From Antennarius striatus (taxonomy: Eukaryota > Chordata > Actinopteri > Lophiiformes > Antennariidae): a stretch of 64,000 nucleotides of DNA. The notes below the pieces were generated by a model. The model made no database searches, was not told the origin of the DNA, and saw only the letters and a program-made list of their open reading frames with translations. Each line of letters starts with the position of its first letter. The first letter of the stretch is position 1. The stretch is from contig NC_090782.1 of assembly GCF_040054535.1 (NCBI RefSeq), positions 26,078,001 to 26,142,000 of the forward strand, written 5' to 3'. This document shows, one piece after another, positions 1 through 64,000 of this stretch. The position numbers and the translations under genes were made by a program.

Positions 1-2004
1 GCCTCCTGAACAGCGTACACACACCTGTGAGGGTAACACCTCCAGTGACACCACGTTGAAACACACAGGTGTCACTGGAGGTGAAGTGAAGCCCCTCAGG
101 AGCTCTCATGTGTTTTCATTACTTCTCACTGAACTGTTGGAGGTTGTTCGTCTCAACAGCTGGTCTCCTGTCCCTCTGCCATCCGGCGCTGGAGGTGGAG
201 AGTGGAATTCTGGTCCCTCAGCATTGAAAACAGCCACCTGCCCCAGCTTAATACAACACCAGAACCGCTCAGGTGGTCCACAACTGGTGAGCTGTGGGCC
301 AGAACTAGTGAGCTGTGGGCCAGAACCGGTGAGCTGTGGGCCAGAACCAGTGAGCTGTGGGCCAGAACCAGTGAGCTGTGGGCCAGAACTAGTGAGCTGT
401 GGGCCAGAACCGGTGAGCTGTGGGCCAGAACTGGGTTATGCTGCTCCACGAAGCCAAGTGGAGATGCATTTAGTTTGGTTCAAGTAAGAAGCGACTGAAT
501 AAGGTGCTGGTAACATGGTGTTAAAGAACACTACCGTGTCTCACCGACCCATCACCACGCTGCTGCCGAGCCTCAGTCACCCAATATATTTGCATTTGTT
601 TAATTTTCTCAGGGTCTTCGTGCTGTTTAACCATGCATGAGATTTGACGGGCGTCACATGTTGGGGACTTCCTATATTTACACGTGCATCTACCACAGCT
701 TTAGCTTCCTTGTGTGGAAAGTTTGAAACAAACTTCAGTTTTAACCACAAACAAACTTTCAAAGCCAGCAAGAGTCCCGAGGAGATCCTGAAGAAAACCA
801 CGACACCAGCCCCCACCAGCCGAGAACAGCTGTAACATTCACAGGTTCAATGCAGGAAACAGAATGGGTCACCTGATCAGGTTCAGTAGATACAGAAACT
901 CCTCAGGTCACCTGTTCTTATTAACCCATTAACCCATCATCTGAAGAGCTGAAGTATCTTCTGCAGATCAGGGAAACCAAACCTTTTGTTTAATCTCCTG
1001 CTGATGGAAACATCAGCAGTGAATTTTTGGTCCAGGCAACATTTCTGGAACTTCACAGCAAAGCAAACTGGACACTCTGATGACAGTGGAGACGTGGGTA
1101 ATAACACAAGTCTCCAGAAGCCCCAAAGCCATAGTTTGAATTTCTTTAAAAAAAGGAGCACATTACAGGTTTTAGAAAATATTCCCTGACATGGAGAAGT
1201 GACCAGGAGAACTCAGACATATGTAGCTCCTGCTGCACATTTAAAACTCATTAACTTTTTGTTTTGTTTTGTCCCAACATCTAATCACAGAAAACAGCGA
1301 CAGAGTACTTTCCTCTTGAAGCGAGTTTCCGTTTTCCCTTCAGCAACTCTAACTTCTCTTGTTTCACCTCTATTTAATGTCCTGTCATGCTTGAACTTTA
1401 ATTGATCCCTCCTTTCTTTATACTTTTAAAAAATTTTAAATAGTTTTATGGAAAAACAATTTCAAACAGAGCCGTGGGTCTGTTCTTTTTGGGGTTTTTT
1501 GTAATTCAGCCAATCAAACAGCTCAAAACAAACAGACTTGCGGCCTGATAGGCAAACTATTCCACTGGGGCTGATTTAGCTCATTTAATCCACAGCAAAC
1601 ATGTTTTGTTTCAAAATGTTCGTCACGTTGCCGCTGGCGACGTTTTATTAGCAGCACGTTCTCGGGTTCCTCTGCACCTGGAGCGCCCTGAATCATCCCG
1701 CCATCCCGTCCTGCCCGTGGGTCTACACGACAGAGGAGTGTTCTTCCATTTGGATTTCACCGCTGTGAGTCAAAGACAACAGCGGTCCAGAGTAGCTGCT
1801 GGCGGCCTGCTGATGCAGAAGGTATTTACATGCCTGTACCAGCAGGCCCTGAACGTCACAGGTATTACACCTGCCCTGTCACGTTAAAGGTGTGTGCAGG
1901 AGGGAGTGCCTCCTCAGACAACCTGGGAGAACCACAGAGAACCAGGAGAACAGAGGAGAACCAGTGATAACCAGGAGAACCACAGAGAACCAGGAGAACC
2001 AGGG
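1..2004. other. Upstream intergenic region of first RGS gene
   Basis: No exon or RNA gene could be recognised here. The stretch holds a 21-bp minisatellite (listed separately). Just before the first RGS start codon, at about 1921-2003, there is an imperfect GAGAACCA-type repeat (copies of AGAACCACAG and AGAACCAGG). Short ORFs of up to 143 aa come mostly from the minisatellite and show no family motif. No convincing TATA box was found for the first RGS gene, so its transcription start is unknown. Confidence 0.6.
287..433. repeat. 21-bp minisatellite, about 7 copies
   Basis: The unit is GTGAGCTGTGGGCCAGAAC followed by a variable dinucleotide (TA, CG or CA). Seven consecutive copies keep a 21-bp period. 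The period is a multiple of three, so ORFs run through it on both strands, but the periodic peptides are not a recognised protein. Confidence 0.9.
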
Positions 2005-3740
2005 ATGGTAAATCGTTTATTCTCAAGGAGTCGACTCTCTGACATTAAGGATCTGGTGCAACATGTGAAGCAGTCTAGAAGGTAAGCAGGACGAGTCCAG
2101 ATGAAGGTGAACACACAGTATGTTGTATTTTTATAGAGATAAACGGCCTCTGTTTGTTTTCCAGGCTTCTGAATCTGAAGAGGCGTAAAAAGAACCTCCA
2201 AGGCCTCATGGCACAGACAGAAAGGGTTAACACCCATCCTTCAAAAGTCAGGAGGTACGTGCTGCACTGTGTTGGTGATCTCCATCTCACAGCTGTCAGA
2301 TCTTCCGAGATGTAATATTAAAGTCATGTTTTAATACAGTGGGAAGAATGAAGACAAACTCCAGCCGACACTGGAAAAGCTGCTGAAGGATAAAAGTAAG
2401 AAATGCTAAGAACACCTAATAATAACAGCCCAAAGTAAATCACAATCACAGCTGCAGAAAGTCATGTTCTAAGTTTGTTTGATGGTTCTGAGGACATCCA
2501 ACCCACTGTGTTTCCATCTCCTCCAAGAACATTTAGCGGCTTTCCACACCTTCCTGCGGTCTGAATTCAGCGAGGAAAACATGGATTTCTGGCTGGCGTG
2601 TGAAGACTTTAAGGCCAGCGCCTCGTCGGACGATCTTCACCAGAAAGCTGAGAAGATCTACCGCGAGTTCATCCAGCCTGTGGCCCCCAGAGAGGTCAGT
2701 GTCCAGTTAATGGTCACCAGAGGACGATCGGTCATTCTTCGTTCCTTAACTGTGACAAACACATAGCAGGACACGGAGGGAGAAGCTTTCCTCAATGGTT
2801 TAATGGAAAAACCAAAAAGTCAAAACACAGCAAGGCTCAAACAAGACATAAACGGGGGTACGAAGCAGTCTGGGAGGGAACCAGAAGAGAGTCAGGCTTA
2901 AGAAGCCTCAGGCTAATCAGCCTGATCAGGTCCAGGTGTTGAGATGAGGGACAGGTGTGGAGACGAGACTCCGCCCAGAGGTTCGGCCCCTCCTCCTGCC
3001 ACACCCCCACACAGCAGAGCAGCAACACCAAACCGAGACACTGCGTGACCCCCAGTTGTCTTTGAAACACAAGCGTTGTGGAGTTTTCTGTGGAAATGAG
3101 GGCCGTGAGTCATCAAACAGGAAGTGATGTCACAGCTAGTGTGTCACAGCTGAAGAACCCGACAGAAACATGACTGAACATACCAATGAGCATGGTGGTG
3201 GTTTGTGTTCCATCTGCCCCCCCATTCAGCCCAGACACTAAGAGGCCGGTCGTTGGGAAAGTTATTAATTATTATGAAAGCAAAACCAACCTTCATGATT
3301 TTATTATGTGTCAGCAAATCAGATCCAGATTCAAGAAAGTAAGGAGGGCACAAACAACCTCCTAAAGACTAGCGTCACTTCAGTTCCTTTTACTGCCCTC
3401 CTTAAAAAGCATCTCTGCAGACTGCTGACAAAATCTAAATGTAGCTTAAAGTCAGCATCATCCTCATCAGATGCCTGAAACAAGGAACTGTGGGTAATCT
3501 GACGGATTTGATGCGATGGCCTGACAGCTGCCTCTCTTCTCCTTTCTGCCCCAGATCAACGTGGACCATCACATCAGGGAGAAGATCAGGGCGTGTTTGG
3601 GGAACCCCGGGATCTCCTGCTTCGACGAGGCCCAGAAACACGTTTATCTCCTGATGGAAAGAGACTCCTGCCCCAGGTTCCTGCAGTCAGAAGCCTACCT
3701 GAGCCTGCAGCACAAATCCAGAACCCTGTGGTACATTTAG
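2005..3740 (+). CDS. R4-class RGS protein (RGS18/RGS1/RGS21-like), five coding exons
   Basis: The product should be a GTPase-activating protein for heterotrimeric G-alpha subunits at the inner face of the plasma membrane. Coding exons are 2005-2081, 2165-2254, 2340-2395, 2528-2694 and 3555-3740. All introns are GT-AG, and the frame is continuous for 191 codons ending in TAG. The start MVNRLFSRSR begins a basic, possibly amphipathic N-terminal helix, as usual in R4 RGS proteins. The RGS box spans about residues 70-182. G-alpha contact residues are present: SEEN (89-92), INVD (Asn132), MERD (Asp167) and PRFL (Arg171). The 77-nt first and 167-nt fourth exons match in length and phase those of the next RGS gene. 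Which paralogue it is cannot be settled by eye; position at the far end of the RGS2 cluster suggests rgs18, rgs21 or rgs1. The usual tryptophan-containing motif before the RGS box (such as the EEALKWGES type) is replaced by NEDKLQPTLEKLL. Intron 4 (2695-3554) is the longest. Confidence 0.85.
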
Positions 3741-4235
3741 CTCAGGACCGAGGTCTGGACAACATTGGACTGAATTTCACGCTGTACTTGATAATGTGTT
3801 GTGCTAATGTAGATGTAAGGGTGAAGTCATGTGAGTTCCAAAGGGTATCTGCGGTAAGTGGTGGTTCACGTTTACCACAGGATGGTAGGAGTTGGTGTTC
3901 TGGATGCTTGTTTACTTGATAATGTTGGTTTGAGGACAGGAAATGTCACATTTTTAAATTTCTCCACACGGGAAGATGACATCACGTCCCCACCTTGACA
4001 CACATATTACCTTTCAAATTGGCTCAGACTGTCAAACTTTAGACTCAGATTTGAAGAACTGAGGTGATTCTGTAGCACACCCTTGCTTGCTTTGTGGGAT
4101 CCATTACTGTGTTATATTGTGTAAACCGAAGGTACCAGAAAATAATTGTTGGATGTTCTGTATGTGTTCACTGAAAGTCTGAAGGTTCCATGTAGAGAAA
4201 GAAACAGGAGATGATGATTGTTTTCATTAATGAGC

Positions 4236-4241
4236 AATAAA
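4236..4241 (+). terminator. Polyadenylation signal AATAAA of first RGS gene
   Basis: AATAAA lies about 495 nt after the stop codon of the first RGS gene, a plausible 3' UTR length. It is assigned by position and consensus only. Confidence 0.5.
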
Positions 4242-7200
4242 ACCTACTTAATTCTTGTCCAAGACTGGATCCATTCCTGCAGAAGATTGTAATAGTTCCT
4301 ATTTTTAATGTTCTATTTCCATATCATCAGAATCTTGGGACAGGTTTATATTTATCTCACTGTCTAGCTGGAGGCTTGAAGATGGGCATGAGTCAAAAAA
4401 AAAAAAAAAAACACTAAAAAAGCAGTTTCCACAGCTCACCCAGCAAGGAGATTCTGTTTTTGGTCACATGTCTAGTATATCCTCTAATGAGGTGCAGCGC
4501 TGACTCCACACAGCAGCTGAAGGGTTTACCAAAGTGGAAAAAAGTAACCCGGCGGTAACCCTTGATCCCGCTCCGTGCTGTAAATGGCCTTATTCCACAC
4601 AAATGTGCCTTAAAAAGGAGCTCTGAGGCGGCTAAGAATAACCCAGGGGCTTAAAGGACAACACCGGAGTCATCAGGCAACCTGATGCGGAACAGATCAG
4701 CCCAACGCGCTGCCTTGTTAGGGGAATAATCTCATCACCCGGAGACAATGATGTCAGAGATGATCAAGGGCTTGACTTCAAGGAAGGGATCCACTTTGAG
4801 GGAAAGTTGTCATAACTTCTCTGTGAAGAACAGTCTTCAGATTTGATTCCAGGTAAAGATCCACGTCTAATCAGTACCTTTTCTTCACAGCAGTAGAGCT
4901 GACACAAGAAATGTAGAGTAAGTTTTAATTGAATTAATGACCATTTATTTTCACTTTGTGCCCAGGTTTTAGTGTGAGGCAGATTGTGAGAGTAAGTACA
5001 ACACAAGTATTCAAATGATTACTGAATCTAATATGTCAAGGAGACAAAAGGAAACAGATGCAGGAGGTAATCCCACATGGATAATCTCAGACTTTTCTGA
5101 ATGTAACATCGTCTTCATCAGTGAATGCACTTTATTTATATGTTATGACAAAGGGAGGAGATTCTACCAATCATCTTAGCATTTCCATCAAATGTATTTG
5201 TTGCTCTAGACAGAATCCATTTGTGGGTCTCAGAATAAACGCCTCACTGGCTTTAACACTACGGAGCACCACCGTTAGCACGATGTGAAATGTCACGAAC
5301 TGGTGTTCTTGATAAATGACAAAGGTCTCCTCTCCAGCCTCACATGGAAAACTCTTCTTCGCACAATCTGTCACTGTTTTCTCACAGGCCTGAATGGTAA
5401 CCATGGCAGCAAAAAAAGGAAGTGAGTACGGTTGAGGACACATTGTTTTTCAAGACTGTCACACTTGGGGAACTTTGCCATCAGTTCTGGATGCTACTGG
5501 CTAACAGCATTGCGTGGTGTATTCCATTAGGTCCTCCATACAGTAAATGAAATACGAACAGGCAGCCGCGGTTCTCAGTGGTGGTGACTCCAGCTGAAGC
5601 CCCGGGACTCAGAACCATGTATGGAGAGGAGGGAGCGCAGCATCAGAGAGGCCGAGCCATGGGGCAGATGGGAGCAAAATGGCCTGGGGCATCAGACGTG
5701 AGCAGGGGTGGCAGTGCAATCAGTCCATGGACTAGTTTCCTAAAACTCCTCGACTACTTGAGCTGAGATCAAATCTGCACCTGGTCTTAACTTAATGGGC
5801 TGGGAACAGAGTATTGTGTCTAGATACCGCTATAATCACGTGTTGGAGGTAACACCTAGCATGAACACTGACCTAGAAACTGTCTCTGTGACGCTACACA
5901 GAAAATCCCCCCGTGTTAAGATTGAACCCCTTCAATCAGGAAACATTAAATCGTTTTAAAACGACAACCTGCATCTAGACTGTCACCTTATTTAAAGATT
6001 TCTTTTAGTAAAGGTATGTTGATGCTTTGACAGTTAATGTGACCTCCTCAGATTCAGCGATTTCTTGCATTTTGTTTAAAATATGTGTCCAACCTCTGTT
6101 GCAACAACATTTCCTGTAGTTACACAACAGACAGCACAAACCTGGCCTCTCCACCCGGGTTTGGACTGAGCCTATATATTCCCACAGTTTGCACTTCATG
6201 TCCAGTCTTCTGACGCAGCCTCTACTGCAATGCCAGACAAAATATTTTAAGTGCAGCAATAATTTGAAAAACACTCAAAAAAATAAAATATAAATTGTCA
6301 AGAGTTAGAGCTACTAATGCTAATTTTAAGTAGCTGCTTGCCAAGAAACTATCCAGCACACGGCAAGTTCTTACACCAACACTTGATTTGTGGCCAATGC
6401 CGCTAATTTCTTTTCACTCCTATCTGCTCCGAGGTCCTTCCACATCTAACAGGCTCAAATGCAAAAGCCTGCAGTCCATCAAATGGGTATGAGAAAGCTC
6501 CGACACTGGCTTTGGGCTACATGTTCATTCTGCTGTAGCTTCTCAGCTTCTCAGCTACACCATTGGTTCTACTTGAGGTGTGTTAGCTTTTCAGGAGTAC
6601 CAGTGTAAGGGTATGGAGGTCGTATTTCCCCCACAAATAGATTTGAGGTTCTTCATGGACTCTTTCTTTACAACAGACAGAACCTTTCAGCCTCAGACAC
6701 ACCATCATGCACCCTAAAGTCCCTGGAACTCATTCCAGGGTCAAGGGTCATTCTAATGTTTAAGGTAAAGACTGTGGAACAAACCTCCAGAAGAACATCG
6801 ACCAGTCATCGCCAAACCTGTCCTGTTATTCCTGAACTTTCTGCCTTCTTTGGGAAGAACCTCGTGGCGTCATTTTAAATGTTCTATGAATAAAGATCAC
6901 AAGTATATTATTATAATCACACGTACTTCAAGTATTCCTCTACCTCCCTTGAGGCGTCAATAGAAAACTCTTTCCCTCAGAGGATGTGAGGGTTGAGAAA
7001 GATCCTTCATACTGATGGGTTTCCAAGACTTTGAGTGTTGCAGTGTAAATTCAAAAACATTTCAAAAGGACGTTATGATAAAGCAGATGTGGTGGATTTG
7101 GTGGACCTGGTAGATCTGGTGGATCACGAGACGTTTGAATGAAAACAGCGTCCAGACTTTCACAGTTTGCCCATGAAGGAAATGTGGTTCTGACACTTTT

Positions 7201-7650
7201 CTATGTTCTCGTTTCCTGGCTGTGTCACAATCAGTTTGCTCTTTCCTCTTTCTCACTGGTGTTGCACGAATTTCCGCCATATTTCAAAAGATAAAAATCC
7301 CCCCCCCCGAAGTCGTTTTTCTGATAAGCGCTCTGAGGCCGGAGGATTCCGGCGTCCCTCCGTCCTCACAGGGTTTATTTTCCGACCTGTGTGCAGAGCT
7401 GATGATTTGACTACCCCACACCTACCGTTACTGTACTTTGCATGTGTGCTGTCACAGCCCAACTCACGCTAATACTAACGCTAATGCTAACACGATACGT
7501 CTCCAGGGAGCGCCGCTCATTTGGCTCCTGGTGTTAGTGGGAGGACGGGATTCTGGAGCAGAGGGAAGAACATGGAGACACATAACAGGGAGTAATTCAT
7601 CAGAGGAGGGGGGGTTGTGTGCTCTGCAGTGAGTCTGAGCTGTTAGGAGG
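4242..7650. other. Intergenic region between first RGS gene and rgs13-like gene
   Basis: I see no exon, tRNA or structured RNA. There is an A16 tract at about 4396-4411 and AT-rich sequence around 6280-6300. Small ORFs (up to about 90 aa) have no family motif. A conserved non-coding element cannot be ruled in or out by eye. Confidence 0.5.
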
Positions 7651-7703
7651 GAAGAGGAGAGGAGGAGGAGGAGGAGGAGGAGGAGGAGGAGGAGGAGGAG
7701 GAA
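7651..7703. repeat. (AGG)n trinucleotide repeat
   Basis: About 50 bp of nearly pure GGA/AGG, a polypurine tract ending some 75 bp upstream of the rgs13-like TATA box. Such tracts can take triplex or G-rich structures. A promoter role is only inferred from position. Confidence 0.9.
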
Positions 7704-7778
7704 GGGGTGCTTCCTCTTCGGTCTGGGCTGAGCTAATGATGCACAGCAGCTTCAGTCTGGAGCAACAGGAGACGGTGG

Positions 7779-7786
7779 TATAAAAG
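7779..7786 (+). promoter_or_regulatory. TATA box of rgs13-like gene
   Basis: TATAAAAG lies 78 bp before the ATG at 7864. Transcription would start near 7808-7812, giving a 5' UTR of about 50-55 nt. Consensus and spacing are both good. Confidence 0.7.
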
Positions 7787-7863
7787 GCTGATCTGCAGGG
7801 GGAACCCTCTGAGAGTCTCCAGCATGAGCACCAGGAGCCCGACGGCGTGGACCTGACAGAACC

Positions 7864-9186
<1,323 letters not shown>

Positions 9187-9977
9187 AGATGTCTGAGGAG
9201 GAGGAGGAAGGACTTACAGCTGACTGGAACGCCTGGGGGCCGGGAAGGGCCGACCCCCCTGCCCCCCCATATGAAGGGCCCCGTCCCATGGGGGGAACCC
9301 CCCACCGAGCGCTGTCAGCTAAACGCCGACTTCAGCAGGTTTGAGCTGCATCACGACTCCATCAGCAGGACGACCTCCGCCCGCTGCTGGCGCCGCGGCA
9401 CGGAGTCACCCCCTCTGACCTTCTTTACAGGAGTGTGTGTGAACTCCCATTGAAAGGACGTTGTCATGACGACTGGCCCTCTAATGACGTCACACATCGT
9501 CCTGAGAAAAGGGCTTTAACCCTTTAAAGACGGGGTTTACTCTGACTTAAATCTGATGCTGATGTTTTTATTTAAGCTGACACATTTGCGTTCATCCATG
9601 TCAAACACACGTTAACAATGTGGTTATTTGTTCACCAGCACCAAAGCTGATGAATGTATATTTGTGGAAACCAAACAGCGGTGCACGTTCCTCCGTCCCG
9701 TGTCCTAAACTGAACGTCACCTCACTGACGCGTCCACATTGACTGGATGCAGTAACTGGTCAGAGTGGGATTAACCGTAGAGGTAGGATGTGTCACTTTG
9801 CATGATGGGATGTCAAACATCCTTATGTTATTGCTATGGCTGTTCAAAGCATGACTTTTGTATTCTTAGTTCAAAATGAATTGAAGTTAAAGTTTTAACG
9901 TGTTATTTATTGCTATTGGTCACCACTCGACGACGGTTTGCTGCAGTGTTGAAAATGTTTGTTAAATGTTGAATTAC

Positions 9978-9983
9978 ATTAAA
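9978..9983 (+). terminator. Polyadenylation signal ATTAAA of rgs13-like gene
   Basis: ATTAAA, the common variant signal, lies about 790 nt after the stop codon in AT-rich sequence. No AATAAA was seen between it and the stop. Assigned by position. Confidence 0.45.
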
Positions 9984-10432
9984 TTATTTATATTGTCTCC
10001 TTGGAACGAAGAGAGTTTTTGCGTTGACACCTTTGTGTGTTCATACAGTCCTTCTCACCACCTGTAGATTCATCCAAAGCTAAAAATAGTCCCTGACATA
10101 AATAATTTACTCTTCTCTGTTTGGTGGTTTTACAAATAACGTCTTTTAGTGCTTTGTGCTGTAAATGCAGTGTCGTCTGTTTAAAGAAGACTGTAACACA
10201 TCTGCAGTCAGTAGATATGAAAACACGGCATCCTACTATTATGGGATGTTTGCACCGTGATCCTGTGATATGTTTAAAGCGCTGCGGCGTCAGCATGGAA
10301 ACATAACGGCCGGGCCAAGTCCTGAAGACGCAACACGACGCAGTCGCTGGCGGGACGAGGCCCTCCATCGTCCTGAGTGACGCTGGATTTACACAGAAGA
10401 GTATTTTTAGAGCAGCGCTGCGTCCTCACGGC

Positions 10433-10735
10433 TTCAGGACGTCACATTCAGGACGTCACCTCCAGGACGTCACCTCCAGGACGTCACCTCCAGGACGTCA
10501 CCTCCAGGACGTCACCTCCAGGACGTCACCTCCAGGACGTCACCTCCAGGACGTCACCTCAAGGACGTCACCTCCAGGACGTCACCTCAAGGACGTCACA
10601 TTCAGGACGTCACCTCCAGGACGTCACCTCCAGGACGTCACCTTCAGGACGTCACCTCCAGGACGTCACCTCCAGGACGTCACCTTCAGGACGTCACCTC
10701 CAGGACGTCACCTCCAGGATGTCACCTCCAGGACA
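10433..10735. repeat. 14-bp minisatellite, about 21 copies, each with an ACGTCA core
   Basis: The unit AGGACGTCACCTCC repeats with a strict 14-bp period; a few copies carry ATTC, TTC or CAA changes in the variable part. Every intact copy contains GACGTC and the CRE half site ACGTCA. Because 14 is not a multiple of three, the 154-aa ORF through it has a 14-residue repeat, and I do not regard it as coding. It lies 1.2 kb after the rgs13-like stop and 3.4 kb before the rgs2 start. Confidence 0.95.
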
Positions 10736-10883
10736 GCTCTCCAGCGCTCACGAGGAGAACCAGGGAGACGACAACAACATGGGAAAGAGAAAACTTCTTA
10801 TTTTAAAGTCACTGAAAAACAGAATTTTACTCATTTGTTAAGTTTATAAAGGAGTTGTTGCATGAAATATTGTAATGTTAAAG

Positions 10884-10884
<1 letters not shown>

Positions 10885-10921
<37 letters not shown>
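10885..10921. repeat. (CA)n microsatellite
   Basis: About 37 bp of pure CA dinucleotide repeat. Confidence 0.95.
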
Positions 10922-10924
<3 letters not shown>

Positions 10925-12297
10925 TAATAAAGAGGAGATGTTTCCTGGTGGACATTGACATCAATGCGCTGCCGTTGGGACCAGTTCATGTTTGATTCTG
11001 GTTTCCACCTCCGCTGCACCAATGGGAACGGTTGGCCGGGTTCCACCTGCTGGTTCCAGCTCAGACGCCACACCCACCAGAGACCTGGAGGTCAGAGCCG
11101 GACTGACCGGTGGCTCCAGGTCACGTCCTCCAAGAAGTGGACTCAACTTTTCTTTCTTTTGCTTTTCAGAATCGGCAGCCGTTACCGCTGTACTGTGGTG
11201 TTTTATTGGTGTCACTTTGTTTTACTGGCGTCAGCGGGTCCCAGAACAATTTAATATCCTCTTATATTTCCTTGTATGTTTTTATGAGTGTGAGTTACTC
11301 GTTTTGTATCGCTGGCAGATCAACATCCCCTGTGGATCAATCAACTTTATATATTACCAATCTCTGTGTCCCACGGCCAGATTTATCACTGCACGATGTA
11401 AGAGGCTGAAAAATGATTGGCTGATTGAACAAATAAATGGAGGAGGTTTACAGTCGCCCCCCACCCCCCACCCCCCACCCCCCCACGGGACGACAGAACG
11501 AAAAGTTTCCAGATCAGACGCTGATGAAACTTTGAGGAAGTTCTTCTGTGGTTGAACATGAACAGCTGATGCTCATCCATCACCTCCACCCTGCAGCCAT
11601 CAGAGGCTCTGAAGCGATGAACTGATGACCCACAACGGCCCAACAGTAAGACCAGGACCAGGAGCCGGTCGGAACCTGTTCACAAGCGTTCGCCACTGCC
11701 GGCCCGGTGCACTCGCTACGCACACGACTGACATGATGGGAACACCAGGAGAATAATGGAACTCCACAGACGTGTGAATGAGGATGCACGTCCTGGTTGG
11801 TTGCCAGAACAAGCCACACCCCCTCAGCCGTGGCCACAGATGGCGGTGGCGTCTGGATGTTCACCAGACCGGTTCTGTTCCTGGAACCACACGTGAAATC
11901 CCCCCAGGGTCGACCCGACGCAGCTTCAGGTAAAGGTGTGAAGACAAAGGAGTGGTCAGGCTCACACCTGCACCGCTGGGACACAACTATTATGGGCTGT
12001 TGAAGCTGGCGTAATGGAGCATCCTGAGTCATTAGGATCACAATCAGTGGCACCCGGCGCACGGTGGGAATGTAGCAAACTGGTCGGGTGTCAAATCAGC
12101 CGTGACCCCACCATCACGGAGGGTGACACGCCTCTGTGTGCAGCCAATCAGGTTCTACGATCGGTAGTGAACATTTAGCTCTGCTAGCCAGCCATTGGTC
12201 CAGCAGCACGAGTGTGAACCTGACCCGTGTGAAGGTCCAGCTGGGACCCCCCCCCCCCCCCCGGGTAAAAGTGGTTCTGCTCTTCATCCCCCCAGAC

Positions 12298-12358
12298 GTC
12301 TGCACACACACACCGTCTGCACACACACACCGTCTGCACACACACACCGTCTGCACAT
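12298..12358. repeat. 17-bp CA-rich minisatellite
   Basis: Three to four copies of CGTCTGCACACACACAC in direct tandem. Confidence 0.85.
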
Positions 12359-12421
12359 CATTATAAACACACAAGGTGAACGGTGTGTCTTGGTCCGCCG
12401 GGAGGCGAGTGATGATCACAA

Positions 12422-12500
12422 CACGACCCATGTGACGCACACACACACGACCCATGTGACGCACACACACACGACCCATGTGACGCACACACACACACGG
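12422..12500. repeat. CA-bearing minisatellite, 3 copies
   Basis: Three tandem copies of ACGACCCATGTGACGCACAC plus a short CA tail, about 24 bp each. Confidence 0.85.
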
Positions 12501-12658
12501 TCTGGAACAGAGTGTGTGTTCGTACACACGGCCGTCCTGTTCCTCTCTCTGGATGATGTTTGTGGGACGTCCCATCATCCAGCTGTTGTTACGGGAATCT
12601 AGAGCGTGTAGGTTCCCCAGCAAAGCCTGATGGGATACGGCTCCTTCATCAGGTGGTG

Positions 12659-12763
12659 CAGCCCCCTCCCTAACAGTATGGTCACATGATCCAGCCCCCT
12701 CCCTAACAGTATGGTCACATGATCCAGCCCCCTCCCTAATGGTGTGGTCACATGATCCAGCCT
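12659..12763. repeat. 33-bp minisatellite, 3 copies, each with a GGTCACATGAT E-box
   Basis: Three copies of a 33-bp unit made of CAGCCCCCTCCCTAACAG followed by TATGGTCACATGATC. The third copy has a few substitutions. Each contains the E-box CACATG in a TCACATGA context, of the kind bound by bHLH-Zip factors. Function is unknown. Confidence 0.85.
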
Positions 12764-13932
12764 CACTGGGACGGATGCTTTAAAAGCAAACAGCCGTGTG
12801 GAAACACCCCCGAGTGCAACTGTGGTGGACGTTTCCATGGGAACCGTGATGGGCGTGTCCATTTCAGGTGTCCCCGCTGCTGTGGGCTATGGCTATGCTC
12901 AGCGTCAGGGCGTTGACTAGTCTCACGTTGTGTGTCTCCAGTTTGGACATGAAGTGACTCTGAAGGTCAAACCGGGGTCAGACTGCAGTGCATTCACTTT
13001 AGATGTAGTGCTAACGCTTAGCGGTCGCTAACAGAGTTCTAGCGGCTGAACGGAGCGATCTATTGGTGGAACAGAATCTACCTGTGGATCAAACAGTGAT
13101 CACCTGAGTCAGGTTCACCTGTAAACCCAGCATGACTGTGCTAAAGTGCTGTTGCGTCAGTGGAAGACTTTACGACATTAATGATTAGTCATCCATCCGT
13201 CAGTCATCAGTCATCCATCTTTCATCCGTCTTTCATCCGTCAGTCATCCGTCAGGCGTCGGCTGGGCGACGACATGCCAACCGGTTACCGCCCAGGCCGG
13301 TGCCGCCGCTCAAACGGCGTTGGGATGTTGTTGACTTTAATATGATCCTACGGCCGTGTGTTTGTTGATGGAGGATCGGTTGCCGCGGTAACAGCAAAGG
13401 ATTCCATGGACTCCCTTGAAAAAGAGAAGCTTGTTTTCTTTCCGCCCGAGCTAACGGCGTTTCTCTTGGCTATAAATGGTCAGTCCTGACGGACGAACAT
13501 CTCCAGGTTGATGTGAAGCTCCAACTGCTCTGTGAAACACGGCGACCCTGAAACCCGTCTGAAACTGAAGCGGTGAAGGTCAGCACTGACTTCAGCTGAT
13601 CAACAGGACGTTTCTCATTCTGTCAGAAGGGGAGGAATGCGATGGAGCCTTCATCAGAGGCCAGGAGTGTTTTTAGAGGGACAGGATAATGAAATCATCA
13701 TGTCTGTTCCAGGCTGTCGACACTCCGCCGTCACAAACCAGCGCCGGCCCCCCACGCCCCAGCGGGGCGTCGGAATGTCGCAGGTCGTGATGCGGCGGGT
13801 CTGCTGGACCCGACAGGAGCTCCAGGTCTCAATGATTAAAGGCCGGAGCCTCTGAGGTGTGATGATTGGCCAAAGCACCTGAGAGAACAGACAGGAGCTC
13901 CACGACAGGTTTATTTTTAGGGCCGAGCCGCA

Positions 13933-14126
13933 GACGTCACGCCTCCACCTCAGAGTCGTAAAAATGGAGTCATGCAGGAAGCAGGAGGGAATGTTTACGC
14001 AGCGACAGCCAATCACTGCCTCGAGTCCTTCCAGCCGTTACAGGCTGGTCTGTTTACACAGCAGCAGCCAATGGCGTCAGACCTGTCGCTCAGGACCCGC
14101 CCCCCGCCGGTCACACTCCATAAAGA
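13933..14126 (+). promoter_or_regulatory. Candidate rgs2 proximal promoter: CRE-like site, duplicated forkhead/CCAAT module, TATA-like box
   Basis: Upstream of the rgs2 ATG (14163) lie GACGTCAC (13933-13940), which is one base short of a full CRE, then two near-identical 22-bp copies (13992-14013 and 14051-14072). Each copy starts with TGTTTAC, the forkhead core, and ends with AGCCAAT, a CCAAT box; they differ at three positions. CATAAAGA at 14119-14126 is a weak TATA-like box. Mammalian RGS2 is an immediate-early gene responsive to cAMP and calcium, which fits a CRE. The promoter assignment is inferred from position and motifs. Confidence 0.5.
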
Positions 14127-14162
14127 CGCCGGAGGAGACGGAGCAGGAGATTCAGAGGAACC

Positions 14163-15104
14163 ATGAGAGAGCACCTGAAGCCCAGCACGGAGATCACACA
14201 CCTGAAGGGGATGAAGTAAGTCCAGCGGTGAGATTCACGCCTCTGATCACCAATACTGATCAATACTGATCAATACTGATCACTTCCTGTCTTTAAAGGA
14301 CAAAAACGTGGAGGAACAGAATACAACTGCTCCTGAAGACGGATTCCTCCAAGTCGATCTTCAGCCTCATGAAAAACAGACCTTACAGGTAGGCGTGATT
14401 ATAACTGATTATTGATCCGTGTCGTTCGTCGCTGTGGTTTTTTATGAGGCGGTTGCAGCAGTTGATCTAATCTAGAACTCTCTGGGTCCTCAGGCCGACC
14501 GCTGATGATGTCAGCCAATGGGAGCAGTCGCTTGAGTCTCTGCTGAGTAATAAATGTAAGCGTCATCACCACACTGAGCATTGTGGGTAATGTGTCGCTG
14601 TGCTGAGTGAATGGCAGCTCATTGGCTGACGTTCATCCTCGTCTCACGGCCCAGACGTGAACCTTCTCTCTCCCTCCCCCACAGATGGAAAAGCCGCCTT
14701 CTATATCTTCCTGAAGTCGGAGTTCTGTGAGGAGAACATGGAGTTTTGGACGGCCTGTGAGGACTTCAGGCAGCAGACGTCAGAGAAAGACCTGGCGTCC
14801 AAGGCCAGCAGCATTTACGAGGAGTTCATTAGAAACGAAGCTCCCAAAGAGGTGCGGAAGCCTCCAGAGAACTTCTGACCTCCAGCTCTTTAAATCTGGG
14901 CGGCTGGAGCTCATCAGCTGTTTGTGTCCACAGATAAACCTGGACTTCCACACCAAGAACGCCATCATGCAGAGCCTCCAGCGGCCCACAGCCAGCAGCT
15001 TCCTGGCAGCCCAGAGGAAGGCCTTCAGCCTGATGGAGAACAACGCCTACCCCCGGTTCCTCCACTCCGACCTCTACAGGCAGCTGAGCCACGGCGCCTC
15101 CTGA
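14163..15104 (+). CDS. rgs2: Regulator of G-protein signalling 2 (RGS2), five coding exons
   Basis: RGS2 accelerates GTP hydrolysis, preferentially on Gq-alpha, at the plasma membrane. Coding exons are 14163-14215, 14299-14388, 14494-14555, 14685-14851 and 14934-15104; all introns are GT-AG and very short (82-129 bp). The spliced frame is 180 aa ending in TGA, somewhat shorter than human RGS2 (211 aa). The N-terminal [10 protein letters not shown] precedes a basic amphipathic stretch ([15 protein letters not shown]), like the membrane helix of RGS2. The RGS box spans about 64-178. RGS2 hallmarks are FCEEN (Cys83) and MENN (Asn161), where other R4 proteins have Ser and Asp. The third Gq-selectivity residue, Glu191 in human, is His168 here. 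Asn126 in INLD and Arg165 in PRFL are present. It is followed by convergent uchl5, as RGS2-UCHL5 in human. Confidence 0.88.
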
Positions 15105-15570
15105 GGTCCTGGTGGACCAGACGTCCCGTCCTGAAGTCCTGTGTCCACCCCCAGACGCGTGGACGGACTGCTGGTGGCGTTCTTTCAGGGCTCCGCTCAG
15201 GAGAAGATACCCCAACGCTGACCTGAAGCCGTGCTTCACCCCATCCTGCTGAGAGCTCCATGAAGCTAGGATGAAGCGGCCGGAGGTGACGCGCCGCTGT
15301 AGGCTGAAGCAAACCCCCCCAGCTGGGGTTCAGGTGGGGGGGTTCAGGGCGGTTCTGTAACAGCTGATGTCTAGACCCTCTACACGGCGCCGTGAGAAGA
15401 GCGTTGGTGATGATTGTAAAGTGTCTGCTGACCGCTCAGGTGTGAAAGCAGGACCTCCTGTGAACCCTGACCTCAGGTGTTTACACACCTGGAATGACTC
15501 AGATCTCCTGACTGAGGGACCTGACCTGCTGTCATGTCGTGTTGAGGTTTGAGCAGCTGGACTGCCGACT

Positions 15571-15576
15571 AATAAA
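15571..15576 (+). terminator. Polyadenylation signal AATAAA of rgs2
   Basis: AATAAA lies 467 nt after the rgs2 stop codon and is followed by T/GT-rich sequence. Assigned by consensus and position. Confidence 0.6.
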
Positions 15577-17570
15577 TGTTCTTAACGCCGACTCGTCTCC
15601 AAAACTCTTATTTCTGAATGATTGAGTGTGAAATCCACTCACGTGGACGCCGACCCCTCCCTGAATGGATCAGCTAGCGTGTTAGCATGTTAGCATACCG
15701 TCCCGTGTTTACGCATCAAACAGAAACATGGGTCGTCATGTGGAACGTTAGTTCCACATGACGTTAGTTACAGATTTTAGCGATTCTGAACTATCATGTC
15801 ACATTAGCTTATAAAGCTACTGAAGGGTTGGGGGGGGCAGACCTGGGGAGGCTTTGTCCCCACTGAGGGACACCTCCAGGACAGGCTGTCCTGTCTGACG
15901 TGTCATGTGTTCTGTGTCGTGCTTCATGCACCTTGCATCAACAGAAAGTGGAGCAGGAACATTTTAGGACACAAGGCTCTGGTTGTTCTGTTAACGTTCC
16001 TCCGTGAGCGGCGGTGAGATGGCGTCACCAATTCCTTTAACAATAGTTGGAGGACCTTGACTGACACCAGTCCTCCTCCTCCTGCCCCCCCCCCAGCCCG
16101 TTCCCAGCAGTGGTTGATAGTCTTGATGCTGCTCCAGACCGGCTGAAGGTTCAGACCTGTTCTGGATGGATGGGGTCATCGGTTCCAACCGGCTCCAGGC
16201 TGATTGTGACCTTTGAAGCTGGTGGTAACACCATGAGGCTAACGTGTGGATTTAAGGAGGTCACACAGCGTTAGCACTAATCCTGTAACCTTTGACCCCC
16301 CAGCATCATGATCACATCAACATCCAAACTTTAATTTAAGCCCAACTAAATACAAGACTACGAGGTTTCCACGGTGTCAGAAGTCATTGTGAGGCTAACC
16401 AGTGTCGGCTGAGGTCAACGTGACGACCTTCACGCCGAATGAAAGAATGTTGGTCATAATGTTACAAATTGTGAGCTAGTCAACTTTAGCGATTAGCTCA
16501 AGCTGCAGATTTTAAACCTCGTGTTTTACTTTTTCTTCAGTCGTTGAAACTTCATCAGTGGAATTTTAAATACTTTCACAGTTTGGACCAACAATAAAGT
16601 TATTGGTCGGGTTTGGACGAGTTACAGACCGACTCCTCTCCAGTGTCTGCTGATGATCCTCTGCTTTAATAGAACACCTTTCAGACACCTGACAGTGTAA
16701 TGATCTGTATAATAAACTGATAAACCTTCGATGCCGCCCCACGCAGCACACACCCCCTCACAGACCCCTTGGGTTCAGGTTCACACCCGACTGGAGGATC
16801 TGCATCAGTCATCAAACCACTATGTGCATTCTTACATATCTGACAATTACAGTTCATCCAGTGCTGCCTGATGACTGGTGTTACGCTGGCACACAGGTGT
16901 GTGTCGTCACCTGCAGAACTGGACCTGTCAGGAGGAAGACTGCTCGTCCACGTGACCTGACCTGACAGGACATACCGTTCTCTCTCCCGGCAGTAAAACC
17001 TGACTTTTCATTCGTTGCCATGACGGATCTTGGCAACAGACGTCTGGCCGGGATCCAGCGGTGCTTAAGGTGTGTGTGTGTAAACACTGGAGCCAGGAAT
17101 AGAAGCGTCGCTTGTCTTCTACGGCGAAGTGCGTCACGTAGCTCCACTTTATAAACCCAGTGTGGTGAGCTGGTTTACACGACGGGCCACAACAGAACAA
17201 ACCAACACACTGCTAACGGGAAGCCTCCCCAAACACACACGACCTGTTGCAGTCGGATCTGTATGACATCATCAGGATGCTGCAGCTCGACCTCTGCAAA
17301 GGTCACGGGTTTGAAAAGACGGGAGAAGTTTGAGGAGGTTTGATGTTCATCTTGTCAGACTGATCATAACCTCCACACGTTAATGAGCAGCAGATGGAGG
17401 ATCAGCTTCTACTAGAGGATGGTAGTTGTTCCTGTGCTCCACCAGCAGGAGGCAGCAGATCTCCACAACCCATTTACAGCAAACCTCTGCAAATTACTTT
17501 AAAATAAAAGATGAGATGTTCCAGGAAAAAGAAAAGCACCTCTGTCAAAAAGACATCAAACATCTGGACT
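15577..17570. other. Convergent intergenic region rgs2-uchl5
   Basis: This lies between two converging 3' ends. I see no exon or RNA gene. It has a short poly-G run at about 15831-15837 and poly-C at about 16087-16095. Small ORFs have no family motif. Confidence 0.5.
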
Positions 17571-17576
17571 TTTATT
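17571..17576 (-). terminator. Polyadenylation signal of uchl5
   Basis: TTTATT on the + strand reads AATAAA on the - strand, about 265 nt downstream of the uchl5 stop codon. Confidence 0.5.
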
Positions 17577-17839
17577 ATGAAAATAAGACGGAGCATCACG
17601 AGAACATCTTTTCCTTCTATCGTGCGTTAGAGCTGATGGAGACGTGTGGAGAGTCTCTGCTAAAACCTGGTGAACGTCTTCATGTCTGGATGGAGGGCAG
17701 GGGGCCAGAGCCGCAGGAGCATCCCATGCGTGGAGGTCATGTGACAAACGATGGTCAGTATCTACGTGTGGCTCAGTGATGGAAGAGAGACTGAAGCGCT
17801 CACGATATGTGTGTGTGTGTGTGTTGTGTGTGCTGGCAT

Positions 17840-20721
17840 TCACTTGGCCTCCTGGGCTTTCTTGGCGCTCTGTTTCTCCTTCGCCTGGAAAAAAAAAGAA
17901 AAAATGTTTTCAGTGCTGAGGGTGGATGATAGACATCCACATAAAAATAAGACCAACAGCCCCAAACACACCCCAGGCCTTCAACAGGTCCACTAGCAGT
18001 TAAGTTAAATCTGAAAAGCCAAAGAAGGAACAAATAAAAGCTACCTTCTCCACCAAAGGTATGAGCTGCTGGTACTCTGCCAGTGTCTTCAGCAGCTCCA
18101 TGATGAATGGGAGATAATTGTGCTTCCGCCGAATGTTTTCAATCTGCAACAGGATGAAATCCAATGAGATGGATAATAATGGATGCATATGACGGAAATG
18201 AAGTGAAGTGTGGTCAGGGCTCCCTCGAGGGTTAACAGCAATGATTTAGAAGACAGGAAAACACAAAAACACAAACTCACTTTATATCTTTTCAGCTTCT
18301 GGTTCTCCTCGTCAATGAGAAGCTGATACTTGGCAATCTCTGATTGGATGGAGCTAAGAAACGTGCTGCTCTGGTCTGTGTCCATTGGTTCATCCTGGGA
18401 ACAGAAGGGACACAAAGAATTCAAGGATGCATCAGCAGATTCCAGATGGAAAAGCCTCAGATTTCTGCTTCTAATCCTGGATTATATACTGGGTTTGTAA
18501 ACCTGTGTGAGGCAAAAACGATATTTGCGTACATGACATTTGTGTAAGTTTGTGTTTGCTGGCCTCTAGTGGTCAAAAGCTGTCACCACACCAGTAGCCC
18601 TCAGCGTACCTCCACCCCCCCCACCCCCCCCCCCCCACACACACACTAGATCTTTCATTCAAACACGTCTGTTCAACTCAGATCAGCAGATCTGTCCACA
18701 ATCAAAGAACAGCACCACTTCACGACCTCTGACCTCATAGGGGAAGTGACAGGAAGCGTCACTTCGCTGTGATTGGCTCCTCTGCTGACACTCACCTCAG
18801 TCAGCTGAGTTTGGAGCTCTGCAATCTTCCTCTCATAAATCATCTTTCTGTCCGAGACAATGGCCATTAGGTTGAAGCGGATTTCTCCTTCGCTATACCT
18901 GAAGACAGGACGACCCGTTAAAACACAGGTGGGACAGAATCTGACAGGACAGACCGGCGAGGAGCCAATGGAACGTTATCAATGCTATCAATGCTTTAAA
19001 GAAACTATACAGCTCCAATAAATCAAACTAGAAGGCTGAAAATGTCACCGACACTAAAGAGAGAATAAACTTCCTTTATCGATGTCCCTGAGGGGAAATC
19101 AGTTTCTCCACTCTGGTCTATTATCAACGATAACGTCTAGCTGCTCACTTCTGGATGCGTTTCTCGATCACCGGGCGAACGGCGCTGATCCAGTCGTCCT
19201 GGTTGCAGGCGCCTTGAGGGAAAGAGGAGAGGAGTGAACACCTTCCTGCGGCGCCGCCCCCATGCTACACCCTCTAACCTCACAGGGAGGGGTTGGAATT
19301 AAAGCGTTGCACTCGCCCAGGTCAATGGGTCCCTCCCGAAGGCCGTCCAGCTCGTACAGCCGGCCGCTCACCGGGACGTAGCTCACGAAGTGGAAGGCGT
19401 CCTCGTCCTTCGCCGATGACTTCGCATCAAATTCAAACATCTGTTGTCTGCAGACAGAAAAGAATCCCTACTACAAATCAGACATAAATATTTATGACCC
19501 AGCCTGTTAAAACCAGGAGTAGGGAGGCAAGAATCCACTGCCAGAGAAAGAAAACCAGAAGAACGATTGTGCCTTCAGTCAAAATGCTCCCCGGCAGCGC
19601 CACCACGTTTAGGAGTACTTCTCATGATGGAAATATTCTTTCATTTGCAATTTATCAAAAGGTTTATTTTTGGGAAGCCCGGCTCACACTTGGCTGTTTC
19701 ACCAAAGCGAAGCGGTACCTTAGCAACAAGAGGGCAGAAGACGGGGCTGGAAAGAGCTAAAAATAATCCGGCTCTGATCACGGAGCGTCTCCAGCGGAGC
19801 CGGCAGAGCTTACCTGGCAAAGCTGTTGTGAACTTGTCGGATCACTTCAGAGTTGCTGAGAGCCAAACCTTTCATCTGGGGAGAGGAGAAGCAGGATTAG
19901 AACCGCCACATCCTCAAAGATGAGAGGCTGGACGGCTCACGTCAGACGTTTGATTTTATCCTCACACTCCAACCAGGTGGGTGTCTGCAGACCACGGTGT
20001 GATACTGCACATCTAGTGAGTCCCTCATAAGTAGTTTTAATGAAATAAACGAGTCTGTAGAGCAGAAAAAGTTGCTCTGCTTTGGGTTTAATCCTGGACC
20101 CATTTATCTCTGAATGGGTCGTGTCTTTAAAGTAAGAGGATCAAACTGTCAGCGCTACAGACCCAACAGAAAATCACTATCGAGCCAAGTCATAACAAAT
20201 AATGATTTACTATGAGTTATAAACCAAAAGGTGATGTCAAAGTTAAGAAAGGTCATTAGTTTTCCTGGATCAAAGCCATAAATAGAAGATGATTGAAAAC
20301 GGATACTGTAGGAATGTATGGAAAAACTTTTTGGATTTAAGATTTAAAAAAAAGTAAAAAATACCGTGAACATACAGCAGCATCAAAACTGTGTGAGAAT
20401 TCCCGGAACTCTGTCAGTGTGTCTCCGAGCAGCATGTCGGGATGGGAGCAGTTGAGCAGAACGCTGACGATGGCCTGGGTGGCACAGGCATTATTGATGA
20501 CCTGCAGACACACCGGAACACCGGATCGATTCAGAGACGCAGGGACGACAGGTTGAATCGTTTCCTACAGGCACCAGTTTTCTACCCACACATGAAACTG
20601 AAAGAAAGACCAGGATCTTAATCCTGAGCACCTCCACAGCTCTAACACGTCAAACACACCTGGAAGATGAGCCGACGACTACCTGTCGATCACTAAAGAT
20701 CTGAGTGACTCTGATGCTGCA

Positions 20722-20757
<36 letters not shown>

Positions 20758-22368
20758 GTTTTGCAAAGAAGATGTGATCCAGCCTGGAGTCCTGAACGAT
20801 GGATCCTGCTGGCTCTTCACCAGGCTGCCACTTGAAGAGGAAGATCAGGCCATGAACCGGTCTGGAACACAACACATCTGTTCAGCTACCGGTCAGAACC
20901 ACCGATCAACACAGATCAATCACATCAGGGATCAACATCAATCAATCACTCCAGGGATCAACACGGATCAATCACTTCAGGGATCAACATCAATCAATCA
21001 CTCCAGGGATCAACACGGATCAATCACTTCAGGGATCAACACCGATCAATCATTCCAGGGATCAACATGGATCAATCACTCCAGGGATCAACACGGGTCA
21101 ATCGCTCCGGGGATCAACACGGGTCAATCGCTCCGGGGATCAACACGGATCAATCGCTCCGGGGATCAACACGGATCAATCGCTCCAGGGTGAACACGGA
21201 TCAATCGCTCCAGGGTGAACACGGATCAATCGCTCCAGGGTGAACACGGATCAATCGCTCCAGGGTGAACACGGATCAATCACTCCAGGGTGAACACGGA
21301 TCAATCACTCCAGGGTGAACACGGATCAATCATTCCAGGGTGAACACGGATCAATCACTCCAGGGTGAACACGGATCAATCATTCCAGGGTGAACACGGA
21401 TCAATCACTCCAGGGTGAACACGGATCAATCATTCCAGGGTGAACACGGATCAATCACTCCAGGGTGAACACGGATCAATCACTCCAGGATGAACACGGA
21501 TCAATCACTCCAGGGAAAACACGGATCAATCACTCCAGGATGAACATACTTCAGGTTGTCAAAGTTTTCTGGCTCCATGCTCCAGATCTCCTCGACCTGC
21601 GCGCCTCTGCATCCTGATCAACAGAGTCAAGAGTCAGGGAACCGGACACGAACACCGGGGGGGGGGGACCGGGAACCGGACACGAACACCGGGGGGGGGG
21701 GACCGGGGACCGGACACGAACACGGGGGGGGGGGCGGACACGAACACCGGGGGGGGGGGACCGGACACGAACACCGGGGGGGGGGGACCGGACACGAACA
21801 CCGGGGGGGGGGGACCGGACACGAACACCGGGGGGGGGGGACCGGACACGAACACCGGGGGGGGGGACCGGACACGAACACCGGGACTCGTGTGTTTACG
21901 CGCCGCTGTTTTGAACGCTGACTAATGCTAGCTCGTTAGCAATGGGTGTCCAATCACCGGCGCTCCGGTACCGGTCGGAGAGTGGATGTACCGGTCCTGT
22001 CCATGTCACTTCTGTTTAATTAATGTCACGTGAGGTATATTTACTCCCTGTAAACATCACTGTTAGAATTTAGCAGCTAGCTAGCTGTAGCACCGCATCG
22101 GGCAGCTAGCGGTAGCTAGCGGTAGCACCGCATCGGGCAGCTAGCGGTAGCTAGCTGTAGCACCGCATCGGGCAGCTAGCGGTAGCTAGCTGTAGCACCG
22201 CATCGGGCAGCTAGCGGTAGCTAGCTGTAGCACCGCATCGGGCAGCTAGCGGTAGCTAGCTGTAGCACCGCATCGGGCAGCTTGCGGCTCACCGAAGCCC
22301 TTGATGAGCTCGGTGAAGACCCCGGGGTCGCTCTCCATCAGGCACCACTCTCCTGCGCTTCCTGCCAT
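17840..22368 (-). CDS. uchl5: Ubiquitin carboxyl-terminal hydrolase L5 (UCHL5/UCH37), eleven exons
   Basis: A cysteine-protease deubiquitinase that trims ubiquitin chains on the 26S proteasome, through RPN13/ADRM1, and also joins the INO80 complex. Coding exons in gene order are 22368-22293, 21613-21550, 20861-20756, 20501-20376, 19875-19814, 19447-19317, 19212-19149, 18898-18796, 18394-18281, 18143-18045 and 17884-17840. They total 990 nt, 329 aa plus stop, the same length I recall for human UCHL5. The catalytic set is intact: Gln82, Cys88 (NNACATQ), His164 (AFHF) and Asp179 (YELDG). The UCH domain is about 1-225. The C-terminal ULD part (about 226-329) includes [10 protein letters not shown], a helical stretch with RRKHNYLPF, and a KEKE-like tail [14 protein letters not shown]. 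Start [18 protein letters not shown] was chosen as the only in-frame ATG with the family N-terminus. Intron 6 is GC-AG: the donor is TGG followed by GCGAGT at 19316. Introns 1-3 carry three minisatellites and a CA repeat. Confidence 0.95.
19070..19125 (-). mobile_element. Possible LINE 3'-end fragment in uchl5 intron 7
   Basis: CTTTATCGATGTCCCTGAGG followed by GGAAATC reads, on the - strand, like the common fish non-LTR tail (AATTTCCxxxGGGATxAATAAAG). It is short and diverged. Compare the clearer copies at 24733-25000 and 40360-40420. Confidence 0.3.
19930..20375 (-). other. uchl5 intron 4 remainder
   Basis: Part of the 500-bp intron 19876-20375 between uchl5 exons 4 and 5. It is AT-rich with no repeat or embedded gene recognised. 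Confidence 0.5.
20722..20755. repeat. (CA)n microsatellite abutting the uchl5 exon 3 splice donor
   Basis: In transcript orientation exon 3 ends CAG and the intron begins directly as (GT)n, so the donor GT is the first unit of a run of about 17 GT dinucleotides. Confidence 0.95.
20904..21546. repeat. 25/26-bp minisatellite in uchl5 intron 2, about 25 copies
   Basis: There are two subfamilies in two blocks. The first, to about 21180, has ATCAACACGGATCAATCACT then CCAGGG (26 bp). The second has TGAACACGGATCAATCRCTC then CAGG (25 bp). The array ends within 5 bp of the intron 2 donor at 21549. A 162-aa ORF on the + strand overlaps it only by chance. Confidence 0.92.
21641..21885. repeat. Poly-G minisatellite in uchl5 intron 1, about 9 copies
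   Basis: The unit is ACCGGACACGAACACC followed by a run of 9-10 G, about 27 bp, with a few longer or shorter copies. The + strand carries closely spaced G tracts able to form G-quadruplexes; the transcript carries the C-rich complement. Confidence 0.93.
22072..22281. repeat. 35-bp minisatellite in uchl5 intron 1, 6 copies
   Basis: CATCGGGCAG recurs at 35-bp steps (22091, 22126, 22161 and so on to 22271). Between these are CTAGCGGTAG, CTAGCTGTAG and CACCG. The array stops 10 bp from the exon 1 splice donor (22292). A lone TCGGGCAGCTAGC at 22393-22405, on the other side of exon 1, shares its core. Confidence 0.9.
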
Positions 22369-23174
22369 TCTTCACGCCGCGGGTCCAACCGTTCGGGCAG
22401 CTAGCATCCGAGTGTAGCAGCGCTCCGGTCCAACCAATTCACGAAGCCTCTGACGTCACCGGGCAGTCCGGGTGTGCAGGATTTAAGGATCGGCGTACAC
22501 CGGAGAGTCGCTGCGAGCGTTCATTCATTCATCCGAGCGAGATTACTACGAGCATTCAACATCAATTATGTCAGATTACATCTAGAACTTCTAATAAAGA
22601 AATGTACACATATTTATATCTACGCTTAAGACAGCGAGTATAAATAACGCTTAGCTGACACTGTCTCCACAATCGACCTTATTCATATACCGCCCTCCCG
22701 TGAGGGCTACCCTCAAAATGAAACGCTCACTGTTTAAACGTATGTTTAGAAAGCACCAATCTTTATTAGAGGTCAGTCATACATTCAATATTCCTTCAGT
22801 GCATGAATAAACGTGTTGTTTTGTTTACACTCATCGATTCCAGCACAGTAGAGTCATACACACACACATGAGCCACCCATTAGGTCTACTAAAAACACGC
22901 CAGTCCAATCGATAACACGTGATATACAGAAAATGTTAAAACTAAAAAAAAATAAAATATTTTTTTAGTCATGTCTTATTTTAATGTAACGTAACTGGTC
23001 CAACAGCATGCATTGATGATAAAAATCAAAACAAAATATGAGATTAATCTGAACTCCCAAGATGTTGTTGAACCTCATTGTTGTTCAGAACTGTTGTGGA
23101 ACCAGGACAGCAGCACCATTCACTGGTTTTCATGGGGGATGGCAGCAATAATAATGTACATACCTGAAGAGAGC
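22369..23174. other. uchl5 upstream region / glrx2 downstream region
   Basis: It contains the uchl5 promoter by position, since the gene is read leftward from 22368. The first 130 bp are GC- and CpG-rich. No TATA box was identified. Further right the sequence is AT-rich. No gene was recognised. Confidence 0.5.
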
Positions 23175-23180
23175 TTTATT
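23175..23180 (-). terminator. Polyadenylation signal of glrx2
   Basis: TTTATT on the + strand is AATAAA for glrx2, 132 nt after its stop codon. Confidence 0.6.
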
Positions 23181-23311
23181 TTAACAAATAAAATGTATTG
23201 AACGTAGTTTAATAAATACCAAATACTGTCATGTTCACACAAACACGAGCTTTAAGGTGAGGTCCAGAAGACATTTAAGTATGCATTGAGGTAGACGACA
23301 GTGACGGTCAG

Positions 23312-25078
23312 TCATTTGGCGTGCTGGAACTGCCCGCTGCCTGAGCCCTCGGCACCACCTGCAGTGCAGCAGGGAGCGCACTTTTCAATCAGCGGCAACA
23401 ACTTTCCCTGCTGATGGAGCGCTTTGGTATCAGAACCACCACCGATACAGTTTCCATTGATGAAGACTCGAGGAACCTGAACGCCAAAATCACAGGGTTA
23501 TTACGTATGGTACAGGAGTGAAACTGTCATCTCAGACTTTTGTAATGTGGACCAACGTGGGTTTCAATGCAGCATAAATGTCCAGATTTTATAACAAGTC
23601 TATCTTTCCAGCACTTAAACATTTAACAACTGAGGACTTACTCAATAAGGCTGCAGCAAAATAAAGCAAAAGCTTCAAATGTAATGTAGATGGTTGTGTA
23701 TATGCACAAGAGAAATTTAAGCACTGCTGACAAATAAAATTCATGTTATGTTAAATGCACAATCGTTCTAAAAGAAACTCCTTCCAGCCATGCATCAACC
23801 TAATAGTGTGTATTATATAGCATTCATGCTTAAAATGTGTACTTTATAGTGGAGTATCAGTATTACTCAGACACTCATTGAATGTATACATTTGGTCTGA
23901 CTGGGCTGTTCTCATCAGAACACATCAGAACCCTCAAACTGATCTAAACTCTCACCGTCTTGGCTCCCGTCAGATGGGCTAAGGTTTCCTGTAGCCTCTG
24001 TCCGTCATTGTGCTCATCCAGTTCGATCACTTTGTAGGTTGCTCCGATTTCATTGAACACATTCTTGGCCATTCTGCAGTAAGGACAGGTGGTCTTGGAA
24101 AATATCACGACGCAGTTCTGTGACACCACTTCCTGGAAAGTCAGTCAAGATAACATTGGTTATATATGGCTGCTTATCTCTTGGAATACAGATTTTTTTT
24201 AAAATGGAATGTCCATTTATTTCAACAACTTTGAAATTACAGTTCTTAAATGTTAGAATTTAGTGACGGGACACAAGAAAAAGCAGGAAATCAACACTTT
24301 GAGGCAGAAAATCAATGGACTCCAATGACAGACATCACAGACGAACCACAGGAGGAGCGGGGGGGGTCAGCACGCGGTTGAATGGATTTAGTCAGTCAGT
24401 CATCTTCAGATTACCCCCGCTATATCCGCCGCAGCAGGTCACGGGGAGCTGGAGCCTATCTCTGCGGCATAGGGCGTGAGGCGGGGGACACTCCGGGCAT
24501 GACACCAGTGCACCGTGGAGCCACACACAGACATACAACCAAGCACACAACACACACACTCATTCCTACGGGCAATTTGGAACGGCAAATCAACCTGAAG
24601 AGCATGCTTCTGGAGGTGGGAGGAAGCCAGAGAACCTGGAGAGAACCCACGCAGACACGGGGAGAGCATGCCAACTCCGCAGAGCGGGACTCGAACCACT
24701 GCACCACCGTGCCACCCCTGAATGGATTTAATTTAGTTTTATAGGTGTTTATATTTTAATCTTTTAATTTTTATATTTTAATTTTATACTGTTTATATTT
24801 TAGTTATAGTTTAGTATATAAGTCCTGTTAGTGCTGCATGTGTCTGTCTGTTAGTGTAGTGTATGTCTTGCGGTATGTCCTGTGATGTCAGTGTTTCCTT
24901 TTCTCCTGGTGTTTATCCAGTATTATTTGTTATGTAATGCCTGAGCAGTGGATATATACAATTTCCTCTGGGATCAGTAAAGTATCTATCTATCTATCAG
25001 AACCCACAGGTTTACCTGAACATACTGAACACAGGCGGCACTGGACCCCACAGCGCGGGACGACGTCAAGTTCCCCAT
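23312..25078 (-). CDS. glrx2: Glutaredoxin 2 (GLRX2), three coding exons
   Basis: A glutathione-dependent thiol oxidoreductase that reduces protein disulfides and glutathione mixed disulfides. Coding exons in gene order are 25078-25016, 24132-23956 and 23476-23312; GT-AG borders join in frame to 134 aa. The active site is CPYC (37-40); human GLRX2 has CSYC, the serine of which is linked to [2Fe-2S] binding. The cis-proline motif TVPRV (80-84) and glutathione-binding IGGGSD (91-96) are present, and the tail has extra cysteines (CAPCC, 113-117). The start MGNLTSSRAVG resembles the non-mitochondrial human isoform that also begins MGN; Gly2 with Ser6 fits an N-myristoylation consensus. An acceptor-like TTTTCAG one base before the ATG suggests a non-coding or alternative first exon further right. 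Intron 1 (24133-25015) holds a SINE and a LINE tail. Intron 2 is 23477-23955. Confidence 0.93.
24379..24730 (-). mobile_element. tRNA-derived SINE with 12-bp target-site duplication
   Basis: The element body is 24391-24718, flanked by perfect 12-bp direct repeats TGAATGGATTTA at 24379-24390 and 24719-24730. Read on the - strand it starts GGCACGGTGGTGCAGTGG, an RNA polymerase III A-box-like head, and goes straight into GGTTCGAGTCCC, a B box. Further on come GGCTTCCTCCCACC and CAAATTGCCCG, known from a family widespread in teleosts. It ends in a short GACT repeat tail. The long duplication points to LINE-mediated insertion. About 30-40 bp normally between A and B boxes are missing. The family name is not certain. 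Confidence 0.8.
24733..25001 (+). mobile_element. Non-LTR retrotransposon 3'-end fragment in glrx2 intron 1
   Basis: It ends in CAATTTCCTCTGGGATCAGT followed by AAAG and (TATC)n, a 3' tail seen in many fish LINE copies. The part upstream is AT-rich and has no coding remnant. The 5' limit is uncertain; it begins about where the SINE duplication ends. Confidence 0.55.
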
Positions 25079-25589
25079 TCTGAAAAACACAAGACAATTG
25101 AAAACATTTGTCAGACATGAAAAACGGACTGGGATTAACGACACAGTGAGGCCAGATTCCACCTGAACCGGAAGAACGAGAAAGGGTCACGAGCAGAGAC
25201 GTCCTGAAGGCTGATAAAGAGCAGTAAATTGATCAGTGAACTGATCAATGAACTGATCGTTAACTGTAAAATACCCATGACTGTATTTACTGTTGCTGCT
25301 CTGACCACCTTCACTCCAGTCCAGTTTCATCTACAACTAATCCCGGATTACCACTACGAATGCTAACTAGCTCATGATTGGTTGAGGGGAGGTGACGTAG
25401 TAAACTTTATTTACATTACTCCACGAAACGTGACGTCACCGTAAATTCGTTGTACAATTCTTTAATGGTAACAAATAAAAACACTTCTGCTGCTTTAGCT
25501 GCAAACAGAGGAAAATAAAGACAAATAGATCGTCAGCAAACACAAAAATCAGAATGCATGTTTAATATATGTTTCAATTTGTTGTTTTT

Positions 25590-26150
25590 GTTAATCGATT
25601 ATTCATTGATGCCATGCAGCCGAATTCGCCCCGGGAACCTGATCGATCGATGAAGGTCGAAGAGTGTGTGTCCGGCGGATGTGCGACGTTTTTAAACAGA
25701 TTAAACTTTAAACTGTAAAAACGTGACGTCACACTCCTGTGAACGTTAACCGTCTGACCGGAACCGGATCCCGTTACCGGATCCCGTTACTCTGGCGTCG
25801 CGTTACCGGACCCGTTACTCGGTACCTGTCCGGTTAGCTGCGTAGCTTCTCTCCCCTGCTAGCCGTCATTGTAGTCACGTTACCGGAAAGCTTTTGCAGC
25901 TCCGCTCCGGGAAAACATCCGGCGCACGCGATAATGGTCACGAAGCAGCAGCGCAGCCGAATAGCGTCACTTCCGGTAGCCGAGCGGCGCATGCGAGTGT
26001 GCTCTCATTGGCCGGCACACACACCACCTCCGGCCAGCTGGAGCCACGACCTCCTTGTGTGACCTCCGGAAGTACTCCAGGGCGACGTCACTACGTCACG
26101 CAAAAGAGGACGCGTGTCAGACACGTGCCTGAGACTGGCCAGTCACGTGT
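25590..26150 (-). promoter_or_regulatory. CpG-rich segment, candidate glrx2 promoter
   Basis: CpG dinucleotides are much denser here than on either side, for example around 25760-26110. It includes short direct repeats of CCGGATCCCGTTA at 25765-25795. It lies 0.5-1 kb upstream of the first glrx2 coding exon, consistent with a non-coding first exon. A 100-aa ORF at 25894-26196 has no recognisable family. Confidence 0.4.
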
Positions 26151-29100
26151 TGTTGTAAACTGTTATGTTTGTGTCGGAAGTTTAGAACGGATCTAGATTT
26201 GTTTGATAATTTAGTTGTTTTTATTTTGTTTATTGTTTATCGGACATGTTATGACAACAAACTTCAATCCTTCAACAAAAACATCCGGAAATAAAAGGCT
26301 GACGTGAAGAAGCCACGCCCCTTTCATTACAACACGATATCAACCAACTCAGACATTAATTTGTTCAAAGGAACAACCAGAGTTCATCTGAACGGATCTT
26401 GTTAATCAATTTTTTTTCATTACGAACAGTTTTGCTTCCAACTGTATTTGATCTAAAATGTGTGGACAAAAACGACACATCCCAGTAAAGTGTCATAAAG
26501 TTTAGATAACGTTGGATCTGGGTCTTGGATCTGGTTGTCAACTTAAATGTCTATAAAACCATTTTGTCTCTCACAGTTAGCGCCTTAAATTAATGACGTA
26601 CTGAATCCAAGCCAGGATTCACTTCCATCACAAGCATCATGTTATTTCACTGAGTGACGGTTATGACGTGTTGTTCAAATCACTGGATTACCAAACCTCA
26701 GTTACATAAGACACCCAATGTCCAGGTTGTGTCATGAGTCGTAAACATGGGCCGTTTGTTAACGATAAAATGGATTTCTACATGAATGTCTGGAGTACTT
26801 TTCTCTTTTGGATTTTATGTAGTGAAACCCGTAAAGCAGCTGTGAATCACGGTGACTCAGTGCCAAACTACCCATTAGGATTTGTTTGTTCATTTGATTT
26901 TGCGTGAGGAGATTGGTCTGTTTGGGTGGTTGGTGGATGTTGTGCAGTCAAACTGCAAAGTAATCTCTATAGCGAAGAGGAAGTGCTCCAAAATGGTTCT
27001 GCCGTCACCACAGTGAAGCAGTGCAGGCATTAAAGCTGGAATAAGTGCAAATGATTTCTCTCCTTATCCTCAAAGGCTTTCTTTCCCCTCCCTTTTCAAA
27101 TGCAGGGAGAAATGCATTAGTTCAGAATTAACTATCTCCCTTTTACCACCGTGTCCCACAATTGGCTCACAGGCTTGGGAATCAATCACAAATCTAAAGA
27201 TATCTGATGAGGCCGCTTCCCTTCAAACCCTTTTTTTCAAAGCAGAGGAAGAAATGTGTCATTTCACAATGGATTCACACCATCAGGGAGATGTGCAGCG
27301 TCTCCTCGGAGTGGGTAATAGCCTTAAAATGCTTTTGCTTACAGCATAAATACACCTGATAAAAAGACAAGGACTGTTGGATGTGTGGAACCTCAGGCTT
27401 TGAGGATGGAGCGGCAGCACCCAGCCGGGTTCTCACCTCCCGGATAGATTTTGAAGTGTTAAACAGAGGGTTCTCCTCCATGTAAATCTAATCATCTCTG
27501 TTCCTCAGATCAAACCAACACAACCTGAGCCGGGCGTATCACGGCCTTGGTAACATGGGGTCATGGTCCCCAATGGGGAAAAAAAACTGGTCAAAGCGTT
27601 GCCATGGTAGCAGACATCACCTCCTCTCCGCCTGACGTAAAAGCTCTGAATGGAGACACGTCATGCAATGTGTTCCTAGAGAGACAAAGACGGACCCTCT
27701 CCTCATGGCCAGAGGAAGCGTTTTAGCCAGTCTGGTTTCAACAGCCACGCATTGGACTGACCCAGTTACACACAACAGTGTAAACTGGTTTCAGGATGTG
27801 ATGGGACGGGGATTTAAAACAAATATTTCAGCTCAACAGCAGGTACATCCAGAAAATAGATGCAGCATCCTTCATGTAAAATACTTGGGTAATGAGGCAT
27901 GGAGCAATATTTCAGGCTGCAGGGAAACTCTGACATGTGGCATGTTGACAGATTATGAGTCTGCAAATTGGAATTCATGTCATTTATAATACATGCAATG
28001 TTTGGTTCATGCCTCTGAAATTTAATGAATGCAAAATACTCACATCCTGCTGTCAGGAAATAAGACGTGATGACGTCTAACAAACATTTTGAATGGGGTG
28101 ACAGAAACGTGAATTTAAACACAATAACAATCAGAACTACTCAACACGTGAGCTCATCCTCCCCAAATGAACCCAACCTCCTTGGACGTTTAACACGCTA
28201 ACGTGTGTGAAACATGATCCGAACACCAGGTCAGCGAGAGAAGCTCAAAAACAAAGAGCGCCAACATTTTTCAGACGCTGTCATCCGCTGTGCATAATTT
28301 GTGTGAGGAGAAGAAGGAGCGGCCATTAGTGTGATCGATATCACACATTACTGTCGTTAGGCCGCTAACGCCTCGCTCTGACAAATTGAAGTCAGCAGGG
28401 GGTGAATGGTTGACACGGCTTCTTCTGGTTTAACATCTGTTTGTGTTGGAGGATCTCTCAGAGTGGGGGTCCTAGAAGGTCTGGAGACCCAAACCTGCAT
28501 CGTGTGAATCAGCGTGAGGCGTCGCTCCAGGAAGGCGTCCTCAGCGCTGCGCTGGCTCGATTATCCAAACGGGAAGAAATAGTCGAGCCGGAGTTCAAAC
28601 CTCTTTCCTTTCTCACGTCTTTGCCGTGAGGCGGGTGTGAATGTGGGAGAACCACAGCAGTGGTTGGAGGCGGACATTCTGGTTCAGCATCAGGAAGGTG
28701 AGACACGACGTTTGGAAGGTGTGAAAGTGAGACCGACAAGTCGAAGCTTTTGCACTCTGAGAAACAGCGGAATGGTTTTGGGGATATTCTCACGTCATGA
28801 ATCATTTTATTTGTCCCCTCAGCTTTTTAAGGACAAAAGTGTGTGGTGGTTTCAGCTCCCCTCTGCTGTGTTTGCTCTGCAGTTGCAAACGCCTCCGGCT
28901 AAATGCAGAATAAAACTGATTGTGTTCTCCATTGATCACGCGGAGCTCTTGGACAGAGCGTGATTGAATGCTGTGGAGTTTCCGCTTAGCAGGCATTTGG
29001 CAGCGTGCATAATTCCTCATTTTTAGTCACTTCATCAATAAGCTAACGTTTAAATCCATAGCACTTATCATGCGGATAAGTAAAGTGTGTGTCACTGATT

Positions 29101-30763
29101 TTTTTACTCTGAGTTTCATTGAGCGAAGCTGCTGCTGAAATGACTGTTTTTACTTGTTGACCAAACAGTCGGTCAGCTGGTCGTGATCCAGCCGGTCCAC
29201 TCGGGTCCAGACCAGGTCCAGGATCTATGAGAGTTCTAAAGGTTGTGCTGCAACAATGGAGTTCATACTGGAAAAGGTTTGGACTGAGAAACACACAGAA
29301 GTGTTCTGTAATGATGGTCTGTGTCTGCAGGCGCAACGACCCACATAAGGATGCTAGAAAACATTCATATAGAGATTGACTAAGCGTAAGCACTGCGATG
29401 GGGCGGGGGGGAGGGGGGGCTTTGTCTCTGCTAATGACTATTTTTTGACCAAGTAATTTATTTGCCATGATTTCATTCAGGTTTGGCCTTAGAGACACTG
29501 AAGTGGGTTTAGCCAATGAAAACGCTCTGGTACGTTCAGGAAGACATCCGGGGTTAAAAATAGAGCCATTAAACAAGAAGGAGCCCTTGAAGGCGAACGT
29601 CTCCCGTGTGCACGACAAGTGAGAGACGTCAGGAAATGGCCCGAGGGACCGAAGCGAAGTCCTCCAGTCAGCTAAAAATACAACCCCCCCTCTGTGGACG
29701 ACAGCGAGCCGCAGAAACGAGCAGCCAGAACGAGATCACGCCACCAGATCTGATTTATTTGGTCTTAAGTCGTGTCAGATGGACAAACGGAGCCCCCGTT
29801 GGACGGATTGAAGCGGGTTCTCCTGCGGGGTGAGTCCAGCTCTGGAGTGTTGACTGCTTACCCGACCCCCGCCCTCAGAGGCACCACGGCTTCCAGTGCA
29901 AAACAACAGAAACCACGGCCACAATATATTTCTCAGACAGAACAATTTATGGGGCCATCACTATTAATCATCGCTGTGGAAGGGGAGATTGCCCGGCTCA
30001 TCCCAAGCCCCCATAGAAATGTAATTGTGTGCTGCCTGGAGTGTTTATGGGGGAGCTGCAGAGGCGCTTTGCCCCCGCTCCTCCAGCGGCGTGGCAATAA
30101 GCTGTGTTGATTTAATATCCGTTTGCTGCATGCATCCCCAGACGTGTAATCAGTCCACAAGGTTCTGCCAGCGGCGGCCATGAATCCTTTATCCTCAAAC
30201 CCCGCCCCTTCCTGTGGACAATCACGACTCGCCGGCAGGACGCGGCGCTGCAGCCGTTTCTGATTACAGTCATGACTCAGGCCACCGATTGGCTGTCAGG
30301 AAGCAATCACACTGTTTACTTCCCTTTGTCCCACAGAATCGTACGATAGAATTTTCTGATCCAAGTAGGAAAGTATCGACAGGAGGACGCTGTGGTGGGG
30401 GCATGTCGTGTTATTAGAGGAAGGAAGGACCTTCTCACAGGGGGAGGAGGCTTTATGTGGGGGGGGGGTTGTAACAGCACCTGATGGACTGGTTGGTCGG
30501 TCGGTCGCATTACAGACACTGGATGAAGTTTCCACAAACCCCACTAAAGGCGGGCGACAGGAACGAATCCACTTCATTGTGGGTTTGAATCCTGATTACT
30601 GGATCTGGATTCGGATCCAGACTGAATTATTGAACCAGTTTCAACTGAACCAGTTTCAGGACCAGGCTACGTGACCAGGATCGCAAACTGAAGACGTAGT
30701 AAAGTTGATGTCAGGAAGCAAAGAACTGAGTGTGAAGCTGTCGATGAAGGATGGCAGCAATTC
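26151..30763. other. Gene-poor region beyond glrx2
   Basis: No exon of CDC73, the gene expected next from mammalian order, or of any other gene was recognised. The sequence is mostly non-repetitive. Stretches such as 27040-27230 and 29910-30190 are complex, free of simple repeats and might be conserved non-coding elements, but this cannot be judged from one sequence. The longest ORF, 191 aa on the - strand at 29043-29618, has no family motif. Confidence 0.45.
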
Positions 30764-30875
30764 CACACACACCTCCTGACCTGCAACACACACACCTCCT
30801 GACCTGCAACACACACACCTCCTGACCTGCAACACACACACCTCCTGACCTGCAACACACACACCTCCTGACCTG
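30764..30875. repeat. 23-bp minisatellite, 5 copies
   Basis: The unit is CCTCCTGACCTGCAACACAC plus ACA. Five copies keep a 23-bp step. Confidence 0.92.
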
Positions 30876-31320
30876 TACATCAGCCAACCGAAGCCGAACC
30901 AAAGGGACCGATCCTCCTGAACACACTTCAGAACTTCAGATGAACTGGTGGATGAATATTTTAGACACGTCCCTCACTGGGACGTCTGTCTTCCAGTTTT
31001 TACTTAATGGCAGAATGTTTATTTATGAGAAATCTTTTAATGATCATAATGGAAACAACTGATGTAGACAACTTGTCTAACATTATAGGCCAGGGCTGGT
31101 TTGTCTCGCCCTAACCCTCCTCTCCGTCAGGCCTTGTTCTGATCACCATTTTTACTCCTGAACTGTCTACTGTCAGAAATGGGACGTGGCCGGTGACAGC
31201 TGAGACGCCCGGCGAGGGCGTGGCCATCGAGGCTGATATTTGTTTTAGGGAAGGTTACAGCGATGTGTGAAGTCAGAGTTCTCCAGCCGGTCAGCACGAA
31301 TCGCTGCTTCTGTCGCTGTC

Positions 31321-31655
31321 AAGGGACGCCTGAAGGACGCCTGAAGGACGTCTGAAGGACGTCTGAAGGACGTCTGAAGGGCGTCTGGAGGATGTCTGAA
31401 GGACGTCTGGAGGGCGTCTGAAGGACGCCTGAAGGGCGTCTGGAGGACGTCTGAAGGGCGTCTGGAGGACGTCTGAAGGGCGTCTGAAGGACGTCTGAAG
31501 GACGCCTGAAGGACGTCTGAAGGGCGTCTGGAGGACGTCTGAAGGACGTCTGGAGGGCGTCTGAAGGACGCCTGAAGGGCGTCTGGAGGACGTCTGAAGG
31601 GCGCCTGAAGGGCGTCTGAAGGACGCCTGAAGGGCGTTTGGAGGGACGCCTGAAA
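31321..31655. repeat. 11-bp minisatellite, about 30 copies
   Basis: The unit is CTGAAGGACGT, with frequent A/G changes (GGAGG, GGGCG) and T/C at the last base. The 11-bp period makes an 11-residue repeat in the - strand ORF, which I do not treat as a gene. Confidence 0.92.
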
Positions 31656-31677
31656 GGAGCATCACAGTTCTACTGCC

Positions 31678-31681
<4 letters not shown>

Positions 31682-31728
<47 letters not shown>
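31682..31728. repeat. (TG)n microsatellite
   Basis: About 47 bp of pure TG. Confidence 0.95.
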
Positions 31729-31729
<1 letters not shown>

Positions 31730-32249
31730 CCTGCCATTGGTGAGGCAGGCAGCAGTAGTTTCAGAGGCTGGAGGTGTCGGTAGAGACTTGACGGCTCTTA
31801 GAGCTCAGTAATCCCAGAGCTCTGATGAATCAAATTCGTCTGGAGGCTGAACCTCTGAAGCTGAGGACCGACTCCATGAAGCTCCTGATGCCCCCCCCCC
31901 CCACTAGTACAGGGGGTTTCTGAATTCATTTCCTGATTTTTTAAACTAATTACATCTCATTCAAGCTGCATGTTGACCTGTGATGGTCTCTAATGAGAAC
32001 GTCCCTGTTGTTTTCATCTGTCTGACACGCGTGTGCTAAAGCGTGTATTAATGTCCTCAGTGAATCCATTACATTTCCTCTCATCTCACACCTGATTGAT
32101 AATCTAAGGACAAAAACACACATGAATGCTCCGTTCAGATGCAAACGGGTGGATTAAAGCTCGACGGATTCATTCATCACATTTCAAATCATCACACGCT
32201 TTAATTCAACTCGTCAGGAGCGTGATGTTTGAAATCTGAGCCAAAGCCC

Positions 32250-32251
<2 letters not shown>
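31729..32251. other. Spacer between microsatellites
   Basis: Nothing recognised apart from a poly-C run at about 31890-31902. Confidence 0.5.

Positions 32252-32287
<36 letters not shown>
32252..32287. repeat. (TG)n microsatellite
   Basis: About 36 bp of pure TG. Confidence 0.95.
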
Positions 32288-32289
<2 letters not shown>

Positions 32290-32583
32290 TTCTGATTCTA
32301 CCCTGAGGAGGGCAGAGTTGCTTTGCAGTAAATGCAGTGAAGGGCTTTCAGAGGCTTTGGTCATGTCACAGTGAAACCTTTTTAGGAACAGCTGAACACG
32401 TGTGAATATTGGTTCACAGTTGTTTATTTGTCCCGTCTCTCCTACAAACTGGGCCTGAAGAGGACGATCACTGACGTGTTTGTGGAGCACGGAGCAGCAG
32501 ACATCAGGTCTGCAGCGTTTATCTGCTCCGATCCACCCATCCGCTGTGGACCTTCTCCAGGCCCACCAGTGTCATACAGTACA

Positions 32584-33712
32584 TACCCCCGCTCTGCTGC
32601 GCGTTACCCCCGCTCTGCTGCGCGTTACCCCCGCTCTGCTGCGCGTTACCCCCGCTCTGCTGCGCGTTACCCCCGCTCTGCTGCGCGTTACCCCCGCTCT
32701 GCTGCGCGTTACCCCCGCTCTGCTGCGCGTTACCCCCGCTCTGCTGCGCGTTACCCCCGCTCTGCTGCGCGTTACCCCCGCTCTGCTGCGCGTTACCCCC
32801 GCTCTGCTGCGCGTTACCCCCGCTCTGCTGCGCGTTACCCCCGCTCTGCTGCGCGTTACCCCCGCTCTGCTGCGCGTTACCCCCGCTCTGCTGCGCGTTA
32901 CCCCCGCTCTGCTGCGCGTTACCCCCGCTCTGCTGCGCGTTACCCCCGCTCTGCTGCGCGTTACCCCCGCTCTGCTGCGCGTTACCCCCGCTCTGCTGCG
33001 CGTTACCCCCGCTCTGCTGCGCGTTACCCCCGCTCTGCTGCGCGTTACCCCCGCTCTGCTGCGCGTTACCCCCGCTCTGCTGCGCGTTACCCCCGCTCTG
33101 CTGCGCGTTACCCCCGCTCTGCTGCGCGTTACCCCCGCTCTGCTGCGCGTTACCCCCGCTCTGCTGCGCGTTACCCCCGCTCTGCTGCGCGTTACCCCCG
33201 CTCTGCTGCGCGTTACCCCCGCTCTGCTGCGCGTTACCCCCGCTCTGCTGCGCGTTACCCCCGCTCTGCTGCGCGTTACCCCCGCTCTGCTGCGCGTTAC
33301 CCCCGCTCTGCTGCGCGTTACCCCCGCTCTGCTGCGCGTTACCCCCGCTCTGCTGCGCGTTACCCCCGCTCTGCTGCGCGTTACCCCCGCTCTGCTGCGC
33401 GTTACCCCCGCTCTGCTGCGCGTTACCCCCGCTCTGCTGCGCGTTACCCCCGCTCTGCTGCGCGTTACCCCCGCTCTGCTGCGCGTTACCCCCGCTCTGC
33501 TGCGCGTTACCCCCGCTCTGCTGCGCGTTACCCCCGCTCTGCTGCGCGTTACCCCCGCTCTGCTGCGCGTTACCCCCGCTCTGCTGCGCGTTACCCCCGC
33601 TCTGCTGCGCGTTACCCCCGCTCTGCTGCGCGTTACCCCCGCTCTGCTGCGCGTTACCCCCGCTCTGCTGCGCGTTACCCCCGCTCTGCTGCGCGTTACC
33701 CCCGCTCTGCTG
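32584..33712. repeat. 21-bp minisatellite, 53 full identical copies
   Basis: The unit is TACCCCCGCTCTG followed by CTGCGCGT. Copies run from 32584 to 33696 without a substitution that I can see, followed by a 16-base partial copy. Each unit has three CpG sites. The + strand frames read YPRSAAR or TPALLRV and the - strand RAGVTRS, giving open frames of about 390-430 codons, because 21 bp is seven codons without a stop. No promoter or coding flank supports a gene. It is CpG-rich and extremely homogeneous. Confidence 0.97.
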
Positions 33713-34600
33713 TCCTCCCCCAGAATTATTAACATGATTTAACTAATTAGAATTTAATAACGAGACAAAACTGGAGTCCTGTTGGGGGTGATGGTTCACT
33801 GAGGGAGGGGCGATATTCTGTAGCACCATAGCCTTGTTTAGTGTAGTAGCCCCTGTGACTGGGGGGGGGACACCTTTGATTTTGCGCCACCAGGTATTCT
33901 TATTAGTTCTTGTGCAGCTCTGCCCGGACCCATTGACTAACCCCACCCACATGTGGAATATCAAAGTGTTCATCCCGGCCCCCACCATCATGAAGTTCAC
34001 ACCTTCACCCTTTTACGGCTGGAATGACATCCAAGGTTGTGATGGAGAAACGGGCGTTGGTTTGGAGGACTGGGTGACGCTCTGGGGGTCCTGACTAAAC
34101 TCTCCTCAGGGCCCCCGGGGGCTCAGGACTGAATGCTGACAGAGCAGCTCCAGAGCAGCTCCAGAGGCTCCAGAGGCTCCAGAGCAGCTAACAGACGGAG
34201 CTGATTCGTGTCTCTGGTGACCCGGAATAAGAGTTTTATTAACGAAGCTTTATGGACCTTTTTGAGCCTTGTGAACTTTATTTTGTTGGTCTGATCAATG
34301 AATCCATGAATCACAGGCTGAAGAAAAAAACCTCCAGGAGTAAAATCCTCTGTCGTCGTGACAACGCACCGAGCGATGGAGGTGATCGCAGAGCAAACAG
34401 GAGTTGTGCTTTTCCTGCAGGTGACGACCCTCATTGTTCAGCTCCGGCGCCACGGGCAGGAAGCAGCGGTTTGGAACGGAGCCTGAACGCCTGGCGCGTG
34501 GCTGTCGCCCCCCCAACATGAATCCTTCTCCACGCTGCTCCTCTGATGGTTCCCTCGCCACTCAGCTCCACCCCTCTGTGCTCACTCGCTGTTTCTATCC
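33713..34600. other. Spacer between minisatellites
   Basis: No gene was recognised. Short CCAGAGGCT/CCAGAGCAG repeats occur at about 34148-34190. Confidence 0.5.
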
Positions 34601-34910
34601 CACCCCCAACCCTCAGCACCCACCCCCAACCCTCACCACACACCCCCAACCCTCACCACCCACCCTCAACTCTCACCACCCACCCTCAACTCTCACCACA
34701 CACCCCCAACCCTCACCACCCACCCTCAACCCTCACCACCCACCCTCAACTCTCACCACACACCCCCAACCCTCACCACACACCCCCAACCCTCACCACA
34801 CACCCCCAACCCTCACCACCCACCCTCAACCCTCACCACCCACCCTCAACTCTCACCACACACCCCCAACCCTCACCACACACCCCCAACCCTCACCACC
34901 CACCCCCAAC
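34601..34910. repeat. 20-bp minisatellite, about 15.5 copies
   Basis: The unit CACCCCCAACCCTCACCACA alternates with the variant CACCCTCAACYCTCACCACC at an exact 20-bp step. It is C-rich on the + strand. Confidence 0.94.
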
Positions 34911-35003
34911 GCCGCCTCGCCCCCATCATTAACATTCTCTCTCTTGCTACATAACTCCTGGGATCACTCACTGGTTGCCATGGTGACAAAACTCCCCATG
35001 CAG

Positions 35004-35031
35004 GTGTGTGTGTGTGTGTGTGTGTGTGTGT
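35004..35031. repeat. (TG)n microsatellite
   Basis: About 28 bp of pure TG. Confidence 0.95.
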
Positions 35032-35110
35032 AGCGGTACTCACTCCTCCGCACATCAGCGAGGCCTCCGATGCTACTGCTCCACCTTGGCGTTGACAATT
35101 GTCTCACCGC

Positions 35111-35238
35111 GTCGCGCCTGTGCCTCCGGGGTCACGCCTGTGCCTCCGGGGTCACGCCTGTGCCTCCGGTGTCACGCCTGTGCCTCCGGGGTCACGCCTG
35201 TGCCTCCGGGGTCACGCCTGTGCCTCCGGGGTCACGCC
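35111..35238. repeat. 20-bp minisatellite, about 6 copies
   Basis: The unit is GTCACGCCTGTGCCTCCGGG. One copy has GGT in place of GGG, and the first has GTCGCG. Confidence 0.92.
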
Positions 35239-35379
35239 AAAATAATGACCAGATTCAAAGAGCAACAATCCAGCAGCTGTCAGGCTGGTGTTTCTGGAGG
35301 GTCTATCTCTGACAACAAAGGGAGCTCCATTACACGTAGAGTTTAGCATCGATGCTACGTGGCATCGCTCTCCCAGAGG

Positions 35380-35587
35380 GATTACAGTGACCCCTCGATT
35401 ACAGTGACCCCTCGATTACAGTGACCCCTCGATTACAGTGACCCCTCGATTACAGTGACCCCTCGCATAGTGACCCCTCGCACAGTGACCCCTCGATTAC
35501 AGTGACCCCTCGCACAGTGACCCCTCGCACAGTGACCCCTCGCACAGTGACCCCTCGATTACAGTGACCCCTCGTACAGTGACCCCT
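35380..35587. repeat. 17-bp minisatellite, about 13 copies
   Basis: The unit is GATTACAGTGACCCCTC. Several copies are shortened to GCACAGTGACCCCTC (15 bp), so the step is irregular in the second half. Confidence 0.9.
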
Positions 35588-36840
35588 TGTTCCTCGTGGT
35601 TAATGCGTTCCAGGAACCACCCGTGTTTAGAACGACAAACCATTTATCTTAATATTTAGGGTAATGTAAACGTTTCTGACCCCTCCCCATACTGACGTTA
35701 AACCTGACCCCCCCCCATACTGATATCAAACCACCTTCTATCTGTATTACCTTTAAATAACTGATAGATAGCTCCATCAGTTTCTCCTTCCCTCTTCATC
35801 GTTGGTGCTCCTCTTCATCATGTTTGCTTTCAGGAGAGCAGACTGCAGGATTAAACCTGAGTGATCCAGATGTTACCCCCCCCCCCAAAGAGGGCATCAT
35901 GTCCTGTAGTTACTATTGGCCGTTTGGCCACAACATTACCCATCAGCCCCTCCTGGTACTGGGGCCGGCTGGGAGGGGCTGCATCACCTCCATGGGAACG
36001 TCGGGACGCAGCGAAACGGGTGAGGAGCAAAGGACTCCTGATGGAGGGGGTCAGAGGAGGAGGAAGGTGGACCAATCAGAAGTGAGAACTAAGAGCTGAA
36101 CTTGACAGCGTGACCCGCCATAATCTCTTCACATCTTTGGGTCAATTAACTTCATTGGAGGCAATCAGCCGGGGGGGGCTCCTGGTGGAGGGTAAATCAG
36201 ATGTTAAATCACACATTCTCCTCCTGATGTCTCTGCTTTGATCTTTTATTCATCATCTGCTGAAAGAATGCAGTTTTCAGAATCGGCATCCAACAGAGGA
36301 TTGAAAGGAGAGGAATGAGCATCCAGCAGCTACCCCCCGCCCCCGCCCCCCAAATAACATGAAAACAGGCCTCCTTCAAAGGGAATGTTCAGATTTCACT
36401 TCATTTCACGTCAGATGTTTTCTCTTTGATGATCTGAAACTTTGGAGAAGCTCTGGATCATTAATAAAAATCAGGAGGATGAAGTCTGGAAGGACAGGAA
36501 GCAGACGCCATAAATAAGAAAAACTTCCTCGGCTGCAGACAAAGGTTTGCCCCCCGCCCCCCCCCAGGTGAATACTAGGCAGACCGGGGAGCAGCCGACC
36601 CTGAAGTCCTGCATCACCGCTGGAAGTTTTTGTGTTTGCACTTCATGGAGTGTTCCAGTGGATGGATCACCAGCTGGGGGGGTCATCAATACAGCTGAAA
36701 CAGGAAGGACGTCCCACAAAACTCTCGCTGTGGTCGTCCACATGTTCTTTATTCCATGAAACGTAACAGAAAAATAGACTCACATTTATCTTCATCTTAT
36801 TGAAGGATATTATTTTTTACTGAAGAATCACTAATAAAAT

Positions 36841-36841
<1 letters not shown>
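35588..36841. other. Gene-free spacer
   Basis: Nothing recognised except poly-C runs at about 35710, 35877-35886 and 36549-36566. ORFs of up to 91 aa lack motifs. Confidence 0.5.

Positions 36842-36898
<57 letters not shown>
36842..36898. repeat. (CA)n microsatellite
   Basis: About 57 bp of pure CA. Confidence 0.95.
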
Positions 36899-36900
<2 letters not shown>

Positions 36901-39900
36901 AAGGCTTTTCTTAAAGATGTTTGTTTTATAAACCAATCTATTGATTAAATGTTACATAACTGTCTTTTAGGGCCTCCTCCGTCTGTATGGATGGTCCCTG
37001 ATCAATAACTATTCATTTGGTGTCACACAGACGTTCAGGTGGTTTTTCACTCGACCTTTGGTTGACCCCCTAACACGCTGCTTCAGCGTCTGGACGCTTC
37101 CCTCAGAGCCTCACACACACCCTGACTCCTGGACCACTGAAAGCCCTGCTGTGAGGGAAGCGTTAATCCTCGGTAGAAGCAGTTTGCTTTGTGAACATTA
37201 ACCAAGGATTGTGTCCTGCTGGCCTGACAGGGCGTGATGCTGGTGACACTGGTAGTGACTGGTGAGCTGGGTTGTGATGTCTGATGAAGGTCAGCATCAG
37301 TGTGAATACTGGAACGTCCTGTGTTTTGAGCGTCATCAAACGCCTCGTTTGGGGTTGATTTCCCTGTCTTGAAGGTCACTGGGGGGTCAGGAGGAACAGG
37401 TTGGAGTGAGGGATGAGGCCAATGTGTGAAGCCTGGACCGTATCCGCTTACGCTTCCATTAGCACCAGGATTTGAATCTGATATGAGCAGCATGGGGGGG
37501 GGGGGGTAACGGAGGCTGGAACAGACGGGAATGTCACCGAGAGCAGAAGCAAAAATCATTTGATGTGTTTTTTAAATGAATTACTCTTTTAGTCAGAAGT
37601 AAATGTAGTTTACTCCAAATTAAAAGGAGTTCTTCATTCCCAGGCCCTTCAATGATCTGTTATTACATTTGGATTAAACTGAAAGCAGGAGTCTGGTTCA
37701 AATTCAAAACGGCGCTCCTGTAACGGTGAAACGCTCCTTAGATGAAGTGTTTTTATGCTAATAATGATGTGGAAACTTTCCTCACTATGGAAATATAAAG
37801 TTGATGTTAGCTACATATCACAGCTTTTGAAGGCAACTTTACCTCATAAAAGCTAACGCAGTAGCCAAATGCTAATGCCTTTAATGCTGCGTTCCTGCAT
37901 CTGTAAGAGTATAATAAAAACCCTGAGAAAGCACAATGTTCAACGTGAGAGTCACACAAAGCTGGACAAACTTTACAATCCAGCAAATACAATTAGCTCA
38001 TAGCTAACTAGTAAATGACTGAAGGCAGTTTATTACTGTCGTTTAGATGTTCAGTGTCTGAGACGTGAAGCCAGTAGTCTGGCGGTATGGTCACGTGTGT
38101 TTGAGCGGACTTCACTGCTCCTTCAAATAAGCTCCAAAGTGTCTCCAAAAGGCTTCTGACAGATCACAGGCCCTGTTCATCACATGTGAAAGCAGCTTTC
38201 TCATTTCAGTAACAACGTTCAGACTCCACTTGGGCTCCCAGCGGGTTTAAAGCGTGTAATGTTTACAACCGCTTTCTTTTAAAGACGATCAAATTCTGTT
38301 TGGCGTCTGTCTGCTGACCCGTCCATCGCCGCCATCCACGTGACTGCCCACAAATTTCACTCCACACGAGTCTGTGGAGCCTTGGCATAAATAAGCGTAA
38401 TGTGATGTAAGTGGAGACGACGCGGACACACACTCGTGCACAACATCCTGATGAGTCATTTGAGCAGAATGAATGATGCTGCAGCGCGTTAGCATTAGTT
38501 CCCATGGAAAAGAGAAGACATCAAATGTCCTCCTGTTGTCTTTTTGATGTTCCATCTCATCATTGGAGGTGGAATTAACCATCATTTGGGTTGTTTTTAT
38601 TATTTCAGGCGTCTTTTCTAGAAGCATATGATCAAAACAGGGATGTTAGTACTTTCTGCTGTTGATACCAGTGACGCACAAAGGTTTTATAGCATCCATT
38701 AAAACAGGTTTCAATTAGGAGTTCTGAACCATAAACCAATATTGCCCTTTGGTCCACAGGCCTTTAATCTGTGCCGTTTGATGCAGCAGCGCGTCTCTGG
38801 CAGATGTCAGTGAAAACAGCGACTTTGGACTGTAATAATCTTTTACAGGAACCCTTTCAGACCGAACAGATAATGGTGGGTTTATGGTGTGCAGAGAACA
38901 AGACGCTTATCACAGGACTAACTCAGGTTTACAGCCTGATTCAGGCCCTGAGAGTCAACAAGGCAGCGAGCAACACTGAGGCAACCCGGAGTTTGGCCCG
39001 GGGCAGAAACTCATCACCGCCTCGGCTCACGCTGCGTTCCCCGTGTGTAAAAGTGTTGGTGTGCAAAGAAGGCACGAGCGAGCAGTGTGATCTCTGATGG
39101 TTAACATCAGGCCCAGACCACCGACAGACCCCCGACAGACCACCGACAGACCCCCCTGTGGAACCTCAGACAACAACATATTCAGACGTGTTTGACTTCC
39201 AGTCACGGCGGCACCAGAGTTCGTAGAAGATAAAGCAGCGCTTCTGACAAGTGATTTGTTCATTTCTGTTTCTGCTCAGCTCTTTGCAGCATAATCACTG
39301 TTTGTGGTGTATTTACAGCCTTTTGAATGCAGACGCACCTTCTCCTCACCCCCAACAGGCCCGCTGAGGCTCACTAATCACCCAACTCGTCTAAACATTT
39401 GTTTATTTACTCAGTTTATTTTCTCGGTACACAACAGTCCAATGGATTCGCTGGGTTTCACATTTATTTCACAATCCCCAGACCATTTTGTGTGTTTTGA
39501 CCTCATTCTGCTGCAGCTCCCCCTTAATCAAGTCAAATTTCTCCAGAGAATTTCTCCTTCCTGTGGTTGGGGCCCAGAAAAGAATCAGAACTACAGGTGT
39601 GGAAATAACATTAAAAATGGTGCTGTTCCAGTTTTGTCTCAAGACAAGTGTCCCTCCAGACGTCCATCTCCATTGCTAGAAACCTGCACAGGAAAAATAA
39701 AGCACCCTTCCATCCACTGCTAGTGAGAAGCACCACATCACGTACTAAACGTCTGTCTGTTCACATTAATACTGATGTCCTCGCTTACAGGACATTTATT
39801 GGCTAACATCTGAGATCAAGTGAACTTTGTAATCTGACAGGTGCCACACCTGTCAAATACTTTAGTGGTTTTACAACCGAACACAAACATATTTCACATC

Positions 39901-41045
39901 TGTGTTTATTAGCTTTGTTATCCATTAACAAACCCTTTTATGGGTTTTTGTAAATCTAAGAAAAATGTATTGATCATTAACAGACTGACTGTCTGATATC
40001 CTTATTAAAGATGTACAGGTGGGATTTGTGAAGACAAGTACAGCCGGGGTGTCCCTGAACCCTGAAAACAAACCTGACACCGTTTCCCACAGACGGTCAG
40101 ACATTCATTTCATAGATAGAATTATACGACTTTGTGCAACGAGCCCATGACTGAACACTAGCTCATCGACACTTTCAATGTTGACAGGATCAAAAGTGTC
40201 CCAGGGCTCTTCATGCTACCTAGCATGTGGTTAGCCACTGTGACAAAGGCTGTTTCCTATTAACTCCTTCACTGCCTGACCACAAACCACAGCTCAGGCC
40301 CTCACTCTGATGAAGCTCGTCATGTTTTCAGTTCACTGTGAAGACCGACCCATGAATGATTGATACTTTATTAATCCCGGAGGAAATTGTATATATTGTA
40401 TATATTGTATATGATTACATTTTTCATGACATGAACCACTCATCCAAAAGCAGAACATGAGGGAGATGGTGCAGTCTAAACGCTGCTGGAGCTTCATGTG
40501 TTCTAGTCGTGTCTCTGGATTTCATTTCCACCCAGCGGTACTTCAACACCCCCCAAACTGAAAGGCGAATCCCCAGAACCGCCCGACGCTCCTGTTAGTG
40601 GGGCTCTGACAACAGGGCGTGTTTATTTCTGACTGTCACCTTTGGATTGTGGACCTTTGGATTACAGGCCTGCCTGGTTTCTCCAGGCATTTGATCAGCG
40701 TCTACCAGGAAAGAACCATGCCCTTCGATATCCTGTCACCCCCCCGATCTAGCTGGAGTCACCCAGTAGACAACTGAACCCAGTAAGTTCCTGGGTGTCA
40801 CATTAGAACTAGGGGACAACGATGGACGAGTCTCTCCAGTGTGAACCTGAACTGAGGTGTGAGCAGATCTTTAGTAGGCGGAGCCTGATTGCAGATGGGA
40901 TGCAGGTGCTGCAGCCACACAGGTGACAGGAATGAGTGGATAAAGGGAGAACTGGATCTGGTTCCATGATTAGATTAGAATGTATTTAGTCTAACCGTTT
41001 TGGGGGTTTTTAGCTTCCTGTTGTGTCATATCAGACACTTTTGAG
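36899..41045. other. Gene-poor region
   Basis: No coding exon or RNA gene was recognised. ORFs of 158 aa (37083-37559, - strand), 139 aa (39304-39723, + strand) and smaller show no known motifs and no splice-consistent partners. A short GACAGACCACC-type repeat lies at about 39117-39150. Confidence 0.45.
40360..40420 (-). mobile_element. Non-LTR retrotransposon 3'-end fragment
   Basis: TTGATACTTTATTAATCCCG followed by GAGGAAATTG is the reverse complement of the fish LINE tail also seen in glrx2 intron 1. Next to it is a small 11-bp repeat of ATTGTATATATTG. Confidence 0.5.
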
Positions 41046-41095
41046 GCAAGGTTAGATTAGATTAGATTAGATGACATTAGATTAGATTAGATATA
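41046..41095. repeat. (ATTAG)n pentanucleotide repeat
   Basis: Two short runs of GATTA/TTAGA units are separated by GACA. Confidence 0.85.
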
Positions 41096-42449
41096 CTTCA
41101 ATTATTCCAAACTGGGAAATTCTCACGTTGCAGCAGCAGACAAACAAACAGGGGGTGTTTCATGGTCTTGAGTGGGGCCGTAAAAGCTGTTCTTGTATAA
41201 TGTCTGTCTGAAAGTCACTCTAGACCCCCCCACACACATTCATTACTGACTGTCAATGGGTGGGTGTCACTGGGCACGCGGGTATCCTCGCTGTCCAGTA
41301 TGACACGTGACTCACTGATGTGTGTGTCATGAAACGCTGTTGGACAGCTGATGTTACTATTGTGATGCTTCTGTCATGACTACGGTTTGATTCATTCACC
41401 CGTGTCCCCCGGTCTGAGCCATGTGTCTGTCCCGCTTGTGATGACAAACTCTGGTAGAACCTTGAACAGAGTTTTTCTAAATTGTTCACTTTGGAAATTT
41501 CATGAGAACTGCTTCTATCTGTCCTCCCAAGGCTGCCCCCATCATTCAGCCCCTCCTGTGCAGTTATCTGGATTCCTGTGTTTTGTTTTAATGAAACTTT
41601 GGGTGCTAGAAGTTTGTGCACAGCATCAATCTCCTCAATCAGGCAAGAGGGAGTTTAGGCTAAGGTGTGTGCATTGGGTTTCCTTTGTTTCTGTGTGGGT
41701 GGGGCTGCAAATGGATTCTTTTAAAATAAAATGAACTTAGAAGTTGTACTAAATCTCTGTCTCTTTTCCTGATCAATGCTGATTTAGAGTTTATACACCT
41801 TTGCAAATGTTGGGGGCCTCAAATTTATCTGTTGTTGTATTTTCCATCTTAATTTTTCTCCCACCCCCCCCACACACCTCTTGTTTTTGTGTCTTTGGTT
41901 ACCGTCCATCAGATATGAGATTACCAGATGATCAGCCAGCTGCACAGAGCCCTGTCACCCCCCCAGACATCCTCTACCCAGTTACGTCCCACTGCTGTTA
42001 CCCCCCTGAAGGTCTGCTGAAGGACATGTCGAGGGAAGAAATGAGATGGTTTTCAGATGGCTCTGTTCACGCCTGCGTGTGAAAGAGATGAACAAATCTC
42101 TGAAGCTGATGTCAGAATTAATCTATCAGATGAAGGAGGCGTTTAAACCAAACTGGAGTTTGGGGGGAGGGTCTGTACCAGACGGGGGGATTTCACATTC
42201 CACACGAGTCCCAGTTTGACTGTTAACGTTCAGTCTGTGCTCAGAATGAGGAACGATGAGGAACTCAGACTCTCCTTCATCAGTGGGCTCAAGTTCAGAG
42301 TGAAGAAAGATTCCAGATGTGACCCCATCTGGAAAACCTGGAGGAAAGACTTTACAGTCCCTCGTCAAGGCGGTCCAACCAAGACCTCCAAGCCCCCCAG
42401 GAGGAGCCCTCCAGTTTCCTTCTGGAAGGAGAAACTTCCAGCACAACCG
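41096..42449. other. Spacer before the LINE remnant
   Basis: No gene was recognised. A C-rich tract occurs at about 41861-41870 and poly-G near 42184-42189. Whether 42200-42449 belongs to the LINE is unclear; no RT motif was seen there. Confidence 0.4.
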
Positions 42450-42806
42450 CCACATGCAGAATTTTTCAGACGACACCGCGATCGTGGCATCAGGGAGGGT
42501 GATGAGCGGAGTACAGGAGGGTGGTGACAGACTTTGTGGGGTGGTGTCAGCAGAATGAGCTTCAGCTGAACATCTCCAAGACCAAGGAGATCGTGCTGGA
42601 TCCCCCCCCCCCCCCAAAGCCAGTGGTCATTGGGGGCAGGGAGGTGGAGGTAGTGGGGACTTACAAGTACCTGGGGCTGCTACCTGAACAGCAGATTGGA
42701 CTGGTCTACCAACCTGGACTGTGTGAACAAGAAAGGTCAGAGTAGGACGGACTTCCTCAGGAGGCTGGCCTACTTCAACATCAGCTCTGAACTGCTGAGA
42801 CTGTGA
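42450..42806 (+). pseudogene. Degenerate LINE reverse-transcriptase fragment
   Basis: This is the C-terminal part of a non-LTR reverse transcriptase, broken by frameshifts. In order there are NFSDDTAIVA (the F-x-DD catalytic motif, about 42459-42488), then in another frame WCQQNELQLNISKTKEIVLD (about 42541-42600), a C14 run at 42602-42615, then GTYKYLGL (about 42656-42679). A third frame, from 42693, has LDWSTNLDCV, GQSR and FLRRLAYFN, ending ELLRL-stop at 42804-42806. This order matches CR1/L2/Rex-type LINEs. At least two frame changes and one in-frame stop make it non-functional. The last frame continues without a break into the array at 42807. Confidence 0.8.
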
Positions 42807-45800
42807 TACCAGTCCAGTGTCCTGTCCTACCAGTCCATAGTGTCCTGTCCCACCAGTCCATACTGTCCTGTCCTACCAGTCCATACTGTCCTGTCCTACC
42901 AGTCCATACTGTCCTGTCCTACCAGTCCATATTGTCCTGTCCTACCAGTCCATATTGTCCTGTCCTACCAGTCCATAGTGTCCAGTGTGCTGGCATACCA
43001 GTCCATAGTGTCCAGTGTGCTGGCATACCAGTCCAATGTGCTGTCCTACCAGTCCATAGAGTCCAATGTGCTTTCCTACCAGTCTACAGTGTCCAGTGTG
43101 CTGTCCTACCAGTCCATTATGTCCAGTGTACTGTCCTACCAGTCCATAGTGTCCAGTGTGCTGTCCTAACAGTCCACAGTGTCCAGTTTGCTGTCCTACC
43201 AGTCCACAGTGTCCAGTGTGCTGTCCTACCAGTCCAGTGTCCAGTGTGCTGTCCTACCAGTCCACAGTGTCCAGTGTGCTGTCCTACCAGTCCACAGTGT
43301 CCAGTGTGCTGTCCTGCCAGTCCACAGTGTCCAGTGTGCTGTCCTGCCAGTCCACAGTGTCCAGTGTGCTGTCCTACCAGTCCAGTGTCCAGTGTGCTGT
43401 CCTACCAGTCCAGTGTGCTGTCCTACCAGTCCACAGTGTCCAGTGTGCTGTCCTACCAGTCCACAGTGTCCAGTGTGCTGTCCTACCAGTCCACAGTGTC
43501 CAGTGTGCTGTCCTACCAGTCCAGTGTGTTGGCCTACCAGTCCACAGTGTCCAGTGTGCTGTCCTACCAGTCCAAAGTGTCCAGTGTGCTGTCCTACCAG
43601 TCCAGTGTCCAGTGTGCTGTCCTACCAGTCCATAGTGTCCAGTGTGCTGTCCTACCAGTCCATAGTGTCCAGTGTGCTGTCATACCAGTCCATAGTGTCC
43701 AGTGTGCTGTCCTACCAGTCCAATGTGCTGTCCTACCAGTCCACAGTGTCCAGTGTGCTGTCCTACCAGTCCATAGAGTCCAATGTGCTGTCCTACCAGT
43801 CTACAGTGTCCAGTGTGCTGTCCTACCAGTCCATTATGTCCAGTGTACTGTCCTACCAGTCCATAGTGTCCAGTGTGCTGTCCTAACAGTCCACAGTGTC
43901 CAGTTTGCTGTCCTACCAGTCCACAGTGTCCAGTGTGCTGTCCTACCAGTCCACAGTGTCCAGTGTGCTGTCCTACCAGTCCACAGTGTCCAGTGTGCTG
44001 TCCTACCAGTCCAGTGTCCAGTGTGCTGTCCTACCAGTCCACAGTGTCCAGTGTGCTGTCCTACCAGTCCACAGTGTCCAGTGTGCTGTCCTACCAGTCC
44101 ACAGTGTCCAGTGTGCTGTCCTACCAGTCCATAGTGTCCAGTGTGCTGTCCTACCAGTCCACAGTGTCCAATGTGCTGTCCTACCAGTCCACAGTGTCCA
44201 ATGTGCTGTCCTACCAGTCCACAGTGTCCAATGTGCTGTCCTACCACTCCAGTGTCCAATGTGCTGTCCTACCACTCCACAGTGTCCAATGTGCTGTCCT
44301 ACCACTCCACAGTGTCCAATGTGCTGTCCTACGAGTCCACAGTGTCCAATGTGCTGTCCTACCAGTCCATAGTGTCCAATGTGCTGTCCTACCAGTCCAT
44401 AGTGTCCAATGTGCTGTCCTACCAGTCCATAGTGTCCAGTGTGCTGACCTACCAGTCCACAGTGTCCAGTATGTTGTCCTACCAGTCGAGTGTGCTCTCC
44501 TACCAGTCCAATGTGCTGTCCTACCAGTCCACAGTGTCCAGTGTGCTGTCCTACCAGTCCATAGTGTCCAGTGTGCTGTCCTACCAGTCCATAGTGTCCA
44601 GTATGCTGTCCTACCAGTCCATAGTGTCCAGTCCTAACAGTCCACAGTGTCCAGTGTGCTGTCCTACCAGTCCACAGTGTCCAGTGTGCTGTCCTACCAG
44701 TCCACAGTGTCCAGTGTGCTGTCCTACCAGTCCACAGTGTCCAGTGTGCTGTCCTACCAGTCCAAAGTGTTCAGTGTGCTGTCCTACCAGTCCATAGTGT
44801 TCAGTGTGCTGTCCTACCAGTCCATAGTGTTCAGTGTGCTGTCCTACCAGTCCATCGTGTCCAGTGTGCTGTCATACCAGTCCATAGTGTCCAGTGTGCT
44901 GTCCTACCAGTCCATAGTGTCCAGTGTGCTGTCCTACCAGTCCAGTGTCCAGTGTGCTGTCCTACCAGTCCATCGTGTCCAGTGTGCTGTCATAGCAGTC
45001 CATAGTGTCCAGTGTGCTGTCCTACCTGTCCAGTGTGCTGTCCTACCAGTCCATAGTGTCCAGTGTGCTGTCATTCCAGTTCAGTGTCCAGTGTGCTGTC
45101 CTAACAGTTCAGTGTCCAGGGTGCTGTCCTACCAGTCCAGTGTGCTGTCCTACCACTCCACAGTGTCCAGTGTGCTGTCCTACCACTCCACAGTGTCCAG
45201 TGTGCTGTCCTACCAGTCCAGTGTCCAGTGTGCTGTCCTACCAGTCCACAGTGTCCAGTGTGCTGTCCTACCAGTCCACAGTGTCCAGTGTGCTGTCCTA
45301 CCTGTCCAGTGTCCAGTGTGCTGTCCTACCAGTCCACAGTGTCCAGTGTGCTTTCCTACCAGTCCACAGTGTCCAGTGTGCTGTCCTACCAGTCCATAGT
45401 GTCCAGTGTGCTGTCCTACCAGTCCACAGTGTCCACGTGCTGTCCTACCACTCCACAGTGTCCAATGTGCTGTCCTACCACTCCACAGTGTCCAATGTGC
45501 TGTCCTACCAGTCCACAGTGTCCAATGTGCTGTCCTACGAGTCCATAGTGTCCAATGTGCTGTCCTACCAGTCCATAGTGTCCAATGTGGTGTCCTACCA
45601 GTCCATAGTGTCCAGTGTGCTGACCTACCAGTCCACAGTGTCCAGTATGTTGTCCTACCAGTCGAGTGTGCTCTCCTACCAGTCCAATGTGCTGTCCTAC
45701 CAGTCCACAGTGTCCAGTGTGCTGTCCTACCAGTCCAGTGTTCTGTCCTACCAGTCCATAGTGTCCAGTGTGCTGTCCTACCAGTCCATAGTGTCCAGTA

Positions 45801-48800
45801 TGCTGTCCTACCAGTCCATAGTGTCCAGTCCTACCAGTCCATAGTGTCCAGTCCTAACAGTCCATAGTGTCCAGTGTGCTGTCCTACCAGTCCACAGTGT
45901 CCAGTGTGCTGTCCTACCAGTCCACAGTGTCCAGTGTGCTGTCCTACCAGTCCACAGTGTTCAGTGTGCTGTCCTACCAGTCCACAGTGTTCAGTGTGCT
46001 GTCCTACCAGTCCATAGTGTTCAGTGTGCTGTCCTACCAGTCCATAGTGTTCAGTGTGCTGTCCTACCAGTCCATCGTGTCCAGTGTGCTGTCATACCAG
46101 TCCATAGTGTCCAGTGTGCTGTCCTACCAGTCCATAGTGTCCAGTGTGCTGTCCTACCAGTCCAGTGTCCAGTGTGCTGTCCTACCAGTCCACAGTGTCC
46201 AGTAGGCTGTCCTACCAGTCCACAGTGTCCAGTGTGCTGTCCTACCAGTCCATAGTGTTCAGTGTGCTGTCCTACCAGTCCATAGTGTTCAGTGTGCTGT
46301 CCTACCAGTCCATCGTGTCCAGTGTGCTGTCCTACCAGTCCATAGTGTCCAGTGTGCTGTCCTACCAGTCCAGTGTCCAGTGTGCTGTCCTACCAGTCCA
46401 TCGTGTCCAGTGTGCTGTCATACCAGTCCATAGTGTCCAATGTGCTGTCCTTCCAGTCCATAGTGTCCAGTGTGCTGACCTACCAGTCCACAGTGCCCAG
46501 TATGTTGTCCTACCAGTCGAGTGTGCTCTCCTACCAGTCCAATGTGCTGTCCTACCAGTCCACAGTGTCCAGTGTGCTGTCCTACCAGTCCAGTGTGCTG
46601 TCCTACCAGTCCATAGTGTCCAGTGTGCTGTCCTACCAGTCCAAAGTGTTCAGTGTGCTGTCCTACCAGTCCAAAGTGTTCAGTGTGCTGTCCTACCAGT
46701 CCATAGTGTCCAGTGTGCTGTCATACCAGTCCATAGTGTCCAGTGTGCTGTCATACCAGTCCATAGTGTCCAGTGTGCTGTCCTACCAGTCCATAGTGTC
46801 CAGTGTGCTTTCCTACCAGTCCAGTGTCCAGTGTGCTGTCCTACCAGTCCATCGTGTCCAGTGTGCTGTCATACCAGTCCATAGTGTCCAGTGTGCTGTC
46901 CTACCTGTCCAGTGTGCTGTCCTACCAGTCCATAGTGTCCAGTGTGCTGTCGTTCCAGTTCAGTGTCCAGTGTGCTTTCCTAACAGTTCAGTGTCCAGGG
47001 TGCTGTCCTACCAGTCCAGTGTGCTGTCCTACCACTCCACAGTGACCAGTGTGCTGTCCTACCAGTCCACAGTGTCCAGTGTGCTGTCCTACCAGTCCAG
47101 TGTCCAGTGTGCTGTCCTACCAGTCCACAGTGTCCAGTGTGCTGTCATACCAGTCCATAGTGTCCAGTGTGCTGTCCTTCCAGTCCAGTGTACTGTCCTA
47201 CCAGTCCATAGTGTCCAGTGTGCTGTCCCACCAGTCCACAGTGTTCAGTGTGATGTCCTACCAGTCCATAGTGTTCAGTGTGCTGTGATACTAGTTGAGT
47301 GTAATGTCCTACCAGTTGAGTGTGCTGCCCTACCAGTCCAGTGTGCTGTCCTACCAGTCCAGTGTCCAGTGTGCTGTCCTAACAGTCCACAGTGTCCAGT
47401 TTGCTGTCCTACCAGTCCACAGTGTCCAGTGTGCTGTCCTACCAGTCCAGTGTCCAGTGTGCTGTCCTACCAGTCCACAGTGTCCAGTGTGCTGTCCTAC
47501 CAGTCCACAGTGTCCAGTGGTGCTGTCCTACCAGTCCACAGTGTCCAGTGTGCTGTCCTACCAGTCCACAGTGTCCAGTGTGCTGTCCTACCAGTCCAGT
47601 GTCCAGTGTGCTGTCCTACCAGTCCAGTGTCCAGTGTGCTGTCCTACCAATCCACAGTGTCCAGTATGCTGTCCTACCAGTCCATAGTGTCCTGTCCTAC
47701 CAGTCCATAGTGTCCAGTGTGCTGTCCTACCAGTCCATAGTGTCCAGTGTGCTGTCCTACCAGTCCATAGTGTCCAGTGTGCTGTCCTACCAGTCCATCG
47801 TGTCCAGTGTGCTGTCATACCAGTCCACAGTGTCCAGTGTGCTGTCATACCAGTCCATAGTGTCCAGTGTGCTGTCCTACCAGTCCATAGTGTCCAGTGT
47901 GCTGTCCTACCAGTCCAGTGTCGAGTGTGCTGTCCTACCAGTCCATCGTGTCCAGTGTGCTGTCATACCAGTCCATAGTGTCCAGTGTGCTGTCCTACCT
48001 GTCCAGTGTGCTGTCCTACAAGTCCATAGTGTCCAATGTGCTTTCCTACCAGTCCACAGTGTCTAGTGTGTTGTCTTACCAGTCCATTGTGTCCAGTGTG
48101 CTGTCGTACCAGTTCAGTGTCAAGTGTGCTGCCCTCCCAGTTCAGTGTCCAGGGTGCTGTCGTACCAGTCCAGTGTGCTGTCGTACCAGTCCAGTGTGCT
48201 GTCCTACCAGTCCAGTGTGCTGTCCTACCAGTCCAGTGTGCTGTCCTACCAGTCCAGTGTGCTGTCCTACCAGTCCACAGTGTCCAGTGTGCTGTCCTTC
48301 CAGTCCAGTGTCCAGTGTGCTGTCCTACCACTCCAGTGTCCAGTGTGCTGTCCTACCACTCCACAGTGTCCAGTGTGCTGTCCTACCAGTCCACAGTGTC
48401 CAGTGTGCTGTCCTACCAGTCCACAGTGTCCAGTGTGCTGTCCTACCAGTCCACAGTGTCCAGTGTGCTTTCCTACCAGTCCACAGTGTCCAGTGTGCTG
48501 TCCTACCAGTCCACAGTGTCCAGTGTGCTGTCGTACCAGTACATAGTGTCCAGTGTGCTGTCCTACCAGTCCATAGTGTCCAATGTGCTGTCCTACCAGT
48601 CCACAGTGTCCAATGTGCTGTCCTACCAGTCCACAGTGTCCAGTATGCTGTCCTACCAGTCCATAGTGTCCTGTCCTACCAGTCCATAGTGTCCAGTGTG
48701 CTGTCCTACCAGTCCATAGTGTCCAGTGTGCTGTCCTACCAGTCCATAGTGTCCAGTGTGCTGTCCTACCAGTCCATAGTGTCCAGTGTGCTGTCCTACC

Positions 48801-50519
48801 AGTCCATCGTGTCCAGTGTGCTGTCATACCAGTCCACAGTGTCCAGTGTGCTGTCATACCAGTCCATAGTGTCCAGTGTGCTGTCCTACCAGTCCATAGT
48901 GTCCAGTGTGCTGTCCTACCAGTCCAGTGTCGAGTGTGCTGTCATACCAGTCCATAGTGTCCAGTGTGCTGTCCTACCTGTCCAGTGTGCTGTCCTACAA
49001 GTCCATAGTGTCCAATGTGCTTTCCTACCAGTCCACAGTGTCTAGTGTGTTGTCTTACCAGTCCATTGTGTCCAGTGTGCTGTCGTACCAGTTCAGTGTC
49101 AAGTGTGCTGCCCTCCCAGTTCAGTGTCCAGGGTGCTGTCGTACCAGTCCAGTGTGCTGTCGTACCAGTCCAGTGTGCTGTCCTACCAGTCCAGTGTGCT
49201 GTCCTACCAGTCCAGTGTGCTGTCCTACCAGTCCACAGTGTCCAGTGTGCTGTCCTACCAGTCCACAGTGTCCAGTGTGCTGTCCTTCCAGTCCAGTGTC
49301 CAGTGTGCTGTCCTACCACTCCACAGTGTCCAGTGTGCTGTCCTACCACTCCACAGTGTCCAGTGTGCTGTCCTACCAGTCCACAGTGTCCAGTGTGCTG
49401 TCCTACCACTCCACAGTGTCCAGTGTGCTTTCCTACCAGTCCACAGTGTCCAGTGTGCTGTCCTACCAGTCCACAGTGTCCAGTGTGCTGTCGTACCAGT
49501 ACATAGTGTCCAGTGTGCTGTCCTACCAGTCCATAGTGTCCAGTGTGCTGTCCTACCAGTCCACAGTGTCCAATGTGCTGTCCTACCAGTCCACAGTGTC
49601 CAATGTGCTGTCCTACCAGTCCACAGTGTCCAATGTGCTGTCCTACCAGTCCACAGTGTCCAATGTGCTGTCCTACCACTCCACAGTGTCCAATGTGCTG
49701 TCCTACCACTCCACAGTGTCCAATGTGCTGTCCTACCAGTCCACAGTGTCCAATGTGCTGTCCTACCAGTCCACAGTGTCCAATGTGCTGTCCTACCAGT
49801 CCACAGTGTCCAATGTGCTGTCCTACCAGTCCACAGTGTCCAATGTGCTGTCCTACCAGTCCACAGTGTCCAATGTGCTGTCCTACCAGTCCACAGTGTC
49901 CAATGTGCTGTCCTACCACTCCACAGTGTCCAATGTGCTGTCCTACAACTCCACAGTGTCCAATGTGCTGTCCTACCACTCCACAGTGTCCAATGTGCTG
50001 TCCTACGAGTCCATAGTGTCCAATGTGCTGTCCTACCAGTCCATAGTGTCCAATGTGCTGTCCTACCAGTCCATAGTGTCCAGTGTGCTGACCTACCAGT
50101 CCACAGTGTCCAGTATGTTGTCCTACCAGTCGAGTGTGCTCTCCTACCAGTCCAATGTGCTGTCCTACCAGTCCACAGTGTCCAGTGTGCTGTCCTACCA
50201 GTCCAGTGTGCTGTCCTACCAGTCCATAGTGTCCAGTGTGCTGTCCTACCAGTCCATAGTGTCCAGTATGCTGTCCTACCAGTCCACAGTGTCCAGTGTG
50301 CTGTCCTACCAGTCCACAGTGTCCAGTGTGCTGTCCTACCAGTCCACAGTGTCCAGTGTGCTGTCCTACCAGTCCAAAGTGTTCAGTGTGCTGTCCTACC
50401 AGTCCATAGTGTTCAGTGTGCTGTCCTACCAGTCCATAGTGTTCAGTGTGCTGTCCTACCAGTCCATCGTGTCCAGTGTGCTGTCATACCAGTCCATAGT
50501 GTCCAGCGTGCTGTCCTAA

Positions 50520-53220
50520 CAGTCCATAGTGTCCAGTGTGCTGTCCTACGAGTCCACAGTGTCCAGTGAGCTGTCCTACCAGTCCACAGTGTCCAGTGTG
50601 CTGTCCTACCAGTCCACAGTGTCCAGTGTGCTGTCCTACCAGTCCACAGTGTCCAGTGTGCTGTCCTACCAGTCCATAGTGTTCAGTGTGCTGTCCTACC
50701 AGTCCATAGTGTCCAGTGTGCTGTCCTACCAGTCCATCGTGTCCAGTGTGCTGTCATACCAGTCCATAGTGTCCAGTGTGCTGTCCTAACAGTCCACAGT
50801 GTCCAGTGTGCTGTCCTAACAGTCCACAGTGTCCAGTGTGCTGTCCTACCAGTCCAAAGTGTTCAGTGAGCTGTCCTACCAGTCCAAAGTGTTCAGTGTG
50901 CTGTCCTACCAGTCCAAAGTGTTCAGTGTGCTGTCCTACCAGTCCAAAGTGTTCAGTGTGCTGTCCTACCAGTCCATAGTGTTCAGTGTGCTGTCCTACC
51001 AGTCCATAGTGTTCAGTGAGCTGTCCTACCAGTCCATCGTGTCCAGTGTGCTGTCATACCAGTCCATAGTGTCCAGTGTGCTGTCCTACCAGTCCATAGT
51101 GTCCAGTGTGCTGTCCTACCAGTCCAGTGTCCAGTGTGCTGTCCTACCAGTCCATCGTGTCCAGTGTGCTGTCATACCAGTCCATCGTGTCCAGTGTGCT
51201 GTCATACCAGTCCATAGTGTCCAGTGTGCTGTCCTACCTGTCCAGTGTGCTGTCCTACCAGTCCATAGTGTCCAGTGTGCTGTCGTTCCAGTTCAGTGTC
51301 CAGTGTGCTGTCCTAACAGTTCAGTGTCCAGGGTGCTGTCCTACCAGTCCAGTGTGCTGTCCTACCACTCCACAGTTTCCAGTGTGCTGTCCTACCAGTC
51401 CAGTGTCCAGTGTGCTGTTCTACCAGTCCAGTGTCCAGTGTGCTGTCCTACCAGTCCACAGTGTCCAGTGTGCTGTCCTACCAGTCCACAGTGTCCAGTG
51501 TGCTGTCCTACCTGTCCAGTGTCCAGTGTGCTGTCCTACCTGTCCAGTGTCCAGTGTGCTGTCCTACCAGTTGAGTGTAATGTGCTACCAGTCCAGTGTC
51601 CAGTGTGCTGTCCTACCAGTCCAGTGTCCAGTGTGCTGTCCTACCAGTCCAGTGTCCAGTGTGCTGTCCTACCAGTCCAGTGTCCAGTGTGCTGTCCTAC
51701 CAGTCCATAGTGTCCAGTGTGCTGTCCTACCAGTCCACAGTGTCCAGTGTGCTGTCCTTCCAGTCCAGTGTCCAGTGTGCTGTCCTACCACTCCAGTGTC
51801 CAGTGTGCTGTCCTACCACTCCACAGTGTCCAGTGTGCTGTCCTACCACTCCACAGTGTCCAGTGTGCTGTCCTACCAGTCCACAGTGTCCATTGTGCTG
51901 TCCTACCAGTCCAGTGTCCAGTGTGCTGTCCTACCAGTCCACAGTGTCCAGTGTGCTGTCCTACCAGTACATAGTGTCCAGTGTGCTGTCCTACCAGTAC
52001 ATAGTGTCCAGTGTGCTGTCCTACCAGTACATAGTGTCCAGTGTGCTGTCCTACCAGTCCATAGTGTCCAATGTGCTGTCCTACCAGTCCACAGTGTCCA
52101 ATGTGCTGTCCTACCAGTCCACAGTGTCCAATGTGCTGTCCTACCACTCCACAGTGTCCAATGTGCTGTTCTACCAGTCCACAGTGTCCAATGTGCTGTC
52201 CTACCAGTCCACAGTGTCCAATGTGCTGTCCTACCAGTCCACAGTGTCCAATGTGCTGTCCTACCACTCCACAGTGTCCAATGTGCTGTCCTACCACTCC
52301 ACAGTGTCCAATGTGCTGTCCTACCACTCCACAGTGTCCAATGTGCTGTCCTACCACTCCACAGTGTCCAATGTGCTGTCCTACCAGTCCACAGTGTCCA
52401 ATGTGCTGTCCTACGAGTCCACAGTGTCCAATGTGCTGTCCTACCAGTCCATAGTGTCCAATGTGCTGTCCTACCAGTCCACAGTGTCCAATGTGCTGTC
52501 CTACCAGTCCACAGTGTCCAATGTGCTGTCCTACCACTCCACAGTGTCCAATGTGCTGTCCTACCACTCCACAGTGTCCAATGTGCTGTCCTACCACTCC
52601 ACAGTGTCCAATGTGCTGTCCTACCACTCCACAGTGTCCAATGTGCTGTCCTACGAGTCCATAGTGTCCAATGTGCTGTCCTACCAGTCCATAGTGTCCA
52701 ATGTGCTGTCCTACCAGTCCATAGTGTCCAGTGTGCTGACCTACCAGTCCACAGTGTCCAGTATGTTGTCCTACCAGTCGAGTGTGCTCTCCTACCAGTC
52801 CAATGTGCTGTCCTACCAGTCCACAGTGTCCAGTGTGCTGTCCTACCAGTCCAGTGTGCTGTCCTACCAGTCCATAGTGTCCAGTGTGCTGTCCTACCAG
52901 TCCATAGTGTCCAGTATGCTGTCCTACCAGTCCATAGTGTCCAGTCCTAACAGTCCATAGTGTCCAGTGTGCTGTCCTACCAGTCCACAGTGTCCAGTGT
53001 GCTGTCCTACCAGTCCACAGTGTCCAGTGTGCTGTCCTACCAGTCCACAGTGTCCAGTGTGCTGTCCTACCAGTCCAAAGTGTTCAGTGTGCTGTCCTAC
53101 CAGTCCATAGTGTTCAGTGTGCTGTCCTACCAGTCCATAGTGTTCAGTGTGCTGTCCTACCAGTCCATCGTGTCCAGTGTGCTGTCATACCAGTCCATAG
53201 TGTCCAGCGTGCTGTCCTAA
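50520..53220. repeat. Higher-order repeat block A (about 2.7 kb)
   Basis: It starts with an array marker in which TACGAGTCCACAGTG is followed by TCCAGTGAGCTG at about 50549. The same marker recurs 2701 bp later (53250) and again 4151 bp after that (57401). The block includes a distinctive TTGAGTGTAATGTGC variant near 51570. Confidence 0.85.
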
Positions 53221-56200
53221 CAGTCCATAGTGTCCAGTGTGCTGTCCTACGAGTCCACAGTGTCCAGTGAGCTGTCCTACCAGTCCACAGTGTCCAGTGT
53301 GCTGTCCTACCAGTCCACAGTGTCCAGTGTGCTGTCCTACCAGTCCACAGTGTCCAGTGTGCTGTCCTACCAGTCCATAGTGTTCAGTGTGCTGTCCTAC
53401 CAGTCCATAGTGTCCAGTGTGCTGTCCTACCAGTCCATCGTGTCCAGTGTGCTGTCATACCAGTCCATAGTGTCCAGTGTGCTGTCCTAACAGTCCACAG
53501 TGTCCAGTGTGCTGTCCTAACAGTCCACAGTGTCCAGTGTGCTGTCCTACCAGTCCAAAGTGTTCAGTGAGCTGTCCTACCAGTCCAAAGTGTTCAGTGT
53601 GCTGTCCTACCAGTCCAAAGTGTTCAGTGTGCTGTCCTACCAGTCCAAAGTGTTCAGTGTGCTGTCCTACCAGTCCATAGTGTTCAGTGTGCTGTCCTAC
53701 CAGTCCATAGTGTTCAGTGAGCTGTCCTACCAGTCCATCGTGTCCAGTGTGCTGTCATACCAGTCCATAGTGTCCAGTGTGCTGTCCTACCAGTCCATAG
53801 TGTCCAGTGTGCTGTCCTACCAGTCCAGTGTCCAGTGTGCTGTCCTACCTGTCCAGTGTGCTGTCCTACCAGTCCATAGTGTCCAGTGTGCTGTCGTTCC
53901 AGTTCAGTGTCCAGTGTGCTGTCCTAACAGTTCAGTGTCCAGGGTGCTGTCCTACCAGTCCAGTGTGCTGTCCTACCACTCCACAGTTTCCAGTGTGCTG
54001 TCCTACCAGTCCAGTGTCCAGTGTGCTGTTCTACCAGTCCAGTGTCCAGTGTGCTGTCCTACCAGTCCACAGTGTCCAGTGTGCTGTCCTACCAGTCCAC
54101 AGTGTCCAGTGTGCTGTCCTACCTGTCCAGTGTCCAGTGTGCTGTCCTACCTGTCCAGTGTCCAGTGTGCTGTCCTACCAGTTGAGTGTAATGTGCTACC
54201 AGTCCAGTGTCCAGTGTGCTGTCCTACCAGTCCAGTGTCCAGTGTGCTGTCCTACCAGTCCAGTGTCCAGTGTGCTGTCCTACCAGTCCAGTGTCCAGTG
54301 TGCTGTCCTACCAGTCCATAGTGTCCAGTGTGCTGTCCTACCAGTCCACAGTGTCCAGTGTGCTGTCCTTCCAGTCCAGTGTCCAGTGTGCTGTCCTACC
54401 ACTCCAGTGTCCAGTGTGCTGTCCTACCACTCCACAGTGTCCAGTGTGCTGTCCTACCACTCCACAGTGTCCAGTGTGCTGTCCTACCAGTCCACAGTGT
54501 CCATTGTGCTGTCCTACCAGTCCAGTGTCCAGTGTGCTGTCCTACCAGTCCACAGTGTCCAGTGTGCTGTCCTACCAGTACATAGTGTCCAGTGTGCTGT
54601 CCTACCAGTACATAGTGTCCAGTGTGCTGTCCTACCAGTACATAGTGTCCAGTGTGCTGTCCTACCAGTACATAGTGTCCAGTGTGCTGTCCTACCAGTC
54701 CATAGTGTCCAATGTGCTGTCCTACCAGTCCACAGTGTCCAATGTGCTGTCCTACCAGTCCACAGTGTCCAATGTGCTGTCCTACCACTCCACAGTGTCC
54801 AATGTGCTGTTCTACCAGTCCACAGTGTCCAATGTGCTGTCCTACCAGTCCACAGTGTCCAATGTGCTGTCCTACCAGTCCACAGTGTCCAATGTGCTGT
54901 CCTACCACTCCACAGTGTCCAATGTGCTGTCCTACCACTCCACAGTGTCCAATGTGCTGTCCTACCACTCCACAGTGTCCAATGTGCTGTCCTACCACTC
55001 CACAGTGTCCAATGTGCTGTCCTACCAGTCCACAGTGTCCAATGTGCTGTCCTACGAGTCCACAGTGTCCAATGTGCTGTCCTACCAGTCCATAGTGTCC
55101 AATGTGCTGTCCTACCAGTCTATAGTGTCCAGTGTGCTGACCTACCAGTCCACAGTGTCCAGTATGTTGTCCTACCAGTCGAGTGTGCTCTCCTACCAGT
55201 CCAATGTGCTGTCCTACCAGTCCACAGTGTCCAGTGTGCTGTCCTACCAGTCCAGTGTGCTGTCCTACCAGTCCATAGTGTCCAGTGTGCTGTCCTACCA
55301 GTCCATAGTGTCCAGTATGCTGTCCTACCAGTCCATAGTGTCCAGTCCTAACAGTCCATAGTGTCCAGTGTGCTGTCCTACCAGTCCACAGTGTCCAGTG
55401 TGCTGTCCTACCAGTCCACAGTGTCCAGTGTGCTGTCCTACCAGTCCACAGTGTCCAGTGTGCTGTCCTACCAGTCCAAAGTGTTCAGTGTGCTTTCCTA
55501 CCAGTCCATAGTGTTCAGTGTGCTGTCCTACCAGTCCATAGTGTTCAGTGTGCTGTCCTACCAGTCCATCGTGTCCAGTGTGCTGTCATACCAGTCCATA
55601 GTGTCCAGTGTGCTGTCCTAACAGTCCATAGTGTCCAGTGTGCTGACCTACCAGTCCACAGTGTCCAGTATGTTGTCCTACCAGTCGAGTGTGCTCTCCT
55701 ACCAGTCCAATGTGCTGTCCTACCAGTCCACAGTGTCCAGTGTGCTGTCCTACCAGTCCAGTGTGCTGTCCTACCAGTCCATAGTGTCCAGTGTGCTGTC
55801 CTACCAGTCCATAGTGTCCAGTATGCTGTCCTACCAGTCCATAGTGTCCAGTCCTAACAGTCCATAGTGTCCAGTGTGCTGTCCTACCAGTCCACAGTGT
55901 CCAGTGTGCTGTCCTACCAGTCCACAGTGTCCAGTGTGCTGTCCTACCAGTCCACAGTGTCCAGTGTGCTGTCCTACCAGTCCAAAGTGTTCAGTGTGCT
56001 TTCCTACCAGTCCATAGTGTTCAGTGTGCTGTCCTACCAGTCCATAGTGTTCAGTGTGCTGTCCTACCAGTCCATCGTGTCCAGTGTGCTGTCATACCAG
56101 TCCATAGTGTCCAGTGTGCTGTCCTAACAGTCCATAGTGTCCAGTGTGCTGTCCTACCAGTCCATAGTGTCCAATGTGCTGTCCTACCAGTCCATAGTGT

Positions 56201-57371
56201 CCAATGTGCTGACCTACCAGTCCACAGTGCCCAGTATGTTGTCCTACCAGTCGAGTGTGCTCTCCTACCAGTCCAATGTGCTGTCCTACCAGTCCACAGT
56301 GTCCAGTGTGCTGTCCTACCAGTCCAGTGTGCTGTCCTACCAGTCCATAGTGTCCAGTGTGCTGTCCTACCAGTCCATAGTGTCCAGTATGCTGTCCTAC
56401 CAGTCCATAGTGTCCAGTCCTAACAGTCCATAGTGTCCAGTGTGCTGTCCTACCAGTCCACAGTGTCCAGTGTGCTGTCCTACCAGTCCACAGTGTCCAG
56501 TGTGCTGTCCTACCAGTCCACAGTGTCCAGTGTGCTGTCCTACCAGTCCAAAGTGTTCAGTGTGCTGTCCTACCAGTCCATAGTGTTCAGTGTGCTGTCC
56601 TACCAGTCCATAGTGTTCAGTGTGCTGTCCTACCAGTCCATCGTGTCCAGTGTGCTGTCATACCAGTCCATAGTGTCCAGTGTGCTGTCCTAACAGTCCA
56701 TAGTGTCCAGTGTGCTGTCCTAACAGTCCAGTGTCCAGTGTGCTGTCCTACCAGTCCAGTGTCCAGTGTGCTGTCCTACCAGTCCATCGTGTCCAGTGTG
56801 CTGTCATACCAGTCCATAGTGTCCAGTGTGCTGTCCTACCTGTCCAGTGTGCTGTCCTACCAGTCCATAGTGTCCAGTGTGCTGTCGTTCCAGTTCAGTG
56901 TCCAGTGTGCTGTCCTAACAGTTCAGTGTCCAGGGTGCTGTCCTACCAGTCCAGTGTGCTGTCCTACCACTCCACAGTGTCCAGTGTGCTGTCCTACCAG
57001 TCCAGTGTGCTGTCCTACCAGTCCATAGTGTCCAGTGTGCTGTCCTACCAGTCCATAGTGTCCAGTATGCTGTCCTACCAGTCCATAGTGTCCAGTCCTA
57101 ACAGTCCATAGTGTCCAGTGTGCTGTCCTACCAGTCCACAGTGTCCAGTGTGCTGTCCTACCAGTCCACAGTGTCCAGTGTGCTGTCCTACCAGTCCACA
57201 GTGTCCAGTGTGCTGTCCTACCAGTCCAAAGTGTTCAGTGTGCTGTCCTACCAGTCCATAGTGTTCAGTGTGCTGTCCTACCAGTCCATAGTGTTCAGTG
57301 TGCTGTCCTACCAGTCCATCGTGTCCAGTGTGCTGTCATACCAGTCCATAGTGTCCAGTGTGCTGTCCTAA
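53221..57371. repeat. Higher-order repeat block B (about 4.15 kb)
   Basis: It shares its first part with block A, less about 90 bp near 53840. It then adds four sub-blocks that each begin after CCTAACAGTCCATAGTGTCC, at about 55350, 55856, 56422 and 57100 (steps 506, 566 and 678 bp). Confidence 0.85.
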
Positions 57372-60300
57372 CAGTCCATAGTGTCCAGTGTGCTGTCCTA
57401 CGAGTCCACAGTGTCCAGTGAGCTGTCCTACCAGTCCACAGTGTCCAGTGTGCTGTCCTACCAGTCCACAGTGTCCAGTGTGCTGTCCTACCAGTCCACA
57501 GTGTCCAGTGTGCTGTCCTACCAGTCCATAGTGTTCAGTGTGCTGTCCTACCAGTCCATAGTGTCCAGTGTGCTGTCCTACCAGTCCATCGTGTCCAGTG
57601 TGCTGTCATACCAGTCCATAGTGTCCAGTGTGCTGTCCTAACAGTCCACAGTGTCCAGTGTGCTGTCCTAACAGTCCACAGTGTCCAGTGTGCTGTCCTA
57701 CCAGTCCAAAGTGTTCAGTGAGCTGTCCTACCAGTCCAAAGTGTTCAGTGTGCTGTCCTACCAGTCCAAAGTGTTCAGTGTGCTGTCCTACCAGTCCAAA
57801 GTGTTCAGTGTGCTGTCCTACCAGTCCATAGTGTTCAGTGTGCTGTCCTACCAGTCCATAGTGTTCAGTGAGCGGTCCTACCAGTCCATCGTGTCCAGTG
57901 TGCTGTCATACCAGTCCATAGTGTCCAGTGTGCTGTCCTACCAGTCCATAGTGTCCAGTGTGCTGTCCTACCAGTCCAGTGTCCAGTGTGCTGTCCTACC
58001 AGTCCATCGTGTCCAGTGTGCTGTCATACCAGTCCATCGTGTCCAGTGTGCTGTCATACCAGTCCATAGTGTCCAGTGTGCTGTCCTACCTGTCCAGTGT
58101 GCTGTCCTACCAGTCCATAGTGTCCAGTGTGCTGTCGTTCCAGTTCAGTGTCCAGTGTGCTGTCCTAACAGTTCAGTGTCCAGGGTGCTGTCCTACCAGT
58201 CCAGTGTGCTGTCCTACCACTCCACAGTTTCCAGTGTGCTGTCCTACCAGTCCAGTGTCCAGTGTGCTGTTCTACCAGTCCAGTGTCCAGTGTGCTGTCC
58301 TACCAGTCCACAGTGTCCAGTGTGCTGTCCTACCAGTCCACAGTGTCCAGTGTGCTGTCCTACCTGTCCAGTGTCCAGTGTGCTGTCCTACCTGTCCAGT
58401 GTCCAGTGTGCTGTCCTACCAGTTGAGTGTAATGTGCTACCAGTCCAGTGTCCAGTGTGCTGTCCTACCAGTCCAGTGTCCAGTGTGCTGTCCTACCAGT
58501 CCAGTGTCCAGTGTGCTGTCCTACCAGTCCAGTGTCCAGTGTGCTTTCCTACCAGTCCATAGTGTCCAGTGTGCTGTCCTACCAGTCCACAGTGTCCAGT
58601 GTGCTGTCCTTCCAGTCCAGTGTCCAGTGTGCTGTCCTACCACTCCAGTGTCCAGTGTGCTGTCCTACCACTCCACAGTGTCCAGTGTGCTGTCCTACCA
58701 CTCCACAGTGTCCAGTGTGCTGTCCTACCAGTCCACAGTGTCCATTGTGCTGTCCTACCAGTCCAGTGTCCAGTGTGCTGTCCTACCAGTCCACAGTGTC
58801 CAGTGTGCTGTCCTACCAGTACATAGTGTCCAGTGTGCTGTCCTACCAGTACATAGTGTCCAGTGTGCTGTCCTACCAGTACATAGTGTCCAGTGTGCTG
58901 TCCTACCAGTACATAGTGTCCAGTGTGCTGTCCTACCAGTCCATAGTGTCCAATGTGCTGTCCTACCAGTCCACAGTGTCCAATGTGCTGTCCTACCACT
59001 CCACAGTGTCCAATGTGCTGTTCTACCAGTCCACAGTGTCCAATGTGCTGTCCTACCAGTCCACAGTGTCCAATGTGCTGTCCTACCAGTCCACAGTGTC
59101 CAATGTGCTGTCCTACCACTCCACAGTGTCCAATGTGCTGTCCTACCACTCCACAGTGTCCAATGTGCTGTCCTACCACTCCACAGTGTCCAATGTGCTG
59201 TCCTACCACTCCACAGTGTCCAATGTGCTGTCCTACCAGTCCACAGTGTCCAATGTGCTGTCCTACGAGTCCACAGTGTCCAATGTGCTGTCCTACCAGT
59301 CCATAGTGTCCAATGTGCTGTCCTACCAGTCTATAGTGTCCAGTGTGCTGACCTACCAGTCCACAGTGTCCAGTATGTTGTCCTACCAGTCGAGTGTGCT
59401 CTCCTACCAGTCCAATGTGCTGTCCTACCAGTCCACAGTGTCCAGTGTGCTGTCCTACCAGTCCAGTGTGCTGTCCTACCAGTCCATAGTGTCCAGTGTG
59501 CTGTCCTACCAGTCCATAGTGTCCAGTATGCTGTCCTACCAGTCCATAGTGTCCAGTCCTAACAGTCCATAGTGTCCAGTGTGCTGTCCTACCAGTCCAC
59601 AGTGTCCAGTGTGCTGTCCTACCAGTCCACAGTGTCCAGTGTGCTGTCCTACCAGTCCACAGTGTCCAGTGTGCTGTCCTACCAGTCCAAAGTGTTCAGT
59701 GTGCTTTCCTACCAGTCCATAGTGTTCAGTGTGCTGTCCTACCAGTCCATAGTGTTCAGTGTGCTGTCCTACCAGTCCATCGTGTCCAGTGTGCTGTCAT
59801 ACCAGTCCATAGTGTCCAGTGTGCTGTCCTAACAGTCCATAGTGTCCAGTGTGCTGACCTACCAGTCCACAGTGTCCAGTATGTTGTCCTACCAGTCGAG
59901 TGTGCTCTCCTACCAGTCCAATGTGCTGTCCTACCAGTCCACAGTGTCCAGTGTGCTGTCCTACCAGTCCAGTGTGCTGTCCTACCAGTCCATAGTGTCC
60001 AGTGTGCTGTCCTACCAGTCCATAGTGTCCAGTATGCTGTCCTACCAGTCCATAGTGTCCAGTCCTAACAGTCCATAGTGTCCAGTGTGCTGTCCTACCA
60101 GTCCACAGTGTCCAGTGTGCTGTCCTACCAGTCCACAGTGTCCAGTGTGCTGTCCTACCAGTCAACAGTGTCCAGTGTGCTGTCCTACCAGTCCAAAGTG
60201 TTCAGTGTGCTTTCCTACCAGTCCATAGTGTTCAGTGTGCTGTCCTACCAGTCCATAGTGTTCAGTGTGCTGTCCTACCAGTCCATCGTGTCCAGTGTGC

Positions 60301-61430
60301 TGTCATACCAGTCCATAGTGTCCAGTGTGCTGTCCTAACAGTCCATAGTGTCCAGTGTGCTGTCCTACCAGTCCATAGTGTCCAATGTGCTGTCCTACCA
60401 GTCCATAGTGTCCAATGTGCTGACCTACCAGTCCACAGTGCCCAGTATGTTGTCCTACCAGTCGAGTGTGCTCTCCTACCAGTCCAATGTGCTGTCCTAC
60501 CAGTCCACAGTGTCCAGTGTGCTGTCCTACCAGTCCAGTGTGCTGTCCTACCAGTCCATAGTGTCCAGTGTGCTGTCCTACCAGTCCATAGTGTCCAGTA
60601 TGCTGTCCTACCAGTCCATAGTGTCCAGTCCTAACAGTCCATAGTGTCCAGTGTGCTGTCCTACCAGTCCACAGTGTCCAGTGTGCTGTCGTACCAGTCC
60701 ACAGTGTCCAGTGTGCTGTCCTACCAGTCCACAGTGTCCAGTGTGCTGTCCTACCAGTCCAAAGTGTTCAGTGTGCTGTCCTACCAGTCCATAGTGTTCA
60801 GTGTGCTGTCCTACCAGTCCATAGTGTTCAGTGTGCTGTCCTACCAGTCCATCGTGTCCAGTGTGCTGTCATACCAGTCCATAGTGTCCAGTGTGCTGTC
60901 CTAACAGTCCATAGTGTCCAGTGTGCTGTCCTAACAGTCCAGTGTCCAGTGTGCTGTCCTACCAGTCCAGTGTCCAGTGTGCTGTCCTACCAGTCCATCG
61001 TGTCCAGTGTGCTGTCATACCAGTCCATAGTGTCCAGTGTGCTGTCCTACCTGTCCAGTGTGCTGTCCTACCAGTCCATAGTGTCCAGTGTGCTGTCGTT
61101 CCAGTTCAGTGTCCAGTGTGCTGTCCTAACAGTTCAGTGTCCAGGGTGCTGTCCTACCAGTCCAGTGTGCTGTCCTACCACTCCACAGTGTCCAGTGTGC
61201 TGTCCTACCAGTCCAGTGTCCAGTGTCCTTTCCTACCAGTCCAGTGTCCAGTGTGCTGTCCTACCAGTCCACAGTGTCCATTGTGCTGTCCTACCTGTCC
61301 AGTGTCCAGTGTGCTGTCCTACCTGTCCAGTGTCCAGTGTGCTGTCCTACCAGTTGAGTGTAATGTGCTACCAGTCCAGTGTCCAGTGTGCTGTCCTACC
61401 AGTCCAGTGTCCAGTGTGCTGTCCTACCAG
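57372..61430. repeat. Higher-order repeat block C (about 4.1-4.2 kb), near copy of B
   Basis: Markers at 55361, 55867 and 56433 in block B recur at 59572, 60078 and 60644, each 4211 bp later. It keeps the 90 bp missing from B near 57990-58080, as block A does. Similarity fades near 61.2-61.4 kb; the right edge is approximate. Confidence 0.8.
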
Positions 61431-64000
61431 TCCATCGTGTCCAGTGTGCTGTCATACCAGTCCATCGTGTCCAGTGTGCTGTCCTACCAGTCCATCGTGT
61501 CCAGTGTGCTGTCCTACCAGTCCATCGTGTCCAGTGTGCTGTCATACCAGTCCATCGTGTCCAGTGTGCTGTCCTACCAGTCCATCGTGTCCAGTGTGCT
61601 GTCCTACCAGTCCATCGTGTCCAGTGTGCTGTCCTACCAGTCCATAGTGTCCAGTGTGCTGTCCTACCCGTCCAGTGTGCTGTCCTACCAGTTCATAGTG
61701 TCCAATGTGCTTTCCTACCAGTCCACAGTGTCCAGTGTGCTGTCCTACCAGTCCATAGTGTCCAGTGTGCTGTCGTACCAGTTCAGTGTCCAGTGTGCTG
61801 TCCCACCAGTTCAGTGTCCAGGGTGCTGTCCTACCAGTCCAGGGTGCTGTCTTGCCAGTCCAGTGTACTGTCCTACCAGTCCAGTGTGCTGTCCTACCAG
61901 TCCAGTGTGCTGTCCTACCAGTCCACAGTGTCCAGTGTGCTGTCCTACCATTCCAGTGTCCAGTGTGCTGTCGTACCAGTCCACAGTGTCCAGTGTGCTG
62001 TCCTACCAGTCCACAGTGTCCAATGTTCCGTCTTACCAGTCCACAGTGTCCAGTGTGCTGTCCTACCAGTCCAGTGTGCTTTTCTACCAGTCCACAGTGT
62101 CCTGTGTGCTGTCCTACCAGTCCACAGTGTCCAGTGTGCTGTCCTACCAGTCCACAGTGTCCAGTGTGCTGTCCTACCAGTCCACAGTGTCCAGTGTGCT
62201 TTCCTACCGGTCCACAGTGTCCAGTGTGCTTTCCTACCAGTCCACAGTGTCCAGTGTGCTGTCCTACCAGTCCACAGTGTCCAATGTGCTGTCCTACCAG
62301 TCCACAGTGTCCAATGTGCTGTCCTACCAGTCCACAGTGTCCAATGTGCTGTCCTCCCAGTCCATAGTGTCCAATGTGCTGTCCTACCAGTCCATAGTGT
62401 CCAATGTGCTGTCCTTCCAGTCCAGTGTGCTGACTTACCAGTCCACAGTGTCCAATATGTTGTCCTACCAGTCGAGTGTGCTCTCCTACCAGTCCAATGT
62501 GCTGTCCTACCAGTCCACAGTGTCCAGTGTGCTTTCCTACCAATCCAGTGTGCGGGTCTACCAGTCCATAGTGTCCAGTGTGCTTTCCTACCAGTCCAGC
62601 GTGCTATCCTACCAGTCCAGTGTGCTGTCCTATCAGTCCATAGTGTCCAGTGTACTGTCCTACCAGTCCATAGTGTTCAGTGTGATCCTACCAGTCCATA
62701 GTGTTCAGTATGCTGTCCTACCAGTTGAGTGTAATGTCCTACCAGTTGAGTGTGCTGCCCTACCAGTCCAGTGTGCTGTGCTACCAGTCCAGTGTCCAGT
62801 GTGCGGTCATACCAGTCCATAGAGTCCAATTTGCTTTCCTACCAGTCCATAGAGTCCAATGTGCTTTCCTACCAGTCCACAGTGTCCAGTGTGCTGTCCT
62901 ACCAGTCCACAGTGTCCAATGTGCTGTCCTACCAGTCCACAGTGTCCAATGTGCTGTCCTACCAGTCCAGTGTGCTGTCCTACCAGTCCAGTGTCCAGTG
63001 TGCTGTCCTACCACTCCACAGTGTCCAATGTGCTGTCCTACCAGTCCACAGTGTCAATTGTGCTGTCCTACGAGTCCATAGTGTCCAATGTGCTGTCCTA
63101 CCAGTCCATAGTGTCCAATGTGCTGTCCTACCAGTCCATAGTGTCCAGTGTGCTGACCTACCAGTCCACAGTGTCCAGTATGTTGTCCTACCAGTCGAGT
63201 GTGCTCTCCTACCAGTCCAATGTGCTGTCCTACCAGTCCACAGTGTCCAGTGTGCTGTCCTACCAGTCCAGTGTGCTGTCCTACCAGTCCATAGTGTCCA
63301 GTGTGCTGTCCTACCAGTCCATAGTGTCCAGTATGCTGTCCTACCAGTCCATAGTGTCCAGTCCTAACAGTCCATAGTGTCCAGTGTGCTGTCCTACCAG
63401 TCCACAGTGTCCAGTGTGCTGTCCTACCAGTCCACAGTGTCCAGTGTGCTGTCCTACCAGTCCACAGTGTCCAGTGTGCTGTCCTACCAGTCCAAAGTGT
63501 TCAGTGTGCTGTCCTACAAGTCCATAGTGTTCAGTGTGCTGTCCTACCAGTCCACAGTGCCCAGTATGTTGTCCTACCAGTCGAGTGTGCTCTCCTACCA
63601 GTCCAATGTGCTGTCCTACCAGTCCACAGTGTCCAGTGTGCTGTCCTACCAGTCCAGTGTGCTGTCATACCAGTCCATAGTGTCCAGTGTGCTGTCCTAC
63701 CAGTCCATAGTGTCCAGTATGCTGTCCTACCAGTTCATAGTGTCCAGTCCTAACAGTCCATAGTGTCCAGTGTGCTGTCCTACCAGTCCACAGTGTCCAG
63801 TGTGCTGTCCTACCAGTCCACAGTGTCCAGTGTGCTGTCCTACCAGTCCACAGTGTCCAGTGTGCTGTCCTACCAGTCCAAAGTGTTCAGTGTGCTGTCC
63901 TACCAGTCCATAGTGTTCAGTGTGCTGTCCTACCAGTCCATAGTGTTCAGTGTGCTGTCCTACCAGTCCATCGTGTCCAGTGTGCTGTCATACCAGTCCA

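Follow-up and report, generated by a model that had tools for sequence, protein, structure and literature searches.

Where does a tandem array come from when it begins directly inside the coding sequence of a LINE? The question is raised by a 64,000-nucleotide stretch of Antennarius striatus DNA (C7:26078001-26142000, hereafter the window), in which a fragment of a LINE reverse transcriptase (RT) runs into an array of short repeats. The best explanation of the locus as a whole is a minisatellite that grew inside an RT-bearing LINE copy, with a bias toward chromosome ends and with the segment encoding YQSIVSSVLS as its unit. The probability of this reading is put at about 0.85.

The array at the C7 locus

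The LINE fragment occupies positions 42434..42806 on the forward strand. It is 5'-truncated, diverged and frameshifted, and it spans the C-terminal part of the RT palm (FSDDTAIV..YKYLGL) up to LRRLAYFNISSELLRL. Comparison of the sequence with the alignment and the listed copies identifies a TGA at 42804..42806 (forward strand), just 5' of the array, in place of the phenylalanine codon of LFYQS. The tandem array follows on the same strand at 42807..64000 and continues beyond the window; TRF and a unit census resolve it into units of mostly 30, 21 and 28 bp that derive from the LINE codons for YQSIVSSVLS. An RT fragment, a stop and a repeat starting at 42807 had been reported by the first-pass annotation, and all three are present in the sequence. 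Its estimate of a 21-kb array with about 700 units was too low, as the window and the neighbouring stretches together contain an array of 44,404 bp with 1,604 anchor matches, or approximately 1,600 units, whose right end lies at G000:C7:26165210 (87,210 in window-extended coordinates).

The census of the 44-kb array assigns 1,058 of 1,603 spacings to 30 bp, 268 to 21 bp and 209 to 28 bp. Within the window, TRF reports a 30-bp array at 42956-64000 (733.7 copies) and a 23-bp row at 42807-43064. The window part holds 763 anchors, and 122 of its 762 spacings are not multiples of three, so the reading frame drifts within the array; frame-shifting spacings include 28 bp (91 times), 14 bp (17 times) and 23 bp (8 times). 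Each forward frame of the window array contains 85-119 stops, and the longest stop-free stretches span 635 codons. The long C7 array is without frame constraint.

On the left, LINE sequence adjoins the array directly. On the right, a 206-bp spacer without LINE match (87211-87416; L011:3211-3416) replaces about 230 bp of LINE, and it had no match among 40 scored hits. A search past 64 kb for the remainder of the element, suggested earlier, located LINE 3' sequence that restarts at 87,417 and reaches a tail near 87,860 in window-extended coordinates. The C7 array sits within one LINE copy. A search for a target-site duplication of this copy gave short matches only, the best being 7 bp.

Long-range similarity within the array is extensive: 80-mers recur at offsets of 9,409, 6,852, 4,211 and 2,611 bp, repeated 80-mers cover 93% of the array, and unique stretches lie mainly near both edges. 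Kilobase offsets combined with unique edges fit block-wise unequal exchange in the central zone. Among the 1,058 units of 30 bp, ACA occurs in 462 and ATA in 450. In many LINE copies of a one-mismatch listing the segment ends in TCA instead of TCC, as do 84 of the 1,058 units; these units possibly stem from a second LINE group, or an identical mutation may have arisen twice.

The window contains other tandem repeats, among them a near-perfect 21-bp array at 32584-33712 (53.8 copies, 100% match by TRF) and further minisatellites such as those at 10435-10734, 20908-21546, 31324-31654 and 34599-34910. Their number suggests that this end of C7 may be generally rich in tandem repeats. An open reading frame at window positions 8594-9082 runs into a TG dinucleotide repeat, and one stretch of it is presumably RGS-domain-like.

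The unit and its source LINE

Relatives of the LINE were searched for in 548 Mb of genome on 42 contigs. Single-unit relatives in this genome carry LFYQSIVSSVLSYAIVCWGG at the site of the array, with exactly one 30-bp unit, and LFYQSIVSSVLSYAIVCWGG is also the translation of the copy L008; another copy, at C1:6584052-6584116, reads AGACTGTTCTACCAGTCCATTGTGTCCAGTGTGCTGTCCTACGCCATTGTGTGTTGGGGTGGTGG when its sequence is taken from overlapping hits. Exactly one 30-bp unit is present in each of nine fetched copies, where the first-pass annotation had proposed looking for a lone unit at the same place. The copy L006 (C1:8.556M) has a 21-bp form, in which a 9-bp deletion creates a short unit like that found in the array. 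The codon preceding the unit is TTC or TTT in 94 of the 95 other copies listed, TCC in one, and TGA at C7.

The LINE segment is identical to the two commonest window units at 28/30 and 29/30 bases. Its best match in window positions 1-42700 reaches 18/30, and 20 shuffled versions score 14-19 against the in-window array, compared with 29 for the true segment. The earlier proposal that the unit derives from a LINE RT segment is borne out by these values, and the relatives do have YQSIVSSVLSY directly after LRRL...LLRL, the absence of which had been named as evidence against it. The 30 bp encoding YQSIVSSVLS make up the unit, and unexpanded copies carry them once.

Homology of the unit to an element, unamplified copies of that element and arrays bounded by it are the marks of a transposon-derived satellite, and all three are found here. 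LINE sequence lies on both sides in eight loci read, with a left side of only about 18 bp at L059 (C11:1.332M). Arrays without a LINE flank did not appear among the expanded loci whose flanks were read.

The C7 fragment aligns to positions 1476-1891 of the copy L004 with 84% identity over 417 columns. Its 72-residue peptide, made by joining two frames, matches the RVT_1 profile with an E-value of 0.0018 and 18.5 bits, under the Pfam cut-off of 29.6. A profile search with the 747-residue open frame of L006 returns RVT_1 at 3.1e-24 and ALKBH8_N at 2.5e-9, and its sequence matches in the PDB include R2 (1e-9) and L1 ORF2 proteins (2.3e-3). By resemblance, we take the source LINE to be CR1/L2/Rex1-like. 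Among viral contigs searched for relatives, 30 stretches fit the pattern and none was confirmed.

Ten expanded copies near contig ends

Expanded copies were sought with a pattern for the junction between two units, allowing at most two mismatches, so that arrays with more divergent junctions would escape. Genome-wide, the pattern has 1,298 forward and 8 reverse matches, with 0 in a backward control. Nine fetched loci hold 1,297 of the forward matches and all 8 reverse ones, the remaining forward match lying at C11:1.322M; 1,252 forward matches fall within the window and the adjoining 100 kb. Ten LINE copies are thus expanded at the same site, so the birth point proposed at 42807 does not stand alone.

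The main C7 array is followed in size by C12:21.03M with 20 units, C11:1.253M with 13, C6:1.519M and C17:0.362M with 9 each, C11:1.237M with 7, C5:452k with 3 and C11:1.332M (L059) with 2. The locus at C11:1.322M, seen in the junction search only, probably has 2 units because its junction, CTGTCTTAC, is the same as that at C11:1.332M. The tenth, at C15:1.312M, is a +3-bp form that appears to be a contracted remnant, and we infer that 30 bp were duplicated and that 27 bp were then deleted through the CCATTGTGT repeat.

Measured from LINE edge to LINE edge, nine single-unit copies span 34 bp, and seven short arrays (of 2, 3, 7, 9, 9, 13 and 20 units) span 34+30k bp, which indicates that phase is kept in short arrays. 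The continuity of frame described earlier therefore holds at the start of the C7 array and in the short arrays, and is lost inside the 44-kb array.

Four expanded copies (L051, L052, L059 and C11:1.322M) lie within 95 kb at C11:1.237-1.332M, one of them in the opposite orientation, and the CTGTCTTAC junction common to two C11 copies suggests local duplication. In L056 (C16:20.705M), which has a contig end 0.51 Mb away, the LINE is apparently truncated at the unit and carries a single ATA unit preceded by TCC; this copy may be a contracted array.

For all nine expanded loci tested, a contig end is 0.33-1.52 Mb away, and C11:1.322M, outside these nine, lies 1.32 Mb from its contig start. The comparison set comes from a pattern for the left edge, which finds 171 LINE copies; the 100 that were listed fit it without a mismatch, and 95 of these are not among the expanded loci. 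Nine of the 95 were unplaceable relative to contig ends, leaving 86, with minimum lengths for C3, C4, C9, C13 and C14 derived from how the contigs rank by size. Among the matches listed, 13 of 86 non-expanded copies have a contig end within 1.6 Mb, compared with 9/9 expanded loci (Fisher, 4.2e-7). The value becomes 8.2e-6 with the three C11 loci collapsed to one, and 8.5e-5 when, in addition, the nine unplaced copies are counted as terminal. A permutation test on the largest distance, with C11 collapsed, gives 5e-6. The 1.6-Mb limit was chosen after inspection of the data; a rank test, which uses no distance limit, gives 3e-5.

The other copies of the source LINE are dispersed over the genome, among the matches listed. 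Since expanded and unexpanded copies share the same sequence context, the effect of position can be separated from that of sequence. "Near an end" here means near a contig end, one of which could be an acrocentric centromere, so that "subtelomeric" is a candidate label. Recombination is often considered to be high near chromosome ends.

Growth and spread of the arrays

Under the favoured reading, the first duplication would have used an imperfect 9-bp direct repeat, CTGTTCTAC...CTGTCCTAC, whose copies lie 30 bp apart on either side of the segment. Subsequent lengthening may have come from recombination, through unequal exchange or the repair of breaks, more readily near chromosome ends, with the copying of kilobase blocks as a putative final stage. 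Units probably also passed between loci by exchange among LINE copies located near chromosome ends. A function of the array is neither needed nor supported.

The bracketing CTGTTCTAC/CTGTCCTAC pair agrees at 8/9 positions in copies with TTC and at 7/9 in those with TTT, has no exact run longer than 4 bp, and ranks below the strongest short repeat within the LINE. Because the pair is imperfect and outranked, sequence alone fails to explain why this segment was chosen. A perfect 9-mer occurs 27 bp apart in the ATT copies L004 and L008, yet a 27-bp unit class is absent from the census. The arrangement resembles the model of Haber and Louis (1998), in which, as described in the passages cited from PMC6947457, very short repeats (5-10 bp) flank the motif that undergoes the initial duplication; here the unexpanded 9-mer is imperfect (8/9 or 7/9) and its use is conjectural.

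How ten copies came to be expanded at one site admits more than one account. The first has a single duplication in an ATA-bearing copy near a chromosome end, spread by ectopic gene conversion to recipients that then expanded privately. It comes close to an even chance, and would also explain the restriction to chromosome ends. Units with ATA are present in 9/10 expanded loci (not C15) and in 7/95 other copies among the matches listed; Fisher tests, computed with 8/10 because C12 was scored as non-ATA, give 9e-7, and 1.8e-4 when loci are collapsed. This enrichment argues against fully independent births. TCC stands left of the array at 4/9 expanded loci with a visible left edge and in 1/95 of the listed others, and the left 60 bp are identical between C5 and C6. 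The affinities of C11a are mosaic: its far left flank is closest to C11b, the sequence immediately right of its array to C11b and C11c, its further right flank to other copies, and its nearest left 60 bp, by a small margin, to L008.

Other observations fit spread by conversion less well. The C15 units are ATT, and C12 has ATA in 14/20 units, but its first units alternate between ATT and ATA. Arrays also have private variants, such as the ACA found in 462 of the 1,058 C7 units of 30 bp. The best right-flank matches of C5 and C12 lie outside the ten loci, none of which appears among the 39 other scored hits for each (best 40 of 1,611 and 1,273, respectively). For the C7 right flank, C11:1.253M is among the 40 scored hits (81%, partial), and the rest are copies elsewhere at 74-87%. 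The ATA pattern remains compatible with either inter-locus exchange or a predisposed variant.

The second account treats this codon position of the LINE as a recurrent satellite nursery, the 30-bp segment having been amplified separately in several copies and on several chromosomes, only near ends. It is advanced tentatively, as a possibility that falls short of even odds. If it is true, dispersed LINE copies would act as reporters of where a genome makes satellites.

A third account, in which an array-bearing LINE master retrotransposed to all expanded sites, is improbable. The 30-bp steps of the short arrays keep the frame, so such an element might have stayed active. It was evaluated with trees of the LINE flanks from 9 array copies and 10 others (8 and 9 for the left flank); of the others, L056, L057, L058, L060 and L061 were picked for their ATA/TCC state and five were top hits of the genome search. 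With trimmed flanks, a single array clade is rejected on the left (AU p 0.0035), on the right (1.6e-52) and on both combined (4.8e-38), which makes one retrotransposing array-bearing master unlikely. Untrimmed flanks reject it on the right (7.9e-6), with p 0.09 on the left; they show long branches from non-LINE sequence, and the trimmed trees were used instead. The nearest flank relatives of C5 and C12, among the hits scored, are outside the ten loci, and, with the other copies dispersed, new insertions would not be expected to fall solely near contig ends.

The fourth, a protein-coding tandem repeat under selection, has a negligible probability: although 30- and 21-bp units are divisible by three and the stop-free stretches are long, the C7 LINE copy is 5'-truncated and frameshifted, and the frame drift from 28-, 14- and 23-bp spacings together with the stops in every forward frame leads us to reject a coding function of the C7 array.

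Satellites derived from transposable elements, including subtelomeric ones, are already known as a kind. In the portions cited of Vassetzky et al. (2023, PMC10702118), SINE-derived satellites of squamates form graded loci with a subtelomeric preference; as here, tandem repeats arise from part of a retroelement, copy number is graded and the parent element is dispersed. The squamate source is a SINE, and in most arrays there the unit at one of the two ends is longer, whereas the present arrays amplify a 30-bp LINE coding segment within the element. In Lathyrus sativus, by the account cited from Vondrak et al. (2020, PMC7004042), Ogre-derived satellites expand in primary constrictions, and short tandem repeats of dispersed retrotransposons likewise expand in particular chromosome regions. 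The Ogre repeats pre-exist in the 3'UTR, whereas the LINE starts from one unit in coding sequence and expands near contig ends.

A review, in the part cited here (PMC9659126), lists satellites related to LINE ORF2, namely chicken HinfI (CR1) and PROsat and Pvc20 (both L1); these share with the present case a relation to LINE coding sequence. A review of primate satellites describes telomeric regions as rich in minisatellites (PMC7767330, in the section cited). A text search of the paper collection for the unit or its peptide returned no paper, and none of the titles listed in further literature searches reports such a case. The value of the present case lies in the staged series in LINE coding sequence, its single-copy controls and the effect of position.

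The beginnings of satellites are seldom visible. In this case one genome displays the unexpanded state in many LINE copies, together with ten expanded loci that range from an apparent remnant and copies with 2 units up to about 1,600. The location of the expansions near ends is contrary to the primary constrictions of Lathyrus, as reported in the cited text of PMC7004042. The system thus lends itself to asking, in a natural setting, whether arrays are built up or worn down by recombination.
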